From positions 1-52,219 of IMG/VR virus record IMGVR_UViG_3300032291_002410: DNA of 52,219 nucleotides; one strand, 5' to 3'. A model generated the notes under the pieces. That model did no database searches and was not told the DNA's origin. It was given only the letters and a program-made list of their open reading frames with translations. This document shows positions 1 through 52,219 of this stretch, in pieces. The stretch is from a virus. How positions within the stretch are numbered: the first letter of the stretch is position 1; every line of letters begins with the position of its first letter. The translations under genes and the position numbers were made by a program.

Positions 1-55
1 ATGGCGGAAACGCCTAAGTGTGATACCGCATGTGAGGTATCTCACTCCCTCTAGG

Positions 56-65
56 GGGTGTGTCG
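56..65 (+). repeat. GGGCGTGTCG box, degenerate first copy
   Basis: The sequence GGGTGTGTCG differs at one position from a decamer that recurs ten more times up to 3350. It lies just upstream of the first promoter. Role unknown; operator-like by analogy with repeated repressor sites in actinophages. Confidence 0.5.
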
Positions 66-74
66 CCTTGATAT

Positions 75-96
75 TGTCGGGGCGATATGGTAAATT
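75..96 (+). promoter_or_regulatory. TGTCRG-type promoter 1
   Basis: TGTCGG at 75-80, ten bases, then a TAAATT -10-like hexamer at 91-96 preceded by TGG. The leader contains AACGAAAG. It would drive the genes from 134 to 713. Confidence 0.6.
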
Positions 97-133
97 ATCA
101 CTAATGAAAAACCTAACGAAAGAAGGAAAGAAA

Positions 134-295
134 ATGAATAACCTAAAGATAACCTACTCAATGTGGGACGGGGCTCAACTACTAGGCGTAGATTTTACCG
201 CTAATAGCGCAGATGAAATGCTTAAGGTAGTAAGCGAACTACAAAAAGTTTCTAAAAATGTTGTAGCGCATATGCGAAAGGTGGAAAAAAACTAA
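134..295 (+). CDS. Small conserved-type phage protein, unknown function
   Basis: A 53-residue protein starting MNNLKITYSMWDG. The start at 134 is chosen because GAAAGAAGGAAAG sits just upstream and promoter 1 lies about 40 bases before it; an upstream in-frame start would run through the promoter. It has no cysteine cluster or membrane segment. It is first in a four-gene cistron, and its stop overlaps the next start (TAATG). I do not recognise a family. Confidence 0.7.
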   Translation: MNNLKITYSMWDGAQLLGVDFTANSADEMLKVVSELQKVSKNVVAHMRKVEKN

Positions 296-468
296 TGATG
301 ACTAAATGGGATACTATTCAGGCAGACATAGCAGACGCTTATGTCTATCTTGATGAAGAAGAAGCGTTAGAAAAAATAAACGCAGAAGCGGTTAGCGATA
401 GCGATATCGTTAGCCTTGATGAAATAATCGAGAAAGAATTAACATTAGATTGGGAGGCATACGAATAA
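295..468 (+). CDS. Small acidic protein, unknown
   Basis: A 57-residue acidic protein (MMTKWDTIQADIADAYVYL) rich in Asp and Glu in its second half. It starts in a TAATG overlap with the preceding gene, so translation is probably coupled. A second ATG at 298 is equally possible. No family recognised. Confidence 0.65.
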   Translation: MMTKWDTIQADIADAYVYLDEEEALEKINAEAVSDSDIVSLDEIIEKELTLDWEAYE

Positions 469-614
469 TGGAGTTTTACGCAGATTTGGAATACATAAGT
501 TTTTATGTAAGTAATTTATATCCTAGCGGTATCGCAATAGAGATACCAACATGGGTGCTAGTAGGCACAATATCTCTATGGTATAGCATTAGATTACTTA
601 GGAGAGATAAGTAA
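468..614 (+). CDS. Small single-span membrane protein
   Basis: A 48-residue protein with one hydrophobic stretch near residues 24-41 followed by basic residues (RLLRRDK), which suggests a membrane anchor with a cytoplasmic basic tail. It starts in a TAATG overlap with the gene before. Function unknown. Confidence 0.65.
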   Translation: MEFYADLEYISFYVSNLYPSGIAIEIPTWVLVGTISLWYSIRLLRRDK

Positions 615-713
615 ATGGCTAATCCTAGCGGATTTTATACCTGCCCTAAATGTGGCAGGTTAAACGTTGGCGCATATACTAAATGCGTATGTGAGCAACC
701 TCACAAAGAATAG
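615..713 (+). CDS. Zinc-ribbon mini-protein
   Basis: A 32-residue peptide with CPKCG near residue 10 and CVCEQPH near the end, a cysteine/histidine arrangement that could bind one zinc ion. It follows the preceding stop directly. It is the last gene of the first cistron and is followed by a repeat-rich gap. Function unknown. Confidence 0.6.
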   Translation: MANPSGFYTCPKCGRLNVGAYTKCVCEQPHKE

Positions 714-928
714 ACGGCGTGTCGGCTTGACAAAATCGAGTCGATCCCCCACATAGCTACGGGGTCGGGCGTGTCGTTATGAAGTCGTTATAAAACACCC
801 TGGATTTTGTGGATAACTTTCGGGCGTGTCGTGGCGTGTCGGGCGTGTCGTCCACAGCCATAATGTGATTAAGAACACACAGTTTGAGCGTCTCATTATT
901 TGGAATTACTGGAAAGTAATATGCAAAA
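714..928. other. Repeat-rich intergenic module A
   Basis: No gene is seen. The gap holds GGCGTGTCG boxes at 716, 767, 822, 832 and 841 (the last three in tandem), a CTTGACAAAATCGA segment that recurs at 3239, a bipartite element GTTATG (776) N16 CCCTGGAT (798), and a minus-strand TTATCCACA at 808-816. The same parts recur in later gaps. Confidence 0.8.
822..850 (+). repeat. Tandem GGGCGTGTCG boxes
   Basis: Three copies lie head to tail at 822-831, 832-841 and 841-850; the middle one is TGGCGTGTCG. It is the densest cluster of this decamer in the window and a plausible protein-binding array. Confidence 0.75.
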
Positions 929-950
929 TGTCGGTGGGCTAGAGTATAAT
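929..950 (+). promoter_or_regulatory. TGTCRG-type promoter 2
   Basis: TGTCGG at 929-934, a 10-base spacer, then TATAAT at 945-950. It is followed by AACGAAAGG at about 967 and the ATG at 987. Confidence 0.75.
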
Positions 951-986
951 ATCCACTATAAACAAAACGAAAGGAAGTGGCTAACA

Positions 987-1193
987 ATGGCTAACTTATA
1001 CACAATAGAAGATTTACTAATTGGAAAATCTTATCGCTCTAAATCTATCTCTGACGGAAAAATTATTTCCGCAGAAAAATCTAAAGACGCTCTCTGGTAT
1101 GGCGAAAATACCGAAGCGTATTTCGTAGAAATACAAGAAGGTCGTTCGCTCCGTAATACTTATCGCACAGTAGCGGTTAAGGTAGGTGACTAA
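987..1193 (+). CDS. Small phage protein, unknown
   Basis: A 68-residue protein (MANLYTIEDLLIGKSYRSKS...). The start at 987 lies downstream of promoter 2 and an AACGAAAGG leader, so an upstream in-frame start at 900 is rejected. Its compact, beta-looking sequence has no cysteines. It is the first gene of a two-gene cistron. Confidence 0.7.
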   Translation: MANLYTIEDLLIGKSYRSKSISDGKIISAEKSKDALWYGENTEAYFVEIQEGRSLRNTYRTVAVKVGD

Positions 1194-1194
1194 T

Positions 1195-1317
1195 ATGGGA
1201 TACATAGAAGTATTCACAATGAATTCTGAGGGTGCGGGGTGGCTTGACCTCTCCGATATTCCCGCCGAAACTTTATTGGAATTGGAAATCGGATTATTTC
1301 AGGAAGGTGCGCTCTAG
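1195..1317 (+). CDS. Small acidic protein, unknown
   Basis: A 40-residue acidic protein (MGYIEVFTMNSEGAGWLDL) that starts one base after the preceding stop codon. Its TAG overlaps the first base of a GGGCGTGTCT box at 1317-1326. No family recognised. Confidence 0.6.
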   Translation: MGYIEVFTMNSEGAGWLDLSDIPAETLLELEIGLFQEGAL

Positions 1318-1336
1318 GGCGTGTCTATCCCGAAAT

Positions 1337-1358
1337 TGTCGGTGGCTTAGGCTATAAT
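1337..1358 (+). promoter_or_regulatory. TGTCRG-type promoter 3
   Basis: TGTCGG at 1337-1342, ten bases, then TATAAT at 1353-1358. It is followed by AACGAAAGG and the ATG at 1390. A GGGCGTGTC box lies 11 bases upstream. Confidence 0.75.
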
Positions 1359-1389
1359 TACAATTAACAACAACGAAAGGAAAACTAAA

Positions 1390-1533
1390 ATGGGAAATAT
1401 CCTAGATGAACTAAAAGACTTAATCGCAATTCCTTGTGATGAGTGTGATGGTGCTGGCTTTATATTCTTTGGTAATGAAAAGAATTATGATGTGGAAAGT
1501 TGCGACTGTGTAAATGATGAGGAGTTAATCTAA
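1390..1533 (+). CDS. DnaJ-type zinc-finger-like mini-protein
   Basis: A 47-residue protein with CDECDGAGF, the CxxCxGxG signature of the DnaJ cysteine-rich repeat, and a second pair CDC further on, so one zinc site is plausible. It is first in a four-gene cistron and its TAA overlaps the next ATG. Inference: a small protein- or nucleic-acid-binding zinc protein. Confidence 0.65.
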   Translation: MGNILDELKDLIAIPCDECDGAGFIFFGNEKNYDVESCDCVNDEELI

Positions 1534-1733
1534 TGTATAGACTAGATACTTACTATGACGGCAATTTGGAATACACACATAAGTTTGCTGACGCATTACA
1601 AGCGTTTGAGGCTTTCGCAAAATGCTATGATGTTGGGTTTGCTAAAGAATTAGCAACCTATAATTTATCTTTGCCAACGGGCAAAATGTATACTAAAAAC
1701 TTTAATAGAATTGGTTTGGTATCCGCAAAATGA
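1533..1733 (+). CDS. Small phage protein, unknown
   Basis: A 66-residue protein with aromatic and alanine residues in its middle (ADALQAFEAFAKCYDVGF), probably largely helical. It starts in a TAATG overlap. The next start overlaps its last codons. Function unknown. Confidence 0.65.
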   Translation: MYRLDTYYDGNLEYTHKFADALQAFEAFAKCYDVGFAKELATYNLSLPTGKMYTKNFNRIGLVSAK

Positions 1734-1921
1734 TGACTAGAAAAGATTATATTGCTACTGCTGAAATATTAAAATATATTAGCGATAAAACTCACCCTGC
1801 CGTATTCTCTAAAACTGTTCACGATTTCGCAGAAATGTTTGCGAAAGATAACGAACGATTTGATGTAAGCAGATTTCACAAGGCAAGTGGTTATCGTGTT
1901 CCTAATTTTAATTCACGATAA
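1730..1921 (+). CDS. Conserved phage protein of the RKDY...RFD type
   Basis: A 63-residue protein (MMTRKDYIATAEILKYISD) with a late NERFDVSRFHKASGY segment. Small proteins starting RKDYxxIAxxL and ending RFDxxRFxxAxG are common in phages that infect many bacteria; none has an agreed function that I can name. A second ATG at 1733 is possible. It overlaps both neighbours by a few bases. Confidence 0.7.
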   Translation: MMTRKDYIATAEILKYISDKTHPAVFSKTVHDFAEMFAKDNERFDVSRFHKASGYRVPNFNSR

Positions 1922-2055
1922 TGAAATTTAAAATTAGTAGAAGCGGTAAAGTAAAACGCATTCAGGAATTGCGTCGCAGTAATGCGGCGCAACCTGTTCG
2001 CAATAAAAAAAAATACTTTAGAAAATTAAAACATAAAAAATCTGATCTAATATAA
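1921..2055 (+). CDS. Very basic small protein
   Basis: A 44-residue protein dominated by Lys and Arg (MKFKISRSGKVKRIQELRR... and a KKKYFRKLKHKK stretch), which suggests nucleic-acid binding. It starts in a TAATG overlap and ends its cistron just before three GGGCGTGTCG boxes. No family recognised. Confidence 0.6.
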   Translation: MKFKISRSGKVKRIQELRRSNAAQPVRNKKKYFRKLKHKKSDLI

Positions 2056-2175
2056 TCTCGGGCGTGTCGCAGCTTGCAACGCAGTCGGGCGTGTCGCCCG
2101 CATAGCTGCGGGGTCGGGCGTGTCGTTAAGGGTGTGATTAAAAACACCCTGAAAACTTGCGTGTTTTGTAGTAAA
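2056..2175. other. Repeat-rich intergenic module B
   Basis: GGGCGTGTCG occurs at 2060, 2087 and 2116. CCCGCATAGCTGCGGG (2097-2112) forms a small hairpin. The bipartite element GTTAAG (2125) N16 CCCTGAAA (2147) follows, and GGGTGT...ACACCC can form a second hairpin inside it. No gene is seen. Confidence 0.75.
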
Positions 2176-2197
2176 TGTCAGTCAGCCCTGATATACT
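2176..2197 (+). promoter_or_regulatory. TGTCRG-type promoter 4
   Basis: TGTCAG at 2176-2181, ten bases ending TGA, then TATACT at 2192-2197. It is followed by AACGAAAGG and the ATG at 2226. Confidence 0.75.
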
Positions 2198-2225
2198 ATC
2201 AATTCACCCAACGAAAGGTCAACTA

Positions 2226-2381
2226 ATGAACGATATTAACTCATGCTATTGCACTAACTATTCTATTTGCACAATTTGTGTTAAAGGTTATACAACTGAC
2301 GGCGCAGCTGTCTATGATCGAGATCTAGCACGAGATTGGGCTATGTCACGCATGGCCGATGCAGAAATGGGGGATTTATAA
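2226..2381 (+). CDS. Cysteine-rich small protein
   Basis: A 51-residue protein with five cysteines in its first 18 residues (CYCTNYSICTIC pattern) and an acidic or alanine-rich C-terminal half. The start at 2226 follows AACGAAAGGTCAACTA. Its TAA overlaps the ATG of the GP88 gene, so the two are probably co-translated. Confidence 0.65.
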   Translation: MNDINSCYCTNYSICTICVKGYTTDGAAVYDRDLARDWAMSRMADAEMGDL

Positions 2382-3133
2382 TGTCAGACCTAACCGATAT
2401 AATTGCCCCTATGGTAAAATTAAAAAGATCAAATGATAGAAAGGTAACTAATCTTGTCACAAAAAATGGAAAACAATCCGCAATTGCGAACACGTTCGGT
2501 CTCCCTGCTGGAAAGGCTTACTCATGCCCTGGTGCCACTAGTATTTGTGAGAGTGTTTGCTACGCAGGAAAACTTGAAAAAGTCTACAAAGGAGTAAGAG
2601 CCGTACTCTTGCACAATTGGGAATTACTCCGCAATGCGGATGAGCCTACTATGGTTGACCTAATTGAAAACATGATCATAGACTTTAAAAAAGACTGCGA
2701 TAAAAAGAATGCTGAAAAATTATTCCGTATCCACTGGGACGGAGATTTTTTTAACGATACCTATACACGTGCATGGCAATATGTGATCTTAAATAATACC
2801 GATATTCAATTTTGGGTATATACACGAGTTAAGTCTGCAGCGCTTATGCTAAACAATATATCTAATCTATCACTGTACTATTCAACGGATGATGATAATA
2901 AAGAAATTGCATTTGACTTAAAAACTAATTCTAAAATTCGTCTTGCTTATCTAGGGAAAACATTCTCTGCTACCGAAAACACAATGAAAGAATTAACGGG
3001 TAAGCCTGGCGCTAAATGTCCTGAGAATATGAAAAGTATTCCATTAATCTCTAGCAATGGGTCCGCTTGTGTATCTTGTGGCTTGTGTGTTTATGGTAAA
3101 GCGGATATTAGATTTTCTGCGAGTAAAAAATAA
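2381..3133 (+). CDS. GP88-family phage protein
   Basis: A 250-residue protein with the hallmarks of the phage Gene product 88 family: KNGKQSAIANTFGLPAG followed by CPGATSICESVCYAG at about residues 49-62, and a C-terminal cysteine group (CVSCGLCVYG). The cysteine pattern suggests a metal or iron-sulfur site, and the middle part (IHWDGDFFNDTYTRAW) resembles GP37/68-type proteins; I do not claim an activity. The start at 2381 is chosen because it forms a TAATG overlap. The ATG used by a longer in-frame reading lies inside the previous gene. Length fits the family. Confidence 0.85.
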   Translation: MSDLTDIIAPMVKLKRSNDRKVTNLVTKNGKQSAIANTFGLPAGKAYSCPGATSICESVCYAGKLEKVYKGVRAVLLHNWELLRNADEPTMVDLIENMIIDFKKDCDKKNAEKLFRIHWDGDFFNDTYTRAWQYVILNNTDIQFWVYTRVKSAALMLNNISNLSLYYSTDDDNKEIAFDLKTNSKIRLAYLGKTFSATENTMKELTGKPGAKCPENMKSIPLISSNGSACVSCGLCVYGKADIRFSASKK

Positions 3134-3228
3134 TGTATGAGGTTATTGGTGCTATTGGAGGATCACTAGTAATGCTTATATCTATCCTGCCAATTTTATT
3201 AGCTGCATATGTAATGACTAAGCTGTAA
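3133..3228 (+). CDS. Tiny membrane peptide
   Basis: A 31-residue peptide that is almost entirely hydrophobic (MYEVIGAIGGSLVMLISIL...), one membrane span. It starts in a TAATG overlap with the GP88 gene. Function unknown. Confidence 0.55.
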   Translation: MYEVIGAIGGSLVMLISILPILLAAYVMTKL

Positions 3229-3365
3229 CGGCGTGTCGACTTGACAAAATCGATCTCGCCCGCATACATGCGGGGTTATCCACAGGGTTATGAGGGTTAT
3301 CCACAACCCCTGGAATTGTGAGTATTATCACAAAAGCTGAGACACGCCCATAATAGATTAGGTAA
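3229..3365. other. Repeat-rich intergenic module C with two DnaA-like boxes
   Basis: GGCGTGTCG at 3230 and its reverse complement at 3341-3349 flank a CCCGCATACATGCGGG hairpin, two perfect TTATCCACA 9-mers at 3276-3284 and 3297-3305, and the bipartite element GTTATG (3287) N15 CCCTGGAA (3308). No gene is seen. Confidence 0.8.
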
Positions 3366-3387
3366 TGTCGGTAGGTAATGGTAAAAT
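3366..3387 (+). promoter_or_regulatory. TGTCRG-type promoter 5
   Basis: TGTCGG at 3366-3371, ten bases ending TGG, then TAAAAT at 3382-3387. It is followed by AACGAAAGG at about 3402 and the ATG at 3416. Confidence 0.75.
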
Positions 3388-3415
3388 ACTCTTATCCAAC
3401 AACGAAAGGTAGAAA

Positions 3416-3622
3416 ATGAAAACAGTAGAACACTCCCTTAGATTTATTACAGAGTTAGATGAAACTAATCCAACCGCACAACAATTACTATCATTAGATA
3501 AAGATATGCAGGCACTATTACTAGAAGGCATGCTACACACTTTACTCGTTCCCGATATTATGCCACTTATAGATAATCTAAACGCAGGCAACTCTTACGC
3601 AATACTAAAGGTTGTAAAATAA
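3416..3622 (+). CDS. Small helical phage protein, unknown
   Basis: A 68-residue protein (MKTVEHSLRFITELDETN...) rich in Leu, Asp and Glu and probably helical. It is first in a three-gene cistron behind promoter 5 and AACGAAAGG. Its TAA overlaps the next ATG. Function unknown. Confidence 0.7.
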   Translation: MKTVEHSLRFITELDETNPTAQQLLSLDKDMQALLLEGMLHTLLVPDIMPLIDNLNAGNSYAILKVVK

Positions 3623-3897
3623 TGTTAGCAACTGCCATCGGAATACTTGACGCAACCCAAGATAGCATATTTGATGATGAGATTATGGGATTAGCGGGGG
3701 AACTACACGAACGCAGAAATGAACTATCAGATGAAACTTTTGCTAAATATCTATTCATGTATTCCACAGCCCTATCTAGCAAGGTAGCAGACCTCGTAAC
3801 TAAAGTATGTTTAAGTAAAGAGGAAATGTCGGTGCTATGCGCTACAATAGACGAAATGGACGACCTATCAGAAACTATACTAGAGGAGAACGAATAA
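3622..3897 (+). CDS. Acidic helical phage protein, unknown
   Basis: A 91-residue acidic protein, predicted mostly helical (ELHERRNELSDETFAKYLF). It starts in a TAATG overlap, and its last codons contain the GAGGAGAACG ribosome site of the next gene. No family recognised. Confidence 0.7.
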   Translation: MLATAIGILDATQDSIFDDEIMGLAGELHERRNELSDETFAKYLFMYSTALSSKVADLVTKVCLSKEEMSVLCATIDEMDDLSETILEENE

Positions 3898-4179
3898 ATG
3901 GGAAGCATAACAGCACTAGGAATACAGGACAGCGTGTTAGACCTAGAAACACAATTACTCTATCACTTAAAGGGTAATCATTATCCACCCGTTCCCGCTG
4001 AAATGGTAAAGCCTTGCATAGATGCTATTGACGCATACTATGATGAGGATTTTGATCGAGAAATTGATATGCCTAAAGTAAATGATTTTCAGATTACTTA
4101 TAAAGGAAAACTTACAGCACCCGCAAGGGCTATCGTTGAGCAACACCACTTAGAGTTTTGGCTACCCGAAAGTGATTAG
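3898..4179 (+). CDS. Conserved phage protein of the GNHYPPVP type
   Basis: A 93-residue protein with LKGNHYPPVPAEMV near residues 23-36, an AIDAYYD acidic stretch and a final IVEQHHLEFWL. This combination recurs in small proteins of actinobacteriophages; function unknown. The start directly follows the preceding TAA and has a good GAGGAG site. Confidence 0.75.
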   Translation: MGSITALGIQDSVLDLETQLLYHLKGNHYPPVPAEMVKPCIDAIDAYYDEDFDREIDMPKVNDFQITYKGKLTAPARAIVEQHHLEFWLPESD

Positions 4180-4224
4180 CATCACACGCTGATATTCTCA
4201 AATACTGAGATAGGGCTAGACTAA

Positions 4225-4246
4225 TGTCAGACCCCAATGCTACAAT
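4225..4246 (+). promoter_or_regulatory. TGTCRG-type promoter 6
   Basis: TGTCAG at 4225-4230, ten bases ending TGC, then TACAAT at 4241-4246. The leader contains AACAAAGAAAAGAGG before the ATG at 4273. Confidence 0.75.
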
Positions 4247-4272
4247 ACAACCTAACAAAGAAAAGAGGCAAA

Positions 4273-4452
4273 ATGACAATAGAAGGAAAACTCTATCAGG
4301 TTGGTGATTTATTCACCACTCTAAAGTCAAAAAAGACAGGTGTTATCAAAGAGATACACCCACAGGCATCTGGCTCGGTGCGTGTGCTACTAGAAATGCC
4401 AACGAAAGAAACTCGTTGGACTTCAGTATCCGCTAAAACGCTACTGGGCTAG
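4273..4452 (+). CDS. Conserved phage protein of the VGDLFTT...SGSVRV type
   Basis: A 59-residue protein whose VGDLFTTLKSKKTGVIKE and SGSVRVLLEM...RWTSV segments look like a small beta-barrel (SH3- or KOW-like), a type frequent in actinophage early regions. The start at 4273 is set by the promoter and GAGG site; an in-frame start at 4237 would lie in the promoter. It is single and is followed by a hairpin. Confidence 0.7.
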   Translation: MTIEGKLYQVGDLFTTLKSKKTGVIKEIHPQASGSVRVLLEMPTKETRWTSVSAKTLLG

Positions 4453-4464
4453 TAATTTAGGGCA

Positions 4465-4484
4465 GGGGGGTCGTCAGACCCCCC
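4465..4484 (+). terminator. GC hairpin overlapping promoter 7
   Basis: GGGGGGTC (4465-4472), loop GTCA, GACCCCCC (4477-4484) is a perfect 8-bp stem after the previous gene. There is no clear T-run, so termination is uncertain. Its right arm lies in the spacer of promoter 7. Confidence 0.55.
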
Positions 4485-4493
4485 TGCTATAAT
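4472..4493 (+). promoter_or_regulatory. TGTCRG-type promoter 7
   Basis: CGTCAG at 4472-4477 (one mismatch), ten bases ending TGC, then TATAAT at 4488-4493. AACGAAAGG follows at about 4514, with the ATG at 4531. Confidence 0.7.
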
Positions 4494-4530
4494 ACTCATA
4501 CCAACAACCAACCAACGAAAGGTAATACAA

Positions 4531-4953
4531 ATGGCAAGAGGCAAAGCAATACAGGTAAAAATCGCAACAACTAAGGTTATCAAAGCCTTAGAAGTAAGAT
4601 TAGCCAAACTAGAGGCTGATTACACATCACAAGAGGAAAAAGAAGCAAAGTATCAGAAGCAGTTAGAAAAGTGGCGTAAAGAAATTGGCAAGTGGGCTAT
4701 TGCTAATTTTGCTAAATCAGAAAACTTACGCACCAACTATCGCAACTGGAACAAAACTCTCAATGTTGATTTTGATATAATTATTGACGAGAAAGATTTT
4801 CCTGCTGAGCCAACTAAGGACTACGAGCAACTCCACTCACACACTTATCGTGAGATGAAAGATGAGATGGAAAATGCTATCCGTATTCTTAAAATGACCG
4901 ATGAGGAAGTAGTTAGCGCAAGCACATACAACGCTATTGCTCGTTATCTCTAA
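4531..4953 (+). CDS. Coiled-coil phage protein, unknown
   Basis: A 140-residue protein with a long charged helix in its first 55 residues (LEVRLAKLEADYTSQEEKEAK onward), probably a coiled coil, then a mixed C-terminal part. It has its own promoter and AACGAAAGG leader. It is followed by a strong GC hairpin. Function unknown; an oligomeric accessory or scaffold-like protein is possible. Confidence 0.7.
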   Translation: MARGKAIQVKIATTKVIKALEVRLAKLEADYTSQEEKEAKYQKQLEKWRKEIGKWAIANFAKSENLRTNYRNWNKTLNVDFDIIIDEKDFPAEPTKDYEQLHSHTYREMKDEMENAIRILKMTDEEVVSASTYNAIARYL

Positions 4954-4965
4954 TTAGATAAACAT

Positions 4966-5004
4966 AAGGGCGGGTGCGTGGGTTATAGACAACACCCGCC
5001 CCTT
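4966..5004 (+). terminator. Hairpin terminator whose loop holds a -35 box
   Basis: AAGGGCGGGTG (4966-4976) pairs with CACCCGCCC (4993-5001). The loop contains TAGACA at 4986-4991, which is the -35 of the following promoter. Confidence 0.65.
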
Positions 5005-5014
5005 ATGGTAAAAT
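4986..5014 (+). promoter_or_regulatory. Sigma70-like promoter inside terminator
   Basis: TAGACA (4986-4991), a 17-base spacer, then TAAAAT (5009-5014) preceded by TGG. The TGTCRG box is absent. It drives the gene at 5042. Confidence 0.6.
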
Positions 5015-5041
5015 TATTATCCCTACTAACAAAGGAAGCAA

Positions 5042-5269
5042 ATGCGTTTCAAAATAGAAATGTATGATGAAGTAAAAGCAAATGATTTAACAATTTATTC
5101 AGATGAAGGCTATGATAACGAAAGCTTAAAAGAACTCGTGTTCTCAAACTTAAAACGATTTGATGGAAATGTTAAAGCGTTTGTGTATGATCAACAAAAC
5201 AAAAAGAAAACTTCTGCGGCATTCTTTCCTATGGAAACAGTTAATTACGTAAAGTCTATCTGTAAATAA
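5042..5269 (+). CDS. Small phage protein, unknown
   Basis: A 75-residue protein (MRFKIEMYDEVKANDLTIYS...) with alternating hydrophobic residues, probably a small alpha/beta fold. AACAAAGGAAGCA precedes the ATG. It is monocistronic, bounded by hairpins on both sides. No family recognised. Confidence 0.7.
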   Translation: MRFKIEMYDEVKANDLTIYSDEGYDNESLKELVFSNLKRFDGNVKAFVYDQQNKKKTSAAFFPMETVNYVKSICK

Positions 5270-5272
5270 TAT

Positions 5273-5299
5273 TAGGGCGGAAATCTCCCCGCCCTATTT
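5273..5299 (+). terminator. Rho-independent-like terminator
   Basis: TAGGGCGG (5273-5280) pairs with CCGCCCTA (5289-5296) over an 8-base loop, followed by TTT. It lies directly after the stop at 5269. Confidence 0.65.
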
Positions 5300-5424
5300 C
5301 CCAATCTGGCCCGCAATAGCTGAGGGGTTATCCACAGTTTTAAGTGGGCCTGTGGATATCCCTGGAATTTTGTGAGATTAATCACACCGCACAATTCAGA
5401 CATATTATAACTAATCCTAGACAA
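5300..5424. other. Repeat-rich intergenic module D
   Basis: The module holds TTATCCACA at 5328-5336 and an inverted ATATCCACA at 5351-5359, which together form a hairpin, and the bipartite element TTTAAG (5339) N15 CCCTGGAA (5360). TTTTGTGAG and an ATCACAC segment like that of module C follow. No gene is seen. Confidence 0.75.
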
Positions 5425-5446
5425 TGTCAGTGCCACCTGTTATAAT
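5425..5446 (+). promoter_or_regulatory. TGTCRG-type promoter 9
   Basis: TGTCAG at 5425-5430, ten bases ending TGT, then TATAAT at 5441-5446. A TAGACA lies 17 bases upstream of the -10, so this copy also looks like a normal sigma70 promoter. AACGAAAGG and the ATG at 5476 follow. Confidence 0.8.
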
Positions 5447-5475
5447 AAATCTAACAAACAAACGAAAGGTAAAAA

Positions 5476-6483
5476 ATGGCTCATAACCTAGAAATGCAAG
5501 ATGGTGAAGTAGCATTTGCGCTGCGTGGCGCTCCTGCTTGGCATAACCTTGCAAACCGCATCTTTACAAAAGATGAAGAAGTTACAACCGCAACAATGCT
5601 TGAAGAAGCAAAGTTAGCAAATTGGAATGTTCGCTTATCTCCAATTACTGAATATATCCCAGAAACATTTAACGATGTATCTGATGCTTCTTTAGTCTTA
5701 CGCACAAATCCATTCAATGGTGGAACTGATGTTCTTGCAACTGTTGGAAAGCGTTACAAGCCTGTGCAGAATGAAGAGTTATTTGCTTTTGCAGATGCTA
5801 TTCACGATGCCAACGCCGATTGCCGTTGGGAATCTGCTGGCTCACTAAAAAAGGGTAAAGTTGTTTTCGGAACTGTGGACATTCCACGCACAATGGTATT
5901 AGACCCACAAGGCGCTAATGACCAAACAAAACTATACTTAATTGTATGGACTTCACACGATGGTTCTGTTGCTGTTCAAGCAGCCGTTACACCTGTTCGT
6001 GTAGTTTGCCAAAACACATTGAATCTTGCAATGCGTAACGCAAAGCAATCTTTCAAAATTCGTCACACACAATCTGTTGAAGGACGAATTCAAGTTGCTC
6101 GTGAAACTCTTGGGCTTGCTCTTGGGTATTTCGATGAGTTTGAAGTTGAAGCGAAAGCGCTTTATTCTCAAGCAATTACCGATGCTGAATTTTCTAAGTT
6201 AATTCAGACAATTTATCCTAAGCCAGATAAAGATGCATCTAAAGTTGCGCTAACTAAATGGGAGAATAAGGTTGTATTGCTTGATGACCTTTACCACAAT
6301 TCACCAACTAACACTAACATCAAGGGAACTAAGTGGGGTGCGTTCAATGCACTAACTGAGCGTCTTGATTATTTCCGTTCAGGTCGTGGCAATTCTGAAA
6401 CACTAATGGCTGGTGCTTCAGGCTTTGACCCAATTCTTACTGCTGAGAAAAATAAACTTCTCAAGTTAGTAAAAGCATTTTAA
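5476..6483 (+). CDS. DUF932 phage/plasmid-like protein
   Basis: A 335-residue protein matching the DUF932 (TIGR03299) family. It has the N-terminal APAWHNLANRIF block at about residues 19-30, an RYKPVQNEELFAFADAI block near 92-108, and a central VTPVRVVCQNTLNLAM block. DUF932 proteins are widespread on phages and plasmids; no enzymatic activity is firmly established. Length fits. It is expressed alone from promoter 9 and closed by a strong terminator. Codon use looks more GC-rich at third positions than its neighbours, consistent with high expression. Confidence 0.93.
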   Translation: MAHNLEMQDGEVAFALRGAPAWHNLANRIFTKDEEVTTATMLEEAKLANWNVRLSPITEYIPETFNDVSDASLVLRTNPFNGGTDVLATVGKRYKPVQNEELFAFADAIHDANADCRWESAGSLKKGKVVFGTVDIPRTMVLDPQGANDQTKLYLIVWTSHDGSVAVQAAVTPVRVVCQNTLNLAMRNAKQSFKIRHTQSVEGRIQVARETLGLALGYFDEFEVEAKALYSQAITDAEFSKLIQTIYPKPDKDASKVALTKWENKVVLLDDLYHNSPTNTNIKGTKWGAFNALTERLDYFRSGRGNSETLMAGASGFDPILTAEKNKLLKLVKAF

Positions 6484-6498
6484 ATAAATGCTAACTAG

Positions 6499-6527
6499 CG
6501 GGGGAGAATAAAATCTCCCCCGTTTTT
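6499..6527 (+). terminator. Rho-independent terminator
   Basis: CGGGGGAGA (6499-6507), a six-base loop, TCTCCCCCG (6514-6522), then TTTTT. This is the clearest intrinsic terminator in the window; it ends the DUF932 transcript. Confidence 0.9.
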
Positions 6528-6531
6528 ATTT

Positions 6532-6604
6532 GGTTCGTTAGCTTAGCGGTTAAAGCGCTACCCTGTCACGGTAGAGATCGTGGGTTCAAATCCCATACGA
6601 ATCG
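6532..6604 (+). tRNA. tRNA-Asp (anticodon GTC)
   Basis: A complete cloverleaf: acceptor GGTTCGT pairs with ACGAATC (one G-T pair), the anticodon stem CTACC/GGTAG encloses CTGTCAC, and the T arm has GGTTCAAATCC. The discriminator base is G and CCA is not encoded. It lies just after the DUF932 terminator. Confidence 0.95.
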
Positions 6605-6694
6605 CAATCTCAAAATATGAGATGCCCCCAGTGTTAAGGGACGGAAAAGTGTGTTAAGGGTCACATAAAAAATCCCCTGGAAACTATTGATATT
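6605..6694. other. Intergenic module E
   Basis: GTGTTAAGGG occurs twice (6631 and 6651). The second copy is the left half of the bipartite element GTTAAG (6653) N16 CCCTGGAA (6675). No gene is seen. Confidence 0.65.
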
Positions 6695-6716
6695 TGTCAG
6701 TTGGGTCCGCTATAAT
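6695..6716 (+). promoter_or_regulatory. TGTCRG-type promoter 10, leaderless
   Basis: TGTCAG at 6695-6700, ten bases, then TATAAT at 6711-6716. An ATG begins exactly six bases after the -10, so the transcript is probably leaderless. Confidence 0.75.
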
Positions 6717-6722
6717 ACTCGC

Positions 6723-7358
6723 ATGATAGAAAAATGGACTAAAGATACACATCTCTGTACAATTTGCGATGCATTAATTGAGGTCACCCGTAAGGATGAA
6801 TTCAGAAATATATGGCACTGTGGCGGGGAATGCAATCTTTTGTCAGTTGAAGATGCTACAATACAACCTAACCAAACGAAAGAGGATAAAATGGAAGATA
6901 CAAACTATGGCGCTACAGTAACACCTGCAGTTCCTGAATCATATAATGCTAATCTATTGGTAACCTATAAAGTTATTAAAGGTTATTCGGATGCAGAGTA
7001 TACAACAGATAAAGTTGCATCTATTGAATGGGACCTGCATAACGGACGTAAGTATAATGAAAGAGTTAATGAATTAAATAATAAGATAGACACAGTTAAA
7101 GATATTATTTCTGAAGCATATCCTGATTCAGAAGACCAAGACACACTCCGTGCAATTGCTGAGGCTCTTGGTATTGAGTTGACTAAAACAGTTGAGTTTA
7201 CTGCAACCGTTGAAGTTACTGGAACTATTGAAATAGATTTGCTAGCCGACTATGGCACAGATGTAGAATCAGAAGTTACAGAAAATCTTTATGTTGAAAC
7301 ACAAAGCGGAAACATTGAAATTGATGAGCAATATGTAACTAATGTTAGGGAGTGCTAA
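6723..7358 (+). CDS. Zinc-binding N-terminus fused to conserved phage domain; internal start at 6891
   Basis: From the leaderless ATG at 6723 the frame encodes 211 residues. The first 56 carry CTIC and HCGGEC, a possible zinc site. The rest (from M57, ATG at 6891) is a 155-residue acidic domain ending with FTATVEVTGTIEIDL. A second TGTCRG promoter at 6841-6862 and an AACGAAAGAGG leader lie inside the coding sequence, so a short form starting at 6891 is likely to be the main product. Either there are two nested products, or the zinc-like part is an accidental read-through. The next gene starts in a TAATG overlap. Function unknown. Confidence 0.65.
   Translation: MIEKWTKDTHLCTICDALIEVTRKDEFRNIWHCGGECNLLSVEDATIQPNQTKEDKMEDTNYGATVTPAVPESYNANLLVTYKVIKGYSDAEYTTDKVASIEWDLHNGRKYNERVNELNNKIDTVKDIISEAYPDSEDQDTLRAIAEALGIELTKTVEFTATVEVTGTIEIDLLADYGTDVESEVTENLYVETQSGNIEIDEQYVTNVREC
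6841..6862 (+). promoter_or_regulatory. TGTCRG-type promoter 11, inside a reading frame
   Basis: TGTCAG at 6841-6846, ten bases ending TGC, then TACAAT at 6857-6862. AACGAAAGAGG and an ATG at 6891 follow. The whole element is in frame within the preceding coding sequence. Confidence 0.75.
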
Positions 7359-7570
7359 TGTATTTTGAGTTGACTGCTCCCGATAAATTATCTTTCGAGA
7401 TGGCTTATTGGGATGCACAAATAATGGGATTAGACCCACAGGTATTATCTGCATTGACTTTCAATGTCGGAACTGGTAGTATTGAGAAGGTAAGTCGCAT
7501 TCGAGATAAACATAACTTAATTGAAAGTTATACATCAGAATACGAGCCAACAGGATACACAGGGAGATAA
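7358..7570 (+). CDS. Small phage protein, unknown
   Basis: A 70-residue protein (MYFELTAPDKLSFEMAYWDAQ) containing MGLDPQVLSALTF. The start at 7358 is chosen because ATG overlaps the previous TAA. An in-frame ATG two codons upstream is less likely. No family recognised. Confidence 0.7.
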   Translation: MYFELTAPDKLSFEMAYWDAQIMGLDPQVLSALTFNVGTGSIEKVSRIRDKHNLIESYTSEYEPTGYTGR

Positions 7571-7571
7571 T

Positions 7572-7718
7572 ATGTCAGATTACAAAGATGGTTTTAATGA
7601 CGGGTATAAGTTTGCTCGTGAAGAGATTATTGAAAAGTTATCAGAGATTGATATCGCAGATATAGACTCTTGGATTCTTGACCGTCTTTCAGAAATGATG
7701 GAAGGTGGCAAACTGTGA
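7572..7718 (+). CDS. Small helical phage protein (DGFNDGYKFAREE type)
   Basis: A 48-residue protein with an N-terminal SDYKDGFNDGYKFAREEII helix and an acidic helical tail. This start follows GGGAGATAAT; a longer reading from 7521 overlaps the previous gene by 50 bases and is rejected. Its TGA overlaps the next ATG. Function unknown. Confidence 0.65.
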   Translation: MSDYKDGFNDGYKFAREEIIEKLSEIDIADIDSWILDRLSEMMEGGKL

Positions 7719-7906
7719 TGGCTGAATGGCTTAAGTGTGATCAATGTGCAGCTCAAGCAATGTGGGAAGCAAAGAAAGATGAACTATCTCTTTATTTCTG
7801 CGGGCACCACAAGAATTCACAGGGGGAGTCACTTGTGGACTGGGCCCAAGAAATGGTACAATTACTCAACTACGAGCAAGAACAACAACTAGCAAAGGCG
7901 GAATAA
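7718..7906 (+). CDS. Zinc-finger-like small protein
   Basis: A 62-residue protein with CDQC at residues 7-10 and CGHH about 20 residues later, a CC/CHH site resembling small actinophage zinc proteins. ATG at 7718 (TGATG overlap) is preferred to the GTG three bases earlier. The C-terminal third is a polar helix. Confidence 0.7.
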   Translation: MAEWLKCDQCAAQAMWEAKKDELSLYFCGHHKNSQGESLVDWAQEMVQLLNYEQEQQLAKAE

Positions 7907-7907
7907 C

Positions 7908-8309
7908 ATGGGTGATAGAGCAAACTTCGGATTTAGACAATCCAGCGGAGAAACAATCATGCTGTATGGACACTGGGCAGGCCATGACATGCTTGGCAAT
8001 CTAGCAAGCGCTGTAGAAGCAGCAAGATCTCGTTGGAAAGATGAATCATATGCCACACGTATTGTGGTCTCACATTTAGTTGGGGACCAATGGCATGATA
8101 CAACAGGCTGGGGATTAACCGTTAATAGTATCCTTGACAATGAGCACAAAATTCCTTTGATTGATTGGTCTACTGGAACATTCTCTTTACATGAAGAGGC
8201 TCCATGGTCTGAATCAACAGAATACAAAGTTCGTGGAATGCAGGATGAACCAATTTTTAAAATGGGACTAGACGCATTCGTTGATAAATATGCGAGGGCC
8301 ACGGTATAA
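7908..8309 (+). CDS. Conserved actinophage protein (GDRANFGF type)
   Basis: A 133-residue protein starting MGDRANFGFRQSSGETIML and containing YGHWAGHDM. Proteins with this GDRANF start and a HWxG block are frequent in phages of Actinobacteria; no function is established. AAAGGCGGAATAAC gives a strong ribosome site. It is the last gene of the cistron that begins at 6723. Confidence 0.75.
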   Translation: MGDRANFGFRQSSGETIMLYGHWAGHDMLGNLASAVEAARSRWKDESYATRIVVSHLVGDQWHDTTGWGLTVNSILDNEHKIPLIDWSTGTFSLHEEAPWSESTEYKVRGMQDEPIFKMGLDAFVDKYARATV

Positions 8310-8553
8310 TTAATCTAGTAGGGTGCCCCTATAGTCTCTTGAGGCCAGGGGTTAAATAAGGCAGAGTTCTTTTACTTTCGTTGGTGAACCTCTAGCAGCC
8401 TGTAAAAGGTACTTGACAAATCGCAATTGGCCCGCAAGAATAAGGGTAGCATATTTTGCTTACGGAAACAATATTAAAAACCCTGGAATTTTGTGATGTT
8501 CCCCATATAGCTTGGGGAATGTGGTGTGAAACACACCCATATTGTATATACAA
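8310..8553. other. Intergenic module F, no gene seen
   Basis: A 293-base gap (to 8602). It contains a third CTTGACAAA-TCG copy near 8411, GGCCCGCAAGAATAAGGG, and the bipartite element CTTACG (8459) N16 CCCTGGAA (8481) followed by TTTTGTG. TTCCCC-N10-GGGGAA forms a hairpin, then ATCACAC-like GTGTGAAACACACC. The promoter follows at 8554. Confidence 0.7.
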
Positions 8554-8575
8554 TGTCAGTGGCAGATGTTACAAT
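8554..8575 (+). promoter_or_regulatory. TGTCRG-type promoter 12
   Basis: TGTCAG at 8554-8559, ten bases ending TGT, then TACAAT at 8570-8575. AACGAAAGG and the ATG at 8603 follow. Confidence 0.75.
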
Positions 8576-8602
8576 TAAGCCATATCAACGAAAGGATATA
8601 AT

Positions 8603-9361
8603 ATGCCAAACTGGGTATATAACACTTTGACTATACAAGGTCCAAAGAATGAGATAGATTCAATTAAAGATAAGTTGAATCAACCATACAAGGTATTACA
8701 TGATAGTTGGAATATGAAGACTGGTGAAATGGAAGTAACTGAGTCTGTTTATTCCGCTCCTGTTTTTTCCTTTTGGAATATCCATTCTCCATTAGAAGAC
8801 GGTATTACAATGGAAGAATATGTTCAACAGCCTAATCGTCTAGGAATTTCTACTGACTCCCCTGACTGGTTTGCTAAAGAAGTAGAGCATGCTAAAACTC
8901 AGAAAGATTGGTATAACTGGAATACTTCTAAATGGGGAACCAAATGGGATGTAGCCGTATCAGACGGTGATGAGTATCCTGATACTGAATTACTTGAATA
9001 TATGTCAGAGGGTGAGGATAACTGGCTAGTATATAAATATAATACTGCTTGGTCTCCTGCTGTAACTATCTTAACTAAACTATCATTACTTGTTCCGAAC
9101 TCCCTTCTCACATTAGAGTTTGAGGAAGAAACAGGTTGGGGTGGAGAATATGAGATTGTCCGTGGTGAAGTTAAAGAAAACCTAGAATATACCAATATGT
9201 GCTATGCCTGCCAATCCTATGACACAATAGATTATTGTGAAGAGGGATGTGGAGAGTTCTGCTCATCTTGTAATCATGGCTCTTGGCAAGATGAAGAGGC
9301 TATGAAAGAATGTCAGACCCATAAGATATACTTAAAGACTAAAGAAAAGGCGGAGGTATAA
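8603..9361 (+). CDS. Api92-like ferredoxin-fold protein with C-terminal zinc ribbon
   Basis: A 252-residue protein. MPNWVYNTLTIQGPKNEID is the typical start of the phage Api92/YubB (DUF1281-like) ferredoxin-like fold. The middle has FSFWNIHSP and KWGTKWDVAVSD blocks, also typical. The last 55 residues add a cysteine cluster (CYACQSYDTIDYCEEGCG, then CSSC), an apparent zinc module. The family occurs in phages and conjugative elements; its role is unknown. It leads a cistron of overlapping genes with promoter 12 and AACGAAAGG upstream. Confidence 0.85.
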   Translation: MPNWVYNTLTIQGPKNEIDSIKDKLNQPYKVLHDSWNMKTGEMEVTESVYSAPVFSFWNIHSPLEDGITMEEYVQQPNRLGISTDSPDWFAKEVEHAKTQKDWYNWNTSKWGTKWDVAVSDGDEYPDTELLEYMSEGEDNWLVYKYNTAWSPAVTILTKLSLLVPNSLLTLEFEEETGWGGEYEIVRGEVKENLEYTNMCYACQSYDTIDYCEEGCGEFCSSCNHGSWQDEEAMKECQTHKIYLKTKEKAEV

Positions 9362-9606
9362 TGAAATTAAAATTCAACCAAACACAAAAGTCTGAGCAAT
9401 TTATAGATACTGTGGCAGAGCACATTACAGGTGCAATGATACAAGAAATTGGCGAAGACCTATTTGATAATTGGGCCAATGCATGTTTAGATGAAGGTGA
9501 AGATTATGCTGAACGTGAATTTATGGCATATGGTTCCCCTGAGTTAAAGAAACAATATAACGAGTTCTATGGATATACAGAAAAGGATGAGTACTACTTA
9601 TGTTAG
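9361..9606 (+). CDS. Small acidic phage protein, unknown
   Basis: An 81-residue acidic protein (MKLKFNQTQKSEQFIDTVAEH...) that starts in a TAATG overlap with AAAGGCGGAGG upstream. Its end overlaps the next gene by seven bases. No family recognised. Confidence 0.7.
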   Translation: MKLKFNQTQKSEQFIDTVAEHITGAMIQEIGEDLFDNWANACLDEGEDYAEREFMAYGSPELKKQYNEFYGYTEKDEYYLC

Positions 9607-9782
9607 GATATACGGAATCTGATCTAAATAGAATGATTAATGCTATACATGACGCAAAGCTTTTTTATCTTAGGACCCCGTCCGATTTAATGGATAAGTC
9701 ACTCCTAGTTAATGATTTGCTAATGGCCAAGGATTTCCTTGACGGCCTATGGGCGGAGGGTTACTTTGACCACACAAACTAA
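9600..9782 (+). CDS. Small helical phage protein, unknown
   Basis: A 60-residue protein (MLGYTESDLNRMINAIHDAKL) with a helical, charged sequence. It overlaps its neighbours at both ends, as expected in a coupled cistron. Function unknown. Confidence 0.65.
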   Translation: MLGYTESDLNRMINAIHDAKLFYLRTPSDLMDKSLLVNDLLMAKDFLDGLWAEGYFDHTN

Positions 9783-9963
9783 ATCATCTTATTTCTTAGA
9801 GTATATGAAGATATATCTAATTAGTTTAGAACAAGATTTGGAAAGTAATCCTGAATCTATCAATGTAATTGATATACAAGGACAGATATATGCCACGAAG
9901 CATTTATTGTCAGTGGCTACTGATATAATGAATAAATCTAACGAAAGGGTATATCATGAATAA
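9766..9963 (+). CDS. Small phage protein, TTG start
   Basis: A 65-residue protein if it starts at the TTG at 9766, which is preferred because GGGCGGAGGG lies five bases upstream. No ATG is well placed. It contains a helical segment (LISLEQDLESNPESINV). A TGTCRG promoter lies inside its 3' part. It resembles the next gene in general layout (LEQDLESNP versus AEQDLTDTEP), so the two may be diverged copies. Confidence 0.6.
   Translation: MTTQTKSSYFLEYMKIYLISLEQDLESNPESINVIDIQGQIYATKHLLSVATDIMNKSNERVYHE
9908..9929 (+). promoter_or_regulatory. TGTCRG-type promoter 13, inside a gene
   Basis: TGTCAG at 9908-9913, ten bases ending TGA, then TATAAT at 9924-9929, all within the 3' end of the preceding coding sequence. 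AACGAAAGGG and the ATG at 9956 follow. Confidence 0.7.
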
Positions 9964-10198
9964 TGAAGACATTGGGCTCCCGCCCCATTTACAACGTATG
10001 GTCAATGCTGGAGTATCGGGCCTTGATATCATGCACGGAGAACTAAAAAATCTAATGTTGATTGCTGAGCAGGATTTAACAGATACAGAACCAAGCCATG
10101 TGCTGGAAGCAACGGGACGACTAGACGCCTTAGTAGCAGTATATAAACTAACATATGATTTATCATTTGCTATAGGAGAAAAGGAAGGGCAAAAATAA
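9956..10198 (+). CDS. Small phage protein, unknown
   Basis: An 80-residue protein (MNNEDIGLPPHLQRMVNAG) with the core ELKNLMLIAEQDLTDTEP followed by LEATGRLDALVAVYKL. The layout matches the preceding protein (ISLEQDLESNPESIN then IQGQIYATKHLLSV), which suggests a diverged tandem duplicate. It has its own promoter and leader. Confidence 0.7.
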   Translation: MNNEDIGLPPHLQRMVNAGVSGLDIMHGELKNLMLIAEQDLTDTEPSHVLEATGRLDALVAVYKLTYDLSFAIGEKEGQK

Positions 10199-10428
10199 TG
10201 TCATACGAGCCAAGTCTAGAAATCCTGGAAATGGAATACTCTTGTTCACCTGGAGGAGTAGATACATTTGAAGTCTATGATAAAACAAATATACTATCTG
10301 TTCCACTATATGAGACAGAATCTTTGACGGATGCTGTGCTCTACTGTTATAATTTGGGGAAAGACTTTACTGTCAAAACATTAGCGGAATGGAATGAGAG
10401 GGAGTTAGCATATGAAGCCACAAGATAA
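10198..10428 (+). CDS. Small acidic phage protein, unknown
   Basis: A 76-residue protein (MSYEPSLEILEMEYSCSPGGV) that starts in a TAATG overlap and ends 17 bases inside the next gene. Mixed alpha/beta composition. No family recognised. Confidence 0.65.
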   Translation: MSYEPSLEILEMEYSCSPGGVDTFEVYDKTNILSVPLYETESLTDAVLYCYNLGKDFTVKTLAEWNERELAYEATR

Positions 10429-10729
10429 AGATAAACTAAACGAATGTTTAAAGATTCTTGATACCACCGACCTTGGTTTATCCATGGTATGGCTATGGAC
10501 ATGGAGCACAATCAACAACATCCTAGAGGATGAGACCTTCAAGGCTAAGGCAACCAAGGATGAGATGTGGGACCACCTCTGCGAGGCTGTCTCTGCGGGC
10601 CAAGGCTTCTCTCTGGAGTACGGGGCGGAACAGCACCAAGAAGAAGTACAAGACTGGATGTTAAGCAGGGACTACATTGTAGACACAATGTTTGAGGATG
10701 ATGAGGAGGAAGAAGATGAAGATGAGTGA
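10412..10729 (+). CDS. Acidic-tailed phage protein, unknown
   Basis: A 105-residue protein with a Trp-rich centre (MVWLWTWSTINNILEDE) and an extremely acidic tail (DDEEEEDEDE). GAGAGGGAG precedes the start. A DNA-mimic role could be imagined from the tail but nothing else supports it. It overlaps the next gene by eight bases. Confidence 0.65.
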   Translation: MKPQDKDKLNECLKILDTTDLGLSMVWLWTWSTINNILEDETFKAKATKDEMWDHLCEAVSAGQGFSLEYGAEQHQEEVQDWMLSRDYIVDTMFEDDEEEEDEDE

Positions 10730-10862
10730 CACATATGTTAATGAACAATTAAGTAAGGCCCAAGCTTTGCTATGGTCTGGATCCTTACATGAAGTAGATG
10801 AAGCTCATAATATTATATCTAATCTAATTAAAGATAGAGTAGAACAAACAAATCTATCATAG
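10722..10862 (+). CDS. Small helical protein, unknown
   Basis: A 46-residue protein (MSDTYVNEQLSKAQALLWSG) whose ATG lies in the acidic-tail codons of the previous gene. Mostly helical. It ends the cistron. Function unknown. Confidence 0.6.
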   Translation: MSDTYVNEQLSKAQALLWSGSLHEVDEAHNIISNLIKDRVEQTNLS

Positions 10863-10876
10863 GGCAGGAAATATCG

Positions 10877-10918
10877 CTTACGGCAACTATTTACAAATCC
10901 GTGGAAAGTTGCTATAAT
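10877..10918 (+). promoter_or_regulatory. Bipartite element plus extended -10 promoter
   Basis: CTTACG (10877) N16 CCGTGGAA (10899), then TTGC-TATAAT with the -10 at 10913-10918. There is no TGTCRG box here. CTCGAAAGGGG and the ATG at 10951 follow. Confidence 0.65.
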
Positions 10919-10950
10919 AAATAAAACACCTCTCGAAAGGGGATTCTCAA

Positions 10951-11100
10951 ATGGCAACAAAGCGTGAATATCTAAAATCACAAGGCATTACAGTAGGCGT
11001 CCGTGGACGCTTCTCAGGAGCTGCTAAGGTAGCTTTAGCTGAGGCATCAACAAAGGGCATTACATTCACTGCAGAGACACCTGTAAAGAAAGCTAAGTAG
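10951..11100 (+). CDS. Lsr2-like DNA-binding mini-protein
   Basis: A 49-residue basic protein. Residues 4-32 (REYLKSQGITVGVRGRF...) follow the pattern of the C-terminal DNA-binding domain of actinobacterial Lsr2 (REWA..NG..V..RGRIP..V..A), including the R-G-R that inserts into the AT-rich minor groove. The oligomerisation domain of Lsr2 is absent, so it could bind AT-rich DNA without bridging, or antagonise host Lsr2; this is inference. It is monocistronic with its own promoter and a strong GAAAGGGG site. Confidence 0.75.
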   Translation: MATKREYLKSQGITVGVRGRFSGAAKVALAEASTKGITFTAETPVKKAK

Positions 11101-11110
11101 ATCTAGGGAC

Positions 11111-11140
11111 GGGGTCAGGGCTTCGTTGGTCCTTGACCCC
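11111..11140 (+). terminator. Hairpin overlapping the next promoter
   Basis: GGGGTCA (11111-11117) pairs with TGACCCC (11134-11140), followed by the T-rich TTCTCTTAATTTT. The right arm contains the TTGACC -35 of the next promoter. Confidence 0.6.
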
Positions 11141-11161
11141 TTCTCTTAATTTTGGTATAAT
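11133..11161 (+). promoter_or_regulatory. Sigma70-like promoter
   Basis: TTGACC (11133-11138), a 17-base spacer, then TATAAT (11156-11161) preceded by TGG. It drives the gene at 11188. Confidence 0.75.
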
Positions 11162-11187
11162 CTAAAGTTATAGTATGAAAGGCGGAT

Positions 11188-11463
11188 ATGGCTAAGGTAT
11201 CATCAATAGAAACAAAAGCAGCAGATAAGGTATTAGAAGCAATGGATAGTCATTGGTTCAATCCGACTATCATGGCTAGAGAATTAGTCAATGGTTGTGG
11301 ATATTATACTCAATCTAAGGTAATGGAACTATGTGTAGAAATTATTAAACAAACGGCGGGACAATTTGATAATGCGTGGGAGGAAGGATTTACATCTGAT
11401 GCATTATTCATGGCACAAAGACTATCAGAATACATAGACAACTTTGAGCCAATACATTCATAG
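11188..11463 (+). CDS. Small phage protein, unknown
   Basis: A 91-residue helical protein (MAKVSSIETKAADKVLEAMDS) with a GAAAGGCGG ribosome site. It contains HWFNPTIMARELVN and an acidic end. It is the last gene of the rightward arm, followed by a terminator. No family recognised. Confidence 0.7.
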   Translation: MAKVSSIETKAADKVLEAMDSHWFNPTIMARELVNGCGYYTQSKVMELCVEIIKQTAGQFDNAWEEGFTSDALFMAQRLSEYIDNFEPIHS

Positions 11464-11489
11464 ATCAAACTAATCTAATATAGCCCAAT

Positions 11490-11530
11490 ATATCCACAGG
11501 ATCTTCCACAGGTCTTGTGGATATCTTTTT
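11490..11530 (+). terminator. Terminator of the rightward arm
   Basis: ATATCCACA (11490-11498) pairs with TGTGGATAT (11516-11524), then CTTTTT. The stem is made of DnaA-box-like sequences. Confidence 0.8.
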
Positions 11531-11559
11531 ATGTGTGGGCATGTGGGCCAAATTATCCG

Positions 11560-11589
11560 TTTACGACCAAGCTAAAAAAATCCCTGGAA
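11560..11589. repeat. Bipartite element TTTACG-N16-CCCTGGAA, copy 8
   Basis: TTTACG at 11560-11565 and CCCTGGAA at 11582-11589, exactly 16 bases apart. Seven earlier copies sit in gaps of the + arm, but here no gene start follows. Confidence 0.8.
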
Positions 11590-11727
11590 TATTCATAAGA
11601 ATCTATTAGATTAGATATATTATCTATTAAAACATATACTAAATCTAGCATAATATACCCAGAATCTGTCAAAATATTATAACATTTTGTTATATAAATA
11701 TGTCGACAATGTGGGCCAAATATGCTA

Positions 11728-11757
11728 TTTACGAAGCTATTGACAATATCCCTGGAA
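11728..11757. repeat. Bipartite element TTTACG-N16-CCCTGGAA, copy 9
   Basis: TTTACG at 11728-11733 and CCCTGGAA at 11750-11757, again 16 bases apart, inside a diverged repeat of the block at 11543. Confidence 0.8.
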
Positions 11758-11889
11758 TATGCTACATGCCTCATATAGAGAATATGCCCCTATTGACATT
11801 ACGGCCTTAAGTCTGGAAACGCTCTATTACATGGATATAATTAAATAGATATAACTATAGTATATGATATAGAATCTATAGTATATATT

Positions 11890-11919
11890 CTCCACTATAC
11901 TCCACAATACTCCACTATA
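11890..11919. repeat. Three tandem 10-bp iteron-like repeats
   Basis: CTCCACTATA, CTCCACAATA and CTCCACTATA follow one another without gaps. A 10-bp period places each unit on the same DNA face. Confidence 0.75.
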
Positions 11920-12004
11920 TAAGCCTTCTAAGGGCTATATGAGACAAGAAAAACGGGAGGGGGATATAGGAGTTAGGAGCTAATATGTCCTATTTTGTGG
12001 AGCT

Positions 12005-12124
12005 TCAGCAATTGTGTGTATAGCCACAATCTGGACATTTCTCTCCAGGACTTGAATTGCAATCATCACACCAATCTGGAGCATCTTTCCAAGATTTGCC
12101 TAATGGATCTAATTCTTCTTGCAT
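12005..12124 (-). CDS. Zinc-ribbon mini-protein, leaderless
   Basis: A 39-residue protein (MQEELDPLGKSWKDAPDW) with CDDC and CPDCGYTHNC, a classic two-knuckle zinc ribbon. A TATAAT at 12131-12136 ends exactly six bases before the ATG, so the mRNA is probably leaderless. It is the last gene of the leftward arm. Function unknown. Confidence 0.65.
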   Translation of the reverse strand: MQEELDPLGKSWKDAPDWCDDCNSSPGEKCPDCGYTHNC

Positions 12125-12130
12125 ATGTCT

Positions 12131-12136
12131 ATTATA
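12131..12136 (-). promoter_or_regulatory. -10 box of a leaderless promoter
   Basis: TATAAT on the minus strand, six bases before the ATG at 12124. No convincing -35 is seen at 17 bases. Confidence 0.55.
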
Positions 12137-12281
12137 TCCTAGTGTGGATCAAGCTGCATGATATGAGTGAATATAGCGGTGCCTGTGATCAAAATTGATA
12201 GATGGATGTATAGGCAGAGTATCTTGGATATAGTACCTATTGGTCTATCTATGGTAATTATTGTATTTTCCTTGGTTCCGA

Positions 12282-12473
12282 TCATTTACAGGACATGCAA
12301 TAGCTTGGAACACGTATATTATCTTTAGCTATATACTCTGATCTAGAACATCTAAAGCATGTGGCCCTAACTGTATCAGGATCTCCCAAATCAGTCCAAT
12401 TTATCCGTATATCTCTTGTATAGAATACCTTGGTTAAATACCATGTAAGTGCTATAGCTAATAGTTCGATCAT
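12282..12473 (-). CDS. Membrane-anchored zinc-ribbon protein
   Basis: A 63-residue protein with a hydrophobic N-terminus (LLAIALTWYLTKVFY) followed by CFRC and CMSC, giving a membrane anchor plus a zinc ribbon. AAAAGGCGGGG from the end of the preceding gene serves as ribosome site. Function unknown. Confidence 0.6.
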   Translation of the reverse strand: MIELLAIALTWYLTKVFYTRDIRINWTDLGDPDTVRATCFRCSRSEYIAKDNIRVPSYCMSCK

Positions 12474-12477
12474 TGTT

Positions 12478-12594
12478 CTAGCCCCGCCTTTTATTGATCA
12501 AGAATACAGCTAAGGTTATGGCTGCAGAAACTGCAAGAATTAGTAACATTCTGTTTGAGTGATCATATGGATCTGTATGGGTTAAAAGGTTCAT
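12478..12594 (-). CDS. Tiny membrane protein, leaderless
   Basis: A 38-residue protein with one membrane span (RMLLILAVSAAITLAVFLI) and a KRRG tail. A TTGACT-N18-TATAAT promoter (12601-12630) places the -10 six bases before the ATG. It overlaps the signals of the next gene. Function unknown. Confidence 0.6.
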   Translation of the reverse strand: MNLLTHTDPYDHSNRMLLILAVSAAITLAVFLINKRRG

Positions 12595-12600
12595 ATCTCT

Positions 12601-12630
12601 ATTATACTATATACATATTATCTTAGTCAA
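12601..12630 (-). promoter_or_regulatory. Leaderless sigma70-like promoter
   Basis: TTGACT (12625-12630), an 18-base spacer, TATAAT (12601-12606), six bases, then the ATG at 12594. Confidence 0.7.
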
Positions 12631-12645
12631 CTAGGATATATGATA

Positions 12646-12819
12646 CTAAAATGGAGTATCTCCATTATCCTTGGCTATACGCAATTGCTCTCTACCCCAT
12701 TCATGGAATATATCTATCTGTTTCTGGGTATATAGACACATCTGGCATAGAGAGTATACAAATTCACCTTTAGTATATAGGAAGAGTTCTTTCTCCATAT
12801 AGCATACATTACAGGTCAT
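12646..12819 (-). CDS. Zinc-ribbon small protein
   Basis: A 57-residue protein with CNVC at residues 3-6 and CQMC at about 25-28, then a helix with EWGREQLRIAKDN. AAAAGGCGGGAGAGC gives a strong ribosome site. The promoter carries the palindromic TGTCAGTACCTGACA site. Function unknown. Confidence 0.65.
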   Translation of the reverse strand: MTCNVCYMEKELFLYTKGEFVYSLCQMCLYTQKQIDIFHEWGREQLRIAKDNGDTPF

Positions 12820-12848
12820 TGCTCTCCCGCCTTTTATTGTATATTTAT

Positions 12849-12877
12849 ATTATACTATATCTGTCAGGTACTGACAA
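12849..12877 (-). promoter_or_regulatory. Promoter with palindromic operator-like site
   Basis: TTGTCA (12872-12877), a 17-base spacer, then TATAAT (12849-12854). The 15-base near-perfect palindrome TGTCAGTACCTGACA (12862-12876) covers the -35. A sister site lies at 15136-15150. Confidence 0.75.
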
Positions 12878-12939
12878 GGGGGGTTCTTTCTGCCGCCGCA
12901 CTTTTCACTTTCCAATCAGCCTATATACTGCAATATTAA

Positions 12940-13575
12940 CTAATTTTCCTTTATATCGTAATAATAGGCGTTTGAATCTTCCGTTACCCATTTCTTGTTG
13001 TCTTCAACATCCCACTTACGATGATTGATTATTCTTTGGATTACTGGATTTCCGTATTTAGTTGTAAATGATGGTTCAAGAACAAACATTCTATTGTTAG
13101 GTTGGATGGCAAAGTTGCCATCATCTCGCTCTATAACGTGACCGCACTTGTGTTGATTAGGGCTCTCTGAGTACCCATCATCTAACCTGTTAGAGTCTGG
13201 GTTATGCCAGTCAAGGGTAAATAAATACTTACCATTTACCTTGGTCTTATTTCTGTCCACATAATGAAGACTTAAATTAGCTAGGTTACTAAACTTGGTA
13301 GCAGTTATATATGGACTTAAAGAGTTCCACAATACTAAGTTGTATAGACTTTCTTCTGGCACACCTGGCTTTGTACAGAAGGCATTGAGAGGCATACGCC
13401 ACCACAGGCCACCATCTTCCATCATAAAATGAAATAGTGGGCTTCTATTCTGTACGCTACTTACTCCAAATATTACGCAAGGGAAATACTTATCATGGCT
13501 GTCTTCTTGGTTACGCAAAAAATTGCCACGTACATAGCATTCAATCGGTGGTATATTTGCGTTTAATTCTGGCAT
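12940..13575 (-). CDS. Phage protein, unknown
   Basis: A 211-residue protein (MPELNANIPPIECYVRGNF) with SPLFHFMMEDGGLWWRMPL, HYVDRNKTKVNGKYLFTLDW and FVLEPSFTTKYGNPVIQR blocks. I have the impression of similar proteins in aquatic phages but cannot name a family. ATG at 13575 is preferred over a TTG two codons earlier because AAGGATGGG then has normal spacing. It lies 16 bases after an oxygenase gene. Confidence 0.75.
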   Translation of the reverse strand: MPELNANIPPIECYVRGNFLRNQEDSHDKYFPCVIFGVSSVQNRSPLFHFMMEDGGLWWRMPLNAFCTKPGVPEESLYNLVLWNSLSPYITATKFSNLANLSLHYVDRNKTKVNGKYLFTLDWHNPDSNRLDDGYSESPNQHKCGHVIERDDGNFAIQPNNRMFVLEPSFTTKYGNPVIQRIINHRKWDVEDNKKWVTEDSNAYYYDIKEN

Positions 13576-13591
13576 CTGCAACCCATCCTTA

Positions 13592-14146
13592 CTAATACAC
13601 TCTTAAATTTGAAACACTTTTTAATGTTTCCCATTTATAAAATCTTACAACTGCATATCTAGTACCTGAAGTAACTTCATTGACTTTATGAGAATATATA
13701 TAGTTAGATGGGAATATTAAAATATCCCCAGCCTTTGGCTTATATATTTTATCAAACCAGACATACTCTAAGTCTCCCCCAGAATAATCGTTGTTTAAAT
13801 ACATTATGATGGAAACTGTTCTTGGATTTTCACAATCTTCATCTAGATGTGTTTTAAAATGTTGGCCTTCGCCATACCTAACAAGCTGCCACTGCTCAGG
13901 CATTAGTCCACGAATACCATATTTATTGCAATATTCATCTAAATGTTTATTAATAGAAGATTCTAATATTTTTTCAATTTGTATAATGCTCTCATCTTTT
14001 GATCCTTCTTTGATAAAATAAAGACCTACATCTCTTGGGCCACCAAGCTCCATGTATTCAAGGTTTTTCATTAAACCCATAAGCGTATCAATTTCTTCAA
14101 CTGAATTTTTGTATATAGCAACACCTGGGAAAAGTTCTTCAGACAT
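13592..14146 (-). CDS. 2OG-Fe(II) oxygenase (prolyl-4-hydroxylase-like) 1
   Basis: A 184-residue single-domain member of the 2-oxoglutarate/Fe(II) oxygenase family. The iron ligands H100 and D102 (FKTHLDED) and H153 (YSHKV), and the 2OG-binding R163 (GTRYAVVRF), are all present, along with the SIIMYLNNDYSGGDLEY and KAGDILIFPS strands. The family hydroxylates protein side chains or small molecules; the substrate is unknown. It overlaps the AdoMet decarboxylase gene by eight bases. It is one of five divergent members in the window. Confidence 0.92.
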   Translation of the reverse strand: MSEELFPGVAIYKNSVEEIDTLMGLMKNLEYMELGGPRDVGLYFIKEGSKDESIIQIEKILESSINKHLDEYCNKYGIRGLMPEQWQLVRYGEGQHFKTHLDEDCENPRTVSIIMYLNNDYSGGDLEYVWFDKIYKPKAGDILIFPSNYIYSHKVNEVTSGTRYAVVRFYKWETLKSVSNLRVY

Positions 14147-14543
14147 CTTTTTCTTCCTTAAAACTTAGGCTTCCTTCAGATTCAACCTTAAATCCATTTT
14201 CTCTATCAAATAAAACGTAGTCTAAAGTATCTACCTCAAAGGTATCTTTAAATAAAGATATAACCTTGTCTAGTTCTAATTGGCCACAAGTGTAAAGATC
14301 AAATTGTATTAATCCTGGCCTAACCTCATCCCATATGTGGAAAGCTATATGGCTAGTCTCTATCATAACTACGCCTGTTAACCCCCTGTTGCCCTTTACG
14401 TTTACATATGAGGCAAACGGTCCTTTGATAATCTTCATGTCAATTTTTTCAACTAGGTTGGTAAGGAATGCAATTCCCTGAGCCTCTGACATTACTGAGT
14501 TGTGTACTTTAGCATTTACTAATAAGTGTTTGTGGTATATCAT
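14139..14543 (-). CDS. speD: S-adenosylmethionine decarboxylase
   Basis: A 134-residue prokaryotic-type AdoMet decarboxylase. It normally self-cleaves to give a pyruvoyl group and makes decarboxylated AdoMet for spermidine synthesis. The cleavage serine is S64 in IETSHIAFHIWDE; H69 and the catalytic C86 (LYTCG) are in place. The usual Glu before Ser is replaced by Thr, a small deviation. Length fits the bacterial proenzyme. Viral copies occur in other environmental phages. No spermidine synthase is seen nearby. Confidence 0.88.
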   Translation of the reverse strand: MIYHKHLLVNAKVHNSVMSEAQGIAFLTNLVEKIDMKIIKGPFASYVNVKGNRGLTGVVMIETSHIAFHIWDEVRPGLIQFDLYTCGQLELDKVISLFKDTFEVDTLDYVLFDRENGFKVESEGSLSFKEEKDV

Positions 14544-14689
14544 CTAATTGGTCCCCTAAATGGAATTATTCTATTTCTTGGACCACCCCTGTGGCCCATA
14601 TCAAAATCTTTTAGTTCGTCATACCCGTAACCAGATTGATTTAGATTAGGTTGGGTATCGGTTATATTATCTTTATTTGAACACATCAT
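14540..14689 (-). CDS. Small polar protein, unknown
   Basis: A 49-residue polar protein (MMCSNKDNITDTQPNLNQ) with a C-terminal DMGHRGGPRNR segment. It starts in a TAATG overlap and its TGA overlaps the start of the AdoMet decarboxylase. Function unknown. Confidence 0.55.
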   Translation of the reverse strand: MMCSNKDNITDTQPNLNQSGYGYDELKDFDMGHRGGPRNRIIPFRGPIR

Positions 14690-14931
14690 TACTCTACATT
14701 AGTCCAATATCTTTTATGACCCGCCACTATATCTTTAACTTGCCGACCCTGATCCCGTGTAACAGGCTTTACTGAGGCCGCACTTCCAATTGCCCCCATT
14801 TTTCTAGGTTTTATTTTGGGATTTTTAAAGTTAACTGTTTGAATTTTTTCTGGCCATAAACCAGCTGCCTTCATTTCTCTCTCCCATTTGTTAAGTTGGT
14901 GTGAGCTTGGGAATTTATTATTTTTATTCAT
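14689..14931 (-). CDS. Small basic protein, unknown
   Basis: An 80-residue basic protein (MNKNNKFPSSHQLNKWEREM) with the segment KIKPRKMGAIGSAASVKP. Its start overlaps the previous gene's last codon. No family recognised. Confidence 0.65.
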   Translation of the reverse strand: MNKNNKFPSSHQLNKWEREMKAAGLWPEKIQTVNFKNPKIKPRKMGAIGSAASVKPVTRDQGRQVKDIVAGHKRYWTNVE

Positions 14932-15116
14932 TATTCAAAATCTTTCTGTGTCTCAAATAGGGCTTCAGGTAAAGGAATCGGACCTTTATTGTCGGTTTCG
15001 GAAACCGCTCTACTACCATTATAGGAACCTGAACTGTCCCGTTCATCATCCATGCAGTGACAATTAGAGCAGGCTACTTGCCCGTCTAGGTCTAGTTCAA
15101 ACTTATGGTCATGCAT
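14931..15116 (-). CDS. Small cysteine-motif protein, leaderless
   Basis: A 61-residue acidic protein with CSNCHC at residues 16-21. A near-consensus promoter (15123-15151) puts TATAAT six bases before the ATG, so the mRNA should be leaderless. The -35 is embedded in a perfect palindrome. It leads the transcript that includes the AdoMet decarboxylase. Confidence 0.65.
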   Translation of the reverse strand: MHDHKFELDLDGQVACSNCHCMDDERDSSGSYNGSRAVSETDNKGPIPLPEALFETQKDFE

Positions 15117-15122
15117 GTAATC

Positions 15123-15151
15123 ATTATAGTATATATGACAGGTACTGTCAA
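15123..15151 (-). promoter_or_regulatory. Consensus promoter with perfect palindrome over -35
   Basis: TTGACA (15146-15151), a 17-base spacer, TATAAT (15123-15128), then ATG six bases on. The palindrome TGACAGTACCTGTCA (15136-15150) overlaps the -35, an ideal repressor position. Confidence 0.85.
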
Positions 15152-15180
15152 TACCCTCTACCGCCGCACTTTTTTTCGCA

Positions 15181-15831
15181 CTATATGGAGCCTGGAATTT
15201 TATTCATGTATGTAATATCCGTAGATATTCTTTTGCCACCTATAACCTCTTTAACAGCATGAGTTACATTTGAATCAAATATCATTACCTGACCAGCTGA
15301 AGGCTTTATTGTAATATCATTATCGGTTTTAGTTGTGTGTTCACTGTTACCTAAACTTTTCTGAAGATTTATCTCAGCCTTATTTTCTTCATCAATAAAA
15401 GTAATTTCTCCACCTTCAAAGTCTGAAGACAAATAAAGAACAATACTTACTGATGGCACCATAACTTTCCCATCTTCTGAATCCCAAGAATCAGTATGGT
15501 GTCCTATGCTTGCACCAATATCATAAGTTTTAATCCAATAGGCTGGCGTACTCATAACATAGTTATTCATATCTAGCCCAAAATGATTAGTGTAAAATTT
15601 CATTGAATTTACCATTACTGGATGAATTTTTTCAAATATCTTATTAGATATTTCTATGCCTTCACTAGATTCTATTTCTATAAATGATATTATAATGTGT
15701 GAACCAAGCCTACTAGAGCCCGTTGGTAATTCTTTTGATTTACAAAGATCTAGTATATAATTGATGTCTTCTTGAGATAGACAATTGTCTAAATGAAGAC
15801 CATAATCTTTTATTTCCCGAACTACATTCAT
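15181..15831 (-). CDS. 2OG-Fe(II) oxygenase 2
   Basis: A 216-residue 2OG-Fe(II) oxygenase. Ligands H112 and D114 (GHHTDSW) and H191 (VTHAVKE) and the 2OG-binding R201 (GGKRISTDITY) are conserved, with SVSIVLYLSSDFEGGEITF and PSAGQVMIFDS strands. A roughly 30-residue insert between the strands distinguishes it from copy 1. It overlaps the sulfotransferase gene by one base, so the two may act together. Substrate unknown. Confidence 0.92.
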   Translation of the reverse strand: MNVVREIKDYGLHLDNCLSQEDINYILDLCKSKELPTGSSRLGSHIIISFIEIESSEGIEISNKIFEKIHPVMVNSMKFYTNHFGLDMNNYVMSTPAYWIKTYDIGASIGHHTDSWDSEDGKVMVPSVSIVLYLSSDFEGGEITFIDEENKAEINLQKSLGNSEHTTKTDNDITIKPSAGQVMIFDSNVTHAVKEVIGGKRISTDITYMNKIPGSI

Positions 15832-16406
15832 TACGATCTGAATGAATCTTCAGACGGAAACTCTACATCAGAACTAATATTAATAAATTTACATATTTTG
15901 CTACTGATTTCTGGATCAGAAAGTTCGACCTCTAAATAATTTTCTTTGTCTTTAAAAAAAGCATTTATTTTATTTAAATGCATTTCTCTTATTGTTAAAA
16001 GCTCATTTTCTGTTAAATCTTGAATTTTTGTTTTTCCAGTATTTAAATAAAAATTGCAATAAGCTTCCTCAAAAATATAAGGATCGTTTTCATGAGCCCA
16101 CTTGCTACTGATTTTTTGCATTGATAAAATCCATTCTTCAGCGGGCCTAGTTATATTAATATATTTTGCTTCAGGGAATCTTTCATACAATTTATCAAAT
16201 ATTAAACAATTTGGAATATCTGAATACACATCTGTTTCTTTTAAGGAATTAAAATGTTTTTCTATACCATAAGAATTTTCTTCAAATGAACCAAGCGCTA
16301 ATGAATCATAATGGTAAAAATGTGTTGTGGTAAAACCAAGTTTTTGCATAAATCGATTAAAAGATTGTGTTCCATTTCTACCTAAACCTACAGAAAGTAT
16401 TTTCAT
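15831..16406 (-). CDS. Sulfotransferase-family protein
   Basis: A 191-residue protein of the PAPS-dependent sulfotransferase fold. The 5'-phosphosulfate loop is GLGRNGTQSF at residues 7-16, and the 3'-phosphate segment is TRPAEEWILSM near residue 102. It resembles the Sulfotransfer_4 type. It would move a sulfo group from PAPS to an unknown acceptor. An APS-kinase-like gene at 37263 could supply PAPS. It is coupled to the oxygenase at 15181. Confidence 0.82.
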   Translation of the reverse strand: MKILSVGLGRNGTQSFNRFMQKLGFTTTHFYHYDSLALGSFEENSYGIEKHFNSLKETDVYSDIPNCLIFDKLYERFPEAKYINITRPAEEWILSMQKISSKWAHENDPYIFEEAYCNFYLNTGKTKIQDLTENELLTIREMHLNKINAFFKDKENYLEVELSDPEISSKICKFINISSDVEFPSEDSFRS

Positions 16407-16696
16407 TACGAGTTCCTAGGGATTAGTGTTTGAGGGCCTTCTGTGCCGAATAGAGACTTCTTTACTGGTACGCAGTTAGGAACTCTTTTGCCATTCTTAT
16501 CCTTCATTCCAACCTGCTTGTAACCGCTCCAGCAAGATTTTTCTAGGTTATCCCAGTTATCTTCTTCTTCGTTGTCTGACTCGTAACCCTTTGAGATCTC
16601 TTCATCTGTAAGCTCTTCTGGCTTAGGATCAATTGATTTTGACAGGCTATCTTGCAGCATGTCCTTGATCTCGTCTACAATCTTGTTTAATTCCAT
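16406..16696 (-). CDS. Phage protein with CWxGYxQVGMKxKxGKxVPNCVP motif, leaderless
   Basis: A 96-residue protein with an acidic, helical N-terminal half and the motif CWSGYKQVGMKDKNGK followed by RVPNCVPVKK. This motif recurs in environmental phage proteins, often at ends of structural or protease-linked proteins; its function is not known. TATACT lies six bases before the ATG, so a leaderless mRNA is likely. Confidence 0.75.
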   Translation of the reverse strand: MELNKIVDEIKDMLQDSLSKSIDPKPEELTDEEISKGYESDNEEEDNWDNLEKSCWSGYKQVGMKDKNGKRVPNCVPVKKSLFGTEGPQTLIPRNS

Positions 16697-16700
16697 AGTC

Positions 16701-16874
16701 TTAGTATACCATTCCTTTATTTTCTGTCCTAATGATTCTTTTTATCTGATATAAACAATCTGGGCATTCTCCTATATGAAGCCATTTACCTGACTCTAAG
16801 GATACTATTTCATTTAGCTTTCCGACCACATTCTTTTTGCATATAATACAATAAGCATTAACTTTTATTGTCAT
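16701..16874 (-). CDS. Zinc-ribbon small protein
   Basis: A 57-residue protein with CIIC at residues 9-12 and CPDC about 28 residues later, a zinc ribbon. It starts 16 bases inside the end of the preceding gene. Its last codons carry the promoter of the next gene. Function unknown. Confidence 0.65.
   Translation of the reverse strand: MTIKVNAYCIICKKNVVGKLNEIVSLESGKWLHIGECPDCLYQIKRIIRTENKGMVY
16703..16713 (-). promoter_or_regulatory. AATGGTATACT extended -10, leaderless
   Basis: The 11-mer AATGGTATACT recurs identically at 42709 and 50770. Here the TATACT ends six bases before the ATG at 16696 and overlaps the stop of the gene before. Confidence 0.7.
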
Positions 16875-17136
16875 CTGCTTCTCTGAGCCATTGATCTTCC
16901 CATAAACCCATTAAAGATTTGTTTCCAATATCATCAAAATAATACTTATTTTTTTCTGGGCTGTATGTCCATCCGTACCAAGTGTCTCCTTCAGACCAAG
17001 TTAGATTAGTTGGCCCTTCATTTTCTGCTTCTTTTAGCATAGCAAAGAGCTCGTCATTTTCCCTGACCACCGCCGAAATTGCTTCTCTAAAACGTTTAGG
17101 ACGCATAAGGTATTTTTCTACTAAAAATTTAATCAT
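16858..17136 (-). CDS. Phage protein, unknown
   Basis: A 92-residue protein with an N-terminal helix, then LTWSEGDTWYGWTYSPEKN and LMGLWEDQWLREAD, notably Trp-rich. It starts three bases after the glutathione peroxidase gene. No family recognised. Confidence 0.7.
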   Translation of the reverse strand: MIKFLVEKYLMRPKRFREAISAVVRENDELFAMLKEAENEGPTNLTWSEGDTWYGWTYSPEKNKYYFDDIGNKSLMGLWEDQWLREADDNKS

Positions 17137-17139
17137 TAC

Positions 17140-17598
17140 TTAAGATAAAATCTGTGCAATGAATCCATCAATTTGTTCTGGAGTTGTTTGCGGCCCCATA
17201 GATCTAAATTGATCATCAATAAGAAACTTAGTAAAGTTCCATGGCACTTCATCAAAATCTGCCTGTGAGACTAAATACTTAAATAGCGGGTGTGCATCTG
17301 GGCCATTGACATCAATTTTTGTAGACATCAAAAAATCTACTCCATATGTTGTGCTACAAAATTCTTTAATGTCTTCGTCTGATCCTGGCTCTTGTCCGCC
17401 AAACTGATTGCATGGAAATCCGATTACAACCAAACCCTTGTCTGCATACTTCTTGTGCAGTGCTTGAAGCCCCTCGTATTGAGGTGTCATTCCACATCGA
17501 CTAGCAACATTAACAAGAAGCAATAACTTTCCCTTAAACTGTGCTAAATCTATTTCATTACCATTGTTATCTGTAAAGCTATAATTAAATGCTGACAT
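17140..17598 (-). CDS. gpx: Glutathione peroxidase family thiol peroxidase
   Basis: A 152-residue full-length GPx-family peroxidase, cytoplasmic. The peroxidatic cysteine is C35 in NVASRCGMTPQY. The Gln block FPCNQFGGQEPG (61-72) and the Trp/Asn block PWNFTKFLID are intact. Bacterial cysteine forms usually use thioredoxin as reductant, and a thioredoxin gene lies at 27846; this link is inference. It has its own TTGACA-N17-TATTAT promoter. It is one of several peroxide-defence genes in the window. Confidence 0.95.
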   Translation of the reverse strand: MSAFNYSFTDNNGNEIDLAQFKGKLLLLVNVASRCGMTPQYEGLQALHKKYADKGLVVIGFPCNQFGGQEPGSDEDIKEFCSTTYGVDFLMSTKIDVNGPDAHPLFKYLVSQADFDEVPWNFTKFLIDDQFRSMGPQTTPEQIDGFIAQILS

Positions 17599-17639
17599 AT
17601 TAATCCTTCCAGGTAAAAGCAGAATCGCTTTATGTATTA

Positions 17640-17668
17640 ATAATACTATTTTGTAAGGTGTTTGTCAA
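17640..17668 (-). promoter_or_regulatory. Promoter of the glutathione peroxidase gene
   Basis: TTGACA (17663-17668), a 17-base spacer, then TATTAT (17640-17645). The -35 lies in the end of the upstream gene; GGAAGGATTAAT precedes the ATG at 17598. Confidence 0.8.
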
Positions 17669-17882
17669 GGGTGTACCTGTCTGAATCCATTATAATTTCA
17701 TAATAAAGCATGTCTGGTATATTATGTCCCGCCTTTAAATGATCCTCTATGTGTATAAATAGATGCTCGTCGTCTTTTATTATTTCAGATTCCTCAGACA
17801 ACAGGCAGGCTGCACAATAAACATAACCCTCTACATGCGAATATATGTATATATCGCTGTCAAAAAACCTGCTGTAAGCCAC
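17646..17882 (-). CDS. Conserved actinophage zinc-finger-like protein
   Basis: A 78-residue protein with VYCAACLL (C-x2-C), then HLFIHIEDHLKAGHNIPDML, a C2H2-like layout. The pattern, including AGHxxP, is common in small actinophage proteins. It uses a GTG start, because no ATG is available; GGGATAAA lies upstream. Function unknown. Confidence 0.7.
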   Translation of the reverse strand: MAYSRFFDSDIYIYSHVEGYVYCAACLLSEESEIIKDDEHLFIHIEDHLKAGHNIPDMLYYEIIMDSDRYTLDKHLTK

Positions 17883-17883
17883 T

Positions 17884-18009
17884 TTATCCCATGTACTTTA
17901 AATGGAAATGCTTGTCGCACACGTCTATTACTTTACCAGTTTTTGGTTCTGGCTCTGAATATTTACTGTCTTGCGGACAGTAAAAGCATGGAGGTATGTT
18001 GCTGTTCAT
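17884..18009 (-). CDS. Zinc-finger mini-protein
   Basis: A 41-residue protein with CFYC at residues 8-11 and CDKHFH near residue 31, a CCCH-type site. TGG-TATAAT (18018-18023) lies eight bases before the ATG, so the leader is absent or minimal. Function unknown. Confidence 0.6.
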   Translation of the reverse strand: MNSNIPPCFYCPQDSKYSEPEPKTGKVIDVCDKHFHLKYMG

Positions 18010-18017
18010 ATATATAT

Positions 18018-18023
18018 ATTATA
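18018..18023 (-). promoter_or_regulatory. Extended -10 near a start codon
   Basis: TGG-TATAAT on the minus strand with eight bases before the ATG at 18009. Confidence 0.55.
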
Positions 18024-18028
18024 CCAGA

Positions 18029-18154
18029 TTAAAGGGTTACTTCAATTAGCTTAGCGCACCTATTGCATGTGTCATAGGATTTACCAGTAAACGGGCATGC
18101 GCCAGCTTTAATTAAAATATGACCTTTAATTAAACAAATTATTTTTTTAATCAT
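18029..18154 (-). CDS. DUF1660-like mini-protein
   Basis: A 41-residue protein with IICLIKGHILIKAG, then CPFTGKSYDTCNRCAKLI. The C-x5-GH...C...C-x2-C layout resembles the prophage DUF1660 family. It overlaps the end of the kinase gene by eight bases. Function unknown. Confidence 0.65.
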   Translation of the reverse strand: MIKKIICLIKGHILIKAGACPFTGKSYDTCNRCAKLIEVTL

Positions 18155-18692
18155 TATTTTTGCTTAAAAGCATATCTACCATATTATTCAAATCTGATAC
18201 GCTATAGTCGTTATCAATTATGTGATCAAAGCCGTATTCATCTAAGTCAATTTCTGATGAATGATTTGTTACTGGACCGATTCCATGTCTATTAATTCTC
18301 CACACCTGTCCGCCAGATTTTTTAATAGCGTCTGCTTCATTTTTAAAACGAACATCACTAATAACGGCTTTATCTACATCAATTTTATTCAATGCAAGAT
18401 CTACCCAAAAATTTGCTCCAAACATATCCCTTCCGACTTCTGTTCCAAACACTTGAAGCAATCTACGTATTTCAGGATAAGACTCTTTTGCTTTGTCTAA
18501 TCCGTATGTGTCTACTAAATTTTTGTATTTGAAAGGGCCTATGCCGTCTGAGCCAACAATTGGATTTAATATATACATTGCTTCTTTCATAGGTGCAGCA
18601 AAAGAATAGCGAACAAATCCGTGATTGTTAACTAAACGGTCAGCAGCAGTATCTTTGCCAGACCTAGCATAACCAGATAAACCAATTATCAT
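18147..18692 (-). CDS. Deoxynucleoside monophosphate kinase
   Basis: A 181-residue P-loop kinase of the phage dNMP kinase type (as T4 gp1). The Walker A motif is GYARSGKDT at residues 6-14. The LLQVFGTEVGRDMFG and AVISDVRFKNEADAI blocks are characteristic. It phosphorylates dNMPs to dNDPs for DNA synthesis. It overlaps an oxygenase gene upstream by four bases. Confidence 0.9.
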   Translation of the reverse strand: MIIGLSGYARSGKDTAADRLVNNHGFVRYSFAAPMKEAMYILNPIVGSDGIGPFKYKNLVDTYGLDKAKESYPEIRRLLQVFGTEVGRDMFGANFWVDLALNKIDVDKAVISDVRFKNEADAIKKSGGQVWRINRHGIGPVTNHSSEIDLDEYGFDHIIDNDYSVSDLNNMVDMLLSKNND

Positions 18693-19246
18693 TTACTACT
18701 GCCTTTTTCTTTAAAAACAAACTTTTGAATAACTATTCTTTCTCCACTAATATAATTTAAAACCTCATGATTTGACTCAGACGGAAAAATAATTAGGTCT
18801 CCGCTTTTTGGCTCTAAAAGAAAGTTAGAATCTGGAAATTCTAAATTTCCGCCTTCACATTCATGAGACAAATAAAATATAGCTGTTAAAAATGGTTGCT
18901 CAAATTCTGTACCAGTTAATGATACATCTGCTATATGATCATTGTGTAGTGGCATTCCTCTTTCTGGAACAGTCCAGCCAATTAGAATCCAATCTGAGAA
19001 CCCATATTTTTCTTCAGGGTCTAATCCATACTCTTTAACATATTCTTCTAGGCACGGCGCAAAGTCTTCATCTAATTTATTGTTAGATGGCATAGTTTTG
19101 TCCATTACCATCCTATAACCAGTGTGATGCTCAATTAACAAATCTTTTCTTTTATTATATTCGCCAAGTATATCTTCTTTTAATTTAGGCAAATCTTTAG
19201 AAACATTTCCCCACACCATTATTCTATCAGAACGATTAGATATCAT
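18689..19246 (-). CDS. 2OG-Fe(II) oxygenase 3
   Basis: A 185-residue oxygenase. H101 and D103 (PLHNDH), H160 (SNHEV) and R170 (GERIVIQKF) give the full catalytic set, with FLTAIFYLSHECEGGNLEF and KSGDLIIFPS strands. It sits between a HAD phosphatase and the dNMP kinase with four-base overlaps on both sides. That placement could mean a nucleotide-linked substrate, but this is speculation. Confidence 0.92.
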   Translation of the reverse strand: MISNRSDRIMVWGNVSKDLPKLKEDILGEYNKRKDLLIEHHTGYRMVMDKTMPSNNKLDEDFAPCLEEYVKEYGLDPEEKYGFSDWILIGWTVPERGMPLHNDHIADVSLTGTEFEQPFLTAIFYLSHECEGGNLEFPDSNFLLEPKSGDLIIFPSESNHEVLNYISGERIVIQKFVFKEKGSSK

Positions 19247-19713
19247 TTTTTAATTCCGTCCCATGTTCCTATTTTAGTTGTTTCTATTCCATTTTCTTCC
19301 CATAATTCAATTATACTTGGATTATCATCTACTGCATGCTTTATATCCCAGTATACTTTTACATGCTCAAGGATATCTTTTTTTACTGCGTAGTCTTCTC
19401 TGTAGTCCTCGTTTTGCCTCATAAATAAAGCATCGTGAATAACATTATTGTTTTTAAGCCATCTAGAAGTTAGGTTACGATATTTTTCTTTTCTAGCAGT
19501 AACTATAATAATATCAAAATCATTACGTGCTTTTATTGCCATATCGACTACATCTTTATGTGGCTCACAATATATAGACTCTTTATGAAAATCATCATAG
19601 TTTTGTTTAAAAGAATCACTTGATCTATCTTGGTTTAATAATATGTTTAATATTGGATCTACATTTACAAGTGTCCCATCAACATCAAATATCCAGGCTG
19701 GTCTTTTAAGCAT
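19243..19713 (-). CDS. HAD-family phosphatase (polynucleotide 3'-phosphatase-like), leaderless
   Basis: A 156-residue HAD hydrolase. The nucleophile motif is IFDVDGTLV (8-16). IIVTARKEKYR (motif II, T) and a late DDNPS (acidic motif) follow. The layout resembles the C-terminal phosphatase of phage T4 polynucleotide kinase; no kinase domain is present. TTGACT-N17-GATAAT puts the -10 six bases before the ATG, implying a leaderless mRNA. Confidence 0.82.
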   Translation of the reverse strand: MLKRPAWIFDVDGTLVNVDPILNILLNQDRSSDSFKQNYDDFHKESIYCEPHKDVVDMAIKARNDFDIIIVTARKEKYRNLTSRWLKNNNVIHDALFMRQNEDYREDYAVKKDILEHVKVYWDIKHAVDDNPSIIELWEENGIETTKIGTWDGIKK

Positions 19714-19719
19714 AAATAT

Positions 19720-19748
19720 ATTATCTCATTTCTGGTAAGTTTAGTCAA
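19720..19748 (-). promoter_or_regulatory. Leaderless sigma70-like promoter
   Basis: TTGACT (19743-19748), a 17-base spacer, GATAAT (19720-19725), six bases, then the ATG at 19713. Confidence 0.75.
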
Positions 19749-19803
19749 TAGGTGTGGGGCAGTTTATAGTCATGCCTAGGACCTATTGCAGCTACAAAGT
19801 TAT

Positions 19804-19911
19804 TTAATCTTTGATTTTACTGTTAGCCTTTTTAAATCCTAGGCCATATGACCCTAGCATTAATAGAGCAATTGCTGAGGAATGCAATAAATAAAATAAG
19901 GATGTTCTCAC
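19804..19911 (-). CDS. Tiny membrane protein coupled to katG
   Basis: A 35-residue protein with one membrane span ([20 protein letters not shown]) and a basic tail. Its GTG start overlaps the katG stop (GTGA), so it is probably made by translational coupling with KatG. Function unknown. Confidence 0.5.
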
Positions 19912-21971
19912 TTTTTTCCTTTCTTTATATCAAATCTATCAAGTTCCATTACTTTTGACCACGCATTAGCAAAGTCTAGGAAGAACTTCTCTCTAGCATC
20001 ATTTGAGGCATATACTTCTGCAATTGCACGTAGCTCTGAGTTAGACGCAATGATAAGATCAACACGAGGAACGTTAATTGCCTCACTAGCATTAGTGTAA
20101 GAAAGCAACTCGGATAGATAGGTGTTGTCTAAGTTATTGTTGTTTAGCATTCTAATTCCAGATAGTAATAACACAAGCTCTACTGGATTTAAATCTAATA
20201 AGTTAGCCTTTTCTACCAGCAATACTTCTTCTGGAGCAGTGACGGCCCAATTAATGTAGTTGCGGAAGCCATCAAACTTTGGCTCAAGAACTGCAAACGA
20301 ATCAATGTCTGTTTGATTTTGTGTTGCATCTGTTCTACCTTGTGTAAATGGAACAGATACTTTAATCCCTGACTGTTCTGCTGACTTTTCAATAGCAGCG
20401 CATCCACCAAGCACAATAAGGTCTGCAATTGACATTTCTGTTTTAATAGATTCTAAAACACTAAGAACCTTACTAATAGTGGCAGTATCATTTACATCCC
20501 AGGATATCTGTGGCTGTAGTCTGATTCTTGCCCCATTTGCTCCGCCCCTCTTATCTGTTTTCCTAAAAGTAGAAGCAGAAGCCCATGCGGTAATGACTAA
20601 ATCTGAAATAGATAATCCTGAATCTAATATTTGCTTCTTTATCTTTTTAATATTTTTATCAGAAATCTTTTTGTTTTTTGTTAGCGGCACGGGATCTTGC
20701 CATATTAATATTTCTGAAGGCACTTCTTTACCAAGATACCTTGAAACTGGACCCATATCTCTATGAGTTAGCTTAAACCATGCACGAGCAAATACGTCTG
20801 AGAAATATTCGAAGTCTTTTAAAAATTTCATTGAAATTTTGTTATACTCTGGATCAAATTTTAATGCTAGGTCTGCTGTAGTCATCATTGGTGCATGAAA
20901 TTTGCCATCTACATGTGCATCTGGCACTAAATTAGCAGCAGATTTATCTGTAGGAATCCATTGTGTAGCTCCAGCAGGACTTTTTGTTTGCTTCCAGTCA
21001 TATGTAAACAATAACTGAAGATACGAGTTATCCCATTTAGTTGGTGTTGGGCTCCATGCGCCCTCTATACCACTTGTAATTGTATCTTCTGCATTACCTT
21101 TGCCAAAAGAGTTCTTCCAACCAAGACCAAGCTCTTCAATTGGAGCTTCTTCTGGATTTGGGCCAACGTGTGAGGGATCTCCAGCACCATGGGCTTTACC
21201 AAATGCGTGTCCGCCTGCAATTAATGCAACAGTCTCTTCGTCATTCATTGCCATACGAGCAAAAGTTTCACGGATATCTTTTGCAGAAAGAATTGGATCT
21301 GGATTACCATTTGGGCCTTCAGGATTTACATAAATTAATCCCATCTGAACTGCAGCCAATGGGTTTTCTAATTCACGATCACTGCTATATCTATTATCTG
21401 CTAGCCATTCTTTTTCGTTACCCCAATATGTATCATCTGATTCCCAAACATCTTCACGTCCGCCACCAAAACCGAATGTCTTAAAGCCCATGTTTTCAAG
21501 AGAAACGTTGCCTGCAAGAATCATTAGGTCTGCCCATGAAATCTTTTTGCCATACTTTTGTTTAATTGGCCATAACAAACGACGTGCTTTATCTAGATTA
21601 CCATTATCTGGCCATGAGTTTTGTGGTGCAAATCTATGTAAACCTTCTCCAGAGCCGCCACGTCCATCTGCTGTTCTATATGTGCCTGCTGAGTGCCAAG
21701 CCATACGAATAAAAAATGGTCCATAGTTACCATAATCTGCTGGCCACCATTTCTGCGATGTAGTTAAAAGATTATTAATGTCATTCTTAACAGCATCTAA
21801 ATCTAGGCTTTCAAACTCTTTTGCATAATCAAAATCTTTTGTCATTGGGTCAGATTTTTCTGAATGTTTTCTTAATCCAGATAAATCTAATCTATTAGGG
21901 AACCATTCTTTGTGTGTTTTTACTTCTGTACTTGTTGAATGCCCAGTTATTGGACACTTTGCTTCTGTCAT
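19908..21971 (-). CDS. katG: Catalase-peroxidase KatG
   Basis: A 687-residue full-length bifunctional heme catalase-peroxidase that removes hydrogen peroxide. Distal residues R89, W92 and H93 (RMAWHSAG), Y214 and M240 of the Met-Tyr-Trp adduct, proximal H255 ([10 protein letters not shown]) and W306 are all present, offset by 15 from the M. tuberculosis numbering. The C-terminal heme-less repeat is complete. AAAGGAATAAAATAA precedes the ATG. A tRNA-Asn lies 36 bases upstream behind one shared promoter. There is no frameshift and no signal peptide. An intact katG is rare in phages; the host gene is the likely source. Confidence 0.98.
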
Positions 21972-22007
21972 TTATTTTATTCCTTTGTCTAGGGTAAACC
22001 TTTTTGC

Positions 22008-22078
22008 TGCCTCACCTGGCCTCGATCCAGGGACACCCGCATTAACAGTGCGGTGCTCTACCAACTGAGCTATAAGGC
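22008..22078 (-). tRNA. tRNA-Asn (anticodon GTT)
   Basis: A cloverleaf with acceptor GCCTTAT/GTGAGGC, anticodon stem CCGCA/TGCGG around CTGTTAA, and T loop GGATCGAGGCC with one unusual base. The discriminator is A and CCA is not encoded. It lies between a promoter and katG, so both are probably on one transcript. Confidence 0.92.
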
Positions 22079-22090
22079 AAATCTAATAGT

Positions 22091-22119
22091 AGTATAGTAT
22101 TTTTGTACAATAAAGTCAA
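22091..22119 (-). promoter_or_regulatory. Promoter of the tRNA-Asn/katG unit
   Basis: TTGACT (22114-22119), a 17-base spacer, then TATACT (22091-22096), placed 13 bases before the tRNA 5' end. Confidence 0.8.
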
Positions 22120-22334
22120 GGGGTATGCCTGTTTTTTAGTCTTACCCATTTGCCATATGTATTTGGCTCTTTGCTGCCTATGTACTCTTGTCCAGTTTCT
22201 AAGTCAATTAATAGCCATTTCCCAGGAGCTTTAGTATGAATAGTTAAATCTGTTGCTTCATCATATTCGGGGACTTCAACGCCCTGATACATTCTAGGCA
22301 AAAATGTGTATACGTTATTTAATAATTTTCTCAT
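22116..22334 (-). CDS. Phage protein, unknown
   Basis: A 72-residue protein with GKWLLIDLETGQEYIGS and a final GKWVRLKNRH, a small beta-rich module. The WLLID..TG..Y.G pattern occurs in other small phage proteins. Its 3' end carries the -35 of the katG promoter. Function unknown. Confidence 0.65.
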   Translation of the reverse strand: MRKLLNNVYTFLPRMYQGVEVPEYDEATDLTIHTKAPGKWLLIDLETGQEYIGSKEPNTYGKWVRLKNRHTP

Positions 22335-22365
22335 TTAATATTTTTCTAGCAGTTTTCTATCTGCT

Positions 22366-23415
22366 TTATGATTCCAATGCATATTTAATATCATTCCATA
22401 AATCTTCTGGGTCTTCGCAGCCAACTGAAAATCTAATTAAACTTTCTGAAATTAATTTACTTTCAAGAGGCCACCTTCTTCTTCTTTCCCACAAGGACTC
22501 TACGCTTCCAAGACTTGTTGCATTAGATATAATTCTAGAAGATGAGCATATTCTGTCTGCGCCTTCTGAATCAGTATTTACCTCAAATGATATCATGGCG
22601 CCAAATCCAGGATAATAAATTTTAGAAACCATTGGATGATCTGAAATTCTTTTTATTAATTTCTTTGCATTATCTTGGGCTTTTTCAAACCTTACTGGGA
22701 ATGTTCTTATTCCTCTTAAAGCTAAATAGGCATCAAATGATTGAATTATAGTTCCACTTATTTTTCTTGAAAATTCTATTTTGTCAAACAAATCAGTGTT
22801 ATTGATTGATATTGATCCACATAAAACGTCGCTGTGTCCAGCCAAATATTTAGTCACAGAATTCATGGAAATATCTGCACCCATTTTAAGGGGGTTTTGA
22901 AGTAGTGGTGTAGCAAATGTATTATCTACGCCCACTATAGTGTCCTGAGCCTTGCAGGCCCTTATTAGAGTACTTATGTCAGCCACGTCTAGTCTGGGAT
23001 TTGTAGGGCTTTCTATCCAAAGCATGTACGCTCCATCTAATTCTGATAAAACTTCAGCCGTATTCGATATATCTACAAACTTTGCAATTAATTTGCCTTG
23101 ATCTTGCATTTGATTTAAGGTTGCATTTACTCCAGCGTATCCTTGGTTAGATGCAATTATTTTTGATCCCAGCGGAATATTATCAAAGACTGCTTTTATG
23201 GCAGACATTCCAGAATTAAATACTAAAGTTTTGCCGCCTTCTAATTTTCCTATTACTTCTTCTAATGAAGATGCTGTATCATTTCCATACCTTGCATACC
23301 CTACATCTCCGCCAGCATGATATGTAGAATTTAATGATATTGGAGTATTAATCGGGCCATCGTTGTCTGGCTTTGGTCTTCCGCTTAAAACTGAAATTGT
23401 GTATGGGCTTGTCAT
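22366..23415 (-). CDS. Cystathionine gamma-synthase/lyase-like PLP enzyme
   Basis: A 349-residue enzyme of the Cys/Met-metabolism PLP family (fold type I). YARYGNDT binds phosphate, FNSGMSAI (67-74) is the PLP loop, ESPTNPRLDV and VDNTFATP are family blocks, and K189 in SVTKYLAGHSDV is the Schiff-base lysine. SLGSVESL near the C-terminus is also typical. The family makes or breaks cystathionine or acts as methionine gamma-lyase; which one cannot be told. It is about 30-40 residues shorter than cellular forms. Confidence 0.92.
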   Translation of the reverse strand: MTSPYTISVLSGRPKPDNDGPINTPISLNSTYHAGGDVGYARYGNDTASSLEEVIGKLEGGKTLVFNSGMSAIKAVFDNIPLGSKIIASNQGYAGVNATLNQMQDQGKLIAKFVDISNTAEVLSELDGAYMLWIESPTNPRLDVADISTLIRACKAQDTIVGVDNTFATPLLQNPLKMGADISMNSVTKYLAGHSDVLCGSISINNTDLFDKIEFSRKISGTIIQSFDAYLALRGIRTFPVRFEKAQDNAKKLIKRISDHPMVSKIYYPGFGAMISFEVNTDSEGADRICSSSRIISNATSLGSVESLWERRRRWPLESKLISESLIRFSVGCEDPEDLWNDIKYALES

Positions 23416-23430
23416 ATTAAATCCTAGTAG

Positions 23431-23520
23431 TTAAATAAAAGGTAGATCTAAAATTTTATCTACCGCATCATCAATTGTAGAGGCATGTTCTTTGGAGCAT
23501 GCCCCACAACTTTTACACAT
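23431..23520 (-). CDS. MCxxCxxC mini-protein
   Basis: A 29-residue peptide starting MCKSCGACSKEH with a short acidic helix. It starts in a TAATG overlap. Similar MCxxCxC starts occur at 23862 and 24338, so these may be related metal-binding peptides. Confidence 0.5.
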   Translation of the reverse strand: MCKSCGACSKEHASTIDDAVDKILDLPFI

Positions 23521-23720
23521 TATATCTTTTTTCTACCAGTCCTTTTAGGAGGCCTTGGCGTTGTATTTAGCTCACGACGTATACCATGTCTATTTATGTC
23601 TGTTTTAAGACCTTGACGTGGATTCTTGCGTGTTACTGAATTACTAGTAACGGCACCTGCTGCTGCACCATTTGGTGGTGGAGTTGTTCCTGTGCCATCT
23701 TCTTTTTGAAAATTACTCAT
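23520..23720 (-). CDS. Basic, low-complexity protein
   Basis: A 66-residue basic protein (MSNFQKEDGTGTTPPPNG...) with many Arg, Lys, Pro and Asn residues, probably disordered. It overlaps both neighbours. Function unknown. Confidence 0.6.
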   Translation of the reverse strand: MSNFQKEDGTGTTPPPNGAAAGAVTSNSVTRKNPRQGLKTDINRHGIRRELNTTPRPPKRTGRKKI

Positions 23721-23862
23721 TGATGAATTGTCTTGTTTGCTCTGGGGTTGATGACATGCTTAAAGTTAAGCCTGAATCACCATCTCTTGAAACATCTACA
23801 ACTGTAACTGGAGTTACACCTTTAGTGCTTCCTACTGACTCGCATCCGCATTCGTAACACAT
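23713..23862 (-). CDS. MCYECGC mini-protein
   Basis: A 49-residue protein starting MCYECGCES, then a polar segment with VTVVDVSRDGDSGLTL. It overlaps the next gene by eight bases and starts in a TAATG overlap with the previous. Possibly metal-binding; function unknown. Confidence 0.55.
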   Translation of the reverse strand: MCYECGCESVGSTKGVTPVTVVDVSRDGDSGLTLSMSSTPEQTRQFINE

Positions 23863-24041
23863 TATTTGCAATTCTCACAATCTTTAACATCACAATCGGC
23901 TTCGCCTCTTGTGTCTCTTGTGCACTTAGCAGCAGATACGACTGGCTTTGGTGCAATAGCTGCTTCTACAGGTTTAACTGCTTGTGCAACCGCTGCTTCA
24001 ACTGTTGGAGCAGTAACTTCTTCTTGATCAAATAGACCCAT
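23862..24041 (-). CDS. Small protein with C-terminal cysteine cluster
   Basis: A 59-residue protein: an Ala/Val/Pro-rich N-terminal part (VEAAVAQAVKPVEAAIAPKP) and an end with C-x9-C-x4-C-x2-C. It could be a flexible arm with a metal or disulfide knob. Function unknown. Confidence 0.55.
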   Translation of the reverse strand: MGLFDQEEVTAPTVEAAVAQAVKPVEAAIAPKPVVSAAKCTRDTRGEADCDVKDCENCK

Positions 24042-24043
24042 TT

Positions 24044-24193
24044 TTACTTTGGGCCCTGTGCTGATGCTTGGTTAGAAACATCTGAAGCTGGGAATGCAGC
24101 TGCTGGTGCCTCTGTGTAATTTTCTGTTGCCCATGGTGATGATCCTACTGGCTTTGTTTCGTTAAATCCTTTTAAATCTTTTCCGTCTGACAT
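24044..24193 (-). CDS. Small polar protein
   Basis: A 49-residue polar, probably disordered protein (MSDGKDLKGFNETKPVG...). It has a good ATAGGAGTACAAC ribosome site. A nine-codon leaderless frame precedes it. Function unknown. Confidence 0.55.
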   Translation of the reverse strand: MSDGKDLKGFNETKPVGSSPWATENYTEAPAAAFPASDVSNQASAQGPK

Positions 24194-24213
24194 GTTGTAC
24201 TCCTATAGGTTAT

Positions 24214-24243
24214 TTATTTAAGTAGTTCTAGAAATCTACTCAT
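24214..24243 (-). other. Putative leaderless 9-residue leader peptide MSRFLELLK
   Basis: TATAAT at 24250-24255 ends exactly six bases before this ATG, the same geometry as the leaderless genes here. The frame stops after nine codons and the next gene starts 20 bases on. It may simply mark the transcription start. Confidence 0.35.
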
Positions 24244-24338
24244 TGGTCTATTATACCATCTGGTTGATTAGAATCGGAATCTTCATCCCTTTTATTACCT
24301 AGGCCTATATGATCTGCACATCCACATAACCAACACAT
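24240..24338 (-). CDS. MCWLCGC mini-protein
   Basis: A 32-residue peptide starting MCWLCGCADH with an acidic end. It starts in a TAATG-type overlap with the radical SAM gene. It contains the -10 box of the following unit. Possibly metal-binding. Confidence 0.5.
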   Translation of the reverse strand: MCWLCGCADHIGLGNKRDEDSDSNQPDGIIDQ

Positions 24339-25339
24339 TAGTCGCCCCAAATGGCCGCAGAGCAGCTTCTACACATATTAGAGTAGCTATTTTCAACCAT
24401 GTCAGACCTATTTTTGCTATGCCATATTTCTTTTATTGAAGTATTAAATGCATTTCCATATACCGTTTCAAAATCATAATCAGCGCAGCATATAAATAGA
24501 TCTCCATTGGGGTTTATATGTATCCACTCATTAGTTCTACTTCTTACCTCTATGCCACCAGAGCAGCCTATAACACGACTACCCTTTGGCATTAAATATT
24601 TTTCTATAGCTGGACCTTGAGTCATTATTTTATATGTTTCTAAATGCGCTGCCCTATCATATAAATGATTAGCTGTACTTATGCTCAGGCTAGGGAACAT
24701 TTCTTTAAATCGGTCATGCTCTTTTTTTAAATCTCCTGTTTGAACATCTAAATCTAATTTTGGTGCATTTTCAAGAAGATCTAGCCAGCCACCATTTTTA
24801 GTTAAAGATAAATCGTTAATGCCATTAATCATCAAATGAATAAAGATTGGCTTATCTAACTTATTGTTTTCTTCTATAAAATACTTTACATTTTCTATAA
24901 CTTTTGGAAATAGTTTTACATTCATTTTAACGTATTTAGACCAGGTATCGGCTTCAGATGATGGAATGTTTAATAATATTCCATCAATAGAATCCCTGTG
25001 CTTTATTAAAATCTCTGTTTTAGATTTAGTTAAATTAACTCCGTTAGTGAGTATATTTGTTCTAAAATTATATTTTGAATATAGATCCATCATGGCATCA
25101 AATTCTTTATATAGAAGAACTTCGTTGTAATTAGCTGAATATACCATTTTTAATTCTGGATCTACAAAATCACCTTTGCCATCAGTTAATTGAATAAATA
25201 TATTTTCTATTTCTGACAGAGGCATATCTCTTATTGCAGATTTTGGATTACCTGCATATGCAACTGGACAAAACCAGCATGCTGAATTACACAGCCCGTT
25301 AACATCGAGCTGCACTGCCTTTATCATGTATTTATTCAT
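24338..25339 (-). CDS. Radical SAM/SPASM-type enzyme
   Basis: A 333-residue radical SAM protein. The [4Fe-4S] motif is CNSACWFC (C17, C21, C24), preceded by the beta-1 strand AVQLDVNG. The C-terminal part has CSGG, HINPNGDLFICCADYD and CRSCSAA, a SPASM-like auxiliary cluster site. Such proteins modify peptides or other substrates; the target is not evident. Several tiny Cys-rich peptides are encoded just downstream, which might be substrates, a speculative link. Confidence 0.88.
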   Translation of the reverse strand: MNKYMIKAVQLDVNGLCNSACWFCPVAYAGNPKSAIRDMPLSEIENIFIQLTDGKGDFVDPELKMVYSANYNEVLLYKEFDAMMDLYSKYNFRTNILTNGVNLTKSKTEILIKHRDSIDGILLNIPSSEADTWSKYVKMNVKLFPKVIENVKYFIEENNKLDKPIFIHLMINGINDLSLTKNGGWLDLLENAPKLDLDVQTGDLKKEHDRFKEMFPSLSISTANHLYDRAAHLETYKIMTQGPAIEKYLMPKGSRVIGCSGGIEVRSRTNEWIHINPNGDLFICCADYDFETVYGNAFNTSIKEIWHSKNRSDMVENSYSNMCRSCSAAIWGD

Positions 25340-25461
25340 TACACCTTATACAATTCTTGATAACAATCTGCACACATATCTATTATGCCAGACTCAGGTA
25401 AACTTCCTATTCTGGATGCCTTACCCTTACAATCTTTTATTTCACATAGCCCATTAAGCAT
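25339..25461 (-). CDS. Zinc-finger mini-protein
   Basis: A 40-residue protein with C-x4-C near the start (CEIKDC) and CADC near the end. Its TAA overlaps the start of the radical SAM gene. A TAAAAT lies five bases before its ATG. Function unknown. Confidence 0.55.
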   Translation of the reverse strand: MLNGLCEIKDCKGKASRIGSLPESGIIDMCADCYQELYKV

Positions 25462-25464
25462 ATA

Positions 25465-25683
25465 TTATTTTAATTTACTCCCAAACTTGGCCCATGCTCT
25501 TTCATGAATGAAGTATCCCACTATTTCACATGCAGTGTACACAATTGCAAATGCTCCAGCATACTCCCAGTGGGCTTCTCCAGTTATAATTTTTTCAAAA
25601 AAATACACCGTCGTGCCAACAAATCCGATATGGACGGCTGGCCATGTAATTGATTTGTATAAACTTCTTTTATTTGATTCCAT
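25465..25683 (-). CDS. DUF2061 membrane protein, copy 1
   Basis: A 72-residue protein with KSITWPAVHIGFVGTTVYFF and IVGYFIHERAWAKFG, the DUF2061 pattern of two membrane spans with a conserved T-W and H-E-R. A second copy lies at 37014. Its start overlaps the end of the luciferase-like gene. Function of the family is unknown. Confidence 0.85.
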   Translation of the reverse strand: MESNKRSLYKSITWPAVHIGFVGTTVYFFEKIITGEAHWEYAGAFAIVYTACEIVGYFIHERAWAKFGSKLK

Positions 25684-26467
25684 TTTGTTCTCCTATCATT
25701 TCTTTTATTAAATAATGTATTGATGAGACATTACTATCCTCTGGATGAGGACTAACTAATAAATCAGTTGCTCCTAATTTCTTTAAATCAATCAACTGTT
25801 TTTTAACACTATCTTTATTCCCGTATATTGTCCATCTATCAGAACCTAGACTTCTGGACAGCATGTCCTTTATTTCTGATTCTGATTCATTTATAATGAT
25901 ACTAAATGAAAGCATTTGTTTTTTATTTTTAATAAAATTTGGATCCTCATAAGATTGCTTATGCATGTTTAGCATTGCAAGGTGTGTAGCATTATACTTT
26001 TCGGCCATTAGCCTTGTTTCGTTGGAATGCCCGCCCATAACTATTTCTGATACTGTATTGCCAGCTAGAGTATTAAATTTTAAAATCCATTCATCTGTAT
26101 ATTTTAATCTTTTTTCTGGAGTATTTAGATCTTTACCAAACCAGATTATGTCTTCTACCGAAGTCTCTTCTTCGTGCAAATCTCCAGATACAATATTAAG
26201 CATAAGTCTGTCTGGGGATATATTATAAAAAGCTTTGCATATCATTGCACAATATTCTGGGCTAATGGCGTATGTTCTAATTGCAGGCATGTACTTAAAT
26301 TTATGGCCTTTATCTAAGACTCTAGCGGCTTTAATCCAATTATCATCAATTTTTGAATGATACACGAGAAGAATGGACTCGTACCCAAACTCATCAACTA
26401 TATTGGAAATTGTATTGAGATGGTCAATGCTAGTATCTCCGCCTCTTTCCATCCAATGAAATCTCAT
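25670..26467 (-). CDS. Luciferase-like (SsuD-type) flavin monooxygenase, leaderless
   Basis: A 265-residue protein of the bacterial luciferase/alkanesulfonate monooxygenase family. FHWMERGGDTS at the start, YMPAIRTYAISPEYCAMICK, the RLMLNIVSGD block (SsuD has LLVNVVTGGD) and the C-terminal YGNKDSVKKQLIDLKKLGATDLLVSP support this. The family uses reduced FMN and oxygen; SsuD releases sulfite from sulfonates. It is shorter than cellular SsuD (about 380), missing an insertion. TAGAAT six bases before the ATG suggests a leaderless mRNA. Confidence 0.82.
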   Translation of the reverse strand: MRFHWMERGGDTSIDHLNTISNIVDEFGYESILLVYHSKIDDNWIKAARVLDKGHKFKYMPAIRTYAISPEYCAMICKAFYNISPDRLMLNIVSGDLHEEETSVEDIIWFGKDLNTPEKRLKYTDEWILKFNTLAGNTVSEIVMGGHSNETRLMAEKYNATHLAMLNMHKQSYEDPNFIKNKKQMLSFSIIINESESEIKDMLSRSLGSDRWTIYGNKDSVKKQLIDLKKLGATDLLVSPHPEDSNVSSIHYLIKEMIGEQNGIK

Positions 26468-26473
26468 ATGTTA

Positions 26474-26479
26474 ATTCTA
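26474..26479 (-). promoter_or_regulatory. Extended -10 of leaderless promoter
   Basis: TGA-TAGAAT, six bases before the ATG at 26467, just after a terminator hairpin. Confidence 0.5.
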
Positions 26480-26492
26480 TCATTTAAATGAT

Positions 26493-26523
26493 AAAGGGGC
26501 AAGGCCTAAGCCCTGCCCCTTTA
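26493..26523 (-). terminator. Hairpin terminator after the secreted-protein gene
   Basis: GGGGCAnGGC and GCCnTGCCCC form a stem with one mismatch, flanked by AAA and TTT so that it could work in either direction. Confidence 0.75.
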
Positions 26524-26533
26524 ATTAAATTAA

Positions 26534-27556
26534 TTACTTAATCCAATTTACCTTTAGCTTAGGAAACTTTGCGTTCCACTTTTTAGCCAAAGCATTGAAC
26601 TTTGTCTTTAGATCTGCAATAGTCTTCTTTAGGGCTTCGTTCTCTGCCTTTAAAGTTGCTGTTGCTGAATCTGATGAAGCCTTTGCATCTGCAAGTGCCT
26701 TATCTGATGCAATCTTATCTGCTGCACGAGCCGCTCTTTCTGCTGCTAACGCTGCATTAACTACCGCAAGCTCTGATACAACATCACGTACTACAATTGT
26801 AGCGCTTACAGAACCTATTGGTGCTGCTAAGCCTGTTACGGCTGTTGCTACTGTTGCATATGCAACTACTGTTACTGAACCAGTAGCAGGCATTGTTACT
26901 GTCTGCTCTTTTGTTCCAAGTGTTGCTGTTGCTGAATCAGTTGTTAGTGCTGTTGATAGTGCTGTTCCAGAGCTTGAAACCAAAGTATTAATTGTGGCTC
27001 CACTCTTTAGATTTCCGAATACATCGTATCCAGATACCTTAAGAACTTGTGACGTACCTGCTGCTGCTGATGCTGGAGCAGACAAAGTAATTGAGTTCAA
27101 AGCACCTGCGGTACCTTGTACATAATAAACTGTTGTTGTTCCTGCACGAGTAATAGATACTGAACCTACTGCTGTACTTTTAGTATATACATAAAAGTCT
27201 GCTGCTGTTCCAGTTCCTGTCGCAATTGACAGTGTTGATGTTCCAGAAGATGCTGTTACTGCTGTTGCAGTAGTTGCAAGTGCTGGCACAAGAGTTGCAT
27301 TTACTGCAACTGCTGTTACTACAGTTCCAGTGTCTACACCAGTAACTGCAATTTTCAACGCATCTGCTGCGTCGATGCTGTTATCTGCTGGCACTGGTAG
27401 TGATACAGGTGTTGTTACAACTGTTCCACCCGTTGCTGCAGATCCCGCCACTGTTAGTGTGACAGTTCCAGCGTTAGCGTTAGCTGCTGGCGTTACAAGC
27501 ATTGTGCTAGTCAGGGCTGCAGCGATGATTAGCGATATTTTCTTAAATGAGTTCAT
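26534..27556 (-). CDS. Secreted Ig-like protein with coiled-coil tail
   Basis: A 340-residue protein with a clear signal peptide (KKISLIIAAALTSTMLVTPA, cleavage after ANA), then a Ser/Thr/Ala/Val-rich beta region including an Ig-like domain (KVSGYDVFGNLKSGATI). It ends in a coiled coil (about 270-320) and a basic KFPKLKVNWIK tail. It resembles exported proteins of aquatic actinobacteria. Possible roles are host-surface alteration or a virion decoration; neither is shown. AAATAAGGAGAATAAATTAA is a strong ribosome site. It is followed by a terminator, suggesting an independent, highly expressed unit. Confidence 0.8.
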   Translation of the reverse strand: MNSFKKISLIIAAALTSTMLVTPAANANAGTVTLTVAGSAATGGTVVTTPVSLPVPADNSIDAADALKIAVTGVDTGTVVTAVAVNATLVPALATTATAVTASSGTSTLSIATGTGTAADFYVYTKSTAVGSVSITRAGTTTVYYVQGTAGALNSITLSAPASAAAGTSQVLKVSGYDVFGNLKSGATINTLVSSSGTALSTALTTDSATATLGTKEQTVTMPATGSVTVVAYATVATAVTGLAAPIGSVSATIVVRDVVSELAVVNAALAAERAARAADKIASDKALADAKASSDSATATLKAENEALKKTIADLKTKFNALAKKWNAKFPKLKVNWIK

Positions 27557-27654
27557 TTAATTTATTCTCCTTATTTCCTCTGTATTATTTAAATACAGAA
27601 TTTTGTGACATGTTCACACTATGTAATACGTTTTTCTTTATCAAATGTCGCTGT

Positions 27655-27855
27655 TTAGTGTAATTCATGTAGTTTTACGTGGAATGAGCATGGATCTCCA
27701 CCCTCTTCCCAATCAATCATTTCGGCATCTGATAATGGAGGGCCTTCGTGTGTATCGCAAAATACGTCCGACACCCATCCTCGATCATAACCATTCTTAA
27801 GCCATATTTGAAATTCTAAATGGCTAGAATCTTCCGAATCAAACTCTAAATCCAT
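27655..27855 (-). CDS. Conserved actinophage protein (DVFCDTHEGPP type)
   Basis: A 66-residue acidic protein with NGYDRGWVSDVFCDTHEGPPLSD and WEEGGDPCSFHVKL. This DxxxGW-SDVFCxTHxGPP...EEGGDPC pattern is a widespread actinophage family of unknown function. It overlaps the thioredoxin gene by ten bases. Confidence 0.85.
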   Translation of the reverse strand: MDLEFDSEDSSHLEFQIWLKNGYDRGWVSDVFCDTHEGPPLSDAEMIDWEEGGDPCSFHVKLHELH

Positions 27856-28148
27856 TCTGATAACTCCTCAAGTAACACGTGCTTTGGCTTTGCTCCTGTT
27901 ATTGTCTTAACTGGTTTACCATAACTAAATAGTATCATAGTTGGGATAGTCTTTATGTCAAATTCATCTGATTTCAATGGATTCTCATCAACATTTAACT
28001 TTCCAACCCAGAGCCCGCACTCATTTGATATCTCATCTAGTATTGGAGATACCTTTTTGCAAGGACCACACCATTCAGCCCAAAAGTCGATAAGGATTAA
28101 ATTGTGGGCTTTAAGAACCTTATCAAAACTTTCGTCTGTTACTATCAT
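27846..28148 (-). CDS. trxA: Thioredoxin
   Basis: A 100-residue thioredoxin with the active site W26-C27-G28-P29-C30 (FWAEWCGPCK) and the cis-proline TIPT. It is slightly short at the N-terminus for a cellular Trx. A cytoplasmic dithiol reductant, it could serve the GPx-type peroxidase encoded here. It overlaps its neighbours by four and ten bases. Confidence 0.96.
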   Translation of the reverse strand: MIVTDESFDKVLKAHNLILIDFWAEWCGPCKKVSPILDEISNECGLWVGKLNVDENPLKSDEFDIKTIPTMILFSYGKPVKTITGAKPKHVLLEELSEWI

Positions 28149-28351
28149 TTGTCTTTAAGTTCCTCTGCTGCTGCGTTAAATCTATTCATGAAGTCTTGTA
28201 TTACGAACAGGGTTGTTTCGTGTGCATTTTTTGACATTGCACTAAAGGCTTGTTCGTTCTTTTCATCATCAGGCATTGCTGAGACCCATTTTTTATATAG
28301 GCCCTCAGCAACCTCCCCGACAATTTCATCCATTACTGTTAATTCAGCCAT
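28145..28351 (-). CDS. Small helical protein, unknown
   Basis: A 68-residue helical protein (MAELTVMDEIVGEVAEGLYK). The start at 28351 overlaps the end of the protease gene by eight bases. A longer in-frame reading would run 59 bases into it and is rejected. Function unknown. Confidence 0.65.
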   Translation of the reverse strand: MAELTVMDEIVGEVAEGLYKKWVSAMPDDEKNEQAFSAMSKNAHETTLFVIQDFMNRFNAAAEELKDK

Positions 28352-29495
28352 TAAGCTTTGCCAGCCAAAGTGCTTTGGTTGCAGCAAGTTTATCCTGTGC
28401 AATTTTTAGTTCATTTTGATACTGTGTTTCTGCTGCAGCAATTGCTGCATTGACCTCAGATTGTAATTTTGCTTTTGCTGCTGCTTTTGCTGCTGCATCG
28501 GCTGCTGCTTTTGCTGCTGCATCGGCTGCTGCTTTTGCTGCTGCATCGGCTGCTGAAGTATTAATTGGTGTTGCAAGTATTGTGGATACAGAAGAGGTAA
28601 TCTTTTTCTTAAAAGATCCTTGTCTTCCAGAAGTATTAGCAGCATTTGCCTTCATTATTTCAATTAGCTCACTGCCAGATTTACCAGTACTTACAGATAA
28701 AGATATATAGGTTGCTGCTGCAACTTGTGTAGCAGAAGAAGTTCCAGCGATATTCTTAGTAATGTTTCCTGGCCCAACTGCAGGCATATTGCCTAGAGCA
28801 AAGAAATCTAATAGCGCAGAATCGTTATTGCTATAAGAAGTAATCTCACCAATTTGATCTACTGCACCTACAGATACTACATCTGGGATACATGATGGCC
28901 AATCAATTCTTGAGTAACTACGTGCATTACCTACTGCAGAAAATACTGGAATAGACATTGCATTTAAAGATTGAACTGCTGTTATTGTTCTTGGGAATGT
29001 TGGGCAGTATTGTGTTCCAGCCTGACCAAGCATACCGCTACTTCCTTGTGAAATAGAAACTGCTTTTACATTATATCTAGCAGCATTTTCCTGTAACCAA
29101 AATAGCGCTGCTGAAATTGTTGATTCACCAGTTGGCTTTCTCAGACCTTCTGGAGTATTTGCAATAATTTTAATAAAAAGAACTTTTAGATTGGGATTAT
29201 ATTGAACTGCAGTGCTAGCCATAAGTGTTCCATGGTCAAACCCATTTTTAGTAATTAAGTTTGATGGCATAGAAGCAGCTCCGCTGCCTTCTTGAAAATT
29301 AGTTCCGTTTGGACATAAAGCGTATTCTAGGATACAAACTTCTCCTACGATCTTACCTTGAAGACCTGGAATTGATGTATCGATTGCTGTGTCTAGGATT
29401 GCTAGAACTGGTGCGTTTGCACCAGATGCCTGTGAAATTGCTACAGGAGATAGAAGTGATAAAGTAAGTACCGCCGTTATTAGTTTATTTTTCAT
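28344..29495 (-). CDS. Secreted subtilisin-like serine protease (S8), leaderless
   Basis: A 383-residue protein with a signal peptide (MKNKLITAVLTLSLLSPVAI...) and an S8 catalytic domain: D35 (AILDTAID), H88 (GFDHGTLMA), oxyanion region SAVGN and S253 (AGTSSATQVAA). The tail is an Ala-rich repeat (KAAADAAAKAAAD) and a coiled coil ending in ATKALWLAKLNG. It resembles host exported proteases, and its role in infection is unknown. TTGACA-N16-TATAAT ends six bases before the ATG, so the mRNA should be leaderless. Confidence 0.9.
   Translation of the reverse strand: MKNKLITAVLTLSLLSPVAISQASGANAPVLAILDTAIDTSIPGLQGKIVGEVCILEYALCPNGTNFQEGSGAASMPSNLITKNGFDHGTLMASTAVQYNPNLKVLFIKIIANTPEGLRKPTGESTISAALFWLQENAARYNVKAVSISQGSSGMLGQAGTQYCPTFPRTITAVQSLNAMSIPVFSAVGNARSYSRIDWPSCIPDVVSVGAVDQIGEITSYSNNDSALLDFFALGNMPAVGPGNITKNIAGTSSATQVAAATYISLSVSTGKSGSELIEIMKANAANTSGRQGSFKKKITSSVSTILATPINTSAADAAAKAAADAAAKAAADAAAKAAAKAKLQSEVNAAIAAAETQYQNELKIAQDKLAATKALWLAKLNG
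28470..28556 (-). repeat. Ala-rich coding repeat in the protease tail
   Basis: About three near-identical 24-base units encode DAAAKAAA. It is a coding low-complexity repeat, prone to length change. Confidence 0.8.
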
Positions 29496-29501
29496 ACCTT
29501 A

Positions 29502-29529
29502 ATTATACTAAATAAAAGCTGATTGTCAA
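29502..29529 (-). promoter_or_regulatory. Leaderless promoter of the protease gene
   Basis: TTGACA (29524-29529), a 16-base spacer, TATAAT (29502-29507), six bases, then ATG. Confidence 0.8.
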
Positions 29530-29681
29530 GACTTGTCTTTGTACCATTTCCCAGCGTCTAAATCGGACTTTTTATTGTTTTTGTCCATAATATCGTTAAC
29601 TAATGATATTAGGGTTTGTGTCATTATGCTTAGTTCGTCTATTCTAGATTCTAAATCTTTGATTTTTTTAGATTTCCTCAT
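29526..29681 (-). CDS. Small coiled-coil protein
   Basis: A 51-residue protein (MRKSKKIKDLESRIDELSIM) with a heptad-like helix and a DAGKWYKDKS end. Its TGA overlaps the -35 of the protease promoter. It overlaps the preceding gene by 14 bases. Function unknown. Confidence 0.6.
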   Translation of the reverse strand: MRKSKKIKDLESRIDELSIMTQTLISLVNDIMDKNNKKSDLDAGKWYKDKS

Positions 29682-30039
29682 GATTAGCCTTATCTATTGG
29701 TGTTGGTGCGGTTGCAAAGCTACCGCACATTAGACATTCCATGTCTAAAAAGTAATTGGATATTTCATAGTCTACAAATGTAACTTTAAGTAGCCAAACT
29801 TGTGACCCGCATGGGCAAACATGTGTCGGTGTGCCTCTTAGATCCATTGCCTTATCATAATCAACGGGTGGGATATATCTTGGATCTTTTTTTTCTATTT
29901 CGCTTATAGCATCTTGCACTGCTTCTTCATATTTATCTATGTAGTATATGCCAACTTTGAACCTTCTTGCAAAGATTCTTAGAAAAAAACTCAATAAAAT
30001 GATTGATATGGTAGCCGATATTATGAGAGCAATCTTCAT
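29668..30039 (-). CDS. Membrane-anchored zinc-ribbon protein, leaderless
   Basis: A 123-residue protein with one N-terminal membrane span (IALIISATISIILLSFFLRIF), a helix, then CPCGSQVW and CLMCGSF, a zinc ribbon. The start at 30039 is chosen because TATAAT lies six bases before it; an upstream in-frame start would overlap the preceding gene. Function unknown. Confidence 0.7.
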   Translation of the reverse strand: MKIALIISATISIILLSFFLRIFARRFKVGIYYIDKYEEAVQDAISEIEKKDPRYIPPVDYDKAMDLRGTPTHVCPCGSQVWLLKVTFVDYEISNYFLDMECLMCGSFATAPTPIDKANHEEI

Positions 30040-30045
30040 ATTATT

Positions 30046-30051
30046 ATTATA
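30046..30051 (-). promoter_or_regulatory. -10 of leaderless promoter
   Basis: TATAAT six bases before the ATG at 30039, located in the gap behind the proteasome-like gene. Confidence 0.6.
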
Positions 30052-30053
30052 CC

Positions 30054-30617
30054 TTAAACCTGAATGTATGTATAGGGTCCTGCTACGCACATATTAAACT
30101 CAGTTGCCGCTTCTAAAGCAGCCTTAAGTCTAAGTCTAGGGTTTCTTTGTTTTTTTGTTGCATGCAAGGCTCCTAGTGCTAATGCACCGCCACTTCCTTC
30201 TGCCATGTAGTTTACAACATTTTCTCCTACATGAAAGTCTTCATCAATTGTAAAAAGTCTGCCGCATACGCCAACCATAAAGACTCCTCCGCTGTCTCCA
30301 TCATTTTCGCTAGATGTACCATAGCTTCCGTAGCCATTTTCCTTAAAAGCGTCTTTAACAGAATCAATAAACTTAGTTCTCATAAATTTGTCTAATCCAG
30401 AATTAGTTTTTGTTGGAGTATATTTTGGTGGGGCCCATGAGTATTGAAGTATCTGACCCATTCTAAATGAATCAGTAAATGCTATTCCGTATTGCCCCAC
30501 CTTAAAACACTTTGGCTCTCTTCTGGAAATAATTACTCCGCTTTTATCATCTGATGCGGCATGATCGGAAGCCATATATACGGTTCCGTTTTGGGCAATA
30601 GCTACTATACAGGTCAT
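30054..30617 (-). CDS. Proteasome beta-like Ntn hydrolase, leaderless
   Basis: A 187-residue protein of the proteasome/HslV fold. After Met removal Thr2 would be the nucleophile (TCIVAIAQNG). D18 (ASDHAA) matches the conserved Asp17, and K35 lies in the expected region. EGSGGALALGAL and the LKAALEAATEFN helix are typical. It would be a threonine peptidase or a regulator; the oligomeric state is unknown. Actinobacteria possess proteasomes. TAGACA-N17-TATACT with a six-base gap indicates a leaderless mRNA. Confidence 0.85.
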   Translation of the reverse strand: MTCIVAIAQNGTVYMASDHAASDDKSGVIISRREPKCFKVGQYGIAFTDSFRMGQILQYSWAPPKYTPTKTNSGLDKFMRTKFIDSVKDAFKENGYGSYGTSSENDGDSGGVFMVGVCGRLFTIDEDFHVGENVVNYMAEGSGGALALGALHATKKQRNPRLRLKAALEAATEFNMCVAGPYTYIQV

Positions 30618-30623
30618 GTTTTT

Positions 30624-30652
30624 AGTATACTATTTTTAAAATTATTTGTCTA
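30624..30652 (-). promoter_or_regulatory. Leaderless promoter of the Ntn hydrolase gene
   Basis: TAGACA (30647-30652), a 17-base spacer, TATACT (30624-30629), six bases, then ATG at 30617. Confidence 0.75.
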
Positions 30653-30968
30653 TTTGGAGCGTATCATCAGCGTCAATATGGACGCCTATGTGCTCTAGTT
30701 TAAGCAATGACTCTTCTAGGTCAGATTTTACATGAATTAATTCTTGCAGGGCGTCGTAGTATTTTTGCTTCCACTCATCTAAATCTCTTTCTAGTTTATA
30801 TAGTTTTATTTGTAAATCTTTGAGTTCAATTAAAAGGCCATCGTGTTGTTTTTCTGCTAATCGAACTAATTCTTTTTTCTTTGCTTGCTTATAATTAAAG
30901 AATACGCCTATTAGTCCACTACAAAGTGCGGCAGACAGAGTTATTATTAATTGGGTAAGATTAAACAT
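30642..30968 (-). CDS. Membrane protein with cytoplasmic coiled coil
   Basis: A 108-residue protein with an N-terminal membrane span (QLIITLSAALCSGLIGVFFN), a basic flank and a long coiled coil (about 35-95). A lysis accessory (spanin- or holin-like) role is possible but unproven. TATAAT (30977-30982) lies eight bases before the ATG. Confidence 0.65.
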   Translation of the reverse strand: MFNLTQLIITLSAALCSGLIGVFFNYKQAKKKELVRLAEKQHDGLLIELKDLQIKLYKLERDLDEWKQKYYDALQELIHVKSDLEESLLKLEHIGVHIDADDTLQIDK

Positions 30969-30995
30969 TATATCTAATTATACCCTAAAAAGTGT

Positions 30996-31232
30996 TTAAA
31001 CTAACAGTTCTGCAGCTTTTATGTCTTCTCCAACATATCTTTTCTTAGATATATAATCTTTTACAATTTCGTGTCCGTGTTGTCTACCACACAAAATTAT
31101 TGTCCATCTAGGTTCAAATTTATTGTTTATGCATGTCTCACACATAAGTAAATTTATTGCAAGCAAGCTGGATCTCTTTAGGTTTAAATTAGCCTTACTT
31201 TTATTGCAGCAATAGCATAATACCTTCTCCAT
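30996..31232 (-). CDS. Conserved actinophage zinc protein (KFEPRW type)
   Basis: A 78-residue protein with CYCC near residue 6 and CETC near 32, followed by NKFEPRWTIILCGR and VKDYISKKRYVG. This LCxxC...C..C....FEPRW.IIL.GR pattern is a broadly conserved actinophage family. Function unknown. Confidence 0.85.
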   Translation of the reverse strand: MEKVLCYCCNKSKANLNLKRSSLLAINLLMCETCINNKFEPRWTIILCGRQHGHEIVKDYISKKRYVGEDIKAAELLV

Positions 31233-31459
31233 TAATTTTCCTCCGTATTATTAATCCCAATTTCATTTGAAATAATGAAATCGCTTGTATCAAAAAGCTC
31301 AACAACTTCTTCAAAACCATCGTGGTATCTTATAGAAGACATATATGCCCCCTGTGATACTATTACTCCATATCTTTGCTCAGGAATAATATAAACAATG
31401 GATGCAACATCACCCTGCTCTTCCACCTGGTTTCCCCTCCAACTCGACTCGTACCCCAT
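31232..31459 (-). CDS. Phage protein, unknown
   Basis: A 75-residue protein with a beta-rich centre (IVYIIPEQRYGVIVSQGAYM). It overlaps the preceding gene by 50 bases if the ATG at 31459 is used, so its start is uncertain. Its stop overlaps the next start. Confidence 0.65.
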   Translation of the reverse strand: MGYESSWRGNQVEEQGDVASIVYIIPEQRYGVIVSQGAYMSSIRYHDGFEEVVELFDTSDFIISNEIGINNTEEN

Positions 31460-31733
31460 ATGATTCTAGGATCCTTTTAACCATTTCGATATAATCTATA
31501 ACTCTCATTCTCATACTGCCATCGTACTGTGAAAAATTGTTTTCATATAATCTTATTGCTAAAAATTCAGGATACTTTACAATATCCATCTGTAAGTCGT
31601 GTGAAGGGCTTTTTAATTCTCTCACTTTTTTTGCCATTTCTTTTGTGTAAAAAACTGGCTTGTTGGCTTCTCCAGTCCATTCGTTAACGCCATACTGGAA
31701 ATGATTTTTGTCTTTATCTATAAAGTTAGCCAT
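31410..31733 (-). CDS. Phage protein, unknown
   Basis: A 107-residue protein (MANFIDKDKNHFQYGVNEWTG) with a C-terminal helix and a GKPGGRAG tail. AAGGGACTAC precedes the ATG, eight bases inside the whiB gene end. No family recognised. Confidence 0.7.
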   Translation of the reverse strand: MANFIDKDKNHFQYGVNEWTGEANKPVFYTKEMAKKVRELKSPSHDLQMDIVKYPEFLAIRLYENNFSQYDGSMRMRVIDYIEMVKRILESYGVRVELEGKPGGRAG

Positions 31734-32034
31734 GTAGTCCCTTTATTTTTTTGTTTATTTCTTTTGTCTTATGTGCATTTTTTGATTTATCTGGTGTGCC
31801 AGAACTTAGATAAACTCCGCCCCAAACACCGTAATTATCTGACTCTACTCCATATTTATAGCACATGGCAATTACAGGACAAGACATGCATGCCTGATCA
31901 ATACTTTTTGCTATGTTAATATCCGTTTCGTATGAATCAAAAAATAGGTTGGTGTCCATGCCAAGACATAGTGCTAGGTCTTGCCATTGAAGTAGGTCTT
32001 TATCTATTCCTAAATTATTTAAAATTTTTGACAT
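31726..32034 (-). CDS. whiB: WhiB-family transcription factor
   Basis: A 102-residue WhiB-like protein from the ATG at 32034. The four cluster cysteines are C23 (LALC), C49 and C52 (ACMSC) and C58 (MCY), followed by GVWGG. WhiB proteins carry a [4Fe-4S] cluster, bind the housekeeping sigma factor and are confined to Actinobacteria and their phages. This strongly fixes the host phylum. The C-terminus is basic. A longer reading from 32100 would overlap the upstream gene by 86 bases. It could regulate host or phage promoters here. Confidence 0.95.
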   Translation of the reverse strand: MSKILNNLGIDKDLLQWQDLALCLGMDTNLFFDSYETDINIAKSIDQACMSCPVIAMCYKYGVESDNYGVWGGVYLSSGTPDKSKNAHKTKEINKKIKGLHG

Positions 32035-32245
32035 ATTGTGTTGGGAGCTTCCATAGCCCATCATCGTTGATTGCAATTTTTTCTGCAATTCCCCACTCAT
32101 TTTTGAATAGACCGTTTTTATTTGTGAACCCAGAACTATTTTTCTTCCAGATAATTAAAGAGTAATTGTCCCAAAAAGAATGTAAGACTTTAGAATTGGA
32201 TCTCTTTATAAAAACATCTACGCCTAATTCAGTTAAGTTAAGCAA
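32015..32245 (-). CDS. Phage protein, TTG start
   Basis: A 76-residue protein (LNLTELGVDVFIKRSNSKVL) with Trp-rich segments HSFWDNYSLIIWKKNSSG and GLWKLPTQYV. It starts at TTG behind AGGAAG, immediately downstream of tRNA-Leu. The SFWDNYSLI.W pattern occurs in other small phage proteins; function unknown. Confidence 0.65.
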   Translation of the reverse strand: MLNLTELGVDVFIKRSNSKVLHSFWDNYSLIIWKKNSSGFTNKNGLFKNEWGIAEKIAINDDGLWKLPTQYVKNFK

Positions 32246-32261
32246 CGAACTTCCTGTCTAT

Positions 32262-32345
32262 TACCCATAATCGGATTTAAACCGACACTCCACGGTTGGA
32301 GGCAAACTTTAGGTTTGCTGCGTCTGCCAATTCCGCTATATGGGC
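32262..32345 (-). tRNA. tRNA-Leu (anticodon TAA), with C33
   Basis: A type II cloverleaf with acceptor GCCCATA/TATGGGT, the Leu-typical GCGGAATTGGCAGACGC D arm, and a long variable arm (CTCC...GGAG). The anticodon stem is GCAAA/TTTGC around CCTAAAG. Position 33 is C instead of the near-universal T. The discriminator is A and CCA is not encoded. Confidence 0.9.
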
Positions 32346-32360
32346 ATAGTGCTTAGTATT

Positions 32361-32389
32361 ATTATACTTGCCCAAAAGGCCAATGTCAA
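32361..32389 (-). promoter_or_regulatory. Consensus promoter of tRNA-Leu
   Basis: TTGACA (32384-32389), a 17-base spacer, then TATAAT (32361-32366), a perfect sigma70-type match, 15 bases before the tRNA. Confidence 0.9.
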
Positions 32390-32393
32390 CCCT

Positions 32394-32537
32394 TTATTTA
32401 TTTTTTATTTCAATTATTTTAGCAGATCTAATTTCATCATCTACGCCAAAAATATCATTGGCATAGTCTCTAGCATCATCTTCATCAAAGGCTTCTATTT
32501 CTGCCTCTATTTCTATTTTAACCCTATATGTATTCAT
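32394..32537 (-). CDS. Small acidic protein, unknown
   Basis: A 47-residue acidic protein (MNTYRV,KIEIEAEIEAFD pattern) of the kind KVxIEAEIEAxDEDDA, seen in small phage proteins with a ferredoxin-like beta-alpha start. It starts directly after the endolysin stop. Function unknown. Confidence 0.65.
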   Translation of the reverse strand: MNTYRVKIEIEAEIEAFDEDDARDYANDIFGVDDEIRSAKIIEIKNK

Positions 32538-33173
32538 TTATTTAGAGATAGAGTATCCATTTTTAGTTAATAGATCTATAGCTGCCTTTATTTTAGGGTC
32601 TATCTTTGCTGGTATCTTTTGTGATGCCTCTGTTTTTGATGCAGGTTTAGTCTCATTTTTTGCTGTACCACCAAACTTTGGGCGACCAAAGCCAACAATT
32701 GAAATCATTACACCCTTTTTGTTTTTCTTAAAGGCACGAAGTTTCTTGCAGGTTTCTCCGCCGTTTCTTTGGCTACCTTTTTTGCCGTCTCCTGTTGTAT
32801 TTCCTTCAATACACCAAACAGTTCCATCACCATTATCTTCAATCACAATTCCTACGTGAGAAATTCTATCGACACCGTCTGATGGGAAATCAAAATAAGC
32901 TATGTCTCCTGGTTCTGGATCTGCAATGTCTCCGTCAACCCATGAGCCTGCCTTTTTAAACGCAGCCGCACCGCCTGGAGTATAAACAGTGTTTGGAATT
33001 TTAACCCCTGCCTCATTGCCACACCAATTTACAAATGAGCCGCACCAAGGTTGAAAATCTGCTTTAGTAAATTTCCCATATTTTGTTTCATTGTCTTTGG
33101 GACCTTCAATATAACCAACTTCTGCTTTAGCAACTTCAATTAAACGTGCTGCTGTATTTTGCTCTGACATCAT
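32538..33173 (-). CDS. CHAP-domain endolysin
   Basis: A 211-residue protein with a CHAP amidase/peptidase domain (residues 8-160). The catalytic C44 (PWCGSFVNW), H106 (ISHVGIV) and E123 (IEGNT) are in order, with DIAYFDFPSDG typical of the fold. A Lys/Ala linker and a short C-terminal helical segment (KIDPKIKAAIDLLTKNGYS) may bind the cell wall. It degrades peptidoglycan at lysis. No signal peptide, so a holin is needed; a candidate lies next to it at 33316. Confidence 0.93.
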   Translation of the reverse strand: MMSEQNTAARLIEVAKAEVGYIEGPKDNETKYGKFTKADFQPWCGSFVNWCGNEAGVKIPNTVYTPGGAAAFKKAGSWVDGDIADPEPGDIAYFDFPSDGVDRISHVGIVIEDNGDGTVWCIEGNTTGDGKKGSQRNGGETCKKLRAFKKNKKGVMISIVGFGRPKFGGTAKNETKPASKTEASQKIPAKIDPKIKAAIDLLTKNGYSISK

Positions 33174-33316
33174 TTACTACCTTTTTTTACTTTGTGTGGA
33201 CCTAAGTCCGCTTTAATACTACCGTCTTTTCTTAAACGAACAATTCTGCCATCTTTAATTTGCATTGCATTAAATCCATGATCTTTAAAGTAAGAAGCTG
33301 ATGACTTATTAGCCAT
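33170..33316 (-). CDS. Small basic protein, unknown
   Basis: A 48-residue basic protein (MANKSSASYFKDHGFNAMQ) with QIKDGRIVRLRKDGSIKADLG, a small beta hairpin-like core. It overlaps the endolysin start by four bases. Function unknown. Confidence 0.6.
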   Translation of the reverse strand: MANKSSASYFKDHGFNAMQIKDGRIVRLRKDGSIKADLGPHKVKKGSK

Positions 33317-33723
33317 TATTTATTCCAATCAGTATCTACTGGCTGTTCTGCTGGCATTGCTCCGTCTGGCTTTGCTGCTAAACGTGCAGCCGTTGCATCA
33401 ATTTCTGCCTCAAGTGTTTTGTCTGCTGCAGTATTCTTAGCGTCCATCTCTTTATTTGCTAATTGCGCTGACATTACATCTTTAGCTCCAGATGATCCAA
33501 TTAATAAGCCAGCAAGTGTTCCCGTGATAAATGTTGCAACGCTTCCGAGAACATTGAAGAACATCTTATCGTTTTCTGATTGACCAGTAACTGGCTGTGT
33601 AACAAATATCAACGCATACATGATTCCCGTTGCAGTTATAAATAAAATTGATCCTAGAGTTATTCCTAAAATAAATTTAAGTCTTGCGTCTAAATCTTGT
33701 GGTGATAATCTTTCTCTAGCCAT
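33316..33723 (-). CDS. Holin-like two-span membrane protein
   Basis: A 135-residue protein with two membrane spans (about 15-40 and 54-75) and a long charged Ala/Lys/Glu tail. Position beside the endolysin and size suggest a holin or holin-like protein; the identification is contextual only. It overlaps the lipoprotein gene by eight bases. Confidence 0.65.
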   Translation of the reverse strand: MARERLSPQDLDARLKFILGITLGSILFITATGIMYALIFVTQPVTGQSENDKMFFNVLGSVATFITGTLAGLLIGSSGAKDVMSAQLANKEMDAKNTAADKTLEAEIDATAARLAAKPDGAMPAEQPVDTDWNK

Positions 33724-33913
33724 TTGCTGGTTCCTTCATCTCTACTAAATCTTCTGGACAAGCTCCGTTAGCCGTACAGATTGGTGGTTTGCACTCTGCG
33801 CTTTCCCAATTAACAGGATTTTGACACGGATAACGATAGTGACCGTCATAGCCGCATGCACTTAATGATAGCATTAGTATGCCTGATAAAGCAATAGGGA
33901 TTAATTTCTTCAT
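33716..33913 (-). CDS. Small lipoprotein (CGYDGHYRYPCQ type), leaderless
   Basis: A 65-residue protein with a lipoprotein signal peptide (LSGILMLSLSAC) and a mature part with six cysteines, CGYDGHYRYPCQNPVNWESAE and onward. The same mature sequence type occurs in marine and freshwater phages. It may anchor at the cell surface or aid lysis; unknown. TATAAT (33920-33925) lies six bases before the ATG. Confidence 0.75.
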   Translation of the reverse strand: MKKLIPIALSGILMLSLSACGYDGHYRYPCQNPVNWESAECKPPICTANGACPEDLVEMKEPANG

Positions 33914-33919
33914 AACCCT

Positions 33920-33925
33920 ATTATA
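33920..33925 (-). promoter_or_regulatory. -10 of leaderless promoter
   Basis: TATAAT six bases before the ATG at 33913. Confidence 0.6.
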
Positions 33926-33932
33926 GCATTTA

Positions 33933-34115
33933 TTACTCTTTGTCGGATCGCTCTCTTATCCCTATAGTCAAGAACCATAGGGCTACTGAGGCTATAGTTA
34001 CATATCCTACTACTGTTTTTGCGCTGCCTTCAAGAACTACCCAGGCCACAAAAAATCCCAAGAATGTAAAGTTTTCATTTAAGGCGGCAAAGCCCCATTT
34101 CTTTAGCCAGTTCAT
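33933..34115 (-). CDS. Small two-span membrane protein, leaderless
   Basis: A 60-residue protein (MNWLKKWGFAALNENFTFLG) with two hydrophobic spans. The start at 34115 is chosen because TATAAT at 34122-34127 ends six bases upstream. Position in the lysis-like region makes a holin/antiholin role possible. Confidence 0.65.
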   Translation of the reverse strand: MNWLKKWGFAALNENFTFLGFFVAWVVLEGSAKTVVGYVTIASVALWFLTIGIRERSDKE

Positions 34116-34121
34116 ATTCAT

Positions 34122-34127
34122 ATTATA
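34122..34127 (-). promoter_or_regulatory. -10 of leaderless promoter
   Basis: TATAAT six bases before the ATG at 34115, overlapping the end of the large surface-protein gene. Confidence 0.6.
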
Positions 34128-36759
34128 CCTTCCTTCTGTATGCTGTGCCAAGAACTATCTGGCCAGCTATTATTGTTACAACTACAATGTCTTCTGCTTT
34201 TTCACGTTCTGGAATAGACATATCCGCACCTATGTTAATTAATGCTTTGCCTAGTTCACATTTTTGCTCTTCCGTCAAACCTTCGATTGCCTCGTCTGGA
34301 TTAAAACAAGTAGCGATTGCATTTGCTAATGCCACTGGGCCTTCTAGCACAAGTAACGCTGAGGCCACTTCTGCTTGAATTACTACGGGGTTACCGCTTG
34401 CATCTTCTCTTACCTCTACTGGAATTGTTGGAGGAAGGTCTCTATATTCAAGTCCTGCTGCTTCTATGTTGGCAACAGTTACTGGGGCTCCCTCTGCTGA
34501 TGAGACTAATACATCTGCAACTAAATCTTTTTCTACTAAAGTAAACTTACCATCTTCGCTTAATGCTTCTGATAAATTGACAACTTCAGCAGTAGTTATT
34601 TCCCCGTCTGCAGAAAGCATTTCTGTAATAAACTCTGCTTCTGATTCTGTTAGTCCACCTTCTGATAAAGACTCAGACACTTCAGCGGCAATCTCTGCAG
34701 ACACTTCTCCACCTTCAGCAATTGCTTCTAATACGGTAGAAATTTCAGATGCATCTAAACTACTATCGCTAATTAAATCAGTAACAACTTCTTGAATATC
34801 TTCTACAGAAAGATTTGCACCACTTTCTGATATTTCTTCAATAGATACTTCGCTTTCTTCAAATACGATTTCTGCCTCTTCTGCAGGAGTATCTACTGGT
34901 TCTGTGTCTACAGGTTCTGTGTCTACTGGTTCTGTGTCTACTGGTTCTGTGTCTACAGGCTCTGTATCAACTGGTTCTGTGTCAACAGGCTCTGTATCAA
35001 CTGGCTCTGTATCTACGGGTTCTGTATCTACAGGGGTTGTGTCAACAGGCTCTGTATCTACAGGGGTTGTGTCTATTGGAGTTGTATCTATTGGTGAACT
35101 ATTGCCACCAGTAGTTAAATTGGAACCTTGTGGTGCGGGTACAGAAATAACAGTCTCGGTATATTGACTTACAGGTCCAGACCAGTTAGCAACTCTAACT
35201 GTATAAGTAGCGCCTTCTGTCAAACCAGTTAATTGAATAGATGCAGGAGCACCATCTGTATTTAAGGTTTGTCCTTCATACGGATTTTCTGCATCTGGAT
35301 CATCTGTTACTACTTGATAAAACCAAGTGTTTGCTGTGTATCCTGCTGGTAACTCAGGTGTAATAGTTGCGGTAGTTCCTGCAACAATTGGAGTTAAAAT
35401 TATTGGGGCAGGAGTTGGAATGTTGTTATTGATAGCAGATGTTAATTGCCCTGCTTTGGTGTTTAATGTTGATTCAAGAGATGTCTTTGTTGATACCGCT
35501 GAGTTTACGGTATTGGTTAAAGATGTTGTGTTAATTGCATTTATATTAGAAGTATTTGTAGTGTTTTGAGCAACTACTGGAGTAAGGCTTGAGTTTAATT
35601 GTGCAATGGTTGCATTTGCTGAATCTACTGCTGCCTGAACTGTTTCTGTGTTTGGATCTACATAAGGGGTAAATGCCGCACCTTGACTTATTTGTCCAGC
35701 AAAACCTGCTCCAACATTAGTATCTGTAATTGCAGTTACTGCTCCACCAGTTGTTTCTCTATAATTAAATCTTGCTTGATCTGGTATTGGTCCATTAGCA
35801 GTTAAATCTGCTATCCATGCCCCATTATTAGGATTAACATCAGCATTAAATCTTATTTGAACCATTTGTGTTGAAGCATCTTGTTGTGGAAATGGACGAA
35901 GGTCCCAAGCAATATCTAAACTTGTTCCAGTAGTTGCATAAGTAATACCTGTTCCTGTACTCCAAGTTGTCCAGTCCCATCCTGCTATAGAAATAGAAGG
36001 AGCGTTAGGTGTGCTCCAATAGTTACTGCCTTCATTTACACCAAATGTAACTGTTGCATTAGATCCGACATACACATTGTTATAAACAGTGCCACCCATT
36101 TGCATGCCGAATGGAAGATTCATTTGAACACCAGCATCGTCTACTCCAGCAAGCACATTTGTACTAGTTCCTATAGTTGCTTGTAAATTATTAACTGCTG
36201 TTTGAGCAGCATCAATGGCAAGGTTTGCTTGGGTTAGTTCGGTTTGAGCAGTTGCCTGTGCTGTAGAGGCTTCTGTTTTTGCTGCAACGGCTTCAGATAT
36301 TGCTGTCTGAGCTTCTGTTATTTGTGTTGTTATATTATTTATAGCAGTGGTTGCAGTAGTTACTGTAGCCTTTGCATCTTGAACTACCTGAGAACTTTGA
36401 TCTATTGGGGTAACAGATAAATCAACACTACTAATAGTATTAATAGCAGTTTGAACGTTTGTGATTTCTGAATTGGCCACAGATATTTTTGAGGCTACTT
36501 CTGCTGTGACACCTTGGGCTTGAGAGTATTCAGTTTGTGCCTGTGTTATCTCTACTATGGCATTGTTTGTGGCTGTAGTGGCTTGTCCAACCTCTGTGGT
36601 TGCGGTAGTAATAGCGTCATTAACTGCTTGTTGAGCTGGACTAACAACAACTTGTTCTTGTCCGCCATTATCTGTAGCCCACGCATAACTTGGCCCAATA
36701 AAAAATAGCCAACCTGTAACAAAAAGGCTAGCTAAAAAATATTTTAACTTTCTAGTCAA
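34123..36759 (-). CDS. Large exported fibre- or adhesin-like protein with EPVDT repeats
   Basis: An 878-residue protein. Residues 1-30 form a signal peptide (YFLASLFVTGWLFFIGPSYA); 35-190 are Ala/Thr-rich coiled coil. About 205-375 is a globular domain (LPFGMQMGGTVYNNVYVGSN, then ISIAGWDWTTW) resembling nidogen-like extracellular modules. About 460-555 is a fibronectin III-like domain. Fourteen pentapeptide units (EPVDT, TPVDT, PIDT) come next, then a helical acidic region and a C-terminal hydrophobic segment (IVVVTIIAGQIVLGTAYRRKV) that could anchor it. TTG start behind AGGGGATCCTAA. A host-like surface protein or a virion fibre; the signal peptide favours the former. Confidence 0.8.
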   Translation of the reverse strand: MTRKLKYFLASLFVTGWLFFIGPSYAWATDNGGQEQVVVSPAQQAVNDAITTATTEVGQATTATNNAIVEITQAQTEYSQAQGVTAEVASKISVANSEITNVQTAINTISSVDLSVTPIDQSSQVVQDAKATVTTATTAINNITTQITEAQTAISEAVAAKTEASTAQATAQTELTQANLAIDAAQTAVNNLQATIGTSTNVLAGVDDAGVQMNLPFGMQMGGTVYNNVYVGSNATVTFGVNEGSNYWSTPNAPSISIAGWDWTTWSTGTGITYATTGTSLDIAWDLRPFPQQDASTQMVQIRFNADVNPNNGAWIADLTANGPIPDQARFNYRETTGGAVTAITDTNVGAGFAGQISQGAAFTPYVDPNTETVQAAVDSANATIAQLNSSLTPVVAQNTTNTSNINAINTTSLTNTVNSAVSTKTSLESTLNTKAGQLTSAINNNIPTPAPIILTPIVAGTTATITPELPAGYTANTWFYQVVTDDPDAENPYEGQTLNTDGAPASIQLTGLTEGATYTVRVANWSGPVSQYTETVISVPAPQGSNLTTGGNSSPIDTTPIDTTPVDTEPVDTTPVDTEPVDTEPVDTEPVDTEPVDTEPVDTEPVDTEPVDTEPVDTEPVDTPAEEAEIVFEESEVSIEEISESGANLSVEDIQEVVTDLISDSSLDASEISTVLEAIAEGGEVSAEIAAEVSESLSEGGLTESEAEFITEMLSADGEITTAEVVNLSEALSEDGKFTLVEKDLVADVLVSSAEGAPVTVANIEAAGLEYRDLPPTIPVEVREDASGNPVVIQAEVASALLVLEGPVALANAIATCFNPDEAIEGLTEEQKCELGKALINIGADMSIPEREKAEDIVVVTIIAGQIVLGTAYRRKV
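34889..35098 (-). repeat. 15-bp coding repeat, 14 units
   Basis: Fourteen tandem 15-base units encode ten EPVDT, two TPVDT and two PIDT pentapeptides. Units differ mainly at third positions. The repeat is a likely spacer and site of length variation. Confidence 0.9.
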
Positions 36760-36769
36760 TTAGGATCCC

Positions 36770-36833
36770 CTAAGTAATGCAATACTTTTGCTTACTTAGT
36801 AATTATAGCAGAGTTTTAGTTTAAATTACTTAG
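36770..36833 (-). promoter_or_regulatory. Promoter flanked by three CTAAGTAA sites
   Basis: TGC-TATAAT (36802-36807) precedes the surface-protein gene. CTAAGTAA (minus strand) occurs at 36792-36799 and 36826-36833 and in inverted orientation at 36770-36777, so the octamer flanks the -10 on both sides. Confidence 0.65.
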
Positions 36834-37014
36834 GGTTATCTGTTTTGTAAAAACCATTTCCTTTAAACTTTATGCCAAAAGGACTAAAATGTCTAATCAT
36901 TTTTGAATTGCATTCTTGACACAAATAACCTGGATCATCTTCTGATATAGATCTTGTTACTGCAAGAAATTTATGTGCATCATCTTGGTTACACTTATAC
37001 TCGTATACTGGCAT
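36826..37014 (-). CDS. FmdB-like zinc-ribbon protein
   Basis: A 62-residue protein starting MPVYEYKCNQDDAHKF with YLCQECNSKM and IKFKGNGFYKTDNP. The start, two cysteine pairs and GI-FKG-GFY-TD end match the FmdB/CxxC small regulatory-protein family. The first pair is incomplete (only one Cys in KCNQDD). It overlaps the DUF2061 gene by one base. Confidence 0.8.
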   Translation of the reverse strand: MPVYEYKCNQDDAHKFLAVTRSISEDDPGYLCQECNSKMIRHFSPFGIKFKGNGFYKTDNPK

Positions 37015-37226
37015 TACTTTCTACCCCACTTAACTTTATTCCACCCACGCTCATGAAAATAATAAAGGATAGTTTTTGTAAATACCTCAAAGCTTGCAAT
37101 TGCCCCTGCTGTAACTGGTTCTTTAGTTATGACCCAAGATATAACAAATGTGTCTGCTGTGCCAATAACACGCCACGTAATAGCTTTTAATGCTGACCTT
37201 TGTTTACTTACATTCATGATGGCCAC
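37014..37226 (-). CDS. DUF2061 membrane protein, copy 2
   Basis: A 70-residue protein with SALKAITWRVIGTADTFVIS and TILYYFHERGWNKVKWG, the DUF2061 pattern. It is closer to the family consensus than copy 1 at 25465. The GTG start has GATAAT eight bases upstream. In cellular genomes DUF2061 sits near sulfate-activation genes at times, and here it lies next to an APS-kinase-like gene; the link is suggestive only. Confidence 0.88.
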   Translation of the reverse strand: MAIMNVSKQRSALKAITWRVIGTADTFVISWVITKEPVTAGAIASFEVFTKTILYYFHERGWNKVKWGRK

Positions 37227-37262
37227 TCAATATTATTATCCCTTGTTACAAAGCCCCAAATT

Positions 37263-38024
37263 TTAGAGGCCCATTTCTTTACGTTTTTGCGTAGCCGATA
37301 TAGCATGAATGTCTGCCCCCAAATCTACTTGTTCAATTTTATATCCTACATCACGACCATATACAATGTTAGTGATATTAGGAAGTCTTAATACCAATGC
37401 GCCATCCATAAATTCATCCTTAGCAATATATTCCTTTACCTGATCAAACTTCAAAGGATCTTTTTCGCTTGTATTATATGTATTACGTACTCCAAGAAGG
37501 ACCTGCTCTGTTCTTTTACCCGCCTCTTTATATAGCGCATGATGTCCTTCGTGCCACGGTTGATAGCGACCAAGCATCAAAGTTGTTGGCGCCGACCAGT
37601 CGTGCAACTTAAACTCTTCAATTATTACTGAAGCCTTTTCATTTGGATCCAGCGCATGATTCATAAACATCCAACTAAATTTTGTTGGTTTCTCAAACAT
37701 TTTATTTGTATCTTCGAAGCGGCCTTCTTCAATTGTATCCATAAAGATAAGAATATCTGGTGTTCCAAATGCTGCACGAGTTAGCTCTGTTGGACACACA
37801 AAATCTACAATTACTGGAGCTACGCCCTGCTTTGATATTAGTCTAGCCATCTCTCCCATACGACGAGCCTGCTCAAGTCTATCTTCTGGAGTAAATCCTA
37901 GGTCTGAATTAACGGTTGCCCTTACTTCATCTGCGTTAAGATGAATAGCGTTAATTCTTTCCTTTAATGCTTTTGCTAACTCCGTCTTTCCAGAACCTGG
38001 TAGCCCAATAATTTGAATAATCAT
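37263..38024 (-). CDS. APS-kinase-like domain fused to nucleotidyltransferase
   Basis: A 253-residue fusion. Residues 1-130 are CysC-like: GLPGSGKTELAKAL (P-loop, 7-20), HLNADEVRATVNSDLGF and RLEQARRMGEMARL, as in APS kinases that make PAPS. Residues from about 150 form a cytidylyltransferase-like domain with GRYQPWHEGHHAL (HxGH) and a late ISATQKRKEM. It is too short for ATP sulfurylase, though the HxGH class is the same. The start at 38024 puts the P-loop near the N-terminus; a longer reading runs almost to the Hsp20 stop. With the sulfotransferase at 15831 it suggests a sulfation route. Confidence 0.85.
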   Translation of the reverse strand: MIIQIIGLPGSGKTELAKALKERINAIHLNADEVRATVNSDLGFTPEDRLEQARRMGEMARLISKQGVAPVIVDFVCPTELTRAAFGTPDILIFMDTIEEGRFEDTNKMFEKPTKFSWMFMNHALDPNEKASVIIEEFKLHDWSAPTTLMLGRYQPWHEGHHALYKEAGKRTEQVLLGVRNTYNTSEKDPLKFDQVKEYIAKDEFMDGALVLRLPNITNIVYGRDVGYKIEQVDLGADIHAISATQKRKEMGL

Positions 38025-38074
38025 ATCAATCTCTCTGTTAGAGGGCAGTTTTTGGACATACCCAGGTCTCACTT

Positions 38075-38491
38075 TTATTTAATTTTTAGAATTTTAGGCT
38101 GTTTCTCTTTAGGTAGATTTCTAATCATACGGATATTAAGCATTCCGTCTTTTAGCTCTACATTTGAAACTTCCATGTATTCACTTAATTCAAAGATTCT
38201 TGTGAACTTACGTGCAGCAATTCCTTTATGAACTACCTCTGCATCTGTTACCTCTGTAATTTCACCTGTAATCCAAAGACTTCCGTCTTCAATTGATACA
38301 GTTAAATCTTCTCTTGTGAATCCAGCAACTGCCAGCGTAAGCTGATAGTTATCTTCGTCCAGCTTTAGCAAATCATAAGGCGGGAATGCTGTATTGTTTA
38401 CTTTACTTAAGTTATTAAAACGTTCCAACTCTCGGTTGAAACCAATAAAAAATGGATCCTTAAACAGATCCATTGCAAATTGTGTTACCAT
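38075..38491 (-). CDS. Hsp20 small heat-shock protein (IbpA-type)
   Basis: A 138-residue alpha-crystallin-domain chaperone. PPYDLLKLDEDNYQLTLAVAG opens the domain, GIAARKFTRIFEL is the IbpA-type block, and ELKDGMLNIRMI gives the closing strand. It holds unfolding proteins without ATP; the family occurs in other environmental myophages. GGAGCACAAA precedes the ATG. A 9-bp inverted repeat sits at the presumed transcription start. Confidence 0.94.
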   Translation of the reverse strand: MVTQFAMDLFKDPFFIGFNRELERFNNLSKVNNTAFPPYDLLKLDEDNYQLTLAVAGFTREDLTVSIEDGSLWITGEITEVTDAEVVHKGIAARKFTRIFELSEYMEVSNVELKDGMLNIRMIRNLPKEKQPKILKIK

Positions 38492-38516
38492 TTTGTGCTC
38501 CTTTTAAGCGAGTTAA

Positions 38517-38553
38517 ATTAGTACCCCCATTTGGCAGGTACTAATGTATTATA
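38517..38553 (-). promoter_or_regulatory. hsp20 promoter with operator-like inverted repeat
   Basis: Extended -10 TGA-TATAAT (38548-38553). ATTAGTACC (38537-38545 on the minus strand) and GGTACTAAT (38517-38525) form a perfect 9-bp inverted repeat with an 11-base spacer, starting two bases after the -10. Confidence 0.75.
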
Positions 38554-39325
38554 TCATTACCTTTGAAATTATGCTAGTCAATATCTTATCATAATACTTA
38601 GGGGTCAAATGATCATTGTATGCCATATTTATTGGTTTTTTAAATTGCATGTCTGGCTCTATCCATTCAGCATTAAGAATTTCAGAAATATTAATTGGTT
38701 CATCTAAACCAGAGGATATGCACTTGCTCTTTAGTTTTTCAGTAAATTCTAAATGATAGGAATATCTATCTTCAAACTGTATTTCTGGGTCACTTGAGAA
38801 GACTGACCATTTTGTTGTTGCTACAACTAAAAATTGTGGCATAGGGTTTATAAATACTATTTTAGACTTTTTAAACTTTTTAATAGTTTTTTCTACATAC
38901 GCATCAACAACTTGTTCGGTGTTTTTATAATTATTTAGATTGGTTTGAGGAAGCCAGTTTTTTATATCTATATATCCGTACCATGGCATAACAACACTAT
39001 CTTTACTGTCCCATTGAGAAGTATAATCATAAAAATCATAATCTATATTTAATGCAGATCTTCCTGGTGTGCTTGCTATGCTAATACTTTTGTCTTCAGA
39101 TTCTATAGATGCTAGGCTATAGGAAATTACATGAAAATCGTTATTGCCATTTGCATCTATATGATCAACAACTTCCTCGCATATGTTAAAATTTCTGCGA
39201 GTATAATCCTTTGGATTCACATTTATAAACTTTTCGCTTGGCGCATATTTTTTATACATATTGTCAAATAGTACCTTAGACATTTTGCCAGCGTGTGAAT
39301 CTCCTGTTATATATAAGGACTTCAT
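38549..39325 (-). CDS. SGNH-hydrolase-like protein
   Basis: A 258-residue protein with an N-terminal YITGDSHAG (GDS block) and a C-terminal AYNDHLTPKYYDKI (D-x-x-H-like block), the ends of an SGNH/GDSL hydrolase fold. Middle blocks are weak. It could be an esterase or a deacetylase acting on glycans; activity is unproven. It directly follows the SNase gene. Confidence 0.7.
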   Translation of the reverse strand: MKSLYITGDSHAGKMSKVLFDNMYKKYAPSEKFINVNPKDYTRRNFNICEEVVDHIDANGNNDFHVISYSLASIESEDKSISIASTPGRSALNIDYDFYDYTSQWDSKDSVVMPWYGYIDIKNWLPQTNLNNYKNTEQVVDAYVEKTIKKFKKSKIVFINPMPQFLVVATTKWSVFSSDPEIQFEDRYSYHLEFTEKLKSKCISSGLDEPINISEILNAEWIEPDMQFKKPINMAYNDHLTPKYYDKILTSIISKVMI

Positions 39326-39326
39326 G

Positions 39327-39734
39327 TTATTTTTTAGATTTAGACCTGGCTTTAGATAATGCCTCGAAGTCTTTAACCTTAGTGTCTCCTAGATACCCCC
39401 AGGCATATCCGTCGTTAATCATTTTTTGATTTATTGAAATTTCTGATCCATCTAAAAATACCCACCCAAGAATTCTTCCGTATTTTTCAGATGAGTCCAT
39501 TTTTTCTGTTTTAATTACAACGGTTTTAGATGCATCAATTGCTTTTTTTAAGTACTCTTTAGACTCAAGGCCTAAAGCTTTTTCTATTTTATCTGTAGTA
39601 CGACTTTCGGGGGTATCAATTCCAGCTAATCTAACTCTTGAGCTAAAGGAAATGTCAAAGCCAAGGTCTATGTCCACATCAATAGTATCTCCATCAACAA
39701 CCTTGCTTACTTTTTTTACATAATATTCAAACAT
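39327..39734 (-). CDS. Staphylococcal-nuclease-like protein
   Basis: A 135-residue SNase fold nuclease. VVDGDTIDVDIDLGF, RVRLAGIDTPES and EKYGRILGWVF hold the catalytic Asp, Arg, Glu and second Arg residues. There is no signal peptide, so it would act inside the cell, perhaps on host DNA. GTGGAGTAAAAC precedes the ATG. Confidence 0.93.
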   Translation of the reverse strand: MFEYYVKKVSKVVDGDTIDVDIDLGFDISFSSRVRLAGIDTPESRTTDKIEKALGLESKEYLKKAIDASKTVVIKTEKMDSSEKYGRILGWVFLDGSEISINQKMINDGYAWGYLGDTKVKDFEALSKARSKSKK

Positions 39735-39737
39735 GTT

Positions 39738-40349
39738 TTACTCCACGGGATTTTCATATAGATATGCAGAAGTTACAAATCTTTCACCTGAAATAAGAGT
39801 TTTAACACCATGCTCTAAATTACTAGGGAATATTAATACCGAAGCCGTTTCTGGCTTTACAATTAAATTTAAATCAGGAAATTCTAATTCGCCGCCATCA
39901 AAATTTTCGTTAAACCATAGAAGTGCTGTAAACGCTGGCTCAAGACCAACTCCACCATCATTATGTGCAAACATAAATGACCCTTCTGTATATTTACGCA
40001 CAACCATATTTTTTTGATCTACCCAAGTACGTTCTGGCATCCAATTTATATCTATATTATTCTCAATTGGCGATGTAATATTTAAAGAAAGCCTTTCTTT
40101 ATTTTTTTCAACATAATCTTCAAATACATTTTTAAATATAGCCATGACGTCATAATAATGACTCATATTTGGCCAAACAATCACAGCGGCGCCTTTAATT
40201 CCACTATGGCATTCTGTACCATCTGGATTTAAACCATTTGTATATTCAAACCAATTGTTTTGTTCTTGTATTTTTTTTAACAATATAGAGATATTTTCAT
40301 CTACATTTTTATAATACCAGATATCCTCCGTCAGCCTAACGTGTTCCAT
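39738..40349 (-). CDS. 2OG-Fe(II) oxygenase 4
   Basis: A 203-residue oxygenase. H129 and D131 (FAHNDG), H180 (LEHGV) and R190 (GERFVTSAY) are intact, with FTALLWFNENFDGGELEF and ASVLIFPS strands. GGAG lies upstream of the ATG. It has a long, structured 5' leader region (40350-40470) of its own. Substrate unknown. Confidence 0.92.
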   Translation of the reverse strand: MEHVRLTEDIWYYKNVDENISILLKKIQEQNNWFEYTNGLNPDGTECHSGIKGAAVIVWPNMSHYYDVMAIFKNVFEDYVEKNKERLSLNITSPIENNIDINWMPERTWVDQKNMVVRKYTEGSFMFAHNDGGVGLEPAFTALLWFNENFDGGELEFPDLNLIVKPETASVLIFPSNLEHGVKTLISGERFVTSAYLYENPVE

Positions 40350-40379
40350 TTTTCTCCTTTAAAATAAAGAGCAGTTTTT

Positions 40380-40476
40380 AAAAAGTCATGCTCAGGACTA
40401 TGTCAGATATTTAACGTCGCTGTCTCCTCCGACAAATCTGCGACTCCCCGATGAAGGGGTGCAGAATACTATTATA
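40380..40476 (-). promoter_or_regulatory. Structured leader upstream of oxygenase 4
   Basis: A TATAAT (40471-40476) is followed by CCCC-TTCATC-GGGG and by a compound hairpin, outer stem GTCGC/GCGAC and inner TGTC/GACA with loop GGAGGA. About 50 further bases lead to the ATG. It could be a regulatory RNA leader; it matches no riboswitch that I know. Confidence 0.5.
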
Positions 40477-40479
40477 CTA

Positions 40480-41523
40480 CTAAACCCTACTACCAGACTC
40501 TCTAGCAGAAGATGGGGAAACCTCTATATACTCCAAATTACTTTGAAATTCTTTTATATTAGGCGCACCTGAATATGTAAATGCGCTTCTTATATTATTC
40601 AATATATTGTATATGCCTTCTAATGCTGGGCCTTTAGGATTTACTTCACCAGTAACCCCTTCAAAGCTTATTATAGGATTTTTTACATCCTCTATCCCTT
40701 TTTCTTTTAATATATATTCCCTTGATGCCAATCCACTAAGATAATATTTCCCGTCTATGGATTCGCATTCGTTATGTCCAGCAAGCATCGATCCTAGCAT
40801 AACAGCACTTGCACCAGCACCCAAAGCCTTTACTATATCGCCAGAATTTTTAATACCGCCATCTGCAACTATTCCATTTACATAATCATTTTTTACATGT
40901 TCATAAATATTCATTATAGAGGCTAGCGTTGGCGCCCCAAAGCCCGTTACAAGCCTTGTAGTGCAGGCTGCGCCTCCTCCTATTCCTACACGTACAGAAT
41001 CAGCTCCAGCATCCATTAGCATTTTGTATGCACCGTACGACGCTACATTTCCACACATTATATGTGTGCTAGATGGCACCATTGATCTTAAATCAGATAC
41101 ACAATCTGCTGCTAACTTTAAATGTCCATTTGCAACATCTAATAAAATAATCTTAATTCCTTTAGAAACAATTATATCTATTGTTTTGCAGTCATAAATA
41201 TCTGCAGTAGTTATTGTTATTCCAATTGTATTTTTGTTTATATCACAGGATTTTTTTAACTTTATGTCTAAATTTTCTGACCTACATGTCATTCCAATTG
41301 ATCCAGATTTATTAAGTGCATAAAGCATTTCATAAGAAGATATGGAATCCATTGGAGCAGAAATAATAGGGCCATTAAGATTTAATATTGCATCTGGATT
41401 GTTTGGGTTGCCAATTTTTGTGGTCAGATCTATGTGCGATCTGCTTATTACTGGAGATGAATCATGAGGAATCAATAATATGTCGTCAAAACATAAACCA
41501 TTAATTGAAGTATTTTTTTTCAT
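40480..41523 (-). CDS. guaC: GMP reductase/IMP dehydrogenase family enzyme
   Basis: A 347-residue TIM-barrel enzyme. FDDILLIPHDS and PIISAPMDSI open the barrel, the catalytic C187 is in GGGAACTTR (C186 in E. coli GuaC), and IVADGGIKNSGDIVKALGAG binds phosphate. No CBS domains are present, and the length and the C-terminal LNNIRSAFTYSGA match GMP reductase better than IMPDH. It would convert GMP to IMP and so shift the purine pool toward adenine nucleotides. The loop has GGGAACTTR where cellular enzymes have GPGSVCTTR. Confidence 0.85.
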   Translation of the reverse strand: MKKNTSINGLCFDDILLIPHDSSPVISRSHIDLTTKIGNPNNPDAILNLNGPIISAPMDSISSYEMLYALNKSGSIGMTCRSENLDIKLKKSCDINKNTIGITITTADIYDCKTIDIIVSKGIKIILLDVANGHLKLAADCVSDLRSMVPSSTHIMCGNVASYGAYKMLMDAGADSVRVGIGGGAACTTRLVTGFGAPTLASIMNIYEHVKNDYVNGIVADGGIKNSGDIVKALGAGASAVMLGSMLAGHNECESIDGKYYLSGLASREYILKEKGIEDVKNPIISFEGVTGEVNPKGPALEGIYNILNNIRSAFTYSGAPNIKEFQSNLEYIEVSPSSARESGSRV

Positions 41524-41533
41524 TGCTGGGCCT

Positions 41534-42220
41534 TTACTTTAATATTTTTACAGCTACTGCGTGTTCTGAATAAGCTATATACTTATAGTTTATTGAATTT
41601 TGTAAAACAAATTCTTGAAAAGCTTTATATTCGTGATTTCTCCAATTTGGATAACCAAAGTACTCATCGAATATAATTATTGTGTTTTCCCGAATTAAGT
41701 CATTTAAATTGCTTAATGCGTCAATGGTTGGGTCATACATGTCTGAGTCCATGTGAATTAAATCTATTCCTTCTTTAAAATTATTGTTTTTAAAAAATTC
41801 TGGGACAGTATCTTTGTATAAGCCATTGTAAATAGTAACATTTTTTTTAACCGATGGACTTTTTCCATTTAAATTAAACATACCTTTAGCCAAATTCCAG
41901 CCAGACCAATCTTTGTCAAGTCCTAGGAAAGAATCGAAACCAAACACGGAAGCTTTAGGTAACTCCTTTGCAAAATAATTAATTGAATTACCAGACCAAA
42001 CTCCAAATTCTACTACAACCGCTTCGCTTTTGTTTTTTATTAAATTACAACAATATTTTCTTAAGTGTTCTCTATTCGAAAACATCATTGCTTCTTGCAT
42101 TTTTTCTATAGCATAATTCGCCGAGTCTTTAGCTGCATGATGCAGTATTTGATACATTACTCCAGGGAAATTTTGTATCCCAAATTCATCTGCAGCTACA
42201 ATATCTCTTTGAAATTCCAT
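41534..42220 (-). CDS. TylF/MycF-like class I methyltransferase
   Basis: A 228-residue SAM-dependent methyltransferase. VVEFGVWSGNSINYFA is motif I, VFGFDSFLGL follows, and DLIHMDSDMYDPTIDAL and IIIFDEYFGYPNW carry the metal-binding acidic residues of TylF/Methyltransf_24 enzymes, which often methylate sugar hydroxyls. In a phage it could modify a glycan or a small molecule. It sits between GMP reductase and a Dps-like gene. Confidence 0.85.
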   Translation of the reverse strand: MEFQRDIVAADEFGIQNFPGVMYQILHHAAKDSANYAIEKMQEAMMFSNREHLRKYCCNLIKNKSEAVVVEFGVWSGNSINYFAKELPKASVFGFDSFLGLDKDWSGWNLAKGMFNLNGKSPSVKKNVTIYNGLYKDTVPEFFKNNNFKEGIDLIHMDSDMYDPTIDALSNLNDLIRENTIIIFDEYFGYPNWRNHEYKAFQEFVLQNSINYKYIAYSEHAVAVKILK

Positions 42221-42231
42221 AGAATATTACG

Positions 42232-42702
42232 TTAGTCCTTTAATGATTTCCATGGATTTGGCGGCAACTTAAGGCTTGATTCTAAGAACCAATTCCATTC
42301 CATATGTTTTTTAGTTGCTAAATTTAAATGTTCAAGCAATGAGAATTGTTTTTGTATCATAGCAAGTTCTGATAAAACCTTTAACTCTTCAATGACTTTT
42401 TTATTAATTGGAACCAAATGCGTTGCCATTTCAACCCCACAGTACGTATCTGGCTTCACATTGCCAAGAGTTTGGTGATATGAAAATTCTTCTAATGTAT
42501 ATGGTGCTTCCGCTCCAAGCCTTCTTAACCATAATGATGTTTCCATCAAAATTTCGTCGGCAGTGAGATACATTTCTTTGTAGACAATTTGTGATTGTCT
42601 CATCAGTACAGATTCTGTATTAAGATAAAAACCTTTTACCAAATTCATAAATACTACAGAATTAGATTGGAATGATTGTAAAGATTTAATTAATTGTTTC
42701 AT
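42232..42702 (-). CDS. Dps/ferritin-like protein without ferroxidase histidines, leaderless
   Basis: A 156-residue four-helix-type protein. ADEILMETSLWLRRLGAEAPYTLEEF matches the Dps block VDEIAERIRxLGxxPxxTLxEF, and the length is right. The His-Trp and H-x-x-F iron-site residues of Dps are replaced (FYLNTE, MRQSQIV), so iron oxidation is doubtful. It may bind DNA or act structurally. TATACT six bases before the ATG indicates a leaderless mRNA. Confidence 0.72.
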   Translation of the reverse strand: MKQLIKSLQSFQSNSVVFMNLVKGFYLNTESVLMRQSQIVYKEMYLTADEILMETSLWLRRLGAEAPYTLEEFSYHQTLGNVKPDTYCGVEMATHLVPINKKVIEELKVLSELAMIQKQFSLLEHLNLATKKHMEWNWFLESSLKLPPNPWKSLKD

Positions 42703-42708
42703 AATATC

Positions 42709-42719
42709 AGTATACCATT
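42709..42719 (-). promoter_or_regulatory. AATGGTATACT extended -10, leaderless
   Basis: Identical 11-mer to 16703 and 50770; TATACT ends six bases before the ATG at 42702. Confidence 0.7.
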
Positions 42720-42754
42720 TTCTGTTATAAAATTGCTAGTGTTAGCAAATTTGG

Positions 42755-42826
42755 AGCCCCCCGTCAGGATTGAACTGACGACCTACGCATTACAAGTGCG
42801 TTGCTCTACCACTGAGCTAGAGAGGC
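42755..42826 (-). tRNA. tRNA-Thr (anticodon TGT)
   Basis: A cloverleaf with acceptor GCCTCTC/GGGGGGC (two G-T pairs), anticodon stem ACGCA/TGCGT around CTTGTAA, and T loop AGTTCAATCCT. The discriminator is T and CCA is not encoded. It lies six bases from tRNA-Met. Confidence 0.94.
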
Positions 42827-42831
42827 TTTTG

Positions 42832-42905
42832 TGCGACAGGTAGGACTCGAACCTACGATTACCGAATTATGAGTTCGGGGCTTTAACCAACTAAGCTACT
42901 GGCGC
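42832..42905 (-). tRNA. tRNA-Met/Ile-type (anticodon CAT)
   Basis: A cloverleaf with acceptor GCGCCAG/CTGTCGC with one C-T mismatch, anticodon stem CCGAA/TTCGG around CTCATAA, and T loop GGTTCGAGTCC. CAT may decode Met or, after lysidine modification, Ile. The discriminator is A and CCA is not encoded. Confidence 0.92.
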
Positions 42906-42914
42906 CTTAATTCA

Positions 42915-42942
42915 ATTGTACTATATTAATGCTGGCTGTCAA
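42915..42942 (-). promoter_or_regulatory. Promoter of the tRNA-Met/tRNA-Thr pair
   Basis: TTGACA (42937-42942), a 16-base spacer, then TACAAT (42915-42920), ten bases before the first tRNA. Confidence 0.75.
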
Positions 42943-43162
42943 TAACAGACTCTACTATTTGCTGTACATATTCAGAAAAATGTTTTCTTATATTGCCAGC
43001 TGGCCTCGAACCGTATGACTCCCATATTCTTTTATATTCAATTACATTATCGTATGTTGTTGGACATAAAATAACTTTATTATATTTTTTTAGTGTTGTA
43101 GGAAGTGGTACGTGCTTTGTGCAACATTTACACTCCTTGGCTCTTTCTTGGTACTCGCTCAT
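42926..43162 (-). CDS. Small zinc-binding protein next to the terminase
   Basis: A 78-residue protein with CKCCTKHVPLP near residues 11-21 and a lone cysteine later (ILCPTTYDNV). The gene overlaps the end of terL by four bases. A similar small cysteine protein beside terminase is seen in other actinophages. Function unknown. Confidence 0.7.
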   Translation of the reverse strand: MSEYQERAKECKCCTKHVPLPTTLKKYNKVILCPTTYDNVIEYKRIWESYGSRPAGNIRKHFSEYVQQIVESVIDSQH

Positions 43163-44961
43163 ATTATCTCCATATTTTCTATTGATCTTGCTAAACTTTC
43201 AGGCATCCTTGGTGCCCTAATCATGTTGTATACGTTTTCAACTTCGCCATCACTGACTCCAAAGTCATTGTCGTAACTCATAGAATCATAGTCATGAATT
43301 TTTATTTCTTCGTCTCTACGCATTCTAGTTCTACTAATTGAATTATATACTGCTCCGCATACAGCATCTGCCAAATCCTTTGATCCTTTTCTTGGGTGGT
43401 CAACTTTATCTCTCATAATTCTTAATTGAAGTAATTCGTCTATTAGTAGTGGTATATGTGGGCCAGATAATCTTTCTTCTAAAACAACCATTGCCATATC
43501 GTCATAGTGTTTTTTAGATACTGAAAGAATTTCGGTATTAATACCGTATTTTTTTAATTGTTGCATCATGTCGTGGGAATTCCATCTATCAAATGTGCAA
43601 GTTTTTATATTAAACCCTCTTGTTCTTAAAGACAATATGTAGTCTTTTACTTCTGTAAAATCTACTGATTTGTCTGGAGTTGGAGTCCAAAATCTAACCG
43701 CATCAATGTTTACAATTGGAGCTGGTTGGGAGTATGTATCTGTTACCTTTATGTCAACCCATTTACTTACATGGCCCATTGCAACCGCACAATGATCGTG
43801 CTTTTGAGCTAAGTCTACGTGTATAAAATAATCTTTTTCTAGGTCTGGCTTAAACCAATCTTCAAGTCTTCCAAATTTATCTACGGCTAGACCTGCTTGG
43901 TTAAAAGCCTTTTCAATTTTTTCTCTAGATTTAAAAAATGCATCTACGGCGTCTGATGGCATACAGGCAAATCTGCCAAGTGCATCTGGTGCATTTTTAT
44001 GAAAAGCAACAGTAAAGTCTGTTATTTTTTTTGTTGGATTTACTTCCCATGTTGGTCTTTTGAGTGCAAATACTCTGGGGTAAACATAAGAAACTATATG
44101 ATCTTCCTCCCAGGCTACCTCAAACTCATTGCCTTCTGTGCCGTTTGGCAAGTCTTGATCTAATTTTAATATCTCTGTCCTAACAATTGTTTCTTTTTCC
44201 GCTATGACTGATTCATAAAATTTTTGTATTGGATCATTTTTAAATCTAGGAAAAGAAAGCAGGATCACCTTGCCCACATCTGGAAAACGTGAGTCAACTG
44301 ATGCTCTATACATGTCATATATTGCATCGGCTGTTTTAGCCTGATCATGACCGCTAGTATTTTCTGTTGCAAATCCAGATATTTCGTCTAGAATTACTAC
44401 CATAACGTTATATCCTTCCCAGGCTTCTCTTTCTGAGTGTCCAGAATGAACTGTTATAGATTTATCAAATTTAATTTCTGAAGCTTTGTCTGTATATTTA
44501 CCAGCAAACCAAGGAGAGTTTTCAATTCTCATTTTAAATCCTTTAAAAAAAACATTATTAGCCTGCTGTGCGTTAATAGCAATATTTAATATGTCTATGG
44601 CATCTTTTGGCGGCTTTCCATAATATGCCGCTGGATCTTTAAGACACAATAACAAATAAACAATGTAAGCTACAGAAATTGTTGACGAGTAATCTTTTCC
44701 AGAGCCTTTACCCAACTGAGCAATAACCTCAACACATGTTTGATTAAACACATGTTTGCCTAATTCTTCTCCATAAAGCTTAATGAGAGTAGACTCTTTG
44801 TATATTTGAGAACTTTTTTCAATAAGCGTATATTGATTTTCTGAAAGTGGTGGTAGTCCCAAGTAATCTGGGCTTGTTACAAAAGTCCGTAGGTCTACTG
44901 GCTTTTGCTCAAACTCGTCTCCATCTAATATGTCTATGAACTCTGAAAAATCAAATGACAT
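43159..44961 (-). CDS. terL: Terminase large subunit
   Basis: A 600-residue packaging ATPase/nuclease. Walker A is QLGKGSGKD (82-90) and Walker B with catalytic Glu is VVILDEISG (188-196). The nuclease domain starts with FIHVDLAQKHDHCAVA near residue 385 and has FDRWNSHDMMQQL later. It cuts concatemers and pumps DNA into proheads. It is preceded by a probable small subunit with a one-base junction. Confidence 0.95.
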   Translation of the reverse strand: MSFDFSEFIDILDGDEFEQKPVDLRTFVTSPDYLGLPPLSENQYTLIEKSSQIYKESTLIKLYGEELGKHVFNQTCVEVIAQLGKGSGKDYSSTISVAYIVYLLLCLKDPAAYYGKPPKDAIDILNIAINAQQANNVFFKGFKMRIENSPWFAGKYTDKASEIKFDKSITVHSGHSEREAWEGYNVMVVILDEISGFATENTSGHDQAKTADAIYDMYRASVDSRFPDVGKVILLSFPRFKNDPIQKFYESVIAEKETIVRTEILKLDQDLPNGTEGNEFEVAWEEDHIVSYVYPRVFALKRPTWEVNPTKKITDFTVAFHKNAPDALGRFACMPSDAVDAFFKSREKIEKAFNQAGLAVDKFGRLEDWFKPDLEKDYFIHVDLAQKHDHCAVAMGHVSKWVDIKVTDTYSQPAPIVNIDAVRFWTPTPDKSVDFTEVKDYILSLRTRGFNIKTCTFDRWNSHDMMQQLKKYGINTEILSVSKKHYDDMAMVVLEERLSGPHIPLLIDELLQLRIMRDKVDHPRKGSKDLADAVCGAVYNSISRTRMRRDEEIKIHDYDSMSYDNDFGVSDGEVENVYNMIRAPRMPESLARSIENMEII

Positions 44962-45492
44962 TTAAGCCTCTTGAGATATTATAATAGGCTCTACGATTCC
45001 AGTAATCTGAGACAATCTTTTAGCAACTTCTACCTTACAGTGATTGCAGCTAGATGTAACTTCTTTTAATATGCCAACTAGCATATCTTGCTTTTTTTCA
45101 TTTTCTAATATTTGCGATGCAATTTCATTATTTTCAAGAACTCCTACTGACTGCAACATTGCAATTCTTTTGCCTTCTATGTCTGCAATTAGTTTTAATG
45201 TTCCAGACTTTACGTTAAGTTGGCCTTGAGTGTCTGCATCCTCTACTGTTTTCCATGCCTCTTTAATTAATATATCATAGTGTTGGTCTGCTCCAAGAAG
45301 GGCTTCTCTAGCACGTTCTCTAACATTAGTATCATTGTGGACCACAGACTTCCACTCATCAATATACTCTAAAACATCTTTTCTGTTCATACCAGTTATG
45401 GTGGCAATTTGTGTAGCTGAATTACCCTTTAACAACTCTGAAACAACTTTATTCATTTTGTCAAAGTGGATGGATGGCTCTATTTCTGTCAT
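44962..45492 (-). CDS. Probable terminase small subunit, leaderless
   Basis: A 176-residue protein with an N-terminal helix-turn-helix (LLKGNSATQIATITGMNRKDVLEYI) and a long central coiled helix. It lies immediately upstream of terL, the usual place for the DNA-recognition subunit; the assignment is contextual. It has a perfect TTGACA-N17-TATAAT promoter with the -10 six bases before the ATG, implying a strong leaderless transcript. Confidence 0.78.
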   Translation of the reverse strand: MTEIEPSIHFDKMNKVVSELLKGNSATQIATITGMNRKDVLEYIDEWKSVVHNDTNVRERAREALLGADQHYDILIKEAWKTVEDADTQGQLNVKSGTLKLIADIEGKRIAMLQSVGVLENNEIASQILENEKKQDMLVGILKEVTSSCNHCKVEVAKRLSQITGIVEPIIISQEA

Positions 45493-45498
45493 TAAATG

Positions 45499-45527
45499 AT
45501 TATACTTCTAGTCAACCAAAATGTCAA
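45499..45527 (-). promoter_or_regulatory. Perfect-consensus leaderless promoter of the terminase operon
   Basis: TTGACA (45522-45527), a 17-base spacer, TATAAT (45499-45504), six bases, then ATG at 45492. The -35 abuts the preceding stop codon. Confidence 0.92.
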
Positions 45528-45674
45528 TTAACGCCTAGGTTTTATACCAAATTTTTCTATATATCTCTGTATAGTCATGGCTGATACACCACATTCCCTA
45601 GATATTTCTACAATAGTCTTTTTCTGAATATTATATCTATTATAAAGCCAGTCTTTATTTTGATAGAGCTTCAT
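45528..45674 (-). CDS. Helix-turn-helix mini-protein
   Basis: A 48-residue protein (MKLYQNKDWLYNRYNIQ) with TIVEISRECGVSAMTIQRYI, a textbook helix-turn-helix. Similar sequences are DNA-binding ends of homing endonucleases or tiny regulators; no nuclease is attached here. It starts inside the RuvC-like stop (ATGA). Confidence 0.75.
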   Translation of the reverse strand: MKLYQNKDWLYNRYNIQKKTIVEISRECGVSAMTIQRYIEKFGIKPRR

Positions 45675-46237
45675 CGTTGCGTCAAGACTTTATTGGCGTA
45701 ATGTGCAATTCCAAATGAATCTGCTACATCAAAATCTGATACTGACAGGCTGTACTTATTATTAAAGTAATCCGCCGTTCTTTGCTTTCTCATATTCCTT
45801 AATTGATTTTTATACCATGATTCTGCATATCCTGGATTAGATAATCTTATTGCCGATTTTTCTTCTTTAGTAGGATTCTTATTACCAATATAGGCTTGCC
45901 ATGAAGTTGGAGCAATTGTTATAACCTTAGCTCCAGTTGACATAAGCTCTGCAATAACAACCCCGTACACATAAGATAGTTTTATAACAGCATCTGCTGA
46001 TCTAACTAAAACTGCTCCTTCAACTGCGATATAATCTGCTTGCAATTCATCTAACATTACACTCATCTTAATTTTTGCATCGTAAATTTTTTCATAAATA
46101 TCATTTCCAGATAGGTTAATTTTGCCCCACTTTAATGGCACGTCATTTTCCATAAGGCAAAAAGCTATTGAGTTTGTAGATGCATCAATACCAAGCACTT
46201 TAGATGCTTTAGTCTTTACTAAACTAGCCAATGTCAT
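45671..46237 (-). CDS. RuvC-like Holliday junction resolvase
   Basis: A 188-residue RNase H-fold nuclease. The four acidic positions are met by VLGIDASTNS (D17), IAVEGAVLVR (E), and the D pair in FDVADSFGIA. NKNPTKEEK resembles the RuvC GKG-AxKxxV region. It would resolve branched DNA before packaging. It overlaps the small zinc-protein gene by 14 bases. Confidence 0.85.
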   Translation of the reverse strand: MTLASLVKTKASKVLGIDASTNSIAFCLMENDVPLKWGKINLSGNDIYEKIYDAKIKMSVMLDELQADYIAVEGAVLVRSADAVIKLSYVYGVVIAELMSTGAKVITIAPTSWQAYIGNKNPTKEEKSAIRLSNPGYAESWYKNQLRNMRKQRTADYFNNKYSLSVSDFDVADSFGIAHYANKVLTQR

Positions 46238-46502
46238 CTATTATACCCATTAAATATTTTTTATCTTTAAAGCGTTTAGATTTTATGCATTTCGAGCAAT
46301 ACATTTCTGTATTGTATCTGCTTAAAAATCCTGGACATCCCTTGCATTTTCTTGGAGCGCCATTCTTAATAGCTTTTTTTTCGTAATATTTTTGCATAAT
46401 TCTTTTATTGGTTGCAACTCTGCAGCATTCGTCAGAACAATACTTTTGATTATGTGTCTTAGGGTTAAAATCTTTAGCACATTCAATACTAAAACATTTC
46501 AT
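46224..46502 (-). CDS. Zinc-finger phage protein
   Basis: A 92-residue basic protein with C-x4-C (CFSIEC), NQKYCSDECCR, then CKGCPGF and YCSKC, enough for two zinc sites. The F-x-P-K...QKYCSxxC type is widespread in phages. It may bind nucleic acid. It overlaps neighbours by four and 14 bases. Confidence 0.78.
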   Translation of the reverse strand: MKCFSIECAKDFNPKTHNQKYCSDECCRVATNKRIMQKYYEKKAIKNGAPRKCKGCPGFLSRYNTEMYCSKCIKSKRFKDKKYLMGIIDDIG

Positions 46503-47290
46503 TGTTTAGCAACTCTCATTAAATCAATTTCAACTGTTCCAGGATTAGATCCTTTTGCCCAGCATTCTTTTTTTACTGGACAATATGTGCAAGGAAGCTT
46601 ATATTTGGTTGCGCCTTCAGGACGTTTTGGCAAATCTCCTTCTTTAAAATTATCCCAAACATCTCTCATCCATTGAAATGCATCCTCAATTATTTTCTTG
46701 TTTTTATCATTCATAGAAATTGGGATTATTAATATCTCTTGAGTATTCTTATTTTCATACAAGAAGAAACCTTCTTTGGCATTCTTTAGCTTCATATATG
46801 TTAGTAGCTGAAGCATATGATTAGGAGAAGATTTCATTTCAGCTTGCCTTGTATCCCAAACTTCTTGCTTGGCTGTTTTGATTTCACCGATAACCGTCTC
46901 GCCATCATACTCCATAATTAAATCTATAAAGCCTCTAATAGGGGGATACTCATTTACGATCTCTTCTTCTTCCGCTTTCCACTCAGGCATAGTTTTAATA
47001 AGATTCTGTAGTCTTTCGTGAGCCTGTGTGCCCTGAGCCATATTTGCCACCGCAACAGCATCATTTTCATCAATAAAAACAGCACCAGTAAATGCCATAT
47101 ACCAGTATCTTGGACATGTACCATGCCCGTAACCTAGTAAACTTGGGCTAAAAGATTTTTTTGTGGTGTCTCCATCTGGGCGTTTTGTATTTCTATAAGA
47201 TTCATCAAGAAGTTGAGCAAACTTTTCTGGGTCAAAAAAATTACCAGCATGTTTTTTAAATTTAAGGTTTTTTACAATATCTCTAGCCAC
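46499..47290 (-). CDS. Cas4/RecB-like PD-(D/E)XK exonuclease
   Basis: A 263-residue nuclease. The catalytic set is RGFIDLIMEYD (Asp) and VIGEIKTAKQ (Glu, Lys), followed by the motif QLLTYMKL. An N-terminal Cys (GTCPRYWYMAF) and C-terminal CTYCPVKKECW can hold an Fe-S cluster as in Cas4/AddB. It probably processes DNA ends with RecA and RuvC neighbours. No Cas1/Cas2 or CRISPR array is present, so a CRISPR role is not supported. The start is GTG. Confidence 0.88.
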   Translation of the reverse strand: MARDIVKNLKFKKHAGNFFDPEKFAQLLDESYRNTKRPDGDTTKKSFSPSLLGYGHGTCPRYWYMAFTGAVFIDENDAVAVANMAQGTQAHERLQNLIKTMPEWKAEEEEIVNEYPPIRGFIDLIMEYDGETVIGEIKTAKQEVWDTRQAEMKSSPNHMLQLLTYMKLKNAKEGFFLYENKNTQEILIIPISMNDKNKKIIEDAFQWMRDVWDNFKEGDLPKRPEGATKYKLPCTYCPVKKECWAKGSNPGTVEIDLMRVAKQ

Positions 47291-47629
47291 TTATGAGTTA
47301 TACCTAACTACGTATTTAAGTGCATCTACAAGTTTGTCTATGGACTCTTTTACTGAATAGTAAATATTTTTCTTGTTGTTGTTTACTGTGCCAGCTTTGT
47401 CTTTAGCAATTGTTGAATATACTGAAGCAAGTACCGCAAATTTAGTAGACATGGCCTGAAGCTCCATAATTAAATGCGGGGCTTTTGCAGAAGGAACATC
47501 GGGATTCATCAAAAGCTTTACAACAATAGCCAGAGCCTTGTCTAAGTGCTCGTCCTGCATAAATTCATGCAGATCATTAAACTCAGTTATATTGCTAATG
47601 AGTTCAAGTGTATTCTTATCCTCTGTCAT
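47291..47629 (-). CDS. Phage protein, unknown
   Basis: A 112-residue helical protein containing DKALAIVVKLLMNPDVPSAK and KAPHLIMELQAMSTKFAVLA. Similar small helical proteins lie beside Cas4-like nucleases in other phages, in my recollection. AAGAGGATTAAAA precedes the ATG. Function unknown. Confidence 0.72.
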   Translation of the reverse strand: MTEDKNTLELISNITEFNDLHEFMQDEHLDKALAIVVKLLMNPDVPSAKAPHLIMELQAMSTKFAVLASVYSTIAKDKAGTVNNNKKNIYYSVKESIDKLVDALKYVVRYNS

Positions 47630-47723
47630 TTTTAATCCTCTTATCTAATTTGTCTATAAATAAACCTAATGGGTAGCCAACTAAAAATCCTATTGCTATA
47701 CCGCTAAGCAAAAACATTTCCAT
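47616..47723 (-). CDS. Tiny membrane protein
   Basis: A 35-residue protein with one span (FLLSGIAIGFLVGYPLGLFI) and a charged tail. It starts in a TAATG overlap and overlaps the next start by 14 bases. Function unknown. Confidence 0.55.
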   Translation of the reverse strand: MEMFLLSGIAIGFLVGYPLGLFIDKLDKRIKNDRG

Positions 47724-48418
47724 TACTTATTGTCCTTTTCATAGTTTACGTTTAGCTTTATTTTATCTACTTCATGTTTTCCTATTGTTTTGCCTGTATG
47801 ATCAATTCCCCTTTTATACATCCTGGGCCTAATACCTTCAGAATTTTTTTCTTTTAAATAACTCATGTATTCTTCACTATCTTGAATTTTTTCAAATGGC
47901 CACTTAGAATTTTTAATATTAAAGCTTGAGCCCTGTATCGATCCAATTGATATTGGAAGTACGCATGCTATATTTGTTCCAGCTGGCACAAAATATTCTT
48001 TATTGGGAGTATCAAGTTTCCAAACAATAGTAAATGTACCAGTAAATACTGATGTAGACAATATTGTACTTAAAACTTGTGCTCCGTCCAGATACTCATT
48101 TGGAACTGGCATTGTGAGCATACTAGTATTTTCATCGGTTTTAAATATTAAATTGGTGGTAAAACTTACTGTTCCCTCTCCTCTACCGACCCAAATATTT
48201 TCTTTACCAATAATGCCAACTGCTCCGTCGTGTTTAGAGCCATCCCAAATAAAAGATATGTCGTGTTCAAAATAAATACCGTATCCTAAAGTATTTGCCA
48301 TTGCTATTGGATGGCAATTATAAACATATGAATGCATCCACTCTCTTTGAAGCTCTAGTGGTCTAATTTTTGCTGTTGGGAAAGATGTGTCATCTATATA
48401 AACATCTACGTTATGCAT
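47723..48418 (-). CDS. DUF6065-like protein
   Basis: A 231-residue protein. LQREWMHSYVYNCHPIAMANTLGYGI, the beta-rich middle, LTMPVPNEYLDGAQVLS, FTIVWKLDTPN and the late PAGTNIACVLPISI follow the layout of DUF6065 proteins found in phages and in metabolite clusters. No activity is established. It overlaps the previous gene by eight bases. Confidence 0.75.
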   Translation of the reverse strand: MHNVDVYIDDTSFPTAKIRPLELQREWMHSYVYNCHPIAMANTLGYGIYFEHDISFIWDGSKHDGAVGIIGKENIWVGRGEGTVSFTTNLIFKTDENTSMLTMPVPNEYLDGAQVLSTILSTSVFTGTFTIVWKLDTPNKEYFVPAGTNIACVLPISIGSIQGSSFNIKNSKWPFEKIQDSEEYMSYLKEKNSEGIRPRMYKRGIDHTGKTIGKHEVDKIKLNVNYEKDNK

Positions 48419-48716
48419 TATTATCCTCCCAGCATTTAATTAATTCTTCTAAAATTGCCCACTCTATTATACCAAGTCGGACTTTGCTTTCTTTACCTAT
48501 AATGATTTTTAAGGCTGGGTGCATATCTCTATTTACTTTAAATGTATCTGTACAGATCTTAGACCATACTTCTTTATTCAATGTAAATGTAGATCCCGCC
48601 TCCTTATAATCAACTAAAAATTGATTCCACTGAGCATCACCTTTTTGGTAATCTCCTCGCCCGCTATTTTTTTGTGCTTTAGCACTATCTCTTTTTACTT
48701 CGGCTCTTTCAGACAT
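48411..48716 (-). CDS. Small PDDEXK-like nuclease candidate
   Basis: A 101-residue protein with KNSGRGDYQKGDAQWNQF and FLVDYKEAGSTFTL, then PALKIIIG. The GD...VDxKE spacing matches small PD-(D/E)XK resolvase-like phage proteins. It is short for a full fold, so the call is tentative. It lies between DUF6065 and an oxygenase. Confidence 0.6.
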   Translation of the reverse strand: MSERAEVKRDSAKAQKNSGRGDYQKGDAQWNQFLVDYKEAGSTFTLNKEVWSKICTDTFKVNRDMHPALKIIIGKESKVRLGIIEWAILEELIKCWEDNNA

Positions 48717-48719
48717 TTA

Positions 48720-49565
48720 CTAGCCTTTAACTTCTATAAGGTTAGATGGGATAGACAGCTTTATGGTTTGTAAATCTTTTTCTACATAAGATTCTTCTGT
48801 ATTAACATTATTTAAATTGTCTTGTCCAAGTGTTATGTCGTATTGTTTTTTCCACTCGATTTCGTCTTTAACATCAGAATCAATAAACGCTCTTAAAAAA
48901 TACCTATCTGATTTACTAAATGGTTTTACTCCGTGATAAAATGGTTCTGTTGACGGCATTATAACGGCATCTCCAGGCATAGGCTTATACATGTATGTGT
49001 TATTTGATATAGAATCGTATACACAAATTTCCCCTCCGTCATAATTATTATTTAAATAAAAATTAACAGTAGCAACGTGCCTCTTTGTTTTTGTTTCCCC
49101 AGGTACTGGCAATTCGTCTACATGGTATTCCATGATTAATCCAGAAGGGTTTACCTTTCCTTGAAAACCTACGTCATATCTAAAAAAATCAATCCAGTAT
49201 TTTTTATCTGTATCTTTTAGCAATTCCCAATCTTTTATAAATGAAGGCCATATTCCATTTTCTTTTCCAAACTCATTAAGATAGTCTTCTCTAATGAAAT
49301 TCATACACTTATTTATTTCTAATATATATTGTTTTTCTAAATTAAGAAATGTATCAGTTCCAGGGTCTATAGTATTTAAAAGACTAAAGTCTGCGTCTCT
49401 TCTAAATCCTTGACCATACCAGACTCTCCATTCATTAAAGAAAGAAATTTCTCTACTGTCCTGCAACAAATCAATTATTTCTTTGCTGTTTTTAAATATG
49501 TTTTTATATATTACAATTTGTGGAGCCACTACAATTTTTTTTATAGAGCTGAAGTCCGTATTCAA
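48720..49565 (-). CDS. 2OG-Fe(II) oxygenase 5
   Basis: A 281-residue oxygenase, the largest of the five. MEYHVDELP gives the H-x-D, FYHGVKPF the second His and RYFLRAF the Arg. ATVNFYLNNNYDGGEICVY and MPGDAVIMPS are the matching strands. TTG at 49565 is chosen because it follows the previous stop by one base with GGGTGGGG upstream; an ATG at 49598 would overlap that gene. The C-terminal 40 residues are extra and polar. Confidence 0.88.
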   Translation of the reverse strand: MNTDFSSIKKIVVAPQIVIYKNIFKNSKEIIDLLQDSREISFFNEWRVWYGQGFRRDADFSLLNTIDPGTDTFLNLEKQYILEINKCMNFIREDYLNEFGKENGIWPSFIKDWELLKDTDKKYWIDFFRYDVGFQGKVNPSGLIMEYHVDELPVPGETKTKRHVATVNFYLNNNYDGGEICVYDSISNNTYMYKPMPGDAVIMPSTEPFYHGVKPFSKSDRYFLRAFIDSDVKDEIEWKKQYDITLGQDNLNNVNTEESYVEKDLQTIKLSIPSNLIEVKG

Positions 49566-49566
49566 T

Positions 49567-49755
49567 CTACCCCACCCTAACTTCGTTTTTATGTCCATCA
49601 GGACATTCCCATGCAAGGACCATAGAATCTGAATCCCAAAAAGATTCTTCTGCATTCTTATCGCATTTAGAACATGGCTTTACTCCATTAATAGACTCTA
49701 AGTTTTGTTTAACAACTACCTGTGGTTTATTAATAAACTCGTTAAGATTTGGCAT
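49567..49755 (-). CDS. Small zinc-ribbon-like protein
   Basis: A 62-residue protein (MPNLNEFINKPQVVVKQNL) with PCSKCDKN and WECPDGHKNEVRVG, a probable zinc site. GAGGAAATTA precedes the ATG, 14 bases inside recA. Function unknown. Confidence 0.7.
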   Translation of the reverse strand: MPNLNEFINKPQVVVKQNLESINGVKPCSKCDKNAEESFWDSDSMVLAWECPDGHKNEVRVG

Positions 49756-50746
49756 TAATTTCCTCAATCAAGGCGCCAGCAACTTTTGGGTTATCTCTAA
49801 GGTATGCTATTGCTTTAGCTCTTCCCTGAAAACGCTCTTTATTAATTGTGTACCATGCTCCGCCTTTTTCTACTAAACCGTACATTTCTGCAACATCTAG
49901 CGTTTCACCAATACGATCAACTCCTAAAGAATCTCCTTGGTAGTAAAAATCGTATTGTCCTGAAAGGTTAGGGGGGCCGAGCTTGTTGTAATCAATAATC
50001 CAATTGACTGGTCTCCCGACACGCTGTTCAATAATTTTGTCCCCGACTTGAACGCCAGCTTTGATAGCATTAGCTTCAGCTTCTGAAGACCAGAGTTTGA
50101 TAACGGTACTAGAGAAAAATTTAACTGCCATTCCTCCTGTTGGGATGTGTGAAGCATGCATTGACCCAAACTGATTTCTTTGTTGGGAGATAAGAACAAG
50201 TAGTGTGTTTTTGTTTGCATAATTTAACATTTTGACTGCGTGAGTCATATCCTTTGCTTCTGCGCCGATTTGCTTTGTGTCTTGCAAATCTTTCATTTCA
50301 TTTCCATCTTTTTCAAAATATATACCAGGAAGCAAGGCAGAGATAGAGTCTACAACAATTACATCTACGCCAGCCTCCATTAGCTTTACACCAACGTCTA
50401 CCATGTCATTTACTGTTTTAGCTTGAGAATAAATAAGGGAAGACGAATCTACTCCCAGCTGCTCTGCCCAAGATTGGTCATAAGATGCTTCTGAATCAAT
50501 CCATGCACAAGTTTTGCCTTCTTGTTGCGCTAGCGCTATCATTTGTAAACAAAAAGAAGATTTGCCAGCAGACTTATTACCCCAAACTAATATTTGTCTT
50601 CCATATCCCAAGCCACCTTTTAAAGCAACATTTAATCCTATGCTAGGAGTCAATTGTTTATGAACTTGAACATTTTGTGCAGACTGGACTCTTGCACGTG
50701 TTTTTGGGTCTAACTTTGACATTATATCTTCTAGGGAAATAGTCAT
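49742..50746 (-). CDS. recA: RecA recombinase
   Basis: A 334-residue RecA/UvsX-class strand-exchange ATPase. Walker A is GNKSAGKSS (56-64), IDSEASYDQSW carries the catalytic Glu, VIVVDSISALLPG is Walker B, and LISQQRNQFGS leads into the L2 loop. It pairs single strands for recombination and replication restart. The C-terminal acidic tail of host RecA is missing, as usual in phage forms. It is preceded by an AATGGTATACT promoter. Confidence 0.96.
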   Translation of the reverse strand: MTISLEDIMSKLDPKTRARVQSAQNVQVHKQLTPSIGLNVALKGGLGYGRQILVWGNKSAGKSSFCLQMIALAQQEGKTCAWIDSEASYDQSWAEQLGVDSSSLIYSQAKTVNDMVDVGVKLMEAGVDVIVVDSISALLPGIYFEKDGNEMKDLQDTKQIGAEAKDMTHAVKMLNYANKNTLLVLISQQRNQFGSMHASHIPTGGMAVKFFSSTVIKLWSSEAEANAIKAGVQVGDKIIEQRVGRPVNWIIDYNKLGPPNLSGQYDFYYQGDSLGVDRIGETLDVAEMYGLVEKGGAWYTINKERFQGRAKAIAYLRDNPKVAGALIEEINAKS

Positions 50747-50769
50747 TTATATTCTTTCTTCTCTCTACT

Positions 50770-50780
50770 AGTATACCATT
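50770..50780 (-). promoter_or_regulatory. AATGGTATACT extended -10 before recA
   Basis: Third copy of the 11-mer (also 16703 and 42709). Here a 23-base leader separates it from the recA ATG. Confidence 0.65.
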
Positions 50781-50809
50781 TAAATCAGGGTCTGTGAAGC
50801 CCGATAGAA

Positions 50810-51007
50810 TTAATCTTTTTGCTTAAGCTTAAATGTAAATGTCTGATCATCTTCATTATAATCTACTTGTAACTCTTTGTCTTCATTAGCTGCCTTTAAA
50901 AATTTTTCAACTGGTAAAGAAAGTTCTCCAAGGCTTTCAATTGCGGCAACAAGTATTTTAGTAATGTTTAGTTGTGCATAAACATCTTCTATTTTTATAT
51001 CACTCAT
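50810..51007 (-). CDS. Conserved small phage protein, unknown
   Basis: A 65-residue acidic protein (MSDIKIEDVYAQLNITKILV) ending with a short beta pair (QTFTFKLKQ). It overlaps the polymerase stop by four bases. Related small proteins accompany replication genes in actinophages, in my recollection. Function unknown. Confidence 0.7.
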   Translation of the reverse strand: MSDIKIEDVYAQLNITKILVAAIESLGELSLPVEKFLKAANEDKELQVDYNEDDQTFTFKLKQKD

Positions 51008-52219
51008 TTTATTTCCTTTACATTCATAGTTCCATCGTCTAGTTTTGATAGAACAACCCTACATTTCATTCCCTCACGCATTTTTGCAAGGGTCATTTTA
51101 TACATAGTTGGAAAAGCAATTGCTCTTGTCAACTCTTTATTTCTATTTGACAACACTATGTGGCTCATAGTTTTGCCTGCCTTTGTTACATATGGGGTAA
51201 AGTTTACAACTATATATTCGTCTTCTTCTAAGTCATATTCTTTACGATATAGGTAATCTACAAACATATCGTTTGATGAGGGGTCTATATCTGAAATCTT
51301 TATGTATCTTGCAATTCTATTATCGCCAACAAGAATAAAGTACATCTGGCCTACTTCAATTTGTGTTTGCTCATTATGAAAGAGCCCTATTGAACCAGTC
51401 TCATCTACAATCTCTACTCTTGCCCAACCTGTTCCACGTTTAATTCCCTTTACCATTCCAAACATAACAAACGATCCTAGGTCATCAAACTCTTCAATTG
51501 GTCTAGCCTGAGCTTTAACTCTTGGGGGAATACCTTCTAAATTAAATGTTGGTATACCCAGATACTCATAATAATTATCTTTTTCATTTCCACTTCTAGG
51601 ATTATCTTTAAACGCTGCAGCACCAATTGCATTAAGTGAACTAATTGCTCTACTATTTATACCGCTTCCTTTAGCAGAAGAAATAGAAATAAAATGATTG
51701 TAGTCAATATAAGGTCTACTGTCAATAATTTTATTTGCGATGTTATCAGATATAAATTTAACTTCAGATAATCCAAATCGAATTGCATTTTCTTGAAGTG
51801 AAAAATCAAGACCTGATTCATTAATGTGAGGCAGCAGTACCTTTAATCCTAAGCGTTTAGCCTCAATTAAATATTCCGTCCTAGCATCTTTATCACTTTC
51901 GTTTTTAAGAATTGAAAACATGAACTCAAGCGGATAATAAAACTTAAGCCAAGCAGTATAATAACTAAGCATAGAGTAAGCAACGGCATGAGAACGATTA
52001 AAAGAATAACCAGCATGCGCTTCAAAATCGTGCCAGAGCGCCTCTGCCTTTTTCTTAGTAATGTGTTTTGAAGCCCCAATAACAAACCTATCTTTGAACT
52101 GGTCAAATTCTTTTGCATCTTTTTTCTTTCCAATAATCTTGCGGACCTTATCAGCCTCTGCCCAAGTCATACCGCCCAAGTGTACGCATGCCTGCATAAC
52201 TTGTTCTTGATATATGATA
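51004..52219 (-). CDS. dnaE: DNA polymerase III alpha subunit, C-terminal part (cut by window edge)
   Basis: The last 404 residues of a DnaE-type polymerase; the gene continues beyond 52219. YQEQVMQACVHLGGMTWAEAD and VRKIIGKKK are the conserved fingers motif. SFNRSHAVAYSMLSYYTAWLK and FMFSILKNESD follow, then the helix-hairpin region and an OB-fold-like end (GTGWARVEIVDETGSIGLF). It replicates phage DNA. The C-terminus ends soon after the OB fold, shorter than in cellular DnaE. Confidence 0.96.
   Translation of the reverse strand, partial: IIYQEQVMQACVHLGGMTWAEADKVRKIIGKKKDAKEFDQFKDRFVIGASKHITKKKAEALWHDFEAHAGYSFNRSHAVAYSMLSYYTAWLKFYYPLEFMFSILKNESDKDARTEYLIEAKRLGLKVLLPHINESGLDFSLQENAIRFGLSEVKFISDNIANKIIDSRPYIDYNHFISISSAKGSGINSRAISSLNAIGAAAFKDNPRSGNEKDNYYEYLGIPTFNLEGIPPRVKAQARPIEEFDDLGSFVMFGMVKGIKRGTGWARVEIVDETGSIGLFHNEQTQIEVGQMYFILVGDNRIARYIKISDIDPSSNDMFVDYLYRKEYDLEEDEYIVVNFTPYVTKAGKTMSHIVLSNRNKELTRAIAFPTMYKMTLAKMREGMKCRVVLSKLDDGTMNVKEIK

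Follow-up and report, generated by a model that had tools for sequence, protein, structure and literature searches.

The DNA analysed here (the window, 52,219 nt in full) is a linear fragment of 52.2 kb from IMG/VR and represents a piece of a ~110 kb phage that is a distant relative of the Stanwilliamsviridae. Its DnaE-like polymerase shares 56% identity with that of the Streptomyces phages BillNye and Circinus, and the phage carries many metabolic genes. As its catalase-peroxidase (KatG) is nearest to that of acI strain IMCC25003 (64%), an acI (Nanopelagicales) bacterium is the likely host, an assignment based on this one metabolic gene and on GC content. The acI bacteria count among the most numerous cells of fresh water; to our knowledge, almost nothing is known about gene control in their phages.

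The beginning of the window belongs to a rightward arm of small genes (roughly 10-12 kb), which are probably early genes and most of which encode proteins without a known domain. Here the decamer GGGCGTGTCG, hereafter called the box, is repeated on both sides of a gene whose product is 55% identical to gp88 of phage Mandalore:

Positions 56-65, + strand: box with one mismatch, GGGTGTGTCG, adjoining a stop codon; 34 nt from the start of its 9-mer (57) to the -10 element
Positions 715-724, + strand: box CGGCGTGTCG, immediately past a stop codon
Positions 767-776, + strand: exact box
Positions 822-831, + strand: exact box, member of a tandem triplet
Positions 832-841, + strand: box TGGCGTGTCG, member of the triplet
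Positions 841-850, + strand: exact box, member of the triplet
Positions 1317-1326, + strand: box GGGCGTGTCT, which overlaps a stop codon and is the proximal site for the promoter at 1337
Positions 2060-2069, + strand: exact box
Positions 2087-2096, + strand: exact box
Positions 2116-2125, + strand: exact box, with the promoter at 2176 lying 59 nt downstream
Positions 2384-3133, + strand: gp88 homologue (PF17338), located centrally among the boxes
Positions 3229-3238, + strand: box CGGCGTGTCG, abutting a stop codon on its 3' side
Positions 3340-3349, - strand: inverted box, 25 nt 5' of the promoter at 3366, a position retained in many relatives

At no more than one mismatch, GGGCGTGTCG occurs exactly 12 times in the 52,219 nt (11 copies on the + strand, one on the - strand), and all copies fall within positions 56-3349. 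The initial annotation had proposed this repeat, and shuffled sequences bear it out: their counts were not similar (mean 0.24, maximum 2 copies in 100 dinucleotide-preserving shuffles). Allowing two mismatches added seven further hits from 5346 onwards, which is chance level (6.5). Of the coordinates given earlier, 716 and 3230 mark the start of the 9-mer, one base further in; the inverted copy noted at 3341 does exist as a single - box, which runs from 3340 to 3349. As had also been described, every copy lies between cistrons (small ORFs), with the boxes at 56, 715, 1317, 2060 and 3229 overlapping the stop codon of the small ORF before them or lying 0-5 nt past it, and the - arm of the window contains no copy in the scan at one mismatch or less.

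The box is not absent from related phages either; it was found around gp88 in all 80 relatives examined (gp88 80-87% identical). Where relatives are long (15 of 85-116 kb), all exact copies of GGCGTGTCG sit in one early-arm locus, and the reversed control word gave no hit in the same 15. The described confinement to the first 3.35 kb holds within the window but not beyond it, since in relatives with more left-hand DNA the box region begins further upstream, by up to about 3 kb, i.e. the contig start cuts it. The arm may be a terminal repeat: its DUF932 homologue is present twice in the Streptomyces phages listed, one copy being near the left end, and in one relative an exact end repeat of 3,269 bp falls within the arm.

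The same arm holds nearly all matches to the promoter pattern TGTCRG-N10-TAnnnT, five of which lie among the boxes. We treat these matches as putative promoters, their activity being predicted from the pattern. Furthermore, the arm contains CRP-type palindromes (TGTGAN6TCACA) and most of the DnaA-like TTATCCACA words:

Positions 75-96, + strand: putative promoter TGTCGG-N10-TAAATT
Positions 929-950, + strand: putative promoter TGTCGG-N10-TATAAT
Positions 1337-1358, + strand: putative promoter TGTCGG-N10-TATAAT
Positions 2176-2197, + strand: putative promoter TGTCAG-N10-TATACT
Positions 3259-3274, + strand: hairpin CCCGCATACATGCGGG
Positions 3276-3305, + strand: twin DnaA-box-like TTATCCACA, 21 bp apart
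Positions 3317-3332, no strand assigned: CRP-type palindrome TGTGAGTATTATCACA
Positions 3366-3387, + strand: putative promoter TGTCGG-N10-TAAAAT

The CRP-type palindrome was considered as a host-enriched motif as well. This was dropped, as the putative host has no exact copy and 9 degenerate ones, versus 23 for the control.

Boxes and predicted promoters keep a defined distance. Among 413 distinct box contexts, 82% of boxes lie at most 160 nt upstream of a pattern promoter (28% for random points) and 33% at most 30 nt from one (5% for random points). Orthologous sites are not independent counts, and similar promoters were clustered before spacings were compared. The + boxes pile up 16-19 nt upstream of the promoter element in about 31 promoter clusters, with a second peak at 59-60 nt (10 clusters); the - boxes lie 25-26 nt upstream in 22 clusters and at about 80 nt in 5, and more distal boxes are loosely spaced. 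From a proximal + box, the -10 element follows at 34 nt. With this element set at -12 to -7, the proximal + box occupies about -46 to -38, adjoining the -35 region, and the - box about -53 to -45. Promoters with a + box at 18 nt have at least four matches to TTGACA in 20 of 32 cases (13% in shuffled sequences), and among those with a - box at 25 nt the -35 element is not above chance (at least four matches in 6 of 61). The mismatches allowed at promoter-locked positions give the consensus GG(C/T)GTGT(C/T)G. Helical phasing of the box distances showed no specificity for the 10.5-bp period. A spacing that is tight to 1-2 bp, in both orientations, is more in keeping with a factor that touches RNA polymerase than with genome-wide roadblocks to elongation. 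The box may therefore be read as an upstream site for a transcription factor acting on the early-arm promoters, and its position suggests class II-like activation. Such a factor would tell the host RNA polymerase when the early genes fire, with activation likelier than repression.

Some more distant phages have boxes as well. In L495, a diverged phage (GC 48%, DUF932 59% identical), there are 10 boxes, all on the + strand and mostly 5' of small genes, and TAnnnT follows exactly 34 nt from four of the proximal ones, as in the window family; the stretch of it scanned (L105) contains no TGTCRG promoter. L176 has one box with a -10 element at 34 nt, so that the agreement beyond the window family concerns few sites. 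A 15-19 kb Arthrobacter-phage-like lineage (L131; L415-L494) carries the box beside the portal gene, but in only 45 of 80 loci and with a different geometry. Mandalore (PP171441) resembles the window phage in having a GC-rich box in one orientation, mostly between a hairpin and a promoter and at fixed spacing, but the word is another one (TGCGCCCGGCGCACAAG, 14 copies) and so is the spacing (56-57 nt before the -10 element at most copies). Nothing among the repeats of BillNye and EGole was recognised as an equivalent of the box.

The box word also occurs in the likely hosts. It is not over-represented overall in 21 acI-type genomes (62 occurrences versus 101 of the reversed word) and would therefore mark few host sites. 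Of the scorable exact boxes, however, 20 of 27 are intergenic, with a random expectation of 7.4%. The genes that recur downstream are DUF4193 (8), nrdR (3), rpsL (2, plus IMCC25003), phoH (2) and recA (1); nrdR and recA were named from N-terminal sequences, and the identities of rpsL, phoH and DUF4193 were confirmed by Pfam in IMCC25003. In both phoH promoters TATCTT lies exactly 34 nt from the box, whereas the boxes of the DUF4193 and nrdR promoters are not at 34 nt. In IMCC25003, AGACACGCC adjoins the start codon of nrdR, and CGACACGC ranks 185th of 32,740 8-mers for intergenic bias, a moderate signal in this single complete host genome. The presence of the same box at host promoters makes a factor encoded by the host more likely than an immunity repressor of the phage.

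Which factor could this be? All exact boxes contain GTGTC, the reverse complement of the WhiA motif GACAC. GACAC is only 5 bp long, and WhiA specificity is poorly defined. Moreover, promoter-proximal variants accept GTGTT, i.e. the last base may be T, which is unlike a strict GACAC motif and counts against WhiA. The putative host possesses a complete WhiA (PF02650, PF14527, PF10298), and each of 16 phage records encodes exactly one WhiB-like protein; in the window this candidate partner is found at:

Positions 31726-32100, - strand: WhiB-like transcription factor (PF02467)

In Streptomyces, WhiA binds GACAC as a monomer in either orientation, its footprint on the nrdR promoter lies at a GACAC site, and its ChIP targets include ribosomal-protein genes (PMC3781837). 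GACAC was also the sole motif found in WhiB targets, and WhiA and WhiB require each other for binding in vivo (PMC4850268). We put host WhiA first, perhaps with the phage WhiB as its partner at the boxes, because of the GACAC core, nrdR, the presence of WhiA in the host, the single WhiB per record and the absence of HTH_3 and Crp-type proteins from the 16 records. Judged from sequence, the chance that the boxes are WhiA sites is just short of even; binding, identity of the factor and activation are all predictions. The different box of Mandalore, whose host group has WhiA too, counts against this assignment. Some other host protein, or one made by the phage, ranks behind it.

The best placed alternative, though an unlikely one, is that the boxes serve as operators for a regulator encoded by the phage (the WhiB-like protein by itself, or a protein whose fold is not recognised), which would turn the early promoters off or on at a later stage of infection, the host copies being coincidental or targets of takeover. 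Indeed, the phage has many closely set boxes near the consensus whereas its host has few, most arm proteins lack a known domain, and another box in the same architecture in Mandalore is what co-evolution of regulator and site would produce. However, HTH_3 and Crp-type proteins are absent from the 16 records, WhiB is the sole recognised transcription factor among the Pfam matches listed, and this proposal leaves the conserved intergenic host sites, including the 34-nt geometry at phoH, unaccounted for.

Less probable again is a host factor other than WhiA, e.g. an unstudied regulator of nrdR, rpsL, phoH and DUF4193. In the host, the sites are conserved and tied to promoters, the case for WhiA in particular depends on the GACAC core and on nrdR, and the same phage promoters also contain sites of Crp type and DnaA type; yet WhiA accounts jointly for the core, the asymmetry, the use of both orientations and nrdR. 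That the boxes are iterons of a replication origin together with the DnaA boxes and hairpins is very improbable. Tandem boxes, TTATCCACA pairs and hairpins are grouped as such an origin would have them, but the box recurs at fixed distance before many separate promoters, and Pfam recognised no Rep-type protein.

The initial annotation had likened the boxes to the stoperators of cluster A mycobacteriophages, sites of one repressor. A single protein acting on repeated, asymmetric, intergenic sites tied to promoters does look to be the right picture, but its stoperator sense is unsupported. According to it, the immunity repressor of a temperate phage would sit on the boxes and block initiation and elongation, which we regard as scarcely probable. 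As in L5 and TipsytheTRex, there are asymmetric repeats in intergenic gaps of the early lytic region, here mostly in one orientation, and they lie near gp88, which in TipsytheTRex is likewise found among stoperators (PMC9283540, PMC6550527). Cluster A phages, however, have 20-30 sites genome-wide, oriented with transcription and mostly off promoters (PMC9283540, PMC6550527), whereas our boxes are confined to one arm and stand in both orientations, the proximal ones promoter-locked. Furthermore, the TipsytheTRex repressor (Rep) found nothing better than E = 4.8 by tblastn in the window, 3 near-complete relatives and 80 loci (gp88 as positive control, E = 2e-88), and phmmer gave no hit. The L5 13-mer GGTGG(M)TGTCAAG is absent from the window and G003 (8 copies in the right end of TipsytheTRex as control). 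Cluster A phages are temperate, with an integrase or parABS; in the 16 phage records, which may be incomplete, there is neither a tyrosine integrase (PF00589) nor an HTH_3 protein. An element acting at the RNA level, i.e. a terminator or antiterminator in the transcript between cistrons, would suit boxes past stop codons and next to hairpins, but it is the least credible reading, as the boxes stand in both orientations and at a fixed distance upstream of promoters, outside the transcript that follows, and an Rfam scan matched tRNAs alone.

If host WhiA is the factor, the box would predict a host regulator at phage early promoters and would be the first candidate cis-element through which WhiA-type control might act in an actinobacterium that is streamlined and does not sporulate; it also suggests a reason for the retention of WhiB genes by actinophages. 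A broader proposal, which we advance tentatively and with odds somewhat against it, is that large phages of freshwater actinobacteria, which form a widespread family, set putative sites of the host developmental regulator WhiA, along with CRP-type and DnaA-type sites, at fixed distances before their early promoters and encode their own WhiB to act on these sites, and in this way couple the start of infection to the growth or division state of the host.

The proposed system shares with the WhiA/WhiB regulon of Streptomyces the GACAC/GTGTC core, the asymmetric, monomeric site used in both orientations and, as targets, nrdR and ribosomal-protein genes (PMC3781837, PMC4850268). It differs in the longer word (GGCGTGTCG), the rigid spacing, the location of the sites mainly in the phage and the streamlined, non-sporulating acI host. 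A further parallel is provided by alphaproteobacterial phages, in which CtrA sites are dense, locally confined and placed in promoter regions, and would offer a means of reading the state of the host (PMC9437464). In both cases sites are concentrated in phage promoter regions, those in ours being candidate sites for a host regulator; here, unlike in the CtrA-site phages, the candidate regulator is WhiA, and the site is asymmetric, held at a fixed distance from the -10 element and located in the early arm of phages of freshwater actinobacteria.

Promoter elements of the form TGTCRG-N10-TAnnnT (window 75-9908, + strand) lie almost all within the rightward arm of small genes that carries the GC-rich boxes, and TGTCRG of these predicted arm promoters is located at about position -28. 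Further elements of the window are:

690-705, 3317-3332 and 5371-5386: CRP-type palindrome TGTGAN6TCACA
3276-3305, 808-816 and 5328-5336: DnaA-box-like TTATCCACA
745-765, 2094-2114 and 3256-3276: repeated hairpin CCCGCATAnnTGCGGGG of the intergenic modules, possibly a terminator

Each of the relatives (phages with a related gp88) possesses 4-11 of the CRP-type palindromes, compared with 0 for the reversed motif word. Their distances to the promoter element are 34, 44, 54, 64 and 74, i.e. 10-bp steps, plus 49; the stepwise spacing is a helical-phasing signature of a putative class I activator. The putative host, an acI-type actinobacterium, encodes one Crp-type protein. The DnaA-box-like words share promoter modules with these palindromes and are frequently paired, 21 bp apart; close to the end of the arm, relatives have a second twin with a spacing of 12 bp (e.g., 74766/74778 in the relative G003).

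In acI genomes (loci L312, L321, L325, L329-L331, L333, L345 and L346), CGACACGCC is kept 5' of the actinobacterial DUF4193 gene and is followed by a TTRTA-type sequence. It is a candidate host regulatory site.

Metabolic genes are numerous on the - strand of the window:

within 12940-50746: KatG, IMPDH, AdoMet decarboxylase, Cys/Met PLP enzyme, radical SAM
within 12940-50746: several 2OG-Fe(II) oxygenases

Streptomyces phage Mandalore (PP171441) has 14 TGCGCCCGGCGCACAAG-type boxes at 4930-14915, the majority of them flanked by a hairpin on one side and a promoter on the other. In the relative G004 (L213/L218), positions 1-3269 are repeated exactly as 108743-112011, and this 3,269-bp repeat of the ends is located inside the box arm. 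Streptomyces BE phages have long terminal repeats, and the box arm could be one of this kind.
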